Of a DNA stretch of 64,000 nt, positions 1 through 64,000 are shown in pieces. The stretch is from Bretschneidera sinensis (taxonomy: Eukaryota; Streptophyta; Magnoliopsida; Brassicales; Akaniaceae). A program made the position numbers and the translations under genes. Numbering within the stretch: the first letter of the stretch is position 1; every line of letters begins with the position of its first letter. The notes under the pieces were generated by a model that made no database searches, was not told where the DNA came from, and saw nothing but the letters and a program-made list of their open reading frames with translations. The stretch spans positions 104,917,536 to 104,981,535 of the forward strand of contig CM043699.1 of assembly GCA_023935145.1 (NCBI GenBank). Direction: 5' to 3'.

Positions 1-204
1 GCCTATCTGTAAAGAAAGTTTCCGATTTTTCTGGCTTGGGCTTGTAATTAAAATGTCAGTGTCTAGGTAAACTTGTCTTTTTGTACCCAAAGAAGGATAA
101 AGGTAAAATAAAATTGATCTTTACTTTGATAAATAATATTTAGTAAGAACGCAAGAATGGATTGTCCATCTCCAAACCGAGTAATTGCATATTTTATACC
201 TTAA
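1..204. other. Flank of the transposon nest, no gene seen
   Basis: AT-rich sequence with no convincing open frame or RNA gene. Its last three bases, TAA at 202-204, match the TAA at 17091-17093 and are read as the target-site duplication of the 205-17090 element. Confidence 0.5.
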
Positions 205-238
205 GTATCTGTTTGGTACACATACAGGATTACAGTGG

Positions 239-279
239 GATTAAGATTAGGATTAGGATTAGGATTAGGATTAGGATTA
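239..279. repeat. (GGATTA)n microsatellite
   Basis: About six tandem GGATTA units inside the left inverted repeat of the 205-17090 element. The right arm has only two units, so the tract expanded after insertion. The unit differs from the plant telomere repeat TTTAGGG. Confidence 0.85.
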
Positions 280-413
280 AAATAAGACTATTTTAATTCT
301 ATGTTTAGTTTATGAGATTGTTGAATTGGAATTAAAGTAGGATAACAAATCAAAAGACTAAAATACCCTTTTGTATTTTATTATAAATCTTTTTTATTAT
401 ATATATTATAAAA

Positions 414-416
<3 letters not shown>

Positions 417-459
<43 letters not shown>
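417..459. repeat. (TA)n microsatellite
   Basis: A TA dinucleotide run of about 42 bp just inside the left arm of the TIR element. The right arm has a short TATATA tract at the same place, which became the insertion target of the Sirevirus. Confidence 0.9.
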
Positions 460-463
<4 letters not shown>

Positions 464-499
464 TACAGAGAGAGAGTAAATCTCTATTTTTCATTTCTT

Positions 500-965
500 T
501 TCAAGCTCTGTATCGTGAGAGAAAAGGGGAAGGAGGGAGGCACGGGAAGAGGGGGAAGGGGAGAAGGAGGCGCGGGAGGAATAGAAAGGGAAGGAGGAAG
601 CGCGATCTAACCAGAAGGAGAAGGAAGGGGAGGTGTGATCTGGGGAAAGAGGAAGAAAAGTACGGAGGAGGAGAAGGGGGGCCGCGATCTGGGGAAGGAG
701 GAGGAAGAGAGTCGCGAAGAGGAAAGGGAAGGAGGAGAATGAGAGGTGCATAGAGGAGGGGGAAGGAGAAAGAGAGGCACGAGGAGGATGGGGAATGAGG
801 AAGAAAAGTGCGGGGAGGAGGAGGAAGGAGGTACAGAGGTGCGGGAAGGAAGGGGAATGAGGAACATAGGCGCGGGAAAGAGGGGGAGGAGGGGGAAAGA
901 GGAAGGGAGGTGCAAGGAAGAGGGGGAAAGGGTGGTCGTAGGGAAGAAGAAAGGGGAGGGAGCAA
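500..965. repeat. Purine-rich (GA/GGAGGAA) low-complexity tract
   Basis: Nearly 460 bp with almost only purines on the plus strand (GGAAGGAGGAAG-like units with scattered CGCGG). It produces several overlapping spurious open frames rich in Ser/Pro/Phe or Arg/Gly/Glu. A matching pyrimidine-rich stretch lies at about 1415-1465 and a purine-rich one at 6415-6530, so it is internal sequence of the host TIR element. No gene is supported. Confidence 0.7.
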
Positions 966-974
966 ACTAATCCT

Positions 975-1370
975 TGGAAAAAAAGTTAATCCACAGAGGT
1001 GGGATTAATTTTGTCCCGGGGGGTGGGATAGAATCTGACGGATTAGGACTAACTTAGTTCCAAGTTAATCCCAGATGAACAGTTAGTCCCTCCAACCAAA
1101 TATGGGGCTAACTGTTCATGTGGGATTAGTGAATCCTATCCCAAGTTAGACCCAGGAACTAAACAGACCTTAAAAGCATGTTTGCTTCATATACAAATGT
1201 GGGATAGGATTAAGTAAGTCTCACATGAATAATTAATCTCATGTTTGGTTGGAGAGATAATTGTTCACATGGGATTAGGGTGTGACTAACTTAGTCCTAA
1301 TCCCATGAAATTTATCCCACCCTCCACCTTAGGATAGAAATAATCCCACCTCTGTGGGATTAATTTTCTT
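975..1370. repeat. Head-to-head inverted arms of a related MITE family
   Basis: The segment about 983-1167 and the reverse complement of about 1176-1365 are diverged copies of the same ~190-bp sequence. Shared blocks include CACAGAGGTGGGATTA, GGATTAGGACTAA and CTCCAACCAAA, and both arms end in CTATCCCA next to the centre. The arms meet at a TTA (about 1169-1171). One arm ends in AACTAAACAGACC and the other begins AAGCATGTTTGCTT. This could be the junction of two adjacent MITEs sharing a TTA target, or one foldback element. Confidence 0.55.
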
Positions 1371-1576
1371 TTTATACCCATTATACCCCTGCAACAACAA
1401 ACCCTATTCATTGTCTTCTTCCCCCCTTCTCCTCCTCCATCTCTTCCCCTTTCTTCTTCTTCCAGATCTGCATGAGGATGTCATACCAGCGCGCACAACA
1501 GTAGCGCCACAACAGCACGACAACAACATCGTACCAATGCGACAACAACTCTTTCAGCACGGCAACAGCTCATCCG
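1371..1576. other. Internal segment of the TIR element, no gene
   Basis: A pyrimidine-rich stretch followed by CAACAACA-rich sequence up to the LTR of Copia A. A 75-codon frame here is low-complexity and resembles no family I recognise. Confidence 0.5.
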
Positions 1577-1882
1577 CGTAAGATAATTGATAGACAAGAG
1601 TATTATGAAAATATTTGTTTTTCTGCACAATCTTTTGTGTAGCATACATAGCAATTTATACTAATGTAATTACAACTGATTTCCTACTTTTACGTTGAAT
1701 AATCCAAACTCCTACAACTATACAATTTCAATCACTAAGGATCGTATCTCCTCATTGTTATCCTCCTGGTTTGCTCCTATGATCTCGGCACTTCATGTGG
1801 CTATATATTTTTCAATAACTCATGATCCTTATCTTCCTGATCTTCAGCCTTGACTTCAGCTATAATTACTTGATCCTCTACA
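1577..1882 (-). repeat. 3' LTR of Copia A
   Basis: 306-bp copy matching 6076-6381 with scattered substitutions (for example GATAGACAAGAG against GACAGACAAAAG near the outer end). On the minus strand it follows the polypurine tract and contains the last codons of the degenerate RNase H reading frame. Confidence 0.85.
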
Positions 1883-3590
1883 CACCCCCTCAATCTCGAG
1901 GGTAGATCACGAACATTCAGATTGTTTTGCACTTGTTTGAATTTTATTGGTGGTAATGGTTTGGTAAGAGCATCGGCCAACTGATCTCTATTGGAAATAC
2001 ATTGAACCACCAATTGTTTTCTAGAAACTTGATCTCTAACAAAGTGAGAATCTATTTCGATGTATTTTGTTCTTGCATGAAACACAGGATTGGAGGTGAG
2101 GTAAGTCACTCCAATATTGTCACACCATAGGATTGAAGCTTGTCTTAGAGGAAAACCAAGTTCAGATAAAACTATTTTGAGCCATGTAATTTCAGCTGCT
2201 GTATTTGCTAGCACCTTGTATTCAACCTTAATGCTGCTTCGAGCGACCGTAGGCTGCTGTTTGTAACTCCATGAGACCAAGTTGGATCCTATATATATGC
2301 AATAAGCACCAACTCATTGATTATCCCTATCAACTGCCCAATCCAAGTCGAAATATGCCTGCAATCTGAAATCCTTAGCTTTGGTGATTAGTAAACCTGT
2401 AGAAAGTGAATGTTTAAGATAATGCAATATTCGCTTAACTGTAAGCCAGTGTGAATCAAGAGGTCTATGCATGAATTTGTTGACTTTGTGTACATCAAAT
2501 GCTAAATCAGGCCTTGTAAATGCAAGATATTGTAGGCTGCTGACAATACTTCGATAGAGACTTACATCCTCACAAAGTTTTCCATCTGTAGAATTAAGGC
2601 GACAATTAGAGGCCATTGGACTGCTGCAAGGTTCGGCCTTATCAATGTTGCTCCGTTTAAGCAAGTCAACAATATACTTGCGCTGAGTTAGATAAAGGCC
2701 ATCAGAACATCGAAGTGCCTCTACACCAAGGAAAAAATTTAAAGAACTCAAGTCTTTGACAGCAAACGTGTCTTTTAACCAATTAATCACTCTGTTGATT
2801 GCAGCTGAACTTGAACCTGTTATCAAGATATCGTCAACATAAATGAGAATATAAACAACAATTGTTGTTGTTCTAGAAACAAAAAGTGATGTATCAACTC
2901 TACTTTCATAGAAATCTAAAAACTTGAGCTTGTCTGAAAGTTTAGAAAACCAAGCTCTTGGAGCCTGCTGCAAACCATAAAGCGATTTATGTAACTTACA
3001 GACATGATTTGGATATTGAGTATGAATATAGCCCTGTGGTTGAGACATGAATACTTCTTCTTGCAAATCACCATGCAAGAATGCATTTTGCACATCCAAT
3101 TGCTTTATAGGCCAATTATAAGAAGTTGCAATGGAAAGCACTAACCGAATAGTTGCATGTTTGATGACTAGACTAAAGGTCTCAGAGAAGTCGATTCCTT
3201 ATTGTTGGTGGAATCCTTTGGCGACTAGTCGAGCTTTGTAATGCTCAATAGTCCCATCTGCTTTCTTTTTAACTTTGTAGACCCATCGACATCTCACAAT
3301 GTTGGCTTCAGATGAAGGTGAAACCAAAGACCAAGTACCATTTGTAGCAAAGTAGAAAACTCTTTTTTCATTGCTTTTTGCCAGTGAGTAGATTTCGATG
3401 CCTCAGTATAAAACGTAAGTTCCATGGCTATATTACTACTTTCTGCTAACAATGCTCGAGGTAGTGGATACCGAATACAACCATCACTTGGTTGACGAGG
3501 TTTATAAATGTTATTCTTTGATCTTGTTGTTATAGAGTGACTGTTTGTTACACGGTTGGGAGAAGTAGGTATCAACTGTGAAGCATGCAA
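1883..3590 (-). pseudogene. Copia A reverse transcriptase and RNase H remnants
   Basis: The frame at 2314-3141 carries the Copia reverse transcriptase, with NAFLHGDL, SLYGLQQAPRAWF and the catalytic YVDDILITG. The frame at 1801-2280 carries the end of RNase H (CDNIGVTYLTSNPVFHARTK) and runs into the LTR. The frame at 3294-3590 holds the linker before the RT. Stops and frameshifts break the chain between 2281 and 2313 and between 3142 and 3293. Minus strand, downstream of the integrase remnants. Confidence 0.85.
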
Positions 3591-3950
3591 TGTGTTAACA
3601 GGTTGGGCTGGAATAATAGCAGACTAGAATTCTGCAGTAACATACCGTGTAGATGTGTCTTGATCTGTTCTTACAGGAAGAGATAAACAATGTGCAGATT
3701 GTGTGCTTATGGAAATATGGTTATTCTGCAAATCTATCATACTCATAGATTTTAAAACATTGATCTGAAGTGGAAGAGAAACAAAATATGATGACTGCTC
3801 AGTAGAGAAGCTGGGATTGGTTTCTTTGATGTAAGGAAAAAGTGTTTCATCAAATATTACATGTTTGGAAACATAAACCTTACCAGTAGAAAGATCGAGG
3901 CATTTGTACCCTTGATGACAAAGACCATAACCAATGAATATGCATGTTTT

Positions 3951-4974
3951 TTAGCGAAAATTGAGTTTATTTTTATTGTAAGGTCTCAGGTTAGGCCAGC
4001 ATGCACAATCGAAAACACGCATAAATGAATAGTCTGGCACACAGTTATAAAGAATTTCATAAGGTGATTTTTGCTTTAAAACTAGTGTGGGAAGCCTGTT
4101 TATAACATACACAACAGTTTGAAAGGCATCTTCATAGTAAAGCATTGATAAATTCGAGTGTGCCAACATGCTTAAACCTACTTCGACAATATGTCGATGT
4201 TTACGCTCAATTGAACCGTTTTGTTGATGAGTATAAGGGCAAGCTAGCCCGGTTAATTCTAGTGTTTGTAAAATAAATGTTCAAGTGCCGAAATTCACTG
4301 CCCCAATCAGACTAGATGACCTTTATTTTTCTTTCAACATATGCTTGAAACTTAAGAAAAAATTGTTCGACATTTGACTTGAGTTTAATAGGGAATAATC
4401 AAAGAAACTTGGAATAATTATCTAAAAAGCTTACATCGTATTTGACACCAATGGTAGAAACCATAGATGCATGTCTCCATACATCACTAAAAATTAAATC
4501 CAAAGGTTTGGAAAAAACAAATGCAGAAAATTTAAAAGGTAAGTCATGACTCTTAGCCATTTGGCATTCAGAGCATACAAGGTGCATCTTATTTTTCTCT
4601 ACTGGAAAAGCAATGCTGGAAATAAATTTGTTGATGACTGGAGCTGAGGCATGTCCAAGTCTACGATGCCACTCATGAAGAGAGACACGAACACTGGAAA
4701 AGGCTTGAGGGGGACTCGATTTGATGGAGAACCGATAAAGGCCATCACTGAGATGTCCTCGATGAAGGACCTTCCCCGATTAGTCCTTAACAAGAAAAAA
4801 ATGAGCATGAAACTCAAAATAAACACTATTGTCAACACAAAATTGATGCACAGATATTAAATTCTTTTTAATCTCAGGGATGAGAAGAACTTGGTTAAGA
4901 ACAAAGGTAGAAGTAGTAGTTGAAATTTTAGATGATCCTGTTTTAGAGATTTGCAAACCTTGACCATTTCCCAC
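3951..4974 (-). pseudogene. Copia A protease-integrase remnants
   Basis: Short minus-strand frames: 3951-4169 with an integrase C-terminal part (INRLPTLVLKQKSPYEILY), 4399-4587 with the zinc-finger end and core start (CSECQMAKSHDLPF, LDLIFSDVW), and 4780-4974 with the region between protease and integrase (VLLIPEIKKNLISVHQFC). Several frameshifts separate them. 3591-3950 holds further decayed integrase-RT linker. Confidence 0.8.
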
Positions 4975-5099
4975 TTGAACATTATCTAAACCATTGTAGT
5001 CATCATTCTGTAGGTTCAGATTAGCTGCATCATTAGTGAGATGATAGGTTGCACCTGTATCAGCGTGCCACTCAGCCTTTCAATTGCCATTATCCTTAG

Positions 5100-6037
5100 C
5101 TACCATAGCCTGCTCGGGTGCTGGTTTTGGAGAGTTCTGATAAGAAATATCAAATCTATGATAACACTTTTGAGTAGAATGTCTTGGTTTACTACAAACC
5201 TGGCAAATAAGAGGAGATTAATCATTGCTACGATTAGCAAAATTGAAGCCACCATGATTTCCATTCCCCTTTCCTCTAAGACCACCGCGTCCACTTCAGG
5301 AAAAAGACTAAGATTATCGTTGAGCAACATTTGAAGAGGCTTGTTGGACTGCACAGGCAAGTTGATGTCGATAAAGGCGAGCTTCAGTGGTCAGTAAAAG
5401 AGAATAAATTTCTTCGAGTGTCACAGTGTTAGTACGGGCAGAGATGGAGGCCACAAAGTTGTCATATTCATGGCCTAATCCTGCAAGCACATAAGTGATA
5501 ATATCATCACGAGTCATAGGTTTTCTTGCAATGGCTAACTCATCTGTAAGTCTCTTGATGAAGAAAAATTACTCGGTGGCAGATTGGCTGGCCTTAGTTG
5601 CAGTGGCCAATTGTGTGCGTATTTGGACAATTCGCGCACGAGACCTGGAAGAGAAAGTTTCATCTGCGCCAGACAGCGTTAGATGTTGTACAGTTGACTA
5701 CCTAAGCAAGCACCCCTTTAGTGAGTGAAAACATGAGTGTGCTAAGAATGAGATTGTCCTGACGCACCCACTGAGTGTAAGCAGGATTTTTTATTTCAGA
5801 AATAACCTCGGTTTCAGAGTTAGAGATAGAAATAGTTGTGGCTGGTTTTGTTATGGTACCATCAATGTACCCGAAGAGATCCTGACCTCTGAAATAAGGC
5901 ATCATCTGTGCTTTCCAAAGAAGATAATTGTCTTGAGTAAGTTTGACAGTAACAACATTAGACATGGAGATAATAGATGGAAGGTTGGGAACATCAGTTT
6001 CAGTACTGGTAGAGGAGGAAGGAGATGAGGAAGACAT
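5100..6037 (-). pseudogene. Copia A gag remnant
   Basis: The gag start lies at 6037, with a Ser/Thr-rich N-terminus and a Copia gag motif (VKLTQDNYLLWKAQMMPYF). The frame breaks at about 5702, resumes at 5517-5314 (DNFVASISARTNTVTLEEIY, UBN2-type gag) and contains near 5165-5210 a CCHC knuckle (CQVCSKPRHSTQKCY) in which the usual Gly-His is Arg-His. At least two breaks. Confidence 0.82.
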
Positions 6038-6060
6038 AGGTAGATGTTGGTCTTTTCACG

Positions 6061-6075
6061 GCTCGAATGATACCA
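6061..6075 (-). other. Primer binding site of Copia A
   Basis: Minus-strand TGGTATCATTCGAGC directly follows the 5' LTR. The first eight bases match the 3' end of plant initiator tRNA-Met; the rest has drifted. Confidence 0.65.
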
Positions 6076-6381
6076 CGTAAGATAATTGACAGACAAAAGT
6101 ATTATGAAAATATTTGTTTTTCTGCACAATCTTTTATATAGCATACATAGCAATTTATACTAATATAATTACAACTGATTTCCTACTTTTACGTTGAATA
6201 ATTCAAACTCCTATAGCTATACAATTTCAATCACTCAGGATCATATCTCCTCATTGTTATACTCCTGATTTGCTGCTATGATCTCGACACTTCATATGGC
6301 TGTATATTTTTCAATAACTCAGGATCCTTATCTTCCTGATCTTCAGCCTTGACTTCAGCTACAATTACTTGATCCTCTACA
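6076..6381 (-). repeat. 5' LTR of Copia A
   Basis: 306-bp copy of 1577-1882. It ends, on the plus strand, at CTCTACA before CTCTGGCAG, where sequence of the host TIR element resumes. Confidence 0.85.
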
Positions 6382-6563
6382 CTCTGGCAGCACCGATCTA
6401 CAGGAAGAAAATGAAACATCGATCTACAAGAAAATAAGGAAGATGGAAGAGGAAGAAGGAAAAAAAAAACAAAAAACTCTCTTTATGTCATAACAGATGA
6501 GGAAGAAGGAGAAAAGCAAAGAAAAAAGGTATGGTCTTGGTTTTATATATACATATATATATA
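6382..6563. other. Host TIR-element segment between the two Copia insertions
   Basis: Purine-rich sequence (GGAAGAAGGAAA-like) ending in a TATATACATATATAT tract. The last five bases, ATATA at 6559-6563, are one copy of the Sirevirus target duplication. Confidence 0.6.
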
Positions 6564-7135
6564 TGTAGCTCGAGGTTTCAACCCAAGAGGGGGTGAATTG
6601 AGTTTTTAAAAACTTTTGCGGAATTTATACAAGTTTATAAAAACTGATAAGCAACAAATAATTAATACAAGTAAAAAGCTGTAAATAAAGAGTTTAAGGA
6701 AAGAGGATGCAAACACAGTTATAGTGGTTCGGCAATATCGGATTCGTTCTGACCCTACGTCCACTCTCTTCAAGGAACTCCTTGAAGTAATCCACTAAGA
6801 AAACTTAGTCGCACAACTTAGCCGGGTGTTGCACAAACCGTACACAAGCAATTTACAGGAATTGCTTAAACCGAAAAATCCCCTTCCTTTCGGAAGTTTC
6901 CCCTTCCTCTCGGAAGTAATCCCTTTACAAAGATGGTGTAAAGTAACAGGTAGAGAGACAACAAATGAAAGCTTATTACAACAGAAATGTCTCTCTTTCA
7001 AAGTAAAGCTTGAAGAAATGGCTCAATAAGATTATCTCAAAGCTTTTTGTGTTTCAAGAGTATAAAAACTTGATTATATGAGATCAACTCTTTTTGAATA
7101 TTTGCTTCTTGTTTTTGAATGCTTTTCTAAATGGG

Positions 7136-7144
7136 TTTATATAG
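7136..7144 (-). promoter_or_regulatory. TATA box of the 3' LTR promoter
   Basis: Minus-strand CTATATAAA followed by CCC. It lies 95 bp downstream, in the sense of transcription, of the nearest palindrome. The same box is at 16239-16247 in the 5' LTR. Confidence 0.6.
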
Positions 7145-7238
7145 CAATCAATTAATATGGCCATTTTGGACTTTAATTTGAAAAAGATTTACTTTAAAAC
7201 GTTCAGATTTGAAGTCCAACGGTCATATTTTTGAACTA

Positions 7239-7481
7239 CCAGTCGACTGGGTCGAGATACCAATCGACTGGGTTCACTTGAAAAATACACGTTTTCAGAC
7301 CTTCTGGGTATCCAGTCGACTGGTATATATCATCCAGTCGACTGGGGACTTTCTGTCCATTTTACCAGTCGACTGGGTTGATTCATCCAGTCGACTGGGA
7401 TATTACTGGTCAATGTACCAGTCGACTGGATACCTTCTGACCCATATACCAGTCGACTGGTATATGTACCCAGTCGACTGG
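7239..7481. repeat. Palindrome array CCAGTCGACTGG in the 3' LTR
   Basis: Nine 12-bp sites start at 7239, 7260, 7312, 7334, 7365, 7387, 7418, 7449 and 7470. Eight are the perfect palindrome and the one at 7260 is CCAATCGACTGG. Spacings are 21, 52, 22, 31, 22, 31, 31 and 21 bp, that is, pairs 21-22 bp apart on a 53-bp period, with one partner missing after 7418. In other frames the array is translated as repeated PVDW, QSTG or SRLG, which are not proteins. Confidence 0.95.
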
Positions 7482-7790
7482 GTTGTCTTCCAACCCAGTT
7501 TTTCTTCTGTTTTTTTTATTAAAAACATTTAAAAATAATGGTTTTAGAAAAACCTTTTGTGATTGAGCCATTTAACAAGTTGATACAATGTATGAGTGAG
7601 ACTTACATTGGTTCTAAACCTTAAGACCTATACTAGATCTTCAGTCTTCACTTGATACTTGATTTGGTTCGAGTTTTTGCACTTTGTTCCTTGGTTGAAT
7701 GTGTTTGATCCTTAATACAACTTAGTTTAAACATGTTAGTTAAATAACAGTTGTGTTTTGCCATCATTAAAATACGGGCGAGGGTCAACA

Positions 7791-7805
7791 ATTTCCCCAT
7801 TTTTG
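7791..7805 (-). other. Polypurine tract of Sirevirus B
   Basis: Minus-strand CAAAAATGGGGAAAT immediately precedes the TG of the 3' LTR. This is the expected site for plus-strand priming. Confidence 0.8.
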
Positions 7806-8464
7806 ATGATGACAAAACTAATAAAGTAAAAACAGTTTTAAAAACTAAGTGTTAAGATTTTACAAAAATTTGGACAGAGTCTCCTCTGTTTTTCGAGTAA
7901 AACTACCCTGTAAACAAGCAAACACAGTTTATATTTCTTTCAACCAATCCAGAATTAAACTCAACCAATCAATAAACGTTTTTACAAAGATATGGAGCAA
8001 TGCTCCCCCTAAATCTATGCATTGGTTGCGTTTTACTTAGATTTTCTTGTTTTTCTCATTTTTCTCCCCCGTTTTGACAACAGCAACCAAAGGGGGCATA
8101 ACATAAAAATAAGCTACTTAGCCAATATTGTCAAATAGGTTATAAGAATACAAAGATGTACGCGAAGATTTGGCTTCTTTTGAATTTCAGAAGCCTTCCC
8201 GAGAAGAACCGGAAGTTTTTTTTAAGCATATATAAGCAGTTTATATCAGATTTAGTGACTAAACAGATATTAAAAACAATTCTAACATATCACAAATAGC
8301 GTAAATAAATGCAAGAAATATGGCTAATAGTATTACATCATCATAGAGAAAAAGTCAATACAAGTAGGGCCTCATAGAGCCATAGCTAAGAAAAACAAAT
8401 ATGAGATGTCCGTACTATGTGACAAAAACTGGAAAAGTGCTAAGAGTTGATAAAAGAAAGAGAC
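7806..8464. other. Noncoding tail between ORF3 and the 3' LTR
   Basis: About 660 bp of AT-rich sequence downstream of the ORF3 stop. It contains pyrimidine stretches (CTCCCCC) but no palindromes of the array type and no convincing frame. Confidence 0.6.
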
Positions 8465-9727
8465 TCATGGTGCGGGAGAGTCCGAGTTGTCACGAAGAAG
8501 TTCCCTAATATCCGCTAGGGAACCCTCGGTGTGCTCTCGATGTAACTCGAAGTCATCCCGTAAGTGGTCTATGGAGGAGCTCAGCCTCTGATAATCGGAC
8601 TGCATGGACTGAAAACCGGACTCCATCGTCATCTGAAGACTCGTGATAGCTCGTAGGATGTCACCATATCCAGTCTGACCAGTACTCGAGCCACCAATGG
8701 GAGGTACTCGGGTATCTGTCTCCATCTCAGCAGCCGTATCAGCATCCTCATCACTGTCACTCGCATCCTCTCGAATCCTTAGGCGCTTTCCGGCCTTTGG
8801 ATAGAGAAACCCTTCACGAACAGTACATCCCATCTTCTTCAGAGATGAGATGTTGATGATATCCGTCAATCCGATATCCTGAGCCTCAGAGGCAGGCAAA
8901 GGTACTCGGAAGTGCTGGAGGATGAGCGTAATGAGCATCCCATAAGGAAGACACCCGGAGTCGTTTGCTTCGCCGTTTATCATGTTGGCGAGCAGTAGAG
9001 GATATATATTGAAGTGGTGCCCAGATTTTAGGCACCAAATCAATACCGTATCTATTTTAGATAGATACCCTCGACTCCCGAGTCTCAGGTGGATGGTCCA
9101 ACTGACAATCAATTGAAACATCTTTGAGTCGAGGGGCAAGTCACTACATGTGTGAAATGTAGTGGGTCTGTACATATAGTTAGGGTCGCCCCTGACAATC
9201 CAACAGGCCTTCTCAACTTCAAAGTTGTCTGGCCATCCATCCAGACTCTATTGAACCCCCCTTATAGGGATTCTCAGAATGCTCATTAAGAGGTCAGTGT
9301 TGACCTCAAACTCCACACCACTAACTCTGGTTCTGAATCTCAGAGCCAGAGGACTGGGTTTTACCAAGTTCGCATAGAACTGGTGAATCAGTCGCGAGTA
9401 ATATTTTTCATGAATTCTGACCAGTGGGGTCAGATTTATTGCCTCAAAGGCTGGTAGAATATCGAAATTACCATGACGAATGGAGTCGAAATCAACGACT
9501 CTACCCATTATGATTTTCTTATGACGGATTATAGAGTTATACCTCTTATGAGCCGCTGGGCTGAAAAACAGAGCCTGCTCCAACTCTGTTCTGGGCTCCT
9601 TGCTGGATGACCCTGCTACTCCCTTCCCTTTCGACTCCGAAGCCGAAGGTTTTGAAGACCTTGGCTTTTTGGGCGCATTAGGTCCACTTGTTGTGAGTTT
9701 TATACGGATTTTGTCACTCATTTTCAA
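8465..9727 (-). CDS. Sirevirus ORF3 (plant transposon-protein domain plus coiled coil), split by one TAG
   Basis: One minus-strand frame from ATG 9727 to the stop at 8465, about 419 codons, broken only by an in-frame TAG at 9248-9250 (codon 160). The N-terminus is basic (KIRIKLTTSGPNAPKKPR). It is followed by a region like the 'putative plant transposon protein' domain found beside plant retroelements (YYSRLIHQFYANL, then a short strand-like segment before the stop). After the stop the same frame continues the domain, then an acidic stretch (DASDSDEDADTAAEMETD) and a C-terminal coiled coil with regular hydrophobic spacing (about residues 350-410). I see no signal peptide or membrane segment, so this is not an obvious envelope glycoprotein. 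It occupies the position of the Sirevirus env-like ORF and has its own upstream TATA box and palindrome array. Function unknown. Confidence 0.75.
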
Positions 9728-9930
9728 GAAATTTGAAGTTTTTGGAAAAAGAAAATTTGGTAAAAATGAGAGATTTTAACCGTAGAAAGTTAAAAATCTT
9801 TTTAGGAATGAATATATCGGTGTGTTTAGAAGGGATTTGGATGGTTTTCAGATCAAAAAGATGAATTTTTCTAGAGAGAGAAAGCTTGGGCTCTTTGAAA
9901 AAGGCGTAAAAATAGCGAAAATGAACAGTC

Positions 9931-9940
9931 CCTTTTATAG
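9931..9940 (-). promoter_or_regulatory. Internal TATA box upstream of ORF3
   Basis: Minus-strand CTATAAAAGG, a strong TATA match, lies 11 bp downstream of the nearest palindrome (9951-9962) and about 205 bp upstream of the ORF3 ATG. It mirrors the LTR arrangement, array then TATA, and suggests a separate ORF3 transcript starting near 9900. Confidence 0.6.
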
Positions 9941-9950
9941 AATCGCGATA

Positions 9951-10289
9951 CCAGTCGACTGGCGTCGATATACCAGTCGACTGGGTCCCTTTGAAAAGAT
10001 GAACAGTTTCTTTACCAGTCGACTGGGTAAACGTACCAGTCGACTGGGTAAACTGGCAGTGAGTTACCAGTCGACTGGGCTATCTTTACCAGTCGACTGG
10101 AGGACACGGATTTTTCAAAAAAAATTGGCTCCAAGTAGGATTTGATCTTATAGACGACTGGAGAAGACTTAACAGTCGTCTGGAAGTTTTGACAAAGAGT
10201 TACCAGTCGACTGGGTCAAAATTATCAGTCGACTGGAAGATCAGGCAGAGACTTACCAGTCGACTGGAGAACATTTACCAGTCGACTGG
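9951..10289. repeat. Internal palindrome array CCAGTCGACTGG upstream of ORF3
   Basis: Perfect sites start at 9951, 9973, 10014, 10036, 10067, 10089, 10203, 10256 and 10278. Degenerate sites start at 10150 (ATAGACGACTGG), 10172 (ACAGTCGTCTGG) and 10225 (TCAGTCGACTGG). All twelve fall into six pairs with an exact 22-bp pitch, and successive pairs start 63, 53, 83, 53 and 53 bp apart. It lies in the noncoding interval between the pol end and the ORF3 TATA box. Confidence 0.95.
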
Positions 10290-10429
10290 ATCTTGAGTAA
10301 AATTTCCAGTCCTGAATTTTTAGCACGATTTTGTTTATCTATGACATTTTTGAGTGAAGGGAATAATTAAACATGGATTAATACTCTATCACTCAATGTC
10401 AAACATGCAAATGATGAAATGAGATGCAA

Positions 10430-13400
10430 TCAAAAATTCAATTTATCAAAATCAAGCAATCCCATCAACTTTCTAATCTTGCAAAAACTAGCTTCACTTA
10501 AGGGTTTTGTAAGAATATCAGCTATTTGATCTTCTGAATGTATAAATTCTAATCATATATCACCTTTTTGAGCTTGGTCTCTTAAGAAATGATGTCTAAT
10601 CTCTATATGCTTGGTTCTAGAGTGCTGAATAGGATTTTTGGTTAGGCTGATGGCACTAGTATTATCACAAAATATAGGAATATTTTTGAGACTCATGCCA
10701 TAGTCTTCTAGTTGTTGTTTCATCCATAGTACTTGGGCACAACAACTGCCAGCTGCTACATATTCCGCCTCAGCGGTTGATAGCGCAACTGAATTTTGTT
10801 TCTTGGAGAACCAAGAAGTTAACATAGCACCTAAGAATTGGCATATTCCACTTGTGCTTTTTCTATCTAACCTACATCCAGCAAAATCAGCATCCGAATA
10901 TCCTACTAGCTCAAAAGATGATTCTCTAGAATACAATAATCCTATGGTCTGGGTCCCTTGTAGATATCTAAGGATTCTTTTTACTGCAACTACATGTGAT
11001 TCCTTAGGATTAGATTGAAATCTAGCGCACATGCATACACTGAACATTATATCAGGTCTACTTGCAGTCAAGTACAGTAAAGCACCTATCATGCTTCTAT
11101 AATATTTAGAATCTATAGTTTTACCTCCTTCATCAAGATCAAGTTTGGTGGTTGTGCTCATAGGCGTTCCAATTGGCTTTGAGCTTTCCATCCCGAACCT
11201 CTTTAGTAGATCTTTAATGTACTTTTGTTGATTGATGAAGATACCTCCTTTTAGTTGCTTGATTTGCAGTCCAAGGAAGTAGGTAAGTTCTCCCATCATG
11301 CTAATTTCAAATTCACCTTGCATGCACTTTGCAAACTCTTGACACATAGATTCATTAGTAGCACCAAATATAATATCATCAACATATATTTGAACTATCA
11401 AAGTGTCATTTTTGTGAGTTTTTGTGAAGAGAGTTGTATCTATTCTACCTCTTACAAAATCATTATTAACCAAAAATTTGCTTAGTCTTTCGTACCATGC
11501 CCTTGGAGCTTGCTTCAACCCATATAAAGCCTTAGAAAGCTTGTAGACATGATTTGGAAGACTAGGGTTTTCAAAACCAAGAGGTTGTTCAACATAAACC
11601 TCTTCTTCTATAAAGCCATTTAAAAAGGCACTTTTCACATCCATTTGAAATAGTTTAAATTTATTAAAGCATGCAAAGGCTAATAACATTCGAATAGCCT
11701 CTAATCTAGCTACGGGAGCATAGGTTTCATCAAAATCTATTCCTTCCTCTTGGTTATATCCCTTAGCAACTAGTCTAGCCTTATTTCTAGTTACTATACC
11801 ATTTTCATCCATTTTATTTCTATATACCCATTTAGTTCCAATAATTGAATGATCTTTAGGTCTTGGAACTAGTTCCCAAACATTGTTTCTCTCAAATTGA
11901 TTTATCTCTTCCTGCATTGCAATTATCCAATCATTATCTTTTTCAGCTTCTATAAATGACTTAGGTTCTACTTGAGACAAGTAAGCTACAAAATTGCAAA
12001 TATTTCTAATGGAAGAGCGAGTTCTTACCCTTTGTGAAGGATCACCAATTACTTGAGCAATTGGATGATGATTTACATACCTCCAATCCTTGGGTAGATT
12101 TTCCTCTTGTTGACTTGAGGATGGTTGGTCCAAATTAGGAGTTGTCATCCCTTCATTTGTTTGAGTAGAACTCTCTTTTAGGTCAACAATGGGAGTAGGA
12201 GTTTCCATTCTTGGAATAAAATCTGCATCATCTTTAAAGGAAACTTCTTCTATACTCATTGGGTTAGATTCATCAATAGTTACATGCACAGATTCTTCTA
12301 CTACTAGAGTTCTCTTATTGAAAACTCTATAAGCCTTACTAGTAGTAGAATATCCTAAAAATATCCCTTCGTCGGTCTTGGAATCAAATTTACCCAAGTT
12401 AGTTTTATTGTTATTTAAGATGAAGCACTTACTACCAAAGGCACGAAAATAGGAAATATTGGGCTTTCTCCCTTTCCATAGTTCATAAGGTGTTTTATCA
12501 AGCAGGGGCCTTATCAAAATTCTATTTAAAATATAGCAAGAAGTATTCAAGGCTTCAGCCCAAAAATATTTTGTAAATTATTTTCACAAAGCATTGTTCT
12601 TGAAAATTCTTCTAGAACTCTATTTTTCCTCTCAACAACTCCATTTTGTTGAGGAGTTCTAGGAGCTGAAAAGTTGTGATTAATTCCATTTTCATCACAA
12701 AATTTTGAAAAGCTTTGATTTTCAAATTCTTTGCCATGATCACTTCTTATGCTTGAAATACAAATTCCTTTTTCATTTTGTACCTTTTTGCAAAACTTTT
12801 CAAATCCTTTGAAAGCTTCATCCTTATAAGCAATAAAAATAACAAAGGTATATCTTGAATAGTCATCAACAATAACAAGAGCATATTGATGGCCACCTAG
12901 ACTAATGGTACTAATTGGACCAAATAAGTCAATATGCAAAAGTTCCAAAGGTCTAGTAGTTGAGACAACATTTTTTGCTTTGAAAGATATCCTAGATTGT
13001 TTTCCCATTTGACAAGCATTACAAATTTTGTTTTTCTCAAAATTGATTTTAGGAAGACCAATAACTAAATCTTTTCTTGAAACAATTTTTAGCAAGTTCA
13101 TGTTTACATGACCAAGCCTTCTATGCCATAGCCATTGATTTTCACTAAAAGCAGGAAAACATTTTTCATTATTGGAATGTAAGGATTTCAAATCAACTAT
13201 ATAGACATTTTCATGTCTATGGCCAATGAATTTGATCTTGTTGCTCTTGATGTCTATAACTAGACAATGAGAGGTCTCAAAGGTGACTTTATATCCTTTG
13301 TCACATAATTGACTAATGCTAAGTAAATTTGGCTTTAGGCCTTGTACTAGCAATACATTATCTAAAGTTGAGAAATCATTACCGACTTTTCCATGCCCGA

Positions 13401-13551
13401 TGATCTTTTTTTTAGTATTGTCTCCAATGGTCACAAGTCCACCATCTCTTAGAGTTAGCTCCTTGAATACGCTTTTATCACCGGTCATATGCTTCGAGCA
13501 ACCGCTATCAAGGTACCAACAGTTACCTTTCTCCTTGGTGTGAAGGCAAAT
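10430..13551 (-). CDS. Sirevirus pol (protease, integrase, RT, RNase H) with point lesions
   Basis: Directly after the gag TAG (13552-13554) the same frame continues with the aspartic protease ([14 protein letters not shown]). Then come the integrase HHCC finger ([17 protein letters not shown]), the DDE core ([30 protein letters not shown]), the reverse transcriptase ([25 protein letters not shown]) and RNase H ([32 protein letters not shown]). A one-base loss in an A run near 12560 shifts frame inside integrase. A TGA at 10553-10555 cuts off the last 40 codons, which are otherwise open to 10430. All catalytic residues I can see are kept. Gag and pol share one frame, so the intact ancestor made a single polyprotein. 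Confidence 0.93.
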
Positions 13552-15612
13552 CTACATCACACAAGGATATACGATAGCATTTTTAGGTACCCAAAATTTC
13601 TTGGGTCCTTTGGGGTTAGTCCTTGAAAATACGGTTCCTTTTGGGACCCATACTTTCTTAACAATATATGGTGCTCTATGAACATGTTGATGATGCACAA
13701 TCCTAGCATTATAGTCATAGAAATTTCTAGGAAATTTTAAATGTGCATTCCTATAATCCTTAGGATGATAGTTCCAAGGATACATGATTCTATGGTAAGG
13801 GGTATGAAAATGCATGTCATTTCCAGAAAATGAACGATGATGCATTCTATGATACATGCTAGCATATGTATGCAAGTTATTTCTAGAATAGCCATGATGG
13901 TGATTCCTAGGATGAGCATGAGCAGAATGCATTCTTTGATTATACACATTGTTCCTATAAAGAGCATGATGATTATTTCTAGGGTGTGTATGAGCATTTC
14001 TAGAATGAGCATACAAATAAGCATGAGTATTTTTAGGATGCTTCAATTTAGTATGATCATTTAAGTTTCTAGACTTCCTCGGATTTATCAAGGGAGTGCT
14101 TTTAATAAGGTTAGGAGCTTTTGAAGTAGAAGCTCCATCTACACAAGAGGCTTTCATGAATAAGCTCTCTTTTGTTTTTTGTTTTCCCAATGGAGAATAT
14201 CCTACACCAGATTTTCCTCCACTTAATCTTTGGGAAGAAAGCACTTCATCAAGTTTTTCTTTACCAAGCATAAGTCTAGATACAGTGTTGTTTAATTCAG
14301 AAATTTTATTTTTCAAATTCTCATTTTCATCTTTAAGAAAATCTTGAGACGAATTATACAGTAAAGATGATAATTTTTCTTTTTCTTCTCTAAGAACTAT
14401 CATTTCTTTAGAAAGAGATGATACTTCTTTCTTAAGAACAGAATTTCTAGAATCAAATTTCTTTAATTCTTCATGCATTTCATTTATGACTTCTAGAAGT
14501 TCTTCACTACTAGTAACAATATTATTTTTTGAAGAGGGAGAAGAAGTTACCTCACTTTCATCATCGATTGCCATCAAACAAAGGTTGGCAATTTCTTCGT
14601 ATCCGATTTCTTTGTCTGATGACTCATCTTCTTCGTCATCGCTCCAGGTAGTTGCTACCATAGCTTTCTTCTTGAAGCCCTTGTATGGTTTGCTTGAAAC
14701 CGGACAGTCAGCTTTTATATGTCCTGGCTTCTTGCAGCCATAGCACATAAGTGGTTCCCTTTTTGAGGTGGGATCCTTTGAGTAAGGTTTCTTGCTTTTC
14801 TTCAAGAACCTATGGAATCGTCTGGTGATTAAAGCCATTTCACCATCCTCTTCACTGCTCTCTGCTTCTTGTTCTAATTCCTTTTCTTTGTTGCTCGTAG
14901 AAGCTTTGAGAGCAATTTGCTTTTTCTTCTTCTCATCATCATTGACGATGGGAGTCATTTCTTCCATCTCGTATGTCAATAATGACCCAAGCAGCGTCTC
15001 AACATCAAGCTTGTCAAGATTTTTGGCCTCTTGAATGGCTGTCCTCTTTGGTTTCCATTCTGGTGGCAGAGATCTCAAGATTTTTCTGGTTAGTTCAACT
15101 TCCTCAATATTCTTGCCAAGCAATTTTAAACCATTTATAATAGTAGTAAATCGTGAGTGCATTTCAGAAATGGTTTCGTTAGGAAACATCTTAAAAGATT
15201 CATATTCAGAAATTAGCATGTAAATTTTAGACTTTTTTACTTCACTTGTTCCTTCATATGTGACTTGCAATTTGTCCCATATTTCTTTAGCAGAAACGCA
15301 TGCAGATATTTTGTTATATTCAGAAATATCTAATGCACAATGTAGCATGCTTGTTGCTCTGCTATTGAGAGACATCGTTCTACAATCCTCATCAGTAAAC
15401 TCAGTTTTGAGTTTAGGCATTGTATGAAGAGTCTCTCCAATAACTATTTCTTTTGAGGGAATTTTAGGTCCCTCTTCTATAATTCTCCATAGATTGTAAT
15501 CTTGTCCTTCGACGAAGATTTTCATTCTATTTTTCCAATAGTTATAATTTGAGCCATTGAACAATGGTGGTCTAGTATAAGAGTGTCCTTCAGAGTAGCT
15601 ATTTGCTGCCAT
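13552..15612 (-). CDS. Sirevirus gag, 686 aa
   Basis: Capsid/nucleocapsid protein. An N-terminal DUF4219-like segment (residues ~14-45, FNGSNYNYWKNRM) is followed by the UBN2/Copia gag domain (~95-220). A CCHC knuckle CYGCKKPGHIKADC lies at 290-303, preceded by a Lys/Glu-rich linker. There is a leucine-heptad coiled coil at ~370-460. Residues ~520-646 are very rich in His, Asn, Tyr and Arg (about 28 His in 127), and then two VPK motifs (VWVPKGT, FWVPKNAI) follow. The ATG at 15612 lies about 40 bp after the primer site. The frame ends in TAG and resumes as protease. The size agrees with Sirevirus gags, which are longer than those of other Copia lineages. The His-rich segment is unusual. Confidence 0.9.
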   Translation of the reverse strand: MAANSYSEGHSYTRPPLFNGSNYNYWKNRMKIFVEGQDYNLWRIIEEGPKIPSKEIVIGETLHTMPKLKTEFTDEDCRTMSLNSRATSMLHCALDISEYNKISACVSAKEIWDKLQVTYEGTSEVKKSKIYMLISEYESFKMFPNETISEMHSRFTTIINGLKLLGKNIEEVELTRKILRSLPPEWKPKRTAIQEAKNLDKLDVETLLGSLLTYEMEEMTPIVNDDEKKKKQIALKASTSNKEKELEQEAESSEEDGEMALITRRFHRFLKKSKKPYSKDPTSKREPLMCYGCKKPGHIKADCPVSSKPYKGFKKKAMVATTWSDDEEDESSDKEIGYEEIANLCLMAIDDESEVTSSPSSKNNIVTSSEELLEVINEMHEELKKFDSRNSVLKKEVSSLSKEMIVLREEKEKLSSLLYNSSQDFLKDENENLKNKISELNNTVSRLMLGKEKLDEVLSSQRLSGGKSGVGYSPLGKQKTKESLFMKASCVDGASTSKAPNLIKSTPLINPRKSRNLNDHTKLKHPKNTHAYLYAHSRNAHTHPRNNHHALYRNNVYNQRMHSAHAHPRNHHHGYSRNNLHTYASMYHRMHHRSFSGNDMHFHTPYHRIMYPWNYHPKDYRNAHLKFPRNFYDYNARIVHHQHVHRAPYIVKKVWVPKGTVFSRTNPKGPKKFWVPKNAIVYPCVM

Positions 15613-15653
15613 TGGATCAACTCTAGGAATTTAAGCCTTTTAAAGAGAACCTT

Positions 15654-15665
15654 GCTCTGATACCA
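15654..15665 (-). other. Primer binding site of Sirevirus B
   Basis: Minus-strand TGGTATCAGAGC, a perfect complement to the 3' end of initiator tRNA-Met, two bases after the 5' LTR. Confidence 0.93.
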
Positions 15666-16238
15666 ATTGTAGCTCGAGGTTTCAACCCAAAGGGGGTGAA
15701 TTGGGTTTTTAAAAACTTTTGCGGAATTTATACAAGTTTATAAAAACTGATAAGCAACAAATAATTAATACAAGTAAAAAGCTGTAAGTAAAGAGTTTAA
15801 GGAAAGAGGATGCAAACACAGTTATAGTGGTTCGGCAATATCGGATTCGTTCCGACCCTACGTCCACTCTCTTCAAGGAGCTCCTTGAAGTAATCCACTA
15901 AGAAAACTTAGTCGCACAACTTAGCCGGGTGTTGCACAAACCGTACACAAGCAATTTACAGGAATTGCTTAAACCGAAAAATCCCCTTCCTTTCGGAAGT
16001 TTCCCCTTCCTCTCGGAAGTAATCCCTTTACAAAGATGGTGTAAAGTAACAGGTAGAGAGACAACAAATGAAAGCTTATTACAACAGAAATGTCTCTCTT
16101 TCAAAGTAAAGCTTGAAGAAATGGCTCAATAAGATTATCTCAAAGCTTTTTGTGTTTCAAGAGTATAAAAACTTGATTATATGAGATCAACTCTTTTTGA
16201 ATATTTGCTTCTTGTTTTTGAATGCTTTTCTGAATGGG

Positions 16239-16247
16239 TTTATATAG
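16239..16247 (-). promoter_or_regulatory. TATA box of the 5' LTR promoter
   Basis: Minus-strand CTATATAAA, 95 bp downstream of the nearest palindrome (16342). It probably sets the genomic RNA start about 25-35 bp further on. Confidence 0.65.
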
Positions 16248-16341
16248 CAATCAATTAATATGGCCGTTTTGGACTTTAATTTGAAAAAGATTTACTTTAA
16301 AACGTTCAGATTTGAAGTCCAACGGTCATATTTTTGAACTA

Positions 16342-16606
16342 CCAGTCGACTGGGTCGAGATACCAGTCGACTGGGTTCACTTGAAAAATACACGTTTTCA
16401 GACCTTCTGGGTATCCAGTCGACTGGTATATATCATCCAGTCGACTGGGGACTTTTTGTCCATTTTACCAGTCGACTGGGTTGATTCATCCAGTCGATTG
16501 GGATATTACTGGTCAATGTACCAGTCGACTGGGTTAATTCATCCAGTCGACTGGATACCTTCTGACCCATATACCAGTCGACTGGTATATGTACCCAGTC
16601 GACTGG
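16342..16606. repeat. Palindrome array CCAGTCGACTGG in the 5' LTR
   Basis: Ten sites start at 16342, 16363, 16415, 16437, 16468, 16490, 16521, 16543, 16574 and 16595. All are perfect except 16490 (CCAGTCGATTGG). They form five complete pairs with pitch 21, 22, 22, 22 and 21 bp. The pairs start 73, 53, 53 and 53 bp apart. Confidence 0.95.
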
Positions 16607-16917
16607 GTTGTCTTCCAACCCAGTTTTTCTTCTGTTTTTTTTTTATTAAAAACATTTAAAAATAATGGTTTTAGAAAAACCTTTTGTGATTGAGCCATTT
16701 AACAAGCTGATACAATGTATGAGTGAGACTTACATTGGTTCTAAACCTTAAGACCTATACTAGATATTCAGTCTTCACTTGATACTTGATTTGGTTCGAG
16801 TTTTTGCACTTTGTTCCTTGGTTGAATGTGTTTGATCCTTAATACAACTTAGTTTAAACATGTTAGTTAAATAACAGTTGTGTTTTGCCATCATTAAAAT
16901 ACGGGCGAGGGTCAACA

Positions 16918-17090
16918 ATATATATAAAAGATTTATAATAAAAAAAGATAACGGAATTTTAATCTTTATATTTGTTATCTCACTTTAATTTCAATCCTAA
17001 AATGTTATGTACCAAACATAGAACTAAAATAGTCTTACTTTAATCCTAATCCTACCCCACTGTAATCCTGTCCGTGAACCAAACAGACCC
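16918..17090. repeat. Right inverted repeat of the TIR element
   Basis: The reverse complement aligns with 205-~415. It begins with the ATATA target copy of the Sirevirus and ends ACCAAACAGACCC before TAA (17091-17093). Confidence 0.7.
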
Positions 17091-17183
17091 TAACTTCTCT
17101 CTTCCCAATTTTTCATATTTAGAGTCTACTATCTTTGATTTCTCCCTTCCAAATTTTCGTATTAAGCTAGGAATGGCAACATA

Positions 17184-17806
17184 TAGAGATGTCAAATGGG
17201 TGCATCGAGTTGGATTGAGCCGAGTTACACGAATTACGGGTTAAATGAACACGGATAAAATAAATTCATGTCTTATACGGATCATAAAATCAAGACTCAT
17301 GTCCAACTCATTTACGACAAGCAAACCCGTGAGTTAAATGGGTAAATTAATATAAATTCTTTTTCCAAATGTAATTTTTAATTAAATTATTAAAAATCAT
17401 ATAAAAAGTAGTAATCATAATTGTCAATTTTTTTTTCTCAAGAACACCGATACCTTTGTGAAGTATTGAAAGAGTATAATAAATTATAAACACTCTCACT
17501 AAACCTAAGTTGAAGAAATATTCTATAATCGAAGGATTTAAAAGAGAAAAGCTTATGTTTTTTACTAAAAAAATTGGGAGATAAGTAGCATATGTGAGTT
17601 TTTGGGTCATTCGTACTCGTAGGTCATATCTATTTTAGTTAAACATGTAATGGTCACGGTACCCATGATCAACCTGACCCGACCCATGGTTTTACGGATC
17701 GAGCTGAGTACAGGTAATTTTTAAATACGTATTGAAAGTTGGACACATGTCCGATCCATGCACGTGCAGGTCACAAATCTATTTTGATACCTTTAACAAT
17801 AAGTAG
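17184..17806. mobile_element. Possible hAT-like non-autonomous element
   Basis: The left edge (GAGATGTCAAATGGGTGCATCG) and the reverse complement of the right edge (AAAGGTATCAAAATAG) resemble each other weakly. The interior is rich in CCCGACCC/GGGTT words, as in the common dicot hAT family ending in GGGTGTCAAA. No coding frame. The edges are approximate and the assignment is tentative. Confidence 0.3.
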
Positions 17807-20800
17807 GTTACCCTCAAAATTTACGTTATCCATAATCAAAACCGTTTAGTTAATTAGTACACGAAACCTACCCGAAACCATTTACACGTTAATCTTCAAA
17901 CCTAAACTTGTATCCACTAATTGTTTAAATACTCATTATTACTCGTACCCACCCAATTACAAGTATACAGATATGATTACCCGAATCCAAACCCCATTAC
18001 AAGTAGACAGATATGATTAGATAATCTTGTATATTAGTGTCATTGTTTGCTTATATGCTCGCAGTTCTATTCTCAAGTTCTTGAATCCTGCCTGGTACGT
18101 ATTTGTAGATAAGAAATAATTGATTCTTATGTACTTGCATCTGGTCTGGTGTGCTCTAGAAGTTGGCTTTCTTTTTATAAATTAAAGACCTATAGACATC
18201 TGGGCTCAAGAGATATTGTTTAGTTTTGTAAGCATAATGGTGAATAATTCTTACAAAAATTTGTAGTATCGAAATATAATCCCTTTAAAATTCTCGAGCA
18301 ATTCTTTTCTCAACACAACTTACGTGTTCATGTTTAAGTTTAAACCAGCATACTGGGTTGAGGTAATTTTGATATCTGAATTATTTAAGGGCCCATCCTT
18401 AAAAGGCAGGCAAAGTAAGCCACTGATCCCCTAGGCAAACGAAAAGAGAACCCAAACATGAGAGGTGAAATACTAAATCTCACCCAGCAGGTAGGAGATT
18501 TTTGTATTGGCTTGAAATTTTGATTGGTAATTTTAAAAAATTATTAATAAAATTATAAAAAATTGTCAATTAAGTTTTCACTTGTACAAATAAAAATCTC
18601 TCTCTCAATAAACCGGCTAAATAATACACACCCACACAATAATAATAATAGTAATATAATAAAAAATTTAAAAGTTTCGAATGGACATCGTGGGTTTTTT
18701 TATGTACCCGGATTCAATCTTTTATCTCTGTTAATGTAAAAAAATTTAAAAAATATATAATATAATTATTTCATTTTTTGAGAAAAATTATTGCCTTTAA
18801 CAAATATTTTAATTTATTTTTAAATTTTAATTTGTGTCAATTGAATTACTAACTCTACAATATATTATAGTTTCTTTTTTTTAATGAATACAGACCAATT
18901 CACCCATTAAACCATGTCGGTAATCACGCACGTGTCACGAACGGCCCACAATGTAAAGTCTCCGACCAATCTGTCCTAGAGCTCACCATTATTGCATGAA
19001 CTTTTGGAGTATTCTAGAATCATATGAGTATTTTGTGTATACTGGCATGTAGCCTAGGAGTATGTGCTATTGAGTGGAATTATCTAAAGTAGTGTTGACT
19101 ACTTTTTAATCCGGGATACGAATTTAGTACCGTGATATCTTTATTTGAAAATTAAAATATAATTAAGTTTATGATGAGATTGAATATCATATTATTAAAT
19201 AAAAAATATTTAAATTTAAATTTATCAACATAATATTTAATTTTATAATAAATTTTTTATTTTAATTTTTAAATAGAGAGAATCATAATACATGAATCTA
19301 TACCATGCTATTATTGGTGTGATGTGTCAAGGTGTTATATGGAATTTTGTAGAATTAATTGATATTATATATTTTTTGAATTTGGTTAATGGATTCCAAT
19401 CGAACTTTTGTTCAGTTATTCGAATTTAAGTTCGGTCAAAACTTGATTCGATCGAGCTCAAACTGAGATCGAGTATGAAAATTAGGTTCGTAGTTTATCG
19501 AATCGAGCTCGAATACTTTAAAGTTCTATTCGAAAAACTCTTAAACAGTTCGATAAGATATCATCGAACCAAATCGAACTTAGAATAATGAGTAATCTTT
19601 GCTTTTTTGAAGAAAAAAAAAATTTGTAATGCCCCTTTCTTACATTTTTAGTTTCCAAATTGTTTACTTTATTTATGAATTATGATTAAATTTTTATCTT
19701 CCTAAGCTGCTAACTTGATTTTGTGATGCTGAAAAATGTGGGTAATGGTCTCATTAAACTCCATGACCAATGATTACTTAATAACAATAATATTTTATAT
19801 TTTATGATCTAAATTATATGTATTAGATTTTCTTCTTCTTTATTGATTAAGGATTATAGTAATAATATATTATTTTTCCTTATGACCGAGAATTTACATT
19901 TAACACGATGATAAAATTTGGGCAATCGTTTGGATGAGTCATTTCTAGCAAAGCAAAGACAATTTATCGGAGAGTTTTCATAATAACCTAATTAAGAATT
20001 ATGAGGTAATATTAATTATTTATATCGAAACAAAATGATTTTAGTTTCCTCTTTTTTTGCATGTTTTTTTTAAACTTTTATCCGTTGTTATTTGATATGT
20101 ATGTTGCCTTTATTTTGTATATTTTTGGGCTAAATATTTTCTTAATAACCGTGTGCTTAACACTCTACGTGAAACTATTGCAATTATATATACTTTCAAG
20201 TTACAACATGATTTTATTGAAAAAAATATATCATGTTTTGTCTTCATAGTCACTTCATATCATGCTCTGTTACGTAGTTGATAGTTATCATAGAATTAAA
20301 TGTGTATCGATTTTTTTTAATTTAAATGAATTTATTAATAAATTTTATATGGACATAAAAATAGAATGTTCAAAATTGATTGAAACACACTGGTTACTAT
20401 TACCTTAATTGTCAGTATACTCTTGGTCAAAATATTAATTGCCTAAATTGCTAATACAGTATAGATTATTAGTGTGTAAAATATTTTGAATCTTGTTTAA
20501 ATATATAAAAAAATTAAATATAAATTTTTTAAATAAGGCATTTTTTAAATATCCTAAATTATTTTATTTTTTTATTTTTTAAATAATTCAGATTTCAAAT
20601 ACTTCAATATTTTATATGCCTTTTAAAATTTCAATGATCATAATATTGAATAAGAAATTTGTGATTTGGTTTTGGAAAGCTGCAAAGTAATAGAACAACC
20701 AACCTAAGATAAAGCCAACATGCACTTCATAATTCTTTGGTGTTATTTTTATGCTGATATGATATAGCAGCCTAATGATGATGTTGATAATTATTATTTA

Positions 20801-21349
20801 TTTTTCTCGTTTGTAATCAGACAGCTTATTTCTTTGTGGTTTCATTCTTTTCACTTACTCATTATTACCTTAAAATAATTTATCTTTTCCACTTAAGAAA
20901 GAGATTTTTTTTTTAATGAAAGATATAGCCTAAGCCTCAAAGAAGGTGAGATTCGAACAAAACTAATCAAGAAATTGCAATTATATCAACTTCAACTCAA
21001 TTAATATGATATCATTTTTTAAAAGTAACTAATTTTGTTGTTCCCTACCAAGAATGTCGGGCTTTGTTTTTGAAAATATAATGAAAAGGTATATCAATAT
21101 ATAAATATATATATATATATATATTTATTTATTTATTTATTTATTTATTTTTGTTAGTTCTTGTGCATGACACAGGAACACTACTAGTTATTTTGTATTT
21201 GTAAGTGTGTGAAATTTTAAGAGACGTCCTCGAAGTAATAATCTTAGCCATCGATTTAGGGAAGGTCCTACAAGAGTTAATCTTTACCATGCATTTAGGT
21301 ATCGGAATTTATATTTATAAAGTTCCCTCACCATTTATACATAATGAGT
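17807..21349. other. Gene-free AT-rich intergenic sequence
   Basis: Long A/T runs with no splice-supported frame, tRNA or rRNA. A TCGA-rich block at about 19390-19590 (GAGCTCGAA, TCGATCGAGCTC and reverse copies) looks like a fragment of an old transposon. A (TA)n(TTTA)n microsatellite lies at 21106-21151. Confidence 0.6.
21106..21151. repeat. (TA)n(TTTA)n compound microsatellite
   Basis: A TA run passes into about seven ATTT/TTTA units. Confidence 0.85.
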
Positions 21350-21735
21350 AAAATATATTTATAGAGAGTTCTCAAAAAAAGACATTCTTGAGTTTATTTA
21401 TTATGATTCCACATTATCTAGTTTCGTTTAAGTAATAGATTCTAGCCAATTGAAAGGATCTTACGATCAATTTAGAGATCATTTCGATTCTATTAGCAAT
21501 GATGAATCAAAATATCACACATTGATCAATCCAATAGAGATTCAACAACTAAAAGCAATATTGATTCTTTGGGATCTTTCATTTCTTCAAATGAAATGAA
21601 TAAAGATAGCATATCGATTCCCTAAATGCCTTTTTTAGATATTCCTTAACGCACTAGCTAATCACAGAACGTGAGAAAAGAATGAACAATCATCTACTTT
21701 CATAATAAATCAAAAAATTTCTTAGGAATCCACAA
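21350..21735 (+). pseudogene. ycf2: Nuclear insertion of plastid ycf2 fragment (NUPT), decayed
   Basis: Plus-strand translation gives stretches I recognise as the N-terminal third of plastid Ycf2. These are a QLKGS..DQ.RDH.DSISN block near 21440-21500, then YHTLIN..EIQQLK and ILWD.SFLQ, and further on a segment corresponding to LFTEREK and EEFLGN at about 21665-21735. Stops and small indels are scattered through it, so it makes no protein. Ycf2 is a large essential plastid protein. This copy has lost frame and context and is best explained as an old transfer of plastid DNA. The left edge is uncertain within some tens of bases. Confidence 0.8.
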
Positions 21736-21774
21736 GGTTCAAACTCCATCTAAATTGAATCATGTTAAGAGGTT

Positions 21775-22835
21775 GAGGTGAGGAACTCACGACACGTGAC
21801 ACATGCTCGAGGAGATGGATTATTGAGAAAGGCTAAACTTAGGTGTACTTCAAGAGCAAGCAAATCTAGGTACCACACAAGTTAAGTTTGGGTGTGAAAC
21901 TCACGACAAGTGACACATGCCTCCAAACCCTAACCCTAGGCCCTTCCTCGCATCGCTACTCCCTAAAAAAATCATCAAAAAAACCCCTCCAATTAAGCCA
22001 TGAAACCCATCTTTACCTTTTTATGAACCTGAATCTAAACCAAAAAGTATTCTCGAGCCATTTTAGAGAACAAAAAATCCAATAGGGTTTGCACCAATTC
22101 GATCAAAATCAAATCTTATCATAAATCCAAATCAATAACATTTTGCTAAAGAACTAAGGAGAAAGAGATAAAAAAAAGATAAGAAAGAAATTAGTGAACA
22201 AGGACGATGCACTCGTGAAGCCAAAGTAAAAGCTTGACTCGCACATGAGAAAAGAAAATGAGAATGTAAAGAAATAAGATAAATGAAAGAGGAGAGATGA
22301 AAGGGAAAGGAAAAAACATATGATTAATTCTGGTTCTTATTTTTTTTTTTTAAATGATCAAGAATTTTTTTTAAGAATGAAAAGATTATAACATTTAATA
22401 AAGTTGAAAGAAAATTAAAACCTTAGACATTTGTGAAATCTTAGGGATATCCAACTACTTTTTCCTTGATTCTTTTTGGCCTTAATGACAGAACAACTAC
22501 AATTTTGTAAAATTGAGTGGGCTCTTTTAACCTTTTTAGCCTAATACTACAATTAAGTCTTTTATTTTACTGAAATAGCCTATTTTAATTTGGTATATTT
22601 TACATCTACCATAACAAGTCATTTTCTACAACTTCTTCACTCTTCCAAATTAAATAGCTTAATAATTATCTTGGAATTTCGTTTTGTTTGCTTAATTTTA
22701 TGCACTTATCTATCAACAAAATGGAGGATAACACCTCGTAATTGAAGAGGAAGAGAAGGATTCAATTTATCATACTAATCTAAATTAACATGTAAATCCA
22801 ACTAATTGCGATTGTCCATATATGATTAAAACAAT
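21775..22835. other. Gene-free segment with a short direct repeat
   Basis: The motif AACTCACGACACGTGACACATGC at 21785-21807 recurs, with one change, at 21897-21919. The rest is AT-rich, with purine-rich stretches around 22140-22320. A 65-codon frame at 21888-22085 has no recognised domain. Confidence 0.5.
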
Positions 22836-24892
22836 GGGGTTTTGATCGGATGGAGAAGAACCCAACCCAAGGGGTTGGACAACTTAATCGGTGTTGGGAT
22901 TTTCTTAATCATAGTTTTTTTTTTGTGGGTCTTGAAGTTTCGAAGTTACTTGGTGTGAAGAACAAGTAACTTCGCGCCTTGGCGTTATAGGCACCTTTTG
23001 GAAACCTTACAAAATAATAAGAAGAAAATAATTGATTGCGCTTTACATTTCGTTTCCGGCATATCACAGGGGGAAAAAAAACAAATTAATAAGAGAAATT
23101 GTATGACAACGAGTTATGTCAAATTTGCTATACAATGGAGTTGGAGTCTATTATTTAACCATTTTAATTTGCGTGAGGCATATAGCTTTTGTTGTTTTAA
23201 TATAAAAATCCATTCTCCATGAATATTGTAATGTTGGATAATCTGACAACAAACCAATAACTATGCAATCACAATAACAAAAATAAAAGAAAAAGAAACA
23301 CAAGAATTTTTAACGTAGTTCGGTCTCAATAGATCTACGTGTATGAGTCAATCACTATTCCACTCTTTACAACTTTTGATGGAGAAAAGTTATTAAAACT
23401 CGTCATCCAACATTACATAATTTTTCTAGGCAAAATTGTATGAAATTCTCTCCAATCTCAAAACCCATACTCAAAACATTACACAATTACACAAGAGCAA
23501 AATTGTGTGAAAACTCTCCTCAATCTCACAACCCAAACCCAATACATCTAATGTTTACTTAACCCCTGGATCACTGTAAAACCTTATTTTACAAGTTATA
23601 TTGGTGCTTGATTTGCTACATTATACATTTAACCAACTATTTCCGCTTCATGAATAGGGTGAGAGACTACCTCTTTTGATGCCCATATTTATAGCCTTCA
23701 GAACTTACCCACAAAGTTACTTGCTCACCAAACTGCTTGTTCACCGAGTAGTTTGCTCTTCAAGTTGTTTGTTCTTCACACCAAGTAACTTCAAGACCCA
23801 CAAAAAAAAACTATGATTAAGAAAATCCCAACACTGATTAAGTCATCCAACCCCTTGGGTCGGGTTCGCCTCCACCCGATCAAAACCCCTTTATTTTAAT
23901 CATGTTAGAACGTCTTAAGTTGCTTATAAATACTCTTTATGTACTGAGCGTACATTGCAACGAGATATTTGTGAGGTTGATAATAAAAAACTTCTGGTAA
24001 GACGTAGCCCTATTCTGGGGTGAACCTGGGTAAATCTTGTCTTCTTTTCTTTCTGTTTATAATTCATATGATTGACAGGTCTCGAATCGTTCAAATCAAG
24101 CATTCAATATCGTTTAATTATATTTGGGGTCTAATCCTAACAATCTTCCATTGAGACTTAAAATATGATATTCAACTGTGAATCTGGCTTACTTCTTCTG
24201 TGCACCAATTCTCTGAATTTTTACAATTATCAGAACCAGACTTTTATACCACTTTCTTGAGAATCTGACACTCAATCAATAACTACACAATCACAAAATA
24301 AAAAATAAAAAGAAAAAAAAAATACAAATTTTTTCAACATGATTTGGTCTCAATAAAGTAAATCATTATTCCACTATTTGCAACTTTTGGATTGAGTAAA
24401 ACTATTAAAACTCGTTACACAACATTACACAATTTTTCTATGCAAAGCTTTGTGAAAACTATTCTCAAACAATACACATTTTTCTAGGCAAAATTGTGTG
24501 AAAACTCCCAAATCTCACAACCAAAACCCCAATACACCAAATGTTCACTCAAAACTTGAATTTTTGTATAAAAAAAAAAAAATCAAATTATATTTGTGTT
24601 TGATTTGCTACATTATATATCTGATAAACTATTTGTGCTTTATGAGGAGAGGAAAAGACTACATCTCTTGATGCTCATATTTATAGCATTCATAACTTGC
24701 CCACCAAGTTACTTACTCTTCACACCAATTAATTTTGGGATCCATACGAAAAATTATAAGCCAAGAAAATCCTAAGACCGATCAAGCTGTCCAATCCCTT
24801 GGGTCAGATTCGCTGCGGCCTGATCAAAATCTACATATTTTAGTCGGACCTTCAATACCATTTAATTAGATTTTGAACCTAATCCCAATAAC
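22836..24892. mobile_element. Cluster of Copia-type LTR remnants with one inverted arm
   Basis: Two diverged direct copies, 23232-24142 (TGTTGGATAATCTGAC ... CTAATCCTAACA) and about 24253-24892, share their left part, a CCCTTGGGTC.G.TTCGC block and their last ~50 bp. Only about 110 bp lie between them. On the minus strand that interval has a primer-site-like TGGTATAAAAGTCTGG and a polypurine-like CTCAATGGAAGAT, so the cluster resembles an LTR element reduced to its priming signals. A third copy of the middle segment, 22836-22971, lies in the opposite orientation to 23753-23889. The first copy carries about 200 bp (23895-24100) absent from the second. Confidence 0.6.
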
Positions 24893-25575
24893 TATTAAAT
24901 TATTCATAATGTTAATTGATTTAGTTTTTTTTCCTTTAGATCCATAAATAAAATATGTCCAATGAATTTTGTTGATTGGATATAGGATTTTCTTAACGTA
25001 TGTAACGATAGTTTGTGACATATTGAGATGTACATGTTGAATCTTTGTAGATACGTAGAAGTTATAACCATTTTAGCTGTCTATATAAGTGGATTTGTAT
25101 GTTTTTATTCTAGCAACTTGAGATGCTAGAAAATGCTTTCATGTTTGATAGGAGAGAAAAAGGAAAAACAAAGAAAGATGAGAGAAAAATCTGGGAAAGA
25201 GTAGAAGTGCAGAAGATGACCTTATATGGTATATGTAAAAGGTACCAAATTGAAAAGAGAGCTTTTTGAATAAATAAAAAACTTAATTGTAGTCTTTTGA
25301 CCAAAAAAGAATAATAAAATCTACTCATATTTACAACAATGTGGTTGCTATGGCAGTAATAAAAAGATTTGTGACATTAATACCATCCATACTTAATACT
25401 AATCCGTCTCATGGGACTATGGGAGAGGTGGTACAGAATCTGTCCTATGGGATTAGGTTCTGCATTGCCTTTACGTGACTTCTCATTCTTTTTCTCTTTT
25501 GAGTCGCCTCTTCATTTTCTCCTCCAAGTTGTCTCTCTATCCTCCCGTCTAGATTTGTTTGAGGCCGCCTATGCG
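24893..25575. other. Gene-free intergenic sequence
   Basis: AT-rich, ending in a slightly GC-richer stretch (25400-25570) before the solo LTR. I see no gene. Confidence 0.5.
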
Positions 25576-27570
25576 TGTAATACTCATATTTGTAAAATAA
25601 GGGTAAAGAAGTAATTTAATAAATATGGCATGAAATTTAAAATAAAATCTATGTGAAAGATTTTTTAGTATTTGAATAAAGCAATTAAAAAAATAAAACA
25701 AATTAATTAATTAAAAAAAATCTGGGATGTGAATGTCCCAGAAGGCTGAAAGAGTTTGGAGAAGACAAGAGTAAAAAAAAAAAAAGTGAACAGTAAAACA
25801 TGGCAACAGGTGGCAGCCACCTGCTGCCAACTTGATGAGAGATTGCCAAGTGATACTACGAGCCTTGGTTGTGTGACAACAAGGCATATATGTGGTGAGT
25901 TTTTAGAAGTTGCCAAATGCATTTTGGCAAGTAATTGTGAGCTACCGTTGCAGCAAATCGTCTATATATATTACGCTTATATGTAAACGTTAAGTTACAC
26001 TTGCCCAACTCGTTTAGTTTCTTTCATTACGCGTCTTTTTTAAACACTTGGGGACCGAAAGAAAAGTTGAAATAGCAAAATTTTGAAGAGGTTTACGGTA
26101 GAAATTTTTACGAGAAGTTATCGGAAAAATAGAAGGTAATAATGTAATGTTTATTTTTTGAATTTTTAGCGTTCATGAAATTTCTCGGAATTCAAAGTGG
26201 GAATTTTCAAAGGGTATGGTTTATGAGGAATTTAAGAAATAATTAGAAATATAATGCTAATATTATGTCAGGTGTTGACGAACAGCAACCGGAGGAAATT
26301 CCTGAGAGGAACGGGAAAGGCAAGGAAGTGATCCACGGGTAGCTTTAAGTGTTACGTGGTGAGTTGGATTTACTTTAAGTAATCTAAATAAAAAACAAAT
26401 ATCTAATAATAATATTAAAATAAATTATTAGCTTTTGCTTGGTGGTAGATAAAAATTAAATTGATATATAGGATATGAATATTGGACACGTAGAAAATTA
26501 GTATGTGAAAGGAAATATTTTTAGAATAATGAGTTGATTTAATAATGATAGTGATAAAGAGATTTTGACTAGTTGGTGAATAAATTGATGTAATATATGA
26601 GGAGAAGAAAATTTTGAAATTTATTAAGCAGAAAGTTAAGGATAGACCGGATAGTTAATTTAAATATTTTGAATTCATGTGGTGTTTATATTACTGTTCA
26701 TATGCATATTTCATATCATTGTTCATGTGCATATGCATTTAATAATATAACCGAAAGAACCGGGAAAGGGCTGGTCTAATGAAACAATCATGACAGCCGG
26801 TATATGTTGGAAATAAAAGGGACACCGTGACAGCCGGTATATGCTGAAAATAAATTATGTGACAGTCAGGATAAGCTGTAAAGAACCGGGAAGGGGCTGG
26901 TTTAAGATAATAATAATCTGTCGACAGGTGGGAAGACGTTCCCATCATAAGCATTCACGCATTGCATCTGTTTGAATTATTGCTTGCATTATTGAAATGT
27001 TGATGTGTGGTATATTATGGTGAAATTATTTATAGATGGATGAGTCTCCTAGGGAGAGACATTTACAGTGAGAAAAAGAGAAAAAATACGAAGAAATATG
27101 ATAATATGGTGATTATTTAAATGTTAGACATTATACTATTATCCAGTTATAGGAGAAATAAATGATTAAATATTAAATGACTATTTATGAAATTGGAACA
27201 CTTTTAGTAAATTTAATTCACCGAGCTTGTGAAGCTCATCCCCTATTGTACAATGATTTTAGGTAACAAACATGACAAATAGTCTGGTGGGTTAAGGATC
27301 AGACGGATTTATTCTTTGTAAGCCACGTATGTGTCAATATCCTCAGGCTAGTGAGAAAATGAAATAAATATTTTATTTGTAAATATTCATGCATCTTATG
27401 TTGTATATTATGTGTAAATTAATATTATATTTACGTATCTCCCTTGTTGAGGGTTGAGGATTAAAATAAAAATTTTCTGTTAGTATTTGTTACATATATG
27501 TGTCGTGCTGGGATTCTCAAAACGTGATGACACCATCTCAGGGGTGGCCAACCCAAGATGAATCGTTACA
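25576..27570 (+). mobile_element. Solo LTR of a Tekay/Del-type Gypsy family
   Basis: 1995 bp starting TGTAATACTCATATT and ending TCGTTACA. It matches the LTRs of element D along its length (AGAAGTAATTTAATAAATATG, CTTTAAG..CTACG, TCACTTGC-like and GTGATGACACCATCTC blocks). It is flanked by ATGCG (25571-25575) and ATGCA (27571-27575), a 5-bp duplication with one CpG-type change. With no internal region, it is the product of LTR-LTR recombination. It contains the GACAGCCGGTATATG repeats typical of the family (about 26790-26890). Confidence 0.82.
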
Positions 27571-28150
27571 ATGCACCTCTTCTTTTCTCAGGGATATGTC
27601 AATTTTTATTAATTGACATTATTGTGATGTTTGTTGCGATGCTATTTTTGACCGCATTGTTGTGTTCTTGTGATGCATTTTTCAATTTAGAATAATGAAA
27701 ATGGTGAAGTCGGGTTTGTGAAGAAATTAAAAATTCTTGAGGGTGATAAGCAATGATAAAGTATTTTGGTATTTATACTTGCTATCAGAATTTAATCCCA
27801 ATAATCATAAATTCAACAATCCCATTAACCAAACATTGGATTAAGATATTGTTTTTTTAATCTTATTTGATCATATCCTATGATAATCCTAGTCATATAA
27901 ATTGATAATTTTGTCCACGAATCAAACGAGCCCACAAGTTCATACTATTTTTTAATTGAAATGATGTCACATATATATATATATATATATGTAGTACAAT
28001 GATTGATTTGATTATAATATAAATTCATACTATTTCATTACTTATATAGAAACTCACATTAATATCACAAGTCACAATACACTTAAAATAAAAAAAATAA
28101 TTAATATATAAATCGAATAAATAACCTACACATAATAAGAAATCATATAT

Positions 28151-28281
28151 TCTCGTGACTTCAACTTTGCCACTAAACTAAAACTTCATCTGCCACCAGT
28201 TCAGTGGACAAACTTGAAGCCTTTATAATCTCGTGACTTCAACTTTGCCACTAAACTAAAACTTCATCTGCCACTGGTTCA
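28151..28281. repeat. Two-copy direct repeat, 78-bp offset
   Basis: 28151-28203 and 28229-28281 share about 50 bp (TCTCGTGACTTCAACTTTGC..., ending CATCTGCCAC) with two differences near the end. Confidence 0.85.
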
Positions 28282-30092
28282 TATACCTAGACAATAAAAA
28301 AGTTCATTCATAACGTTGAGGATAAAAAGGGAAAAAAAAGAGAGAGGAAGGAATGAAGATGCACCAAATTTTGAGAACCTGTAGAGTTTGATTAGTTGAT
28401 TACCACTAAAAGAGCAATAGGTAAAGATAAAGTAGACGCATTAAAAAACGAGGAGAGAGGAGCCATCTTTTTGAAAAGCTAAGGACAAAGCCATCTTTGA
28501 TAAAAGATGGAGGGTATGCAATAAAAAGAAACCCGTAAAGAATAACTGGTCCAGTTGAAAGTTAGAAAAAAGTGAATTAACGTGGGAGAGCAGGTAATGG
28601 GTATCCTATGAGCTAATTGCGTGTGTGACTATTTGAGTAGCTATAAAAGATTCTGATCCCTTTAAAATCAGGTTAGTCTTTTGAATCGATGATGCCTTTT
28701 ATTTTTTGATTTTTTTTTATTGATAAAAAAATTAAAAAAAAATAAATTTATTATTCAGATTTTACTGTTTTAATTTGTTTGAATTTCAATTTTTCAATGA
28801 GTATCAATTTATTTTTAATTATTTCGATCGAAACAAAACTTTTAAAAGTAAATTGACACTTAATAAACTGAAAATCAAATATACACAAAAATAAAATTTC
28901 ACAAATAAATTTATTTTTTTCTCAAAAAAAACTATGAGCTAATTGAGCATTATTGATCAGATCCGAACTGGTTAATTAGCAATAATCTAGCAAAAATAGC
29001 AGTACCCAATTACTGAGCCTTCTAAAAAAAAAACTATTGGGCTAAAAGTTTGGCAAGGAGTTGCTTTCAATTCAAACTTTATGAACTAACAAGTAAGCTG
29101 ACTTTCTGCTAAACACAAATTCCACGCTTATGCCATTATATTATTACAAAAGCAAGTGGGTTGCTTATAATAATATGGTCGGAAATGACTTAAAATGAAA
29201 AATTATTAATTGGCATTTATCTTCTCAATGCAAGTTGATGAACCCATTGAAAAGTAGTACTTAGGTTCTTTTCGTCTACTACTTCACTTGTCCGTATAGG
29301 TCAAAAACAGTTTCTATATTTCTATATGTAAAGACATCACTTGAATGTTGGATTGATTCGACCTCTCGTGTGTAACACAGCAGATTAATCAGTAATTGAA
29401 CGATATTTATAAAATATAAATTGATAATTTATTGTTTTAATTTTTCTAAAAAAAATCGTTATTTAACACTAACAAATGAGAGAAAAAAATTAATTAATCC
29501 ATAAAACAACTTTAAAATGGAAAAAGATGCTGACCTTACTATAATTTTTGACACAAAGACATCACTGAACAAAAATGAACGAAATCTCTGTTCGGTGTCG
29601 CGTTGCGTATATTCAAATTTGATGTGTATCACATCCCTTGTTTATGGTTGAAGTCCAAATCTAAAGGTTTGTTCGAAGAATACCGCAATCAACGCCAATG
29701 TGAAATACAAGAACGCCAATGCCAATGACAATGTCAACAGAGCTGACAGTGTTCAACGGGGTTCAATTTTTGCTCAATCAATGAGATGCACGTGCACTCC
29801 ACTCCCTACTAATTTATTACTTTTACATATATTTTTTAACCCTAAATATTAAATTATTAATAGTATAAGAAAACCCACAAACCTTCTTCTTCTTCTTTTT
29901 TAATTCGAATGCCCACAAACTTTAATTATTCACTAATTTCTTTTTCAGCAAAAACATACCTTTTCCCCTCTTCATGATTGTTCAACTATTGATTTTTTTT
30001 AATCAAACAACGTTAAGATTTAGAACCTTCACATGTGGGGAACAAAATAACTTAGCGACCAAGACATTAGGCTATTTTGTTCTTCCGCACTC

Positions 30093-30096
<4 letters not shown>

Positions 30097-30147
<51 letters not shown>
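30097..30147. repeat. (TA)n microsatellite
   Basis: About 25 tandem TA units. It makes a spurious 65-codon frame with an Ile-Tyr tail. Confidence 0.9.
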
Positions 30148-30150
<3 letters not shown>

Positions 30151-33100
30151 GTAAACAAAACAGATAAATAAGTTACCTCATATATTTGTTAAAATGTATT
30201 AATTTTAAAATAAAATTAAAATAAATTTTAATATATTTACATTAAAATTGACGTTAAAAATCATTTCGTTATATACGATAAACGTAAGGTTGACACAAGC
30301 ATAACAACAATCGCAAAACATAATACAATATTTATAATAAAGTTATAATTGGTCTCATAATTTTTTAATCCCTTTCTTTTTGTTCACATTTGCATTTGGA
30401 TGAATATTATATATAATAATCCCTTTGTCCTATAATTTAATCACTTATCATTTTTTTATTTAAGTTTGATTTTAATTATTTATATATATTATTTTAAATA
30501 TATAAAAAATATTTTTTAAAAATTTTTAAAATCTATTTATGTATATATAAAAAAAATTAAAATTTCTTAATAATTTAACATTAAAAAAATTATTTATTTA
30601 ATTAATTAAATAATAAATATAACAAAAATTATAGAACAGAGAGAAAATATGATTATGGCTATGACTAATCGTTTTGTTAGTCATAGAATGGTTGCATTAT
30701 TGTATGCTATTAAATATTTTTTTCTTATTTAGTCATATACTACTACTAAATTGGTAAGTAGTTTATAATAAATAACTTGTCTTAGTGTAACTTTTTTTTT
30801 AATATATATCATGTCTTACTGCACTCAGCCTTCATTTAGAATAATTGGTAACTCAATTATTTTTTAACATATAATTTTAAAACTTATGTTGAAACTGATA
30901 TTTTTTAATTTGTAACATGAACGATAGACGTTTGGTGATAGATTAGGGTTCCGTATTGGTATTAGATTGGACCCATTCAATAAGAATCAAATCTTGATGA
31001 CAAGTGGATCCCTAATCTATCTCCACATGATCTATCGTCATATGTTTAGCTCGCATGTGACTTGGATTTGTTTCATTTTTTCGTAAATATATATAAAAAA
31101 ATGTTAGTGTCTTAACTTTATATTACTGAAGAGCTACTTAGATTAGGTAGATTGTGGGAAACTCGATAGAAGTGATTTGCCGCTTCCGTTTCATATGGCT
31201 CTTCGTTCAATTCTTTCGAAGTCATAGGATCATTTTTCTCGTTCGAGAATCTCTTCCCTTCTTCACTCCATCTTGAAGAGTAATTAAGACAAACTCAATA
31301 CTCTACTGTAGTTTTCATAATCGAATTAGATCATTAATACAAATAACCAAAGATTGAAAAAATAGAACTAACAGGAAAAAAGATGAAAAATATATTGTCC
31401 ACGTTTTACTACATTTTAGAAGAATTTATGTGAATAATAAATTAGAAAGTAAAAAATTGAACAAAAGATTGAATAGAAAAGTTCAAGTTAACATCAAGCA
31501 GATAAACAAACGTAAAACTAATATAAAACTCTCGGCTTTTGTTGACAAAAGAATAATATTTGTCATCGTGTACTTAGATTTTTTTATTTAAAAAGTAAAA
31601 TAAATTTAAATTTTTAATAAAATTAAATATTATATAATTAAATAAAAATATCAAATTTTAAATTAAATATTCACTTTAATTTTTTAATAAATAAATATAA
31701 ATTAAATCCCCGCAATCACGGAGTACTTAGGACACAAAAACGAACAGGCACCAGAATGTGATGAATTGTTTGTGTTACGGTGAAATACTGACAATCTTAA
31801 AAATGAACAATTTATTAACAAACAAAACGAGACCCCGGGTGTAAAGTGATCTCACGTAGTGCAATACCAGTGGCGGGGGCCACACTCGTACCCAACCGAG
31901 TGATGGATGGGAGAATCTTGACCCTTTCATATCCTAACCTTCGATTTGATCAATTTGTCACAAGAAGAGTCCAACTTATCAGTGCCCACTTCCTTTCGGT
32001 CCCACATTTTCTTTCACAACCAAGACAGTACTCACTTGCCAAAATTACGAAAATAATTAAGAATATTATTACAAAACATCGTTTATTTTGTTATGTAATT
32101 TAATGTTTTATTATATTTTAAAAATAATTAATTTATTTTTTTATATTTTAAATATATGTTCAATAAACGATAATTTCAGTGAAATTGATATTAACACATA
32201 AAAAAATTTTGACTATTAAATAAAAAAAATTTCGATTAAGATTTTTATATGCATCGGTATCAATTTTGATTAAAATTTGTATGTGCATTAATAATAATTT
32301 TAACGAAATTATTATTAAAAAATTTATCAAATATATATCTAAAATAAAAAAACAAATTAATTTTTTAAAAATACAAAAAAGACATTGTACTAAAATGTAA
32401 ATATGTGATGATAATAATAAAAAAAACCTAGGAAGAAATCTCCAGCTGTGACCCAACAAAAGCAGCACTTACAGAAAAGAAATACACAGGAGCCCTCTCA
32501 CTCTCCACAAAGCCCTCGTTCATTCCCTCTCCAAATCATTCACACTTGAATCTCTCTCTCTCTCTCTACTCTGAAGAGAATTCAATTGACCATTTCTCTC
32601 TAAAATAAAAAGAATCCTTTTAAAAAAAAAAGAATCCTTGATTCTTTATTAGTAATTTTTTTAGATTAAATTATACTGCATTATTTTTAAAATTATTAAA
32701 ATAACATTAACATACTAAATATTTTTAAAATCTATAATTCATCTCAAAACATCAATTTTTACGTCAAAAGATCAAAATGATTCTTTATTTAAGAATCAAA
32801 ATTTTAACTAAAAATTATTTTTCATGACAATTAAAGTACCTTAGGAATCGCATATGTTACTTTTAAAAAAAATAGAAATATTAGAAATGGAACATATTTA
32901 TCAAAGAAATTTTTATGTTTTTTTAAAAAAGAAAATTACCATCATTTTTTTTCGATTTTTTTAAAATTATATTTTAAATGGATTTCTATTCTATATGATA
33001 TAAAACAAATTTTATTTTATATATTTTATATTTTAAAAATATTATGATATCATTGCTTATCACATTCTCGAATAAACGAAAATAAAAAATAATTATAAAA

Positions 33101-33676
33101 AAATTAAATATTTTAAATAGAAAATTTGTTGATATGTTTTTTTTATAAAATTAAATAGCCTAATATCTGAAATAAATAAATATCAAAGATCATCATAAAA
33201 AAAATCAAAGGCAATTTTTTTATTTTAAAAATTAAAATGATACTGCATATTTTTATTATTTTAGAAAAATATAAATTCAAATGATCTAAAAATTTGTGTT
33301 ATAAACAATTTTGAGATTGATAATTGATAATAGAATTATAAACTTATCATAATCACTTAGGAGATAATTTAACACTAAAAATACTTTGATCATCATAAAA
33401 AATAATATTTAATTAAAATTTAATTTTTTAAAGAAATTCATTTGTAGTTGATTGATGGTAAAAATTGAATTTTAGAATGAATATTGAGTTTTAAAATAAT
33501 TTGGTATATTAACGTTATTTCAGTAAACTTGGAGGTAGTGAACTGTAGTTTAACATTTTTTTTTACTTATCTCTACTTTATTTCTGTACACAGAGTGGCT
33601 TTTCTCTCTGTTTTTTTTCCCTTTTGAGCACCATTTTTGTGGTTTCACCGTATCAGTTGTTCTCTTCACACACGGG

Positions 33677-36600
33677 ATGGAGAGAAGTCTTTTCATTTCC
33701 TTTCTCATATTCTCTCTTCTTCTTCTTCTCTTCATCTCCTCCTCAGCTCAGAGGCCAGGTATCTCTTTATATACATGTGTGTCTAAAGAAATGCATTTTA
33801 CTTGCTCTGTGTTGGTTGAAGATCTTTTATTAGTGAGTTTCTTGAGATAATGTCTAAAGTTATCGTTTTTATTGCACATCTTATGAACTTTCCTAACTAT
33901 GAAGTGGTTTATGCATTTGTACCTGTTACTTGTTTTTTTGTATTTAATTTTTCTGCTTTTATCTCTGTTCTTTTTTTGGTAACTGGTATATGAATTTCAC
34001 ATGCTTGTTCAGGTAACTAAGCTCTGTGGAAAACAAGATAAGAAAAGTAGTTCTTATGGTCTATTTCTCTTTTCTGTTTACAAACTTTGGAGAATACCCA
34101 CTATCTCGAATCAGAGTAGCATAAAATAGGTTTCTTAGTAACGCCCATCTCTTAGGACCCTTACCTATATGGTAGATTCGTGTGTTTAGGATGTTGGTGC
34201 ATATGATGAATCATGTTAATGGACTCATTGCAAATAGCTGGCGCATGAATAGTATTACATGTAATTCTCATTTGGAATATGGTAGTAGTGTTTTTATTAC
34301 CAAAAAAGAAGAGAGAATATGACAATTTTTTTTCTTCAACTTTGACCTGATCAGGACAGCCTTAGGAGTCTGAATTCTGTAAGTGGTTGACTATGTAAAC
34401 AAATGAAAATCTTAACTTTTCCTGTGCTTAATGTAAAACTTAAGACTACTATGTGAATTAGCTTGTGATGAGTAGGTATCAACAATGGAAGACGATCAAA
34501 TGATGGAACTTGTTAGTCTACGGCATATCTGGTTTCATTTGGCTTATTATTGGTCATGGAGATGTATTTCAACTTTGAAATCTGTTGTAATATTATTCTA
34601 AACGATAACAGAGACTTAGAGGGCTTTATTCGTCCCACTTGTATAAACAAGTTTGTTATGGGCTTTTGTCTAAAATCTGGATATCCGAACCCAAACAACG
34701 GACATGGGCTGGGCTCGGGGCGAGGGCTCCTCACCGAGGACGAAGTGCGCCTAAAGTGTCAATGCACGACGCACCGTGAACCAGACCTTTATCCCTTTTT
34801 TTAACCGAAGTAGATAAGAATCCCAAATAAATGCTTATAAAGAATTTTATTTCCCCTTTTCTTATCAATGGGAGACAAAGCCAATATGGGTTTTCAAATA
34901 ACACTTTTATTCTCATTTTAAGCTCATACATTAAGATTCCTTTTGAATCAAAATAAATACCCATTAAATCTCTAACTTGAGTTTAATTTAATGCACCTAA
35001 TTAAAGGTTTTTTAATGATCATTAATTAGCTCAAATTAAGACCTCAAAATAGTGTAAAATCAGCTCTTAGAGCTGATTTTTCCAACAAAATCTTGATCTT
35101 TTAAGTTTTGCAGCTATTCAGTAAAAAAATAATGTTGTATGGACTGTGGAATGAAGCTTTTATGTCTTGAACATCTCTTTGGATAACCTTTCAAGGTTCT
35201 GCCAACTGTTTTATTTTTTCCACCGGGATATTTTCTGATTCCCTCCCTCATGCTGTGCAATTCAAGTATCTGATTGGCACAACCAGCTTTTTAATAGAAC
35301 TATGTGCAGCAGTCTGGAACTGAGTTTTGGAGATTTTGCTCAATTGATGCTAAAGCATTTGAACATGTGAAGCAGGTTTTGTGAGTTTGGACTGTGGGGG
35401 TACACAAACTTTTACTGACGAACTTGGACTTGAGTGGACTTCGGATGATCATCTTCTTTATGGAGAAACAACTAAGATATCTGTTGAAAATGAGACGAGG
35501 AAGCAGTACATGACGCTGAGACATTTTCCTGCTGATTCTAGGAAGTACTGTTACAAGCTTAATGTCACAAGTAGGACTAGGTATCTTGTAAGAGCAACAT
35601 TCTTGTATGGTAATTTTGATAACAATAATGTTTATCCGAAATTTGACATTTCGCTTGGGGCTACTCACTGGTCCACTATTGTTATATCGGATGCTAGTAC
35701 TATAGAGGTGCTAGAGCTAATATTTCTGGCTTCAAGGCCTACCGTCAGTGTGTGCTTATCCAATGCTACAACTGGGCAGCCATTCATATCTACACTTGAG
35801 CTCCGGCAATTTAATGGGTCAATTTATTATACACTGTTTGAAGACCGTTTTTACCTCAGTGTCTCAGCAAGAATTAATTTTGGTGCAGATAGTGAAGCTC
35901 CTATCAGGTATGCTTGGAGTATCTGGTTAAGAGTTGTATACATAGTGATATTTAGAGCATACATTTATTTAATGCTTGTTTAAATAATGAGACAGAAGTT
36001 AAAAGTTTTGAAAAGAAATCTTATTAAAAAAATGTTTTAAAAAGAAATAAAAGGGGAAAGAGATTAAGTATTTCAAGTTGTTTTGATATTATGAATGTCT
36101 ATGTCTATTGTGATTGAAGTAGTTGAGGTGGAAAATCTGTAGTAGATATCCGTTTAATAATTTTTTACTTATTTTTTTCTGTTGTTATTCTAGCACAAAA
36201 ACTTTCCATAAAGAGGGAAATAAGAATTGATATGCATCTGTTGTTTCAGGTATCCTGATGATCCATTTGACAGAATATGGGAATCTGACTCGTTGAAGAA
36301 AGCAAACTACCTTGTTGATGTTGCTGCTGGCACTGAGAAAGTGTCAACCCCAAAGCCCATCGATGTTAACAGTGATGAAAGGCCACCTGAAAAAGTGATG
36401 CAGACTGCTGTAGTTGGTAAAAACGGATCATTAACTTATCGGTTGAACTTGGATGGCTTTCCTGGTTTTGGGTGGGCAGTCACCTATTTTGCAGAAATAG
36501 AAGATTTGGCTCCAGATGAGTCCAGAAAATTCAGGCTAGTGCTCCCAGGCCAGCCGGATTTGAGCAAAGCTATTGTTAATATCCAAGAAAATGCTCAAGG

Positions 36601-39600
36601 CCCATATCGTGTCTATGAGCCAGGGTATCCCAATATATCCCTCCCATTTGTATTGTCATTTAGATTTGGGAAAACGTCTGATTCTTCTAGGGGACCGCTT
36701 CTGAATGCTATGGAGATAAACAAATATCTGGAGAAAAGTGCCGGTTCCTTAGATGGTAAGCATAATTAGGCTTCTTGAATGTGTAGGATCATTGGATTGT
36801 GTTCTTCAGTCTGAAATCTGGTTTTTACTTGGTGTTTTGATGTACCATTACTGCTAGACAGGATATGCAAGATGTGAATCTTTTGAAGCCCGTCTGTTTT
36901 GTTTGTGCAGGATCAGTTATTGCTAATGTGGAGTCACTCTACGCATCAGCAGACTGGGCGCAGGAAGGTGGTGACCCATGTTTGCCAGTTCCATGGTCAT
37001 GGGTGCAATGTAACTCGGATGCACAACCAAGGATAGTTTCAATGTAAAGATTTATCCTCTTTTTTATATCATGCATATATGTTTTTTTCCCTGTTTCTGT
37101 TGAGTTGTAAATCATGACCATACCTAGAAAGAAATTCCACTGATATCTAGACTACTTTTCTATGCCTGATCTCTGGCAGTGTCTTGTCTAGCAAGAATTT
37201 GACGGGGAATGTTCCTTCAGACCTGACAAAGTTGAGCGGTTTAGTTGAGTTGTAAGTTACAAACTGCTTCTTCTTTTGCTGGATGTTGGCAATTTTTTCA
37301 ATGTTTACTACAGTAATTGTTTAAGCATCTACTGTTATCACTATCCACTTGTCTTACTATTGCAGATGGCTCGATGGGAATTCACTGACCGGTCCAATAC
37401 CTGATTTTACTGGATGCATGAACTTGAAGATCATGTAAACACTGATGGCCTTTTCTCTTAATCATTGACTTTAAGAAAATATTATGCTGACATATATCTT
37501 TGTCTGATATAGTCATCTTGAGAACAATCAGTTGACTGGTGAGCTGCCTTCCTCTTTAACGAACCTACCAAATTTGAGGGAACTGTAAGTTATCTGAATT
37601 TGGATATAAGTTATTACTGGAACTTGATCGTTTGAAAATTTTTCCATAAATTCCAGTGGAAACTAAAAATATATTTCTTACTATAATGCTCAAAGGTGAT
37701 CAAGTTATTTTTATCTCTAAATGACTAGTTACTTATAAAAAATGCTCTAAATGACTAGTTCTATCGAATATATTTTTCCTTTTCTTTTTATGTAAATAGT
37801 GTTACTTATTTTGCGATTTTTTCTTTTTTCGTTTATGTAAGTAGTGTTGCGATTCTGATGTTTGCAGGTACGTGCAAAATAATATGTTATCTGGAACGAT
37901 ACCATCAGGTCTTCTCAATAAAAACTTGGTTTTGGAGTAAGTATCTCAACTAAAATGCATTGTACATGACTACATGCTAAAAGTGGGTGGAAACTATTGG
38001 GATGTTACATCTTAAGATAAATAGAGCCTATAATATTATGGCAATGATGTGCAACTGTTCTATGTCAATTTTTTTAGCTTAAATGTTTTTCTTTTTCCAT
38101 TTTTGCAATGTATGTACATGCACATATTTCTGCCTGGACAGGCACATGACACATATAGCACAGAATATTTACCATTGCAAATGCAGAGACAATATTTTAC
38201 AAAATGATGTTATCATGGAAACAAATGTCATAGAAGGTCTTTCAAACACATATATGGTGATGGGGGAACCGCCAAGAGGAAAAGGGGCCAGAAATAAACC
38301 CCCTTTTCCTTTTGGACCTTGTAATAGTTATTATTATTACTGTGATTTTAAATTGCTGAAAGCCCTGATCTTTTGCAAATTGGTGACAGAAGCCGATATG
38401 AAAGCTTTGATGAATTAAATGTTATTTCAAAGAGGCATAATCATATTTGTTTGCATGATAAAGAATACACGTTAATAGTCAGCTTTAAGTCTCATGCAAC
38501 GATCATGAAAAAAAAGAATGCTTTACATTTGGTTGTCTGCTGATTTTTTGACATGAGGTGTTGTTTCCATACTTATCGTATAGATAAATTTATGCCAAAC
38601 TCTCCATGTCTCTCTCCTGTTTACTGACCTTTGCTTCTATGTAGGTCTAATACTCCAATACCTTTACCACTATTTTCTTGTTTCTTCACAGCCACTCTGG
38701 GAACATTAATCTTCACGAAAGGGGTGGAAGAGGGAAGCAACTTAATATCATCATTGGTTCATCAGTTGGAGCTGCTTTTCTGCTGATGGCTACTATTATA
38801 TCTTGCCTATTCATACGCAAAGGAAAGAAAAGACATAGTAGTCAAGGTTTGACTATGCAATACTTTTGAAATTTATTTTCACTCTATTGAATATCTCAAT
38901 TTGCTCAACATGCTTAATTTGCCTTATTTTATTGTAGATGAAATTCAGCTTTCCTTGCCAGTTCAAAAGCCAGTTTCTACCTTTAGTGATGCTCCTGCAG
39001 AAGCTGCTCATTGCTTCACATTGAGCGAGATTAAAGATGCTACCAAAAATTTTGAGAACAAAATTGGTTCCGGAGGTTTTGGAGTCGTATACTATGGGAA
39101 AATGAAAGATGGAAAGGAAATTGCAGTCAAAGTTCTTACTAGTAACACTTACCAGGGAAAGCGAGAGTTTACAAATGAGGTAAAATTAATTTTATAATCT
39201 GCCCTGTTTTTTCTCCTTTTTTCTTTCTGTTGATTTTTCAGTGTCGTCCTATGTATGTTTTGATTCATATAAATAACCTCTAATGGTTCTTGGGAGTTTT
39301 TCATGATAAATATGAAATGTAAAAAAGTGGCACGAGAGTTGTTGTAGTTGCTTAACCTTTGAACTGGAGAGAAACAGAGAAAAGTTTATTTGTTTGATAC
39401 TATAAGCCAGAGCCCCAAATTATGAGAAGATACGTAGCCTCAGGAAATATAAGCCAGAGTTCTTCTCCTGAGAGGTTCAAAGTAAGAAATACACCATGGC
39501 TTAGGTTCAGAAATGTACATATGGAATCACTGTAGACTCACATGGTAAGGTGCCATCTATGCAGTTAGGTTATCTGGAAAGTGTTCACTTCAACTTGCTG

Positions 39601-41837
39601 GAAGTAGTTACATGTTCTTAGTGGTTCAACTTACCTTGCAAGGAAGCGCCCGGCAGAGTAGAACGCCAGCTTTTTCTAGCTACTTGGCAGGATTCTATCT
39701 CACTTTCTAGCGGTGGTTTATCTAGATTAGACTAAAACTATATATTGGTATAGAAAGTTGGGATAAAATGGATATCTTCAAGAAATTCTCTAAATTGTCA
39801 TAATAATGTTGAGGATCCAAATCTAAGATAATTTTGAAAAAGTGAAACTTAATGGAGAGGCAAAATTAATATTAGTTGATTAGGTTATTTGTTTTGCACG
39901 CATGAGAACATAGAGTGCATATGCTGCTCCTACAAGCAAAAGAGCTTATGTTCTCTATGTTGTTGAGACTTATTAGCCATAACAAGATGAGAATCTTGGG
40001 AATTGACACATGCTTCTCTTTGGCATAGGTGACTCTTCTTTCGAGGATACATCACAGAAACCTTGTACAATTTCTTGGATATTGTCAAGAAGAAGGAAGA
40101 AATATACTTGTTTATGAATTCATGCACAATGGAACTCTCAAGGAACATCTTTATGGTAAGTTATATTTTTTCTCCCTTTATTAAATTGAAGCAACTGTAA
40201 TATTAAGCTCATTGTTGTGTAAAATTTTGGTAGTCCCATTAACACTTGAGCTGAGAATCAATTGGATTAAACGCCTTGAGATTGCTGAAGATGCTGCAAA
40301 AGGTGAGTTGAAGGATGAACTTGTTCTATTCTATGTAAAAGTTTCTTATCTACTGTATTTTAATTCCATTCTTGTGCCTATTCAGGGATCGAGTACCTGC
40401 ATACGGGCTGTGTTCCAGCCATTATCCATAGGGATCTAAAAACTAGTAATATTCTTCTTGACAAACATGTGAAAGCAAAGGTTTCAGATTTTGGTCTTTC
40501 AAAATTTGCAGTAGATGGAACTTCCCATGTGTCAAGCATAGTTCGGGGCACTGTAGGATATTTGGATCCTGAGTAAGGCTATTTTCCTACTAAAAAGTTT
40601 GTTCCTTTGCTTAACATCAAGTTGTTGCTGTTGCTGTGATTTTAAAATTACGAAGTATATTTTAGAAAATTTTTGTATTGGGGCTGACACCCCATTGGTG
40701 CATATATATATATATATATTACCGATAAAAAAAATTACGAAGCCCTATTTTAGTTGTTTTTGCTTTACACATAAGAGGAACAAACAGGTAGGGGCAGACA
40801 TGATTGTTGTACCTGTGGATTCTTATTCTAACCCATATGGCATTAAACTCTCTTAGCCAGAGTGTTCTCTGTTTGTATACAACATTTGTCTCTAATGAGA
40901 AATGGTTCCTGTGAATATGATGATGAGTCTCTAGTGATAAATTTCCAACTGAATCAGATGCTTCTTGTGTTAGATTTTGAGTGCTCTGAGCCACATCAGG
41001 TTCATAAATTTTTTCATATGCTATGCAGGTATTATATCTCGCAGCAATTAACAGACAAGAGTGATGTTTATAGTTTTGGCGTCATTCTTCTCGAGCTGAT
41101 GTCTGGTCAGGAAGCCATATCTAATGAAAACTTTGGTGTAAATTGCCGTAACATAGTCCAATGGGTAAGTCTGGTTAGTTACATAAAGGTAGGACGCTAG
41201 GAACTTTTTTTTACCATAATTATATCCCCAAGAGTCTGATATAATATAATTTTAATTATTTAAAAGTACTAAACTTTTCTGATGTGTAATTTTGTTTTGG
41301 TATTCTCTATGAAAATCTATGTTCATTTTCTGGAAAAAGAAATTGGAGTTATTGTGAATATGATAATCACGAGTTAGGTAAAAAAAGTCGGTAAAGTACA
41401 GATTTGTACACAATTTGATGTAGTTTCAAAAAATTTCTACACTCACCTTTTTGCTACACTCTCCTCCTTATAACTGCATGAACTTGCTGTCACATGTTTT
41501 ATTGGTTTGTGTAATTGTATAACAGGCAAAGTTACATATTGAGAAGGGGGACATTCAGGGAATCATTGATCCCTCTCTACACGATGAGTATGACATCCAG
41601 TCCATGTGGAAGATAGCAGAGAAAGCTTTGATGTGTGTCCAGCCTCATGGACACTTAAGGCCATCTATCTCAGAAGTTCTCAAGGAGATCCAAGATGCCA
41701 TCTTAATTGAAAAGGAAATCATTGCAGTAAGAGAAGGTATTTCAGATGAAATACGTTCTTCCATAAACGTGGGTGGTTTGGGTGGAAGTGATTTCCTGTC
41801 AGTTGATGAGACTGTTGGGCAGCCAACTGCTCGATAG
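33677..41837 (+). CDS. Malectin-like/LRR receptor-like serine/threonine kinase, 15 exons, 920 aa
   Basis: Plasma-membrane receptor kinase closest, from memory, to the Arabidopsis At1g67720 type. Coding exons, all with GT-AG introns and consistent phase: 33677-33758, 35376-35907, 36250-36755, 36911-37043, 37180-37251, 37366-37434, 37513-37584, 37868-37936, 38692-38846, 38938-39179, 40029-40155, 40234-40302, 40386-40572, 41029-41164, 41526-41837. Signal peptide ~1-24 ([15 protein letters not shown]). Malectin-like ectodomain ~28-373. A segment ending [19 protein letters not shown] leads into about four LRRs (~418-512), one per 69-72-nt exon with phase-2 introns, as usual for this family. TM ~531-553. 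Kinase: GSGGFG 606-611, Lys627 (AVKVL), HRDLK 724-728 (RD kinase), DFG 744-746, [11 protein letters not shown]. No stop or frameshift, so it looks functional. The ligand is not evident. Confidence 0.95.
37715..37760 (+). mobile_element. 14-bp micro-insertion with 16-bp target duplication in kinase intron 7
   Basis: CTCTAAATGACTAGTT occurs perfectly at 37715-37730 and 37745-37760. Between them lies only ACTTATAAAAAATG. Long duplication plus A-rich tail is the mark of LINE-type retroposition, here truncated almost to nothing. Confidence 0.6.
40644..40753 (+). mobile_element. Truncated LINE-like tail insertion in kinase intron 13
   Basis: AAAATTACGAAG...TATTTTAG at about 40644-40664 recurs at 40731-40753 with two or three changes. 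The ~66-bp insert contains TTGTATTGGGGCTGACACCCC, a TA run and TTACCGATAAAAAAA at its 3' end. Its shape matches the insert at 48017-48093. Confidence 0.6.
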
Positions 41838-42633
41838 TTTTTCATAATGTACAAAAACATAGTTCCTTTTCTTCTCTTTCTTTTTTTTTTCTCCTCATTT
41901 TGCAACATTCTTTTGTTATAGCTGGAACTTTAAAACGGTGTTGTCACTTTTAGGTTTGAGTAATCAAAATCACATCTCAGCGTAAAAAAAAATTATAAGA
42001 AGAAGAAAAGGAACAATGCCTGTAAAAGTGAATCTCTTTATGTTAGGAACTTGTAAACGTATCGATCACGCAAATGATTAGTTCTGAATTTTATACCTTT
42101 TGACTTTTGAGCCTTATAACTGCAGAATCTGCCATTTTTGTTGGGTCATTTAGCACATACCATGAGAGCAGTGTAGTTCCTTTCTTTGCACCAAACTTAA
42201 AATGGTGCAAACTTAAAATCATGATTCTATGTTGTCAATTGTGATTAAAGCACCACTAGCAGGTAGTTTTGCAATCATTATAGAATGGGAGTTCGGGTTT
42301 TAGAGAAGTGGTGAAGAGTTCCCACAAACAGCCCAGTAGAACTGGTAATGGTAATTCATCATCCATCTTTTTTTATATCATAACTATTTGGTTAAGGTGA
42401 AAGATCTTGTAAGGTCGTAACATAAAAAGGGAAAAAAACATAGTAGTATTTTGTTTCTGAAAACAGAAAAGTGTTTTTTGAGAAGTGTATCAAAACATAA
42501 ATACAATATTAAATTTTAAAATCACGAGCTGTTTCAAAATTGATTAACGCAAATCAATAAATTTAAATAATTTTTACTTAAAATTATTTTAAATTTAAAT
42601 GATTTAAAATCAAAGAGTACAAAACCGTAGAGA

Positions 42634-42647
42634 AAACGACGTCGTTT
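42634..42647. promoter_or_regulatory. Palindromic ACGT-core element AAACGACGTCGTTT
   Basis: A perfect 14-bp palindrome around GACGTC, the C-box type core bound by plant bZIP factors, about 470 bp upstream of the NF-YB ATG. Binding is inferred only from the motif. Confidence 0.45.
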
Positions 42648-43038
42648 AAAGAGCAAGGGAACACGTCGTCTAATAGGATTGACCCACCTTAATTCAGAAA
42701 CAGAAATATTAACCAATATAAAAAAGAGAAAGGGCACCAGAGAAAGTGAAAGTATGAAACACTGAAACTAAACTAAAAACAAAAACCAACGGTGTTGATA
42801 GAGCCTTTTTCTCTCATCTCGGTCGTCCGCTCTCATCTCTCTTCTCCAGCGTCCGATCCCTTCTCTTTCCTCCACTCAAGATCTAATCCCTCACACTCCC
42901 GCCCTTTTACAAATCAGCAGGTAAATACCACGACTACACCATTAAACTTTACACACGCGAAAACCCCTCTATTCACTCCCTCGCTCTTTCACAATTCTCT
43001 CATCTCTAAAAAACAATCCTCTTCACTTTCACCGGAAC

Positions 43039-43112
43039 TAGGGTTTATGGTTCATCGATCGATAATGTTGGATGTTGTTTATTGTTGTTGTTGTCGTCGA
43101 TGTCTAGGGTTT
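43039..43112. promoter_or_regulatory. Two telo-box motifs in the NF-YB leader
   Basis: TAGGGTTT, the reverse of AAACCCTA, at 43039-43046 and 43105-43112. Telo-boxes are frequent near plant transcription starts of housekeeping and chromatin genes. Confidence 0.4.
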
Positions 43113-43117
43113 TCGAG

Positions 43118-46100
43118 ATGGCCGAGCAACATGCATCGGCGGGTCCAGCGAGCCCAAGCGGAGGGAGCCACGAGACCGGCGAGCAGAGCCCGAGATCGAA
43201 CGTGCGCGAGCAGGATAGGTATCTCCCTATAGCCAATATTAGCCGGATCATGAAGAAGGTGCTTCCTGCTAACGGCAAGATCGCTAAGGATGCCAAGGAG
43301 ACCATGCAGGAATGCGTCTCTGAGTTCATTAGCTTCATCACCAGCGAGTACGTGTATTTGTGTTTTTGTGGTTGAACTTGTCGATTTTTTTTCTTGTTTT
43401 CTACGATTTTGAGATTTTTTCATTGATTTTATTAGCTTCATCATCGTTATTGTTTTTGCGGTTAATTGAAAGTTTATTCGGTGTGTAATTGCGGGTTCAG
43501 CTATTGAATTCCTTCAATTTCATTATCTCCAAGTGTGATATTGGGTTTTGTTTGTGTCGATACGGTTGCTGGCTGTTTTTGAATGTGTTTTGTTTGTGTG
43601 ATTGGAGTGTTTGGTGGTTGATTGATGTGTAGGGCGAGTGATAAGTGTCAGAGAGAGAAGAGGAAGACAATCAATGGAGACGATTTGCTTTGGGTTATGG
43701 CTACATTGGGGTTTGAAGATTATATCGATCCACTCAAGAGTTACCTGGCTAGATACAGAGAGGTGGCTTAAATTACTCTTCACATTTTTATTGTAGTTAG
43801 TGTTATTGCTATGTTGCTCCTGTTGGTTGCTAAGAAAAAGGAGAGGATGGAGAATAAAAAAAATGAAAGTAACTGCTCTTCTGAGGCAAATTATATGTTG
43901 GGCCAGAATTTATTGTTCACTTTTGTACCTAAACAATGAAATTTGTCATATTTCAAGAAATGGTGCCCTTTGCTTTTATGGTTTCTCGGCAACCAAAGGA
44001 GCCTGATATTCATAGATTTGGATTTGGATGTAAAATTGTATGCTTTAATTACCTGGGACAATTTTGAATTGGCTGATAACTGATTGATGTTTTTGTCTTG
44101 TTGTATAGATGACCGATCGGAATTTGCAGATGGAGGTGAGCGAACAATCTTTCCTTTAACTCATGTTGCTATTGTAATAAATTTTGAATGGTTCATGTTT
44201 TGATTTAACTTCGTTTGCTTCCTGATATAGCTCTCTAAAATTCTTTTAAAACTCAGACATAGTGCTATTTGTTGTGTTTGTTAGGGTGACACCAAGGCAT
44301 TTGGAAAGAGTGGAGATGCATCCGCCAAGAAAGATGTTCAACCAAGCCCGAACACACAGGTGGAACATAATTTTTCTGTTGAGCTAGCTTTCTTTTTAAT
44401 TTTGTCCCTATATCCACCATGCTATTTTTTTAAAAGGAAACTTATGTGCTAGCATATCATAACACCCTATTTTCTGCACTTCTGGTGAATACTTCTTGCA
44501 GCTTGCTCATCAAGGCTCTTTTTCACAAGCGGTTAATAATGAAAGTTCTCAAGTAATTTCTCTCCCTCACTCTTCCTCTCCTTGCATCTATCTATCTATC
44601 TATCTCTTCTCTCTCTCTATCAATGCATGTCTCTGCAATAGTGGAGGGAGGGGGGTCAGGGGAAATCCCCTCCCCCGACCTTTTTAAAGTATAGATGTGT
44701 AATTAGGCCACTGCATATATATCACTTGAAAGTTATCAAAGCAAAAATGGGATTTTAACAAAAAGGTACAAATGGGGCCACCACACATGAGCAAGTTATC
44801 AAACTAGAATAAGGAAACATGGATGCTTTGTAACTTGAGAAATATAAAGGATTGTTTAGAAAATAAAACTAAAAGCAGCCAAATAGGGCAAGAAGCAATG
44901 CACAGTACTTTTGTGGTTTGCCCTAGTGTCTTTTTGAGTATTCTTCAATTGCACTGCAACATAAAAAGTAAAAAGAAAAAACAACCAAGTGATCTCTTAA
45001 GCTTAAAATGAAGCAAGTTTTTTTATAAGTCAAAACAAATTAAATATTAAATATACTTCATCATATTTCTTTAAACATATAATTATTTTAATTAACTTGT
45101 TTTATGTTATTAAGATCTTCATATTAATTTTACATGAATTAGGGTTAAAATTACAAAGTATGATTTCTTTAAAGATTATAATGATGTGTGTGATCATGCA
45201 TTTATTGATTATTATTTTAGTGTAACTTGATCATACAAATATGAACATGTAGCTGTTTGAAATTATGAAAGACCCTAAGTAAGACCAAAATTGCAATGAA
45301 ACTCAACCAAATTTTAAACGGACTCGCGTAGAGGTGAATATTGCTAATCTTCCAGTAGACACTGGATTGAGAAAAAAAATTATGATTGTCATGGGATTAG
45401 GTTAGAAGAACATACTTACAAGGGATCATGTCAACCAACCAATTACAATTTTCCTTGGATTAAATATGGAAAATGCTTCGTTTTAATTCAGAGTGGTTCA
45501 AGGAGCATGCTAGTTGGTTAGAATATAGAATTGCAAAAGATGGTGCTTATTGTTTATATTAATACTGTTATCTTTTGCCAATTTATTAACTAAAGTTTTG
45601 ATATCTTTTGCCCTCCACTAAATTTATGATATTTTCTAAGTTAAATTTTTTTTTTTATTCTATGTAACAATAAAAATCCTGACTCCACCACTTTGTTTGT
45701 GTGACACACCTATATGGACACTCACATCCACATGCTCAAATCCCTCTGCTTGCATTTACCTCTGGAAGTACAAGTTCATATTAATGTATAATTGAAGTTA
45801 AACATTCTCATATAATTGTGAGGAATGCTACTCTTATCGGAATGTAGTACTTTAGGCTTAGGTGTAACTGTGTAAGTCACCCTGGAGTTTCAGCATGATT
45901 ATTTCCTGCAGAACAATGAAAAGGGACCAGGAGCTATTCTGGGCCTGTTGTAACAATCAGATCTTGTTTCTCGTTCCTTCAAGTGCTTGATTGAAGTTAC
46001 TTTAGTAACAGTTCTTATTAAAATTTTTCACTGTATATTCAGGATCTGATATAACATGATTTGGTATTATGTGACATATCATGTGTGACCTGAGAACCAA

Positions 46101-48817
46101 ATTTGATATTCTTGATCAAATTCAGTTCTCAATAATTAGGTCTACGTAAAATACTACTAGAGGGGCTTATATAGGTACGCAACGTAATCAGATAGAAAAT
46201 TAAACATAACCCAAATAGGAAGCTAAATCAAACCCTAATATCTAAGAAACTAGTAATATGTTATGAATTACCTAAATACCCACAATATAAAAATTACATA
46301 TTTCCCCTTAATTAAAAAGTATCCCATAACATTAAAACCCCAATACTTAATCTTCCACTCCTTCACTATTACTTTATTGGTCGGTTATGCTACGTAATAT
46401 AATTTGATATTTGGAGATATAATGTGATGCATACAGGTGTCCAATGATACCTAATGTCATGTTAGCATATAAATCATGCTTTTGATAATTGCAATCCTAC
46501 CTCTTTTGCTGAGCTCCAGAGCAACCTCTGCCAATTTAGGGGTATCATTAGCATATGATATTGAAACAGCTTGATAAATCATGCAAGAATGATTGATCGC
46601 TGAAAGTTTATGTTTTTTGGTAGTTACAAACAGAGCACCAGTCCTCTTCTGTCTAGGTTCAATGGAAAACCTGTTTGGAACTATAATGTTTGCGCTTTTT
46701 TGGGATCTGGTTATGGAATATGATAACTTTATAGTGGGAATTGAGTTGGGTTCTTTAGTCAGTTTTCATTTGTTTATTCGCCTATTTTTTCAGTTGTTTA
46801 TTCATCCATTCTCCCCCCTCCCTTTTGATGTTTTACTGAGATGATATTGTTTTTTCACATTTATTTTTAATTTCTTACCTCGAGTCTTTCAGTTTTTCCT
46901 TTCAAATCCCTCTGCTTTACTGTTCTCTTCTCTGTTTTTAAATCTGATGTTGCGATTGTAGATTGGAGTGAATAATTATTTTTTTGATAAGTATTGGAGT
47001 GAATAATTATTGGAAATGCTTATTTTTTCAAGAATGGAAATCTCTAGCATTACCATGTTACACTCAATGCTGAACTTCTTAGGATGTTAACTGAATCACT
47101 TAGTTTGAGCTAATAACTTGCATTTTCTTGTCTATGTTCAGCTGAATTTTTTTCTTTTATGTTCTTAAATTTTGGTCCAGTGAAATCATAGCTTTGCTGA
47201 TACCCAAAGCGCAATAAGTCATCTCGTACAAAAGCCTGGCCAAAGAACAACCCGATAGGAAATGAGAAACACACCCACCTATCTTTTTTCAAATGTAGCT
47301 AGTAGCCACGATTAGCAACACATTTCCTCTCCTTTGGAGAATGTCAATAGTAAAAATTTTCTCCCGATATGCTACCTAGACAAAGAAGCTAAAAACTAGC
47401 TCTCGAATATTTTTGAATTGCTTCATGGGCTTATATGCATTCTTTGAAAGTCTGATGTGGGATGATGTCTTGAAACAACTAGATCGCTATGTGGTAAAAT
47501 GAGTGATACTCTAAACCTTATTATTGTCAACTCTTTGGCCTTTCCAATTGTCTCATTGGCTGACTTTCCATTTCAGACACCATATCATCATAAGTAATGA
47601 GTTTCTCCAATATTGTGTTTGCTTTTTTTATTACATGCATTATATTTGTGTGAACACTTCACTGAATTGTGAAGGTATACCGAATTGTTGAGAAGTGAAT
47701 GATTGTTCCCCTGCATAATTTATTTTGCAATTGAAGGTCAAAGCAATATAATATTATCAATTTGTAGTTAGCAGTCACATCATGGATGGATTAAATTGGA
47801 CTCTTGGGCTGTAGACCGTTATTATGTACATAAATGCAGTTAATTACTGTATTAATGTTCTTATTCATTGCAATAGTCATGTAGTGCATTGCTTTGTACA
47901 ATTTCCTATCCTTATATGGTGTGTGCAAATTCAACTTTTTGGGCGTTTGTTTTGGATAATGACTCAGGATAATTATGCATATTCATTGTTTGGTGAGCAT
48001 GTTCTAGATCTAGATTTCCTATAGATAGTCGTTGTACATGGGTTGCACCCCCGTGATGGGCTTTTCTTTTTATACAATTTTACTTGTAAAAAAATGCTCT
48101 AGATCTAGATTATTGAACTGTTCGATTAATCTATTATACATATAAAGACAATCTCATTCATTGATATTGTTACCAGTGACACCTTCACACCAAGGCACTC
48201 TAACTGCCACTTCCATCACACCTTTCTGTTAACATCATATCAGCTACCATCACCACCACTTCACCATTCACCATGCTTTTATTTCCATCTTTATATGGCT
48301 TATAGGTGGTGACTTGTAGCAGTAGCAAGTATAGTTAGAATTTTATCGGGGAGTTGTGAGACATGAAGCTGTTGACTTGGCTTAGATATTTCAGACATGA
48401 GTTGGACTACCCAAAAACAAATGAAAGAGTAGGTTTAGGATGTCTTGCACTTCCAGGCAAGTAATTTTCTTAGTCTAAAGTGACTCTGAAAAATGTAGTA
48501 TCCTTGGGACAAGAATCTAAGAAACAAATGTCAATTTTTTAAAACTTTGGTCTCAACTTTTGATGGTTTAGGGTTGGTGTGGTGCATGTTAGGGCCATTT
48601 CTCATGCGTATACTTCAGTATGATAGTAATTTTCTTAATCTTTGGTTTCATTTCTTGCTTTAATAGTTTGATTTATTTTCCTTTCATTTCGCAGAAATTT
48701 GGTTAATGAGACAAGAATTTTCTTTTAGTTTCTTGGTTCTGATCCTGTATATGCTGGAATCTTGAGTTTGTAGTCGCAGGCCAACATCTGATGGTTCCTA
48801 TGCAAGGCATGGAATAA
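43118..48817 (+). CDS. NF-YB: Nuclear transcription factor Y subunit B (NF-YB, non-LEC1 type)
   Basis: Histone-fold subunit that pairs with NF-YC and, with NF-YA, binds CCAAT boxes. Exons: 43118-43347, 43633-43762, 44109-44135 (or only 44130-44135), 44285-44359, 44502-44552, 48780-48817. Start chosen at the Met of MAEQHASAG, in a good context (GAGATGG). An in-frame ATG lies 18 bp upstream. The B core spans residues ~31-120 ([54 protein letters not shown]). Lys57 stands where LEC1-type proteins have Asp, so this is the broadly expressed class. The last exon encodes [11 protein letters not shown], the family C-terminus, but its phase does not fit the donor at 44552/44553. Read as drawn, the protein would end three residues after that junction (~174 aa). 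Core gene confident, C-terminus uncertain. Confidence 0.93.
46962..47011 (-). mobile_element. 12-bp micro-insertion with 19-bp target duplication
   Basis: ATTGGAGTGAATAATTATT occurs perfectly at 46962-46980 and 46993-47011, separated only by TTTTTGATAAGT. Reverse-complemented, this is ACTTATCAAAAA, almost the same tail as at 37731 and 48080. Insertion in minus orientation. Confidence 0.6.
47999..48111 (+). mobile_element. 77-bp truncated LINE-like tail with 18-bp target duplication
   Basis: ATGTTCTAGATCTAGATT (47999-48016) and ATGCTCTAGATCTAGATT (48094-48111) flank an insert. The insert contains TTGTACATGGGTTGCACCCCC, a TTTTTATACAATTT stretch and TACTTGTAAAAAAA at the end, as in the 3' ends of plant L1-type LINEs. 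Confidence 0.7.
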
Positions 48818-49299
48818 CGTCTGCTCCTCATCAACATATTTTATTATTTAAATCCCATTCAAGAATCTTGTTTAGTGCCTGCAGCAAATGTTGTATCAAA
48901 ATATTGCGCGGACATTTTGTGTGTTTTCTGTCATCTTGTGTCCACAGTTATTTTCTGGTAAGATTTGTATATTGTCTTTTAGAATAAAGTGACTATTTGA
49001 AGAAGTATAGTACATCTTGAGAGGATAAATTTTCCTATGATTCTTAGAACGGGCCCTTTGCAATCTTTCGAATCTTCTGTTCTGAAAATGATTGGGAGAC
49101 TGTCTTTTCGATATAATTCTGGACGATGAATGGATGAATAGATTGGATATGTTTATTCTATTATTTTTGTTGAGTAGTTTTTTTTTCTTCTTTTCAGTTG
49201 ATTGGTGATTTTCATCTGGACATATGGAAGGTCTCCTAGTTGTATCCTCTGATGGCGTGATGATTGTTATTTCATTTTTATACCTTTTCATAGACGATG
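48818..49299 (+). other. NF-YB 3' UTR and downstream flank
   Basis: AT-rich trailer after the TAA at 48815-48817, running up to the border of Copia C. I see no unambiguous polyadenylation signal. Confidence 0.5.
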
Positions 49300-49309
49300 T
49301 TGTTTGCTA

Positions 49310-49426
49310 GAGGAAACAAGTTGTCAAAATTATTAGAGTGAATACCCTACTAACTCTAAGGCCATTAGTCATATTTATATAGAATTGAATAATGAGAAAG
49401 TACAAAAATACCCTCATACTCTAATA
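49310..49426 (-). repeat. Probable 3' LTR of Copia C
   Basis: Follows the polypurine tract on the minus strand (TATTAGAGTATGAGGG...). Its 5' partner is not in the window, so the edges cannot be fixed. The very short length is inferred. Confidence 0.35.
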
Positions 49427-49562
49427 CTCCTCCCTAAGTTGGAGCATGTGTTATATGCATAAACTTGTTACATATAGGTTTAATTTGAGTCCCATCTAAG
49501 GGTTTAGTGAAGATATCGACTAACTAATTTGCATATTTTACATGTCTTGTGCGAATCACATC

Positions 49563-50563
49563 TTATAACAATTTTTCCCAAACAACATGACATTCCACCT
49601 CAATAAGCTTTGTCCTCTCATGAAGTACAAGATTAATTGCAATATGAATAGCAGCATGGTTATCACAGGTTAAACTCATAGGCCAAGACCGAGGAAACCT
49701 AAGTTCAGCTAGAATCTGCTTTAACCATACTAACTCGTAGGTAGTATGAGCCATAGCTCAGTATTCAGACTCCGCATTAGACCTCACAATCACTATTTGC
49801 TTCTTATTTTTCCATGACACCAGATTATCTACAACAAACACACAATATCATGTGGTAGATCTTTAATCTGATGGAGAACCTATCCAATCTGCATCAGTAT
49901 ATCCCTCAATCTGAGTATGACCATGATTATGATATAACAAACCACAACTAGGAGCACTCTTAAGATATCTAGTCCATAACTAGTCCATGGAGCATCAAGA
50001 AACTGACTAACCACACTTGTAGCAAAAACAATATCAGGTCTAGTGACAGTTAAGTAATTCAATTTCCCAACCAAGCGTTTATATGGTCTTGGGTCAGTCA
50101 ACAACTCACCTTGATCAACTGAAAGTTTTGTATTGAGATTCATATGATTATCTATGGGCTTGCACCCTAACATCCTTGTATCACTCAATAGATCCAATAC
50201 ATATTTTGGCTGAGACAAAGAAATACAATGATGATAACGTGCAACCTCAATACCTAGAAAGTATCTTAGTTGTCCAAGATCCTTGATTTGAAACTTGTTA
50301 CCAAGAAACTGTTTCAAGGCTTGAATACCTTCTTTATCATCTCTTGTATCTCTTGTGATGACGATATCATCCACATATACAATCAAAAGAATCTTGATTG
50401 ACGCACTATGTCTATAAAACACAGAGTAGTCTATTCCACATATAGTCGAACCAAAATCAATCGCCACCTCACTAAACTTTCCAAACCAAGCTCTAGGAGA
50501 CTGTTTCAATCCATACAAAGATATCTTCAAATGACATACTAACCTAGACTCCCCCTGAACAAC
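49563..50563 (-). pseudogene. Copia C reverse transcriptase C-part and RNase H
   Basis: 50530-49880 starts at the SLYGLKQSPRAWFGKF motif and includes ILLIVYVDDIVITRDTRDD, the catalytic YVDD, and the LSVDQGE/RPYKRLVGKLNYLTVTRPD region. 49754-49563 has the RNase H end (LTCDNHAAIHIAINLVLHERTK). Stops separate the two. The upstream half of the RT lies beyond Gypsy D at 58890-59146. Confidence 0.85.
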
Positions 50564-51884
50564 TGTAATACCCGTATTCGTGAAGTGAAGGTAAAAAAGT
50601 AATTTAATAAATATGACATGAAATTTAAATAATATATTTGCGCGAAGGATTTAGTATTGAATAAAATAATTCTTTTGATTAAAAAAAAATTTTGGGACGT
50701 GGATGCCATTAAAAGAAAAGAAAAAAAAAGAGGACGTCTAGAACATCCAGAAGGAAAGGGAAAAAAAGTTTTAAAAAAAAAATCAACCAAAGTAAAAAAA
50801 AAAAGGTGGAAGTAGGTGGCAAAACCTGCTGCCAAGCCAAAGTGAAAGAAATTGTAGGTTTGACACATTTTTTGTGTCATGGCAGTGAGTTAAGAGAGGG
50901 GGGGGGGGGGGGTCTGTGTGTTGAGTTTGAAATGTTTTTTGGAGGTTGCACGTTGCAAATTCTTGGAGACTTTTGGGAGGGGGCCGCTGAGGCCAAAGCA
51001 ATTTTTTTTTTGTACATATACTCCTAGTTTCTTTCAATCTCTCGTTTTTCTTTAAACACTTGAGGACCCAAAGAAATACTGAAAGAGCAAAATTTTGAAG
51101 AGATTTACAGCAGAATTTCATAGAGAATCAGGAAAAGCGATCAGAAAAACAGAAGATAATAACATAATGTTTATTTTTGAATTTCTGACATTTATGAAGT
51201 TTCCCTGAATTCAAAGTGGGAATTTTCAAAGTGTGTAGTTTACAAAGAATTGAAGAATAAATTATAAATTTAATATAAATACGATGTCAGGTGTTGACGA
51301 TCTACAACCAGAGAAATTTCTGAGAGAAACAGGAAATGCAAGGAGGTGATCCACGGGTAGCTTTAAGAGCTACGCAGTGAGTTGGATTTACTTTAAGTAG
51401 TCTAAATAAAAATGAAAAAATTAGTGATAATATTAAAATAAATTATTAACTTATGTTGTGGTGATAGATAAAGATTTGGTTGATAATTATGATATGAATT
51501 TCGGACATATAGGAAATTTTTATGAGATAAATAATATTTTTGGAATAATAAGTTGATTTAACAATCAAAGCGATAAGTGAAATTCTTGATGAGTTATATT
51601 GATGTTTTAATACGAATTTTGATGAGATGAGTTTTAGTGGATCTTGACAAACTTTGATGGAGGATTTGATATGATTTGGGATGAAATTTAGTGGATCTTG
51701 ACAAGTTTATATGATTTGGGGACGAGAGGAATTTAATAGAATTTTTGTTATATAAATTTGAGAATAATCAGGATAGTCAATTTAAGTGTTTTGAATTTAT
51801 ATATTGTTTTTATATTACTGTTTATATGTATATTTCATATCATTGCTCATATGTATACGCATTAAATGAGAAAGAAAAGATTCG

Positions 51885-52110
51885 GGAAGGCAACTGGTCT
51901 AATGAAAATGAAAGAATCGAGAAGGCAGCCGGTCTAATTGAAAAACCGTGCCAGTCGGTATATGTTGAAAATAAATTCTGTGGCAGCCGAAAAAAGCTGA
52001 AAGAACCAGGAAGGCAGCTGGTCTTATGAGAATGAAAGAATCGGGATGGCAGTCGGTCTAAATGAGAATGAAAAAATCGGGAAGGCAGTCTGTCTAAGAT
52101 AATAACAACC
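51885..52110. repeat. Short tandem repeats of the GGCAGCCGGTCTAATGA type
   Basis: About six loosely conserved copies of GGGAAGGCAGCCGGTCTAATGAGAATGAAAGAAT-like sequence. The same words occur at 26755-26905 in the solo LTR and, reversed, at 62580-62775 in LTR E, so they are a family feature. Confidence 0.75.
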
Positions 52111-52180
52111 GGTCGATAGGTGAGAAGACATTCTCATCATAATCATTCATGCACTGCATATGTTTTTAATTATTGCTTAC

Positions 52181-52410
52181 ATTATTGAAATGCTGATGTG
52201 TGGTGTATTAATCGTGAATTTAATTATAGATGGTTGAGTCTCACAGAAAGAGACAGTTATGGTGATAAGATTATTGAAATGCTGAGGTGTGGTGTATTAT
52301 TGTGAATTTAATTATAGATGGTTGAGTCTCACAGAAAGGGACAGTTATAGTGATAAGATTATTGAAATACTGATCTGTGGTGTGTTATTGTTATGGTAAT
52401 AAGAACTATC
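52181..52410. repeat. 88-89-bp tandem repeat in the 5' LTR of D
   Basis: Units begin ATTATTGAAAT at 52181, 52270 and 52358. Two are full, with GATGGTTGAGTCTCACAGAAAG inside, and the third is partial. The solo LTR has only one such unit (27030-27060). Confidence 0.85.
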
Positions 52411-52965
52411 TAAATGGTAGACTTTATGATGTGAACCTCATTCGCGAGGTAATTATAAAATAACGGATGGTCTTGAAGTGAACCAATAAATAAGAAGAAG
52501 AGATTGATAGAGAATGAATCTTTTGACATGTGTAGTGATAGTAGAATGATAGTATCAGGCTATGAGAGATATAAATGATTAAATATTGAAAGACCATTTA
52601 TACAAGTGAATACTTTTAGTAAATTTAATTCACTGAGCTTGTGAAGCTCACTCCTCATTGTACAATGATTTCAGGTAGCAGGCAGGACAAAATAGTTTGG
52701 TGAGTTGAGGTTTAGAAGAAATCACTTTCTATAAGCCACTTACATGTCAACATCCTCAGACTAATGAGAAAATAAAATGAAAAATATATTTGTAAATATT
52801 CATGCATTTTACGTTGTATAGAATGTTTAAAGATCGGATTGATGTAAAAAATTTCTTTTGGATGTTGTTTATTTTTATTGTTGCATACATGTGTCATGCT
52901 GGAATTTTCAAAATGTGATGACACCGTCTCGAGGGTGGCCAACCCGGGATAGGTCATTACAATTT

Positions 52966-52977
52966 TGGTATCAGAGC
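52966..52977 (+). other. Primer binding site of Gypsy D
   Basis: TGGTATCAGAGC, complementary to initiator tRNA-Met, four bases after the 5' LTR. Confidence 0.9.
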
Positions 52978-53399
52978 ATTAGGTTTTATGATTCTGTAGA
53001 CTGCATAAAAAGTATGAAAGTGAAAGATTAAAATAAATTATATTTTAATGAACAGTATGAGGATGACACATGGACGCACTAGAGCTAGAGTTAAAGTTAT
53101 TGATTTAAGAGGGCGTGGTAGGCCCACAATATTTTTGACAAGTTGATGTTGAGTCTGAATCTGTAGTTTCTAGAAGGGAACATGTTGATATTATGATTGA
53201 TATTAGTAAAATAAATGATATTAGTAAAGGTATGAGAGAATCTGAGGTTGAAAGAGATGAGCTAAGATAAACTCTTGCACCTACTCTTGAGAAGTGAAGG
53301 TAATAAATGATAGAGTTGATAGCTTATAGCATAGACTTGATGAACATGTTAGAGCAGTGCCTGAGGTTGTTAATCCAGTAATGGTAAATGTTCAAAGGG

Positions 53400-54560
53400 G
53401 AAAAGTGAGTTTATACATGAGATGCAAAAAGATTATTTTGTTAGATATATTAAGTTGAATGCCTTGTTGCTTAAAGGATCTAGGAATCCTTTTACGCATG
53501 AGTTTCAGGAGAAACATATAGAGAGATTATTTGGTATTTTACCAGTAACTGACAGACAGATGGTTGCCTTTGCTTCGTTTGAGTTAGAAAGAGAAATTTT
53601 GGAATGGTGGAAGGATATTCTTCTTAAGGTAAGTGCAGATGTTGTTAGACTCTTAACCTGGAATAGGTTTAAGGAGGTTTTCTTTGATAAACACTTTTCT
53701 TAGATCTTTAGAGCCTAACAAGATAGAAGTTTTATTTATTTGAAGCAAATGGGTTGACTGTGGCTCAGTATGATAGGAGATTTGTGGCTTCGTCGAGGTT
53801 TGAACTGAAAATAGTATACCCAGGGGAGAAGAAGTGTAAGAGGTTTATAGATGAACTATGTTTTAAGATTTGATCAAAATTATCTTACATGAGGCATATG
53901 AATTATATGAGATTGATGGATATATCATTTCAGATTGAGAGAAACGTGATGGAGTTTAAGGGAAAGAGAAAGAGTGGTTAAAAAAGCTTAGACATAAAGG
54001 TTATAGAGGTAGTAGTAGTATGAGTGTATAGGGTGAGAGACCACCCCAAATGAGGCGTTCCTTGTCATAGAGAACTGAAGTATAGAGTCAGAGGAAAGCA
54101 GGATATCTGTATTACTTCTGTAGCTCAGAATACTATTGGTGGGACCCTTAGATTTGGGAGACATGTTATGGGAACTGGGAATCATGGCAGAGGAAGTATG
54201 CCACCAAAAAGAAGTGGTAATCTGACGTATGATTGAGAGATAAAAGTTTGTTATAGATATATTCAGATTAGATTTTTATCCCAGAATTGTCAAAATTTGA
54301 AGTGCTTTATGTGTGGAGAAGGTGGACATGTCAATGTTGGTTGATCTTGATGCAACCCATTCTTTTGCATCAAGTATTCATATGAAGTCTATTGAAGTAT
54401 TTCTTAGTCTTCAGATGCAAAATATTTCTGTTGAAGTTCCCACTAGAGGTAGAATGATAATCATAAATGTTTACAGGGGTTTTGTGATTCATATCAGTGA
54501 TAGAGAATCTGAAACTGAGGTATTGTCTTTGAATATGATATAATTTCATTTAATTTTGAG
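53400..54560 (+). pseudogene. Gypsy D gag and protease remnants
   Basis: 53422-53703 is the retrotransposon gag domain (FTHEFQEKHIERLFGILPVTD, TWNRFKEVFFDKHF). After several stops a CCHC-type knuckle (CFMCGEGGHVN) lies near 54303-54335, followed by the protease at 54313-54543, where the usual D-S/T-G-A-T-H is read as DLDATHSF. The changed active site makes the protease dead. Confidence 0.82.
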
Positions 54561-54899
54561 AATGACGTATTACACTTGGATTGACTGTTCCAGTAAGAAG
54601 GTAGTATTCAAGATATAGACGAGAGATACTTTCTAACTATCTTATTTTTGCTCTGGCCACTAAGAGATGGTTGAAGAAGGGTTTTAAGGAGTATTGGGCA
54701 TACATAATGGATTCTAAAAAGGAAAATAGGAAGTTAGAATAAATCTTAGTGGTGAAAAGATTTTTCTAGTGTAATTCTTGATGAGTTGACTAGGTTGCCT
54801 CCCAGTAGGGAGATTAGATTCTCTATTGATGTGATACCAGGATCATCACATATATTAGCACCCTACAGAATGACGTCAGCTGAATTGAGAGAGTTGAAC

Positions 54900-57200
54900 G
54901 TACCATTTTAAATTTTTTTGGATAAACAATTTATCGGACCTAATGTGTTTGGGGAGCCCTGTGTTGTTCGTGAAGAAGGAAGATGGAACGATAAGAGTGT
55001 GTATAGACTACAAATAGTTGAATAATAACAAATTTTTTCCCAGGATAAAAAGAATTGTTTGAGCAGTTGCAAGGAGTGAGAGTAATTTCTAAGATAAACC
55101 TGAGATCAAGTTATCACCATTTAAGGATAGAGAAAGGAGACGTGCCTAAGACTGTTTTTAGGATATGTTATGGTCATAAGTTTGTTGTGATGTCATTTGG
55201 ACTGACTAATGTTCCAGACACATTCATGGACTTGATGACCAAAATGTCTGAACCATTTCTTGATAATCTTGTGGTTGTGATCAGTAATGACATTTTGATA
55301 TATTCTAAGAAGGAAGAACAACATATGAAACATTAGACAGTGTGTTAGAGATTCTGAGGAGAGAGAATTTATATGCAAAGTTTTCTAAATATGAGTTTCG
55401 GCTGAAGGACATATCTTTCTTGGAACATGTAATATTGGGAAACGGCATAATAGATGATCTACAAAAGGTAGAGGCAATGTTAAGTTGGGTAAAACCAACT
55501 AAGGTGACTAAGATTAGGATCTTCTTGGGATTAGCTGGTTATTATAGAAGATTCTTTCAGAATTTTTCTATTATTATAATATTGTTATATAGACTGACCA
55601 AGAAAGATGTGAGATTTGTATGGTGAGGGAAGTGTGAGAAAAATTTTCAATTTCTAAAGGAGAAATTGACTACAGTTCTAGTATTGATGTTTCTTCCTGG
55701 TGATGAAGGATTTGTGGTGTATAGTGATATGTCACATCAATGATTGGGATATATGTAATATAGGAAAGCTGCGGCCCATACTTCTAGGCAATTGAAGATT
55801 CATGATAGGAATTACCATACTCATGACTTAGTATTGGCAGGTAGAGTGTTTACTTTAAAAGATTGGGGACATTATCTGAATGGACCCACTTGGGAGATAT
55901 TCATGGGTTATAAGAGTTTGACATACTTACCTACCTATAGAGGGTTGGATTTGAAGCAAAGATGGTAGATGGAGTTGATTAGTAACGATGATTGTACAAT
56001 TTACTATCATCTAGAAAATGAGAAGGTGATAGCTGATGCATTGAATAGGAAGTTTACAATAAGGTTAACCGCTATTGGGAGTCCTGATATGAAATTAATG
56101 ATAGATTTAAAAGAGATAATAATGAAGTTGAATAACAGTGTAAAGGATCATGGATAAAGAATATAGTTGTACAGCCATCCATAGTAAAATGCTTTAGAAA
56201 TACACGGTAGAGATGAAGAGATAAAAAAGATTAAGCATTGAGTGCTTACTAGAAAGCAGTATAAGTTCAAAATTTGAAATGATGGTATCATGATCTTGGA
56301 ACATAGAAATAGTATTCCCAATAATATGGAGTTGAGAAAAGAAATAAGGAGAGAGACACATAATGATGTAGATTTGATGCAATCAAGTAACAATAAGATG
56401 TACACAAGATTGAGATAGAATTTTCTGATGGTCAGGATTGAAGAGGGAATAGCTGATAGAAAGAATTATTAGAGTACTAGAAGATATATTAAGGGCAAAG
56501 GTGATGAGTTTCTCAGTAAGTTAGGATGCTTACATGCCATCAATTGAAATTGCTGATAATAATCAGTAACAAACTAATATTGGGATGGCATCGATTGAGG
56601 CATTGTATGGTCGGAGGTGTAGAACTCCTTTATGATTGGAAGAAATGAGAGAGAGAAATATATCTGGTCCATCAATTATTGAGTCAACAATTGAAAAGAT
56701 CAAATTTATTAGAGAGAACCGTAAAGCAGCCCAGAGTAGACCTCTTAAGTCTCAAGTAGGTGATTGAGTGTGTTGAAAAATATCTCAATGAAAAGGTGTA
56801 TTGAAATTTAAAAAAGGAAAGGAAAGTTGAGACCGAGGTATGTGGGACCCTATGAAGTTGTTGAGAAAGTTGGGCTAGTTGTGGGTAGCCTGGACTTCCT
56901 TCCGGAATTAAAACATTTATATAATGTAATTCATGTTTTACTTTTAAGAAAGTGTTTACATGACGTTTTGAGATAAGCTATAGAAATTCAGAAAGATGGG
57001 GTGTATGTACAAGTACCAGTGAGAATTTTAGACGAAAGAACAAATATTGTATAAAAAAAATAATCTAAAATTAAAATTAATTAATTTTCATTTGTTTAAG
57101 TTCTGTGGCGGAATAAAGATGTGGAAGAGATTACATGAAAGCATGAGAAAATTTATGAAGAAGTATTATTCACATTTGTTTTTGTAGTAAAGTAAGAAAA
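54900..57200 (+). pseudogene. Gypsy D RT, RNase H, partial integrase and chromodomain
   Basis: 55055-55336 holds the RT (INLRSSYHHLRI, VMSFGLTNVPDTFM). The catalytic pair is changed to SND in VVVISNDILIYSKK. 55342-55626 continues the RT end and connection (FLGLAGYYRRFFQNFS). An RNase H remnant follows to about 56155. Most of the integrase core is missing. Its C-terminal GRRCRTPL motif is near 56600, and a chromodomain-like end (VPVRILDERT, then VLWRNKDVEEIT in another frame) lies at about 57015-57150. Many stops. Confidence 0.8.
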
Positions 57201-57235
57201 TTTCGGGGACGAAATTTTTGTAAGGTAGGTAGAAT

Positions 57236-58889
57236 TGTAATACCTGTACTCGCGAAATAAGGGTAAAGAAGTAATTTAATAAATATGACATGAAATTTAA
57301 ATAATATATTTACACGAAAGATTTAGTATTGAATAAAATAATTATTTTGAAAAAAAAATTTCTGAAATGTGGACGTAATTAAAAGTTTGAGAATGATCCA
57401 TTAGATTTATGTAAAATTTGTACTTTTATAATGGTATAGTTAGTCCTAAAAAAGAAACCTCAATAAAAAAAAAAAAGCTTTCCTTCCTTCAAACCTCCCC
57501 ACTTACAAGTTGACAATAACAATTCTTCGAACAAAAACAAAAACAACTTTTTGATTTAACTGGTTGAATTTAAAGTAAAAAAGACATGATAACTAAAATC
57601 TTAGAACCAGACAATCAGAAGGATATAGTAAAACAATTCTACTTTTTCAAGTAACATTAGTTTCCTACGACAAGAAGTTATCTAATATTTTATTGTTTCC
57701 CAAACTGACATTTGACTACTCTAACACAACGATTTTCCTTGTTCCTTTATTCTTTGTCTCTGAATTTGTGACGGGAAGAAAAATAACGTTCGGTGCTTAT
57801 TTTTTTTTCTTTTTTACTTTTTGGCATCTTTAATGAAAAATTAAAAGCAAATTTAAAGATTAATGGATAATAATAATTAAATATTGAATATGTTTAAGCT
57901 TTCGTTTACCTTTTCAAAGCTTAAATGAATTGAATGTAATTTTAGTTATTTTTATTTTTTTGTCATAAGTATTGCTCTTCTTTAAATTAAGGATAATTAA
58001 GCTACTTAAATATGTTTTATATGTAAATGTTTAGTTGTTTAATATTGGATTTTCATTTTCCAATTTAATTATTTTGCTTAATTATTATTCCATTAGTCTT
58101 TGACTTTATACTGAAACTAGAGTTTTAAATTGCAATCGCGTGTTGCAAATGCGATCGCGTGGAGTTTATTATGATTGTAGGTATTGTTGATGTTAAAATA
58201 CGGGTCGTCGGTATCAGGTTGTGGAAACGGTTGTTATAGTCTGTTGAAGTCGCTGTAGACTATTATACTGTTAAAATTATTCAGCCCCAAGTTAAATTTT
58301 TTTAACTTAGCTTTGTTTTCAAGTATTTTTTAAAGTGTTTGAAGAGATTGTACAACATTCATTATTCTTCTCTGCTTAAGTTTTGTATAAGCCACTTATC
58401 ATGATTGCAAACAACATCTACTGCAGGTATGAGAAGGTTTTGCCGGGCATAGGCGTATTTGTACGCACAACAAACAACATATACTGCAGGTATGAGAGAT
58501 ATAAATGATTAAATATTGAAAGACCATTTATACAAGTGAATACTTTTAGTAAATTTAATTCGCTGAGCTTGTGAAGCTCACTCCTCATTGTACAATGATT
58601 TCAGGTTGCAGGCAAGACAAAATAGTTTGGTGAGTTGAGGTTCAGAAGAAATCACTTTCTGCAAGCCACGTACGTGTCAAGATCCTCAGACTAATGAGAA
58701 AATAAAAAAAAAATTATTTGTAAATATTCATGCATTTTACTTTGTATAGAATATTTAAAGATCGGATTGGTGTAAAAAATTTCTTTTGGATGTTGTTTAT
58801 TTTTATTGTTGCATATATGTGTCGTGCTGGGATTTTCAAAATGTGATGACACCATCTCGGGGGTGGCCAACCTGGGATGGGTTGTTACA
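57236..58889 (+). repeat. 3' LTR of Gypsy D, middle replaced
   Basis: 57236-~57375 matches the LTR start and ~58495-58889 matches its last 395 bp (52555-52961), but the ~1.1 kb between them is unlike the 5' LTR. It contains a repeated CTGCAGGTATGAGA (58422 and 58484). The LTR is 1654 bp instead of 2398. Confidence 0.8.
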
Positions 58890-59706
58890 GCAACAAATCC
58901 TAGAGGTTGCTCCATATAAACTCTCTCGTGCAAATCACCATGAAAGAAAACATTTGTAACATCAAACTGATATAAAGACCAGGAAAATGTGGCAGCCAAA
59001 GAAAAAAACACACGAACAAAGGTAAGTTTGGCTACTAGAGAAAACGTCTCGGAATAATCAATGCCATAAACCTGGATATAGCCATTTGCCACCAAGCGGT
59101 CAATCAATAGTATCATCAAGGTGAAATTTGATAGCATACACTCCACAACCCCCCAACATATTTACTAAGAGGAAAAAGAACCAACTTCCAAGTACTATTA
59201 TGAGACAAGGCATCCATTTAAGCTTCCATATCTACTTTCCACCCAGAATGGGACAAAGCTTTTATAAGAGACTCGGGAAGAGAGGTAGTTGATACAGAGG
59301 CAACAAAGGAAGCATAGATAGGAGACAAGTTATCATAAAAAATATAAGAGGGGGAGTGCATGAGTTCTTACCTTTACGAAGGATAACTGGACGATTGTCT
59401 TCAGTGAAGAAAGGAACAGAAGAGATTGGATGTGGCGACACAGAAACCACTGGTGGAGGAGTAGGAAGTTTCGTACGACGAGAATACACTTGGAGACGAT
59501 GATCAGGTGGGGCTGGTGTTTGTAGGTAGGGATATCGAAAGAGGTTGAAGGATGGAAAGAGTGTGCAAGGGAGGAGCAGATACAGATGGATCTGACGAAA
59601 CTTTGAATGGGACTCAGAGTAAGATGGGGTGGACTCAAAGAAGCTGACATCGGCAGAAATAGAGAAGTGTTTCAAGGATGGTGATGTGAACCTCAATCGA
59701 CAAGCT
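58890..59706 (-). pseudogene. Copia C RT N-part and integrase-RT linker
   Basis: 59146-58890 reads the RT start (YSETFSLVAKLTFVRVFFSLAA, YQFDVTNVFFHGDLHERVYM) up to the point where Gypsy D entered. 59147-59706 is the Pro/Ser-rich linker with SISADVSFFEST. Confidence 0.8.
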
Positions 59707-60114
59707 TTGAGACCCAACAAACAATATTGGAATACTTGCCCAAGAAAGCTAAAATTCAGATTTTTGATAGAAAACCCTAACCTAACATTTATAATGAAAT
59801 GCGAACTTAAGGTATAAAGTAACAAACCTCGACCCAATGATTATAATTGAATCATGAACTTAAGGTATAAAATTTGAATGCTACAAGGAAGAATCCTTGA
59901 TAAGTTCACAAGTTCTCTGAAAAACCAATAGAAGAAACAAACCTCATGTTTTTTTTGATTTCTTGTGAACTTATCAAGGATTCTTCCTTGTGGCGTTCAA
60001 ATTTTATACATTCGGTTCGCGTTTCGTTATAAACGTTGGGTCGGGGTTTTCTATCAAAAATCTGAATTTTAGCTTTCTTGGGCAAGTATTCCAATATTGT
60101 TTGTTGGGTCTCAA
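59707..60114. mobile_element. Foldback element with ~155-200-bp inverted arms in Copia C
   Basis: The sequence starts TTGAGACCCAACAAACAATA at 59707 and its reverse complement ends at 60114. The arms (about 59707-59913 and 59958-60114) match over most of their length around a ~45-bp loop. The left arm has an extra ~45 bp. It sits between the integrase end and the linker of Copia C and interrupts that frame. No target duplication is evident. Either an inserted foldback/MITE or an inverted duplication of local sequence. Confidence 0.7.
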
Positions 60115-61004
60115 TGCCAGGAGCAACTTGATGAACAAAACAGACATACCCAAAGACCCGTGGAGGCAAAGGAAATGGGTGATCATGTGGAAACAACATA
60201 GAGTGTGGTGACTTACCAACAAGAACAAATGAAGGTAGGCGATTAATTAAATAGCACACAGTAAGGACAACATCACCCCAAAACATTTTAGGCATATTCA
60301 TATGAAATAGGATAGTGCGAACAACATCTAGAAGGTGACGATGCTTTCTCTCAGCAACCCCATTTTGTTGGGAGGTGTGAGAGCAAGAAGATTGATGAAT
60401 AATACCAAAAGCTAGCATGAAAGAATTAAATGGTTCAGATAAATACTTACGTGCATTGTCACTACGAAGAATGCAAACAAATAAATTAAATTGTCTTTTG
60501 ATCTTAGCATAGAAAGCACAAAATATTGAGAAAAAGTTGGAACAATCTTTCATTGAATAAAGCCAAGTAAGCGAGAATAATCATTCACATAAGTGACAAA
60601 ATACTTAAAACCAATGTTAGAAGACACATGACTGGCCCTAAACATTAGAATGAACTAACTTAAAGGGATTAGAGACTTTGTTTTGAACACAGGAAGCAAA
60701 TGAAACACGAGAATGCTTTTCCAATTGACATGACTCATATTCTAACACTTTAACATGACTCAAACTAGGAATTAAGAGCTTCAAATACTCCAAGGAATGA
60801 TGCCCAAGGCAACAATGCAGTTGAAGATGAGACATAGCAGCAGAACAAGCAACTAGTTGAGAAAGGGGATCAAAGTGGTAAAGTCCATTGGATTTATGCC
60901 CTCCATTAATCGTCCAATGTGTCTTCAATGTGTCTTTAGATCTTGAATAACAATAGAATCAGGGAGAAATGTTATAGAACAGTTAAGACACTTAGTAAGT
61001 TGAC
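60115..61004 (-). pseudogene. Copia C integrase
   Basis: 60553-60115 carries the catalytic part (LRSDNARKYLSEPF, SCSHTSQQNGVAERKHRHLLDVVRTIL, MFWGDVVLTVCYLINRLPS) and 60928-60638 the zinc-finger part (LQLHCCLGHHSLEYLKLL, YESCQLEKHSRVSF). A break lies between them. Confidence 0.87.
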
Positions 61005-61789
61005 TCACATATAATAAATATATTTAGAATGAGGGAGATAAAGGACAGATAACAAAGACGTAGACAGGCTAGGTTGAGCAATACCTATTCCACTAGCAAT
61101 AGTTTGAGAACCATCAGCAAGAGTAACTGCAAGTAAGGAAGTTGACTGAAAGAAACTAGAAAAGACATCAGCAGTACCTAACACATGATTTGTAGTAGTA
61201 GAATCGATAATCCAAGGTCTAGATGAGGAACTAGAAGATAGGTAAACAGTATGAGTACCATTATGGGCTAGGAAAGTAGTGGTGGAAGGTGTCGATTGAG
61301 ATGCCTCAGCTGCCTCAAAACAAAGGAACCTAGAAAACCGAGCATAGTCATCCTTGAAAATATATCTGAACTGTGGCTCAGGAGTGGTGGAAGGAGATTC
61401 CGTCACATCAGCAGCCACAATATTGGCAACAAAAGGTTTCCCAACCAAATCATAACAAGAAGCACGAGTATGACCAACTCTATTGCAATGAGTGCACTGA
61501 AGATCAATCAACTAATAACACGATGCACAAGTATGACCATCACGTTGATAATGTGTACACTTGGGTCTACCACGACCTCCTCTACCACAAGGAGAACTAA
61601 AGTCATGACTACCATGACCACCACCAGAACCACGACCACAACTAGAACCACCACGGCTAGCCTGAGTGACTAAGGCAGACCTGGGAGCAGGAATATCAGT
61701 ATGCCAAGATGAGAGACTACAGGACAAGCTAGAATAGGTCTCAGTCAGAGATGGAAGCTCGGAACTGGACAAAATAAGAAATCATATAG
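61005..61789 (-). pseudogene. Copia C gag C-terminus and protease
   Basis: Two CCHC knuckles in tandem: CTHYQRDGHTCASCY (about 61512-61556) and CTHCNRVGHTRASCY (about 61455-61500). A stop between them (about 61512) splits the frame. A Gly/Arg-rich stretch precedes them and the protease (RPWIIDSTTTNHVLG, D-S-T in place of D-S-G) follows near 61190-61225. Gypsy LTR E truncates the N-terminal gag. Confidence 0.82.
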
Positions 61790-64000
61790 TGTAACGACCC
61801 ATCCCAGGTTGGCCACCCCTGGACGGTGTCATCACATTTTGAAAATCCAAGCACGACACATATATGCAACAATAAATATAATACTACCAGATTTTTTTTT
61901 TTTTTTAACAGGAGAGGTAAACATGTTTGATATTCACTTAAACATAAAATACATAAATGCATGAATATTTACAATAAAATTTTTACAAGTCTTTAACTCG
62001 ATTGTCTGAGGATATTAACACGTACTTGGCTTACAGAAAAGATCTCGACTGATTCTCAACCCACCAGACTATTTATCTTGACTGCTACCTGAAATTATTG
62101 AACAGTGAGGAGTGAGCTTCACAGGCTCAGCGAATTAAATTTACTAAAAGTATTCCAAATTCCATCAATAATCCTTTAATATTAAAAATTATTTTTCGCA
62201 TAACCTGATGACAACTTTCTACTATCAATCTCTTCTTCTCAATCATTGGTTCACCTTAAGACTATCAATTATTTCCTAATTACCTCGTAATGAGGTTCAT
62301 ATCAAAAAGTCTATCATTTAGATAAGTCTTATCACTGTCTTTTTATATGAAACTCAACCTTTTATAATTAAATTCACAAAAAGTATTACATCTCAACATC
62401 TCGAAAATCTCATCATTATAGCTGTCTCTTTTTATGAGACCCAACCATCTATAATTTAATTCACAATTAATATACCACAACTCAGCATCTCAAATAATGC
62501 AATGATAATTAAAACAGATGCAGATGCATGAATGATTATGATGGGAACGTCTTCCCACCTGTCGACAGGTTATTATAATCTTAGACCGGCTGCCCTCCCG
62601 GTTCTTTCATTCTCATCAGACCGACTGCCTTCCCGGTTAATTCCAGCATATACCGGCTGTCACGGTTTTCACTTTCATCCCAGCATATACCGGCTGTCAC
62701 GGTTTTTATTTTTCATCCCAGCATATACCGGCTGTCACGGTTATTTCATTAGACCGGCTGCCTTCTCGGTTCTTTCGGTTATATTATTTAATGCATATGT
62801 ACATGACCAATGATATGAAACAGTAATATAAACAGTAATATAAAAACAATATAAAGATTCAAACTACTTAATTTGACTATCCTAATTATCCACAAATTTT
62901 ATCTAACAAAGTTTCTTTAAAATTTCTTACATCCAATCATCTAGATTTTTATTCAAATTATAAAAATTCCACAAGATTCTTCTCTACCCAAATCACATCA
63001 AATAATTCATTAAAGTCTGTCCAGATCCACTAAATTTCATCTCAACTTGTCCATCAGAATTTGTCGAAATCCACTAAAATTCATCTTAAATCATCCATAA
63101 AAATTTAACAAGATCCACTAAAATTCATCTCGTCATAATTCGTATTAAAACATCTATATATCTCATCAATAATTTATTTATTGCTTTTATCCTCAAATAA
63201 ACTTATGATTTTCAAAAATATCATTTCTCACCAAAATATTTCTACCTGGTCAAATTTCCTATCATACCCATAAATCAATTTTTCATCTATCACCCTAGCA
63301 TACTTTAATAATTAATTTTAATAATATCACCAAATAATTGATTTTTATTTAGACTACTAAGAGTAAATCCAACTCACCACGTAGTACTTTAAAGCTACTC
63401 GTGGGCCACCTCTTTGCCTTTCCCGATCTTCCTCGAATTTTCTCCTGATTGTTGACTACCAACACCTGACATAATATTGGAATTTAAATTTCTTATTATT
63501 TCTTCTTTTCTCCATAAACTACACAGTTTGAAAATTTTCTATTTTAACCTCCGAAACTTTCAAAAATGATAAAATAACATTACCTTATTACCTTCTGCTA
63601 TTTTGATAGCTTCCCGAAATATTTTCGAAAATACTCTCAAAAATTTTGTTCCTTCTACCTTTCTTTAAACTCTCAAAGTGTTTTAAGAACACAGATGAAT
63701 TATTTGAAACTATAGAAAAATTCTTCGTGCAATTACACAACTTAAAGCTCATATTTATAGGGGAGCTCGGCTGAAAATCAGCAGCCCCCCTCTCTCCCTC
63801 AAATCCTCCATAGATAGCATTTTAATACAAAAGAAAAAAAAACATCATGATTAGAAAACATAATCATTATATTTTTTTTCTTTTTCTTTTTTTTCTTTAT
63901 TCTCCACTTCCACACTAAACAACAAAAACCAAGATAAAATAATTCCACCCAAAAATTGCTTTCTTGGTGGCTGCCCCGAGTACTGTTCAAAGTTGACTTT
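61790..64000 (-). mobile_element. Gypsy LTR E (same family as D), minus strand, runs off the window
   Basis: Starts, on the plus strand, TGTAACGACCCATCCC, the reverse complement of the LTR end seen at 58889 and 27570. It continues through the whole LTR order of the family to the window edge. At 2211 bp it is still shorter than the D LTR, so its outer end and any internal region lie outside. The insertion point is in the gag of Copia C. Confidence 0.87.
62642..62745. repeat. Three tandem ~38-bp repeats CAGCATATACCGGCTGTCACGG
   Basis: CCAGCATATACCGGCTGTCA occurs at about 62643, 62682 and 62718, each followed by CGGTT and a T-rich spacer. A 12-bp palindrome CCTGTCGACAGG lies nearby (about 62559-62570), as in the solo LTR (about 26922-26930). 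Confidence 0.85.

Follow-up and report, generated by a model that had tools for sequence, protein, structure and literature searches.

A retrotransposon on the minus strand of the Bretschneidera sinensis DNA analysed here (a stretch of 64 kb, referred to below as the window) spans 10.4 kb at 6564-16919, bears the hallmarks of a Sirevirus, and carries CCAGTCGACTGG palindromes: 10 and 9 sites in its two LTRs, and a further 12 in the linker that separates pol from the downstream gene ORF3. We propose, with a probability of roughly 0.55, that 9722-10289 is an internal RNA polymerase II promoter for ORF3 that makes use of the enhancer module of the LTR. In such a promoter, as in the LTR, a factor acting as a dimer would occupy the palindromes from one side of the double helix. 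Transcription would begin near 9907, as directed by the TATA box downstream of the palindromes, and would yield a short RNA with an ATG-free leader that serves as the messenger of ORF3, whose expression would be co-regulated with that of the LTR-driven RNA. Speaking for this reading are the array, its helical phasing, a strict TATA box, the homology of the TATA-proximal pair of sites to the LTR and the stops in all three frames of the linker; speaking against it are a TATA gap of 10 bp as opposed to 94 bp, a leader unlike that of the LTR, an in-frame stop in ORF3 and the examination of one copy of the element. Stop suppression and an internal promoter have been proposed as routes by which Sireviruses express the gene that follows pol, and splicing for env-like genes of other plant elements; this copy offers a concrete TATA box, a predicted start and an enhancer module. 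If the promoter is real, the genomic RNA and ORF3 would both be controlled through a single family-specific palindrome.

Table 1. Features of the element, in window coordinates
Feature	Position	Strand	Remarks
5' LTR	15668..16919	-	11 substitutions relative to the 3' LTR over 1228 aligned bases
5' LTR palindrome array	16342..16606	-	10 sites, 9 perfect; spacings 21, 52, 22, 31, 22, 31, 22, 31, 21
5' LTR TATA box CTATATAAAC	16238..16247	-	94 bp past the last site (16342)
gag-pol region	10430..15630	-	open stretches 13552-15630, 12547-13551, 10553-12577; in-frame stop 10430-10432 before the end of pol
Internal (linker) palindrome array	9951..10289	-	12 sites, 9 perfect; spacings 22, 42, 21, 31, 22, 61, 22, 31, 22, 31, 22
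TATA-proximal pair with upstream flank, homologous to 5' LTR pair 16342-16387	9951..9997	-	flank identical at 18 of 22 bases
Candidate TATA box CTATAAAAGG of the internal promoter	9931..9940	-	sole exact CTATAAAAGG match in the window
Candidate core promoter and 5' leader of ORF3	9722..9930	-	ATG-free, pyrimidine-rich; predicted start near 9907
Possible splice acceptor	9871..9884	-	pyrimidine run ending TAG, between TATA box and ATG
ORF3	8465..9721	-	ATG at 9721; in-frame stop 9248-9250 splits this copy
Sirevirus polypurine octamer AGGGGGAG, extra copy following ORF3	8003..8010	-	single exact upstream octamer
3' LTR	6564..7792	-	97.1% identity to 15668-16919 (BLAST alignment); minus strand begins TGTTGACC, ends CTACA
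3' LTR palindrome array	7239..7481	-	9 sites, 8 perfect
3' LTR TATA box	7135..7144	-	last site 7239, TATA 7144, 94-bp gap

The element and its assignment

The element starts with TG and ends with CA, and several of its parts match the Sirevirus type of plant Ty1/copia elements, namely the LTR junction, the region of the polypurine tract (PPT), an inverted repeat and the gag/pol domains. Sireviruses are recognised by a 5' LTR/PBS junction that reads CA/ATTGG followed by TATCAGAGC (PMC2829016), and the minus strand here reads CTACA ATTGG TATCAGAGC. Their PPT is described as a terminal octamer AGGGGGAG followed by AT/TG, with more octamers in the linker and variants in two of 21 elements (PMC2829016); the terminal purine tract before the 3' LTR of our element is ATGGGGAAAT/TG, in which AT/TG is present and the octamer is a variant of AGGGGGAG. 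An inverted repeat, identified by eye and unscored, surrounds the junction of the PPT and the 3' LTR, with GTTTTGTCATCATCAAAAA before the PPT facing the reverse complement of TTTTAATGATGGCAAAAC within the LTR. Retrotran_gag_2, rve and RVT_2 domains, as expected of copia-type gag and pol, are all present. Among at least 120 pol matches listed, every entry that names an organism is a plant, and no relatives of the third pol stretch (10553-12577) were found in viral contigs. Judged by the few substitutions between its LTRs (Table 1), the insertion is young. Ten of these 11 substitutions are transitions, which would fit methylated DNA.

The palindrome arrays

The array is far beyond chance: with up to two mismatches allowed, the window contains 33 copies of CCAGTCGACTGG, while 100 shuffles averaged 0.45 and never exceeded 2. 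Of the 33 sites, 30 fall within the three arrays, the other three (9346, 37528 and 62558) being isolated and carrying two mismatches each. The original prediction of twelve linker sites, nine of them perfect, arranged as six pairs, was borne out when up to three mismatches to CCAGTCGACTGG were allowed, the imperfect sites being those at 10225 (one mismatch), 10172 (two) and 10150 (three). The exact 22-bp pitch claimed for every pair was found in five of the six, in one of them by way of the three-mismatch site, but pair 10015/10036 is spaced at 21 bp; likewise, the steps from pair to pair, which had been put at mostly 53 bp, are 64, 52, 83, 53 and 53 bp, so that three of five lie at 52-53 bp. 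The 3' LTR array is one site short of its 5' counterpart, and in either LTR a CHG position of one site carries a single change of the C-to-T type.

In copy number and placement, with 10 and 9 sites in the LTRs and 12 in the linker, the palindromes agree with the RM boxes of Sireviruses, for which at least eight copies per element are required, lying in the LTR before the TATA box and upstream of the extra gene if there is one (PMC2829016). The CGG-CCG core that also belongs to this definition is absent from CCAGTCGACTGG; it is missing in one of 13 published palindromes as well, that of Tnd-1 (PMC2829016). Two copies of CCAGTCGACTGG 9 or 10 bases apart also occur in three contigs of a single Myxococcales MAG, with no sign of a link to the plant element. 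These were the only three matches of the paired palindrome in genome contigs, and we take them as unrelated; viral contigs gave 0 matches. Four papers of the open-licence literature searched contain the palindrome, and none has a title on a plant retrotransposon.

The candidate TATA box and leader of ORF3

A TATA box had been predicted just past the last linker site and about 205 bp before the ATG of ORF3. Indeed, 10 bp separate CTATAAAAGG from that site, and the ATG follows 209 nt after the TATA box. The order of array and then TATA box is, as had also been claimed, common to LTR and linker, although the gap is 94 bp in the former and 10 bp in the latter. The pattern CTATAWAWR has three matches on the minus strand of the element, which are the two LTR TATA boxes and 9931-9940. 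At the window rate, a 60-bp stretch would contain it with a probability of about 0.008, and the looser TATAWAWR with one of about 0.11; the pattern was composed after the sites had been seen, and these figures serve as a guide. We also observed that ACTGTTCAT (10007 and 9929) and AAAGGGAC (9992 and 9935) each have exactly two copies on the minus strand of the element, flanking the TATA-proximal pair of palindromes (9929-10007) as if a short stretch around the TATA box had been duplicated.

The usual distance from TATA box to start places the predicted start near 9907. A start there would omit the array, which as RNA folds very strongly (z -11.5; the palindromes pair by construction), from the ORF3 messenger, and the leader from this point folds in an ordinary manner (z -0.9). 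That the leader is ATG-free is unremarkable, as 1076 of 5000 shuffles of 9722-9908 were ATG-free too. Readthrough from pol into ORF3, as reported for SIRE1, was rejected because stops occur in all three frames of the linker (8, 10 and 14).

ORF3 might instead be expressed from a spliced, LTR-driven RNA, with a candidate acceptor at 9871-9884 and the array serving some other purpose, a route that we consider unlikely. The pyrimidine run ending in TAG is suitably placed between TATA box and ATG, splicing has been reported for the env-like gene of barley Bagy2, the 5' LTR is named in a review as the promoter from which env-like genes are transcribed (PMC7264820), and acceptors have been predicted for BAGY2 and Athila (PMC2829016). 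Splicing, however, leaves both the array and the TATA box directly upstream of ORF3 unexplained.

Helical phasing of the sites

Site positions in the linker gave a resultant of 0.94 at 10.5 bp, and those in the 5' LTR one of 0.94 at the same period (0.97 at 10.55 bp). The phase is kept although the gaps are unequal: the linker includes gaps of 42 and of 61 bp, and the LTR includes one of 52 bp. Since much of the signal consists of repeated 22- and 31-bp steps, we used a strict null that moves each distinct spacing class once, under which the joint phasing value was reached in 154 of 20,000 draws; a null of uniform spacing (0 of 5000) was set aside, as it ignores tandem duplication. Phasing on one face across differing gaps favours a protein on double-stranded DNA, more than RNA structure, as the ligand of the sites.

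This bears on a further alternative, in which the array would work for the element as a whole, either as a platform (for chromatin or against silencing) or as a sequence that silencing targets through hairpin RNA, with the TATA box being incidental. The strong folding of the array RNA would suit such a role, as would the report that palindrome clusters of maize Sireviruses attract small RNAs (PMC10760457, citing Bousios et al. 2016). So would the CpG observed/expected ratio of the array, which at 0.98 exceeds those of pol (0.23) and of the window (0.54), and the one CG and two CHG sites of each palindrome. Moreover, VANDAL transposons escape silencing by way of VANC proteins that bind tandem arrays of motifs (PMC5735166), and the phasing is no argument against an anti-silencing protein bound to DNA. 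It does, on the other hand, speak against silencing through RNA structure, and neither the TATA box nor the position of the array upstream of ORF3 is explained by a silencing role, which we hold to be quite unlikely.

Probable common origin with the LTR and apparent conservation of the sites

The flank and inner spacer of the linker pair 9973/9951 are identical to those of the LTR pair 16363/16342 at 18 of 22 positions, whereas the other 29 combinations of pairs reach at most 12 of 22. None of 5000 shuffles agreed as well, nor did any of 2000 after correction for the choice of window, which was applied because the window had been picked after the alignment was seen. Plain local alignment of the masked arrays gave a weaker result, with 16 of 1000 shuffles scoring at least as high as the real arrays. 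No homology beyond chance to the LTR promoter was found for the TATA box and leader, as 467 of 1000 Markov resamples aligned equally well, and we therefore reject a copying of the whole LTR promoter. The agreement of the proximal pairs thus supports a source shared with the LTR for the enhancer module, or at least for its proximal end, while the TATA box and leader, being at chance level, appear to be of separate origin. Of the suggestion that the element had copied, or converged on, its LTR enhancer, a common origin of the two is supported for the proximal pair and its flank, but not for the other pairs or for the TATA box and leader.

Within both arrays, the sites resemble one another more than the spacers do. 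The 12 linker sites are 92% alike on average, compared with 49% for the five spacers of 10 bp and 61% for the three of 19 bp, where composition alone would give 28%. In the 5' LTR the sites are 98% alike, whereas the figure is 67% for its three 10-bp spacers, 53% for its three 19-bp spacers and 11% for the two 9-bp ones. These figures take all spacers of equal length, so that those of 30, 40 and 49 bp and the single 9-bp spacer of the linker, which have no partner of equal length, fall outside them. The difference in identity suggests that sites have been kept while spacers drift.

Such retention speaks against the linker array being a functionless relic of an exchange with the LTR that grew by repeat slippage. 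Its 53-bp tandem structure, the stops in pol and ORF3 of this copy and the dissimilarity of TATA box and leader to the LTR promoter are all consistent with a relic. The insertion is young, however, with its LTRs diverging at 11 of 1228 positions, and published Sireviruses of monocots as well as eudicots repeatedly carry boxes upstream of ENV, each element having a palindrome of its own (PMC2829016). We regard a relic as quite unlikely too, and place it just below the silencing role.

Relation to known systems

The original prediction knew of no internal promoter of this kind, but the idea predates it, since boxes upstream of ENV have been discussed together with an internal promoter (PMC2829016), and a promoter of its own has been described for gene23 (PMC7264820). 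Bousios et al. (2010) found boxes in 13 of 21 Sireviruses, with linker boxes in nine of the nine among these that have ENV, and 77 of 79 linker boxes lie upstream of ENV (PMC2829016). In their proposal the boxes serve the expression of ENV, for which they prefer an internal promoter, as hypothesised by Peterson-Burch and Voytas (2002), while stating that no promoter had been conclusively identified; six further Sireviruses with ENV have CpG islands in place of boxes (PMC2829016). In MASiVEdb, both stop suppression and an internal promoter are given as mechanisms for ENV (PMC3414828). A mapped internal promoter or start site of a Sirevirus was not reported in the titles and abstract openings of the open-licence literature searched.

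As in the Sireviruses of Bousios et al., a high-copy, CpG-rich palindrome common to LTR and linker is clustered upstream of the extra gene in our element, and the LTR boxes come shortly before the TATA box. In contrast to most of the former, CCAGTCGACTGG resembles the palindrome of Tnd-1 in having no CGG-CCG core, and here a strict TATA box directly follows the linker array; helical phasing and proximal-pair homology are not mentioned in the available part of that paper (PMC2829016). What this element newly shows is a strict TATA box in the right place, a phase close to 10.5 bp that both arrays follow, and homology between the TATA-proximal pairs in LTR and linker.

Grande is a Ty3/gypsy element, and VANDAL elements are DNA transposons. 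Gene23 of Grande (Gomez-Orte et al. 2013) resembles ORF3 in being an accessory gene of a plant LTR retrotransposon and in its location, with pol on one side and the 3' LTR on the other; it is reportedly transcribed from an internal promoter of its own (PMC7264820). It differs in being antisense, and a palindrome array shared with the LTR is not mentioned for it in the available text (PMC7264820; the title also appears among the references of PMC11963269). Foamy viruses likewise have a second, internal promoter within a retroelement, and their Tas protein binds both the LTR and this promoter; they are animal retroviruses, though, in which the regulator is virus-coded and demonstrated, whereas the factor here is putative (PMC4929722). 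VANDAL elements share with ours the family-specific short motifs that form tandem repeats in non-coding parts of the transposon, but these are bound by the element-coded VANC protein, and the binding factor of our palindromes is again putative (PMC5735166).

The product of ORF3

By analogy with foamy viruses, ORF3 could conceivably encode a nuclear regulator that binds, as a dimer, to its own palindrome in the LTR and in its private promoter, thereby forming a feed-forward circuit, although we think this improbable. In such a circuit ORF3 would activate both itself and the genomic RNA, and would perhaps also counter silencing; the circuit would account for a palindrome that varies from one Sirevirus to another and yet is identical between LTR and linker within an element. 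An argument to the contrary is that four of the 13 published Sireviruses with boxes have no extra gene and still keep LTR arrays (PMC2829016). Domain and solved-structure searches recognised no DNA-binding domain in ORF3, which also speaks against a regulator.

Both pieces of ORF3 matched PF20167 (Transposase_32) weakly and below the curated cut-off, with E values of 0.0004-0.0005 and 0.00009. The second piece matched the predicted Citrus protein P0108, in which a related pol and a PF20167 domain are combined, at E 7e-9 in a single comparison, and the match of the first piece to the same protein (E 0.059) is unconvincing. Neither piece had homologues at E 0.001 in a database that includes plant retrotransposons, where a length rule may hide full-length relatives of the shorter piece. 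By hydropathy alone, with the pieces taken apart, no transmembrane segment was found in either, the highest 19-residue values being 0.87 and 1.19. With no such segment, the sequence of this copy does not support calling the gene an envelope, and we therefore use ORF3 as a neutral name. As to a coiled coil, another trait expected of envelope-like genes, a poor single-sequence model of the second piece (mean pLDDT 46) shows one long helix at residues 191-255, with pLDDT above 70 only at about 211-250. The best hits of the two pieces among solved structures were TYE7 (E 0.67) and ribosomal protein S17 (E 0.95), neither of them significant.

Other repeats are present in the window. A pair of direct repeats (310 bp, 94% alike) at 1574-6382 flanks a partial RVT_2 reading frame and is probably a smaller copia element. 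Related repeats occur in several copies and both orientations at 26015-27572, 51025-52963, 58487-58889 and 61790-63692, and the pair 52556-52961 and 58487-58889, 5.9 kb apart, is 94% alike.
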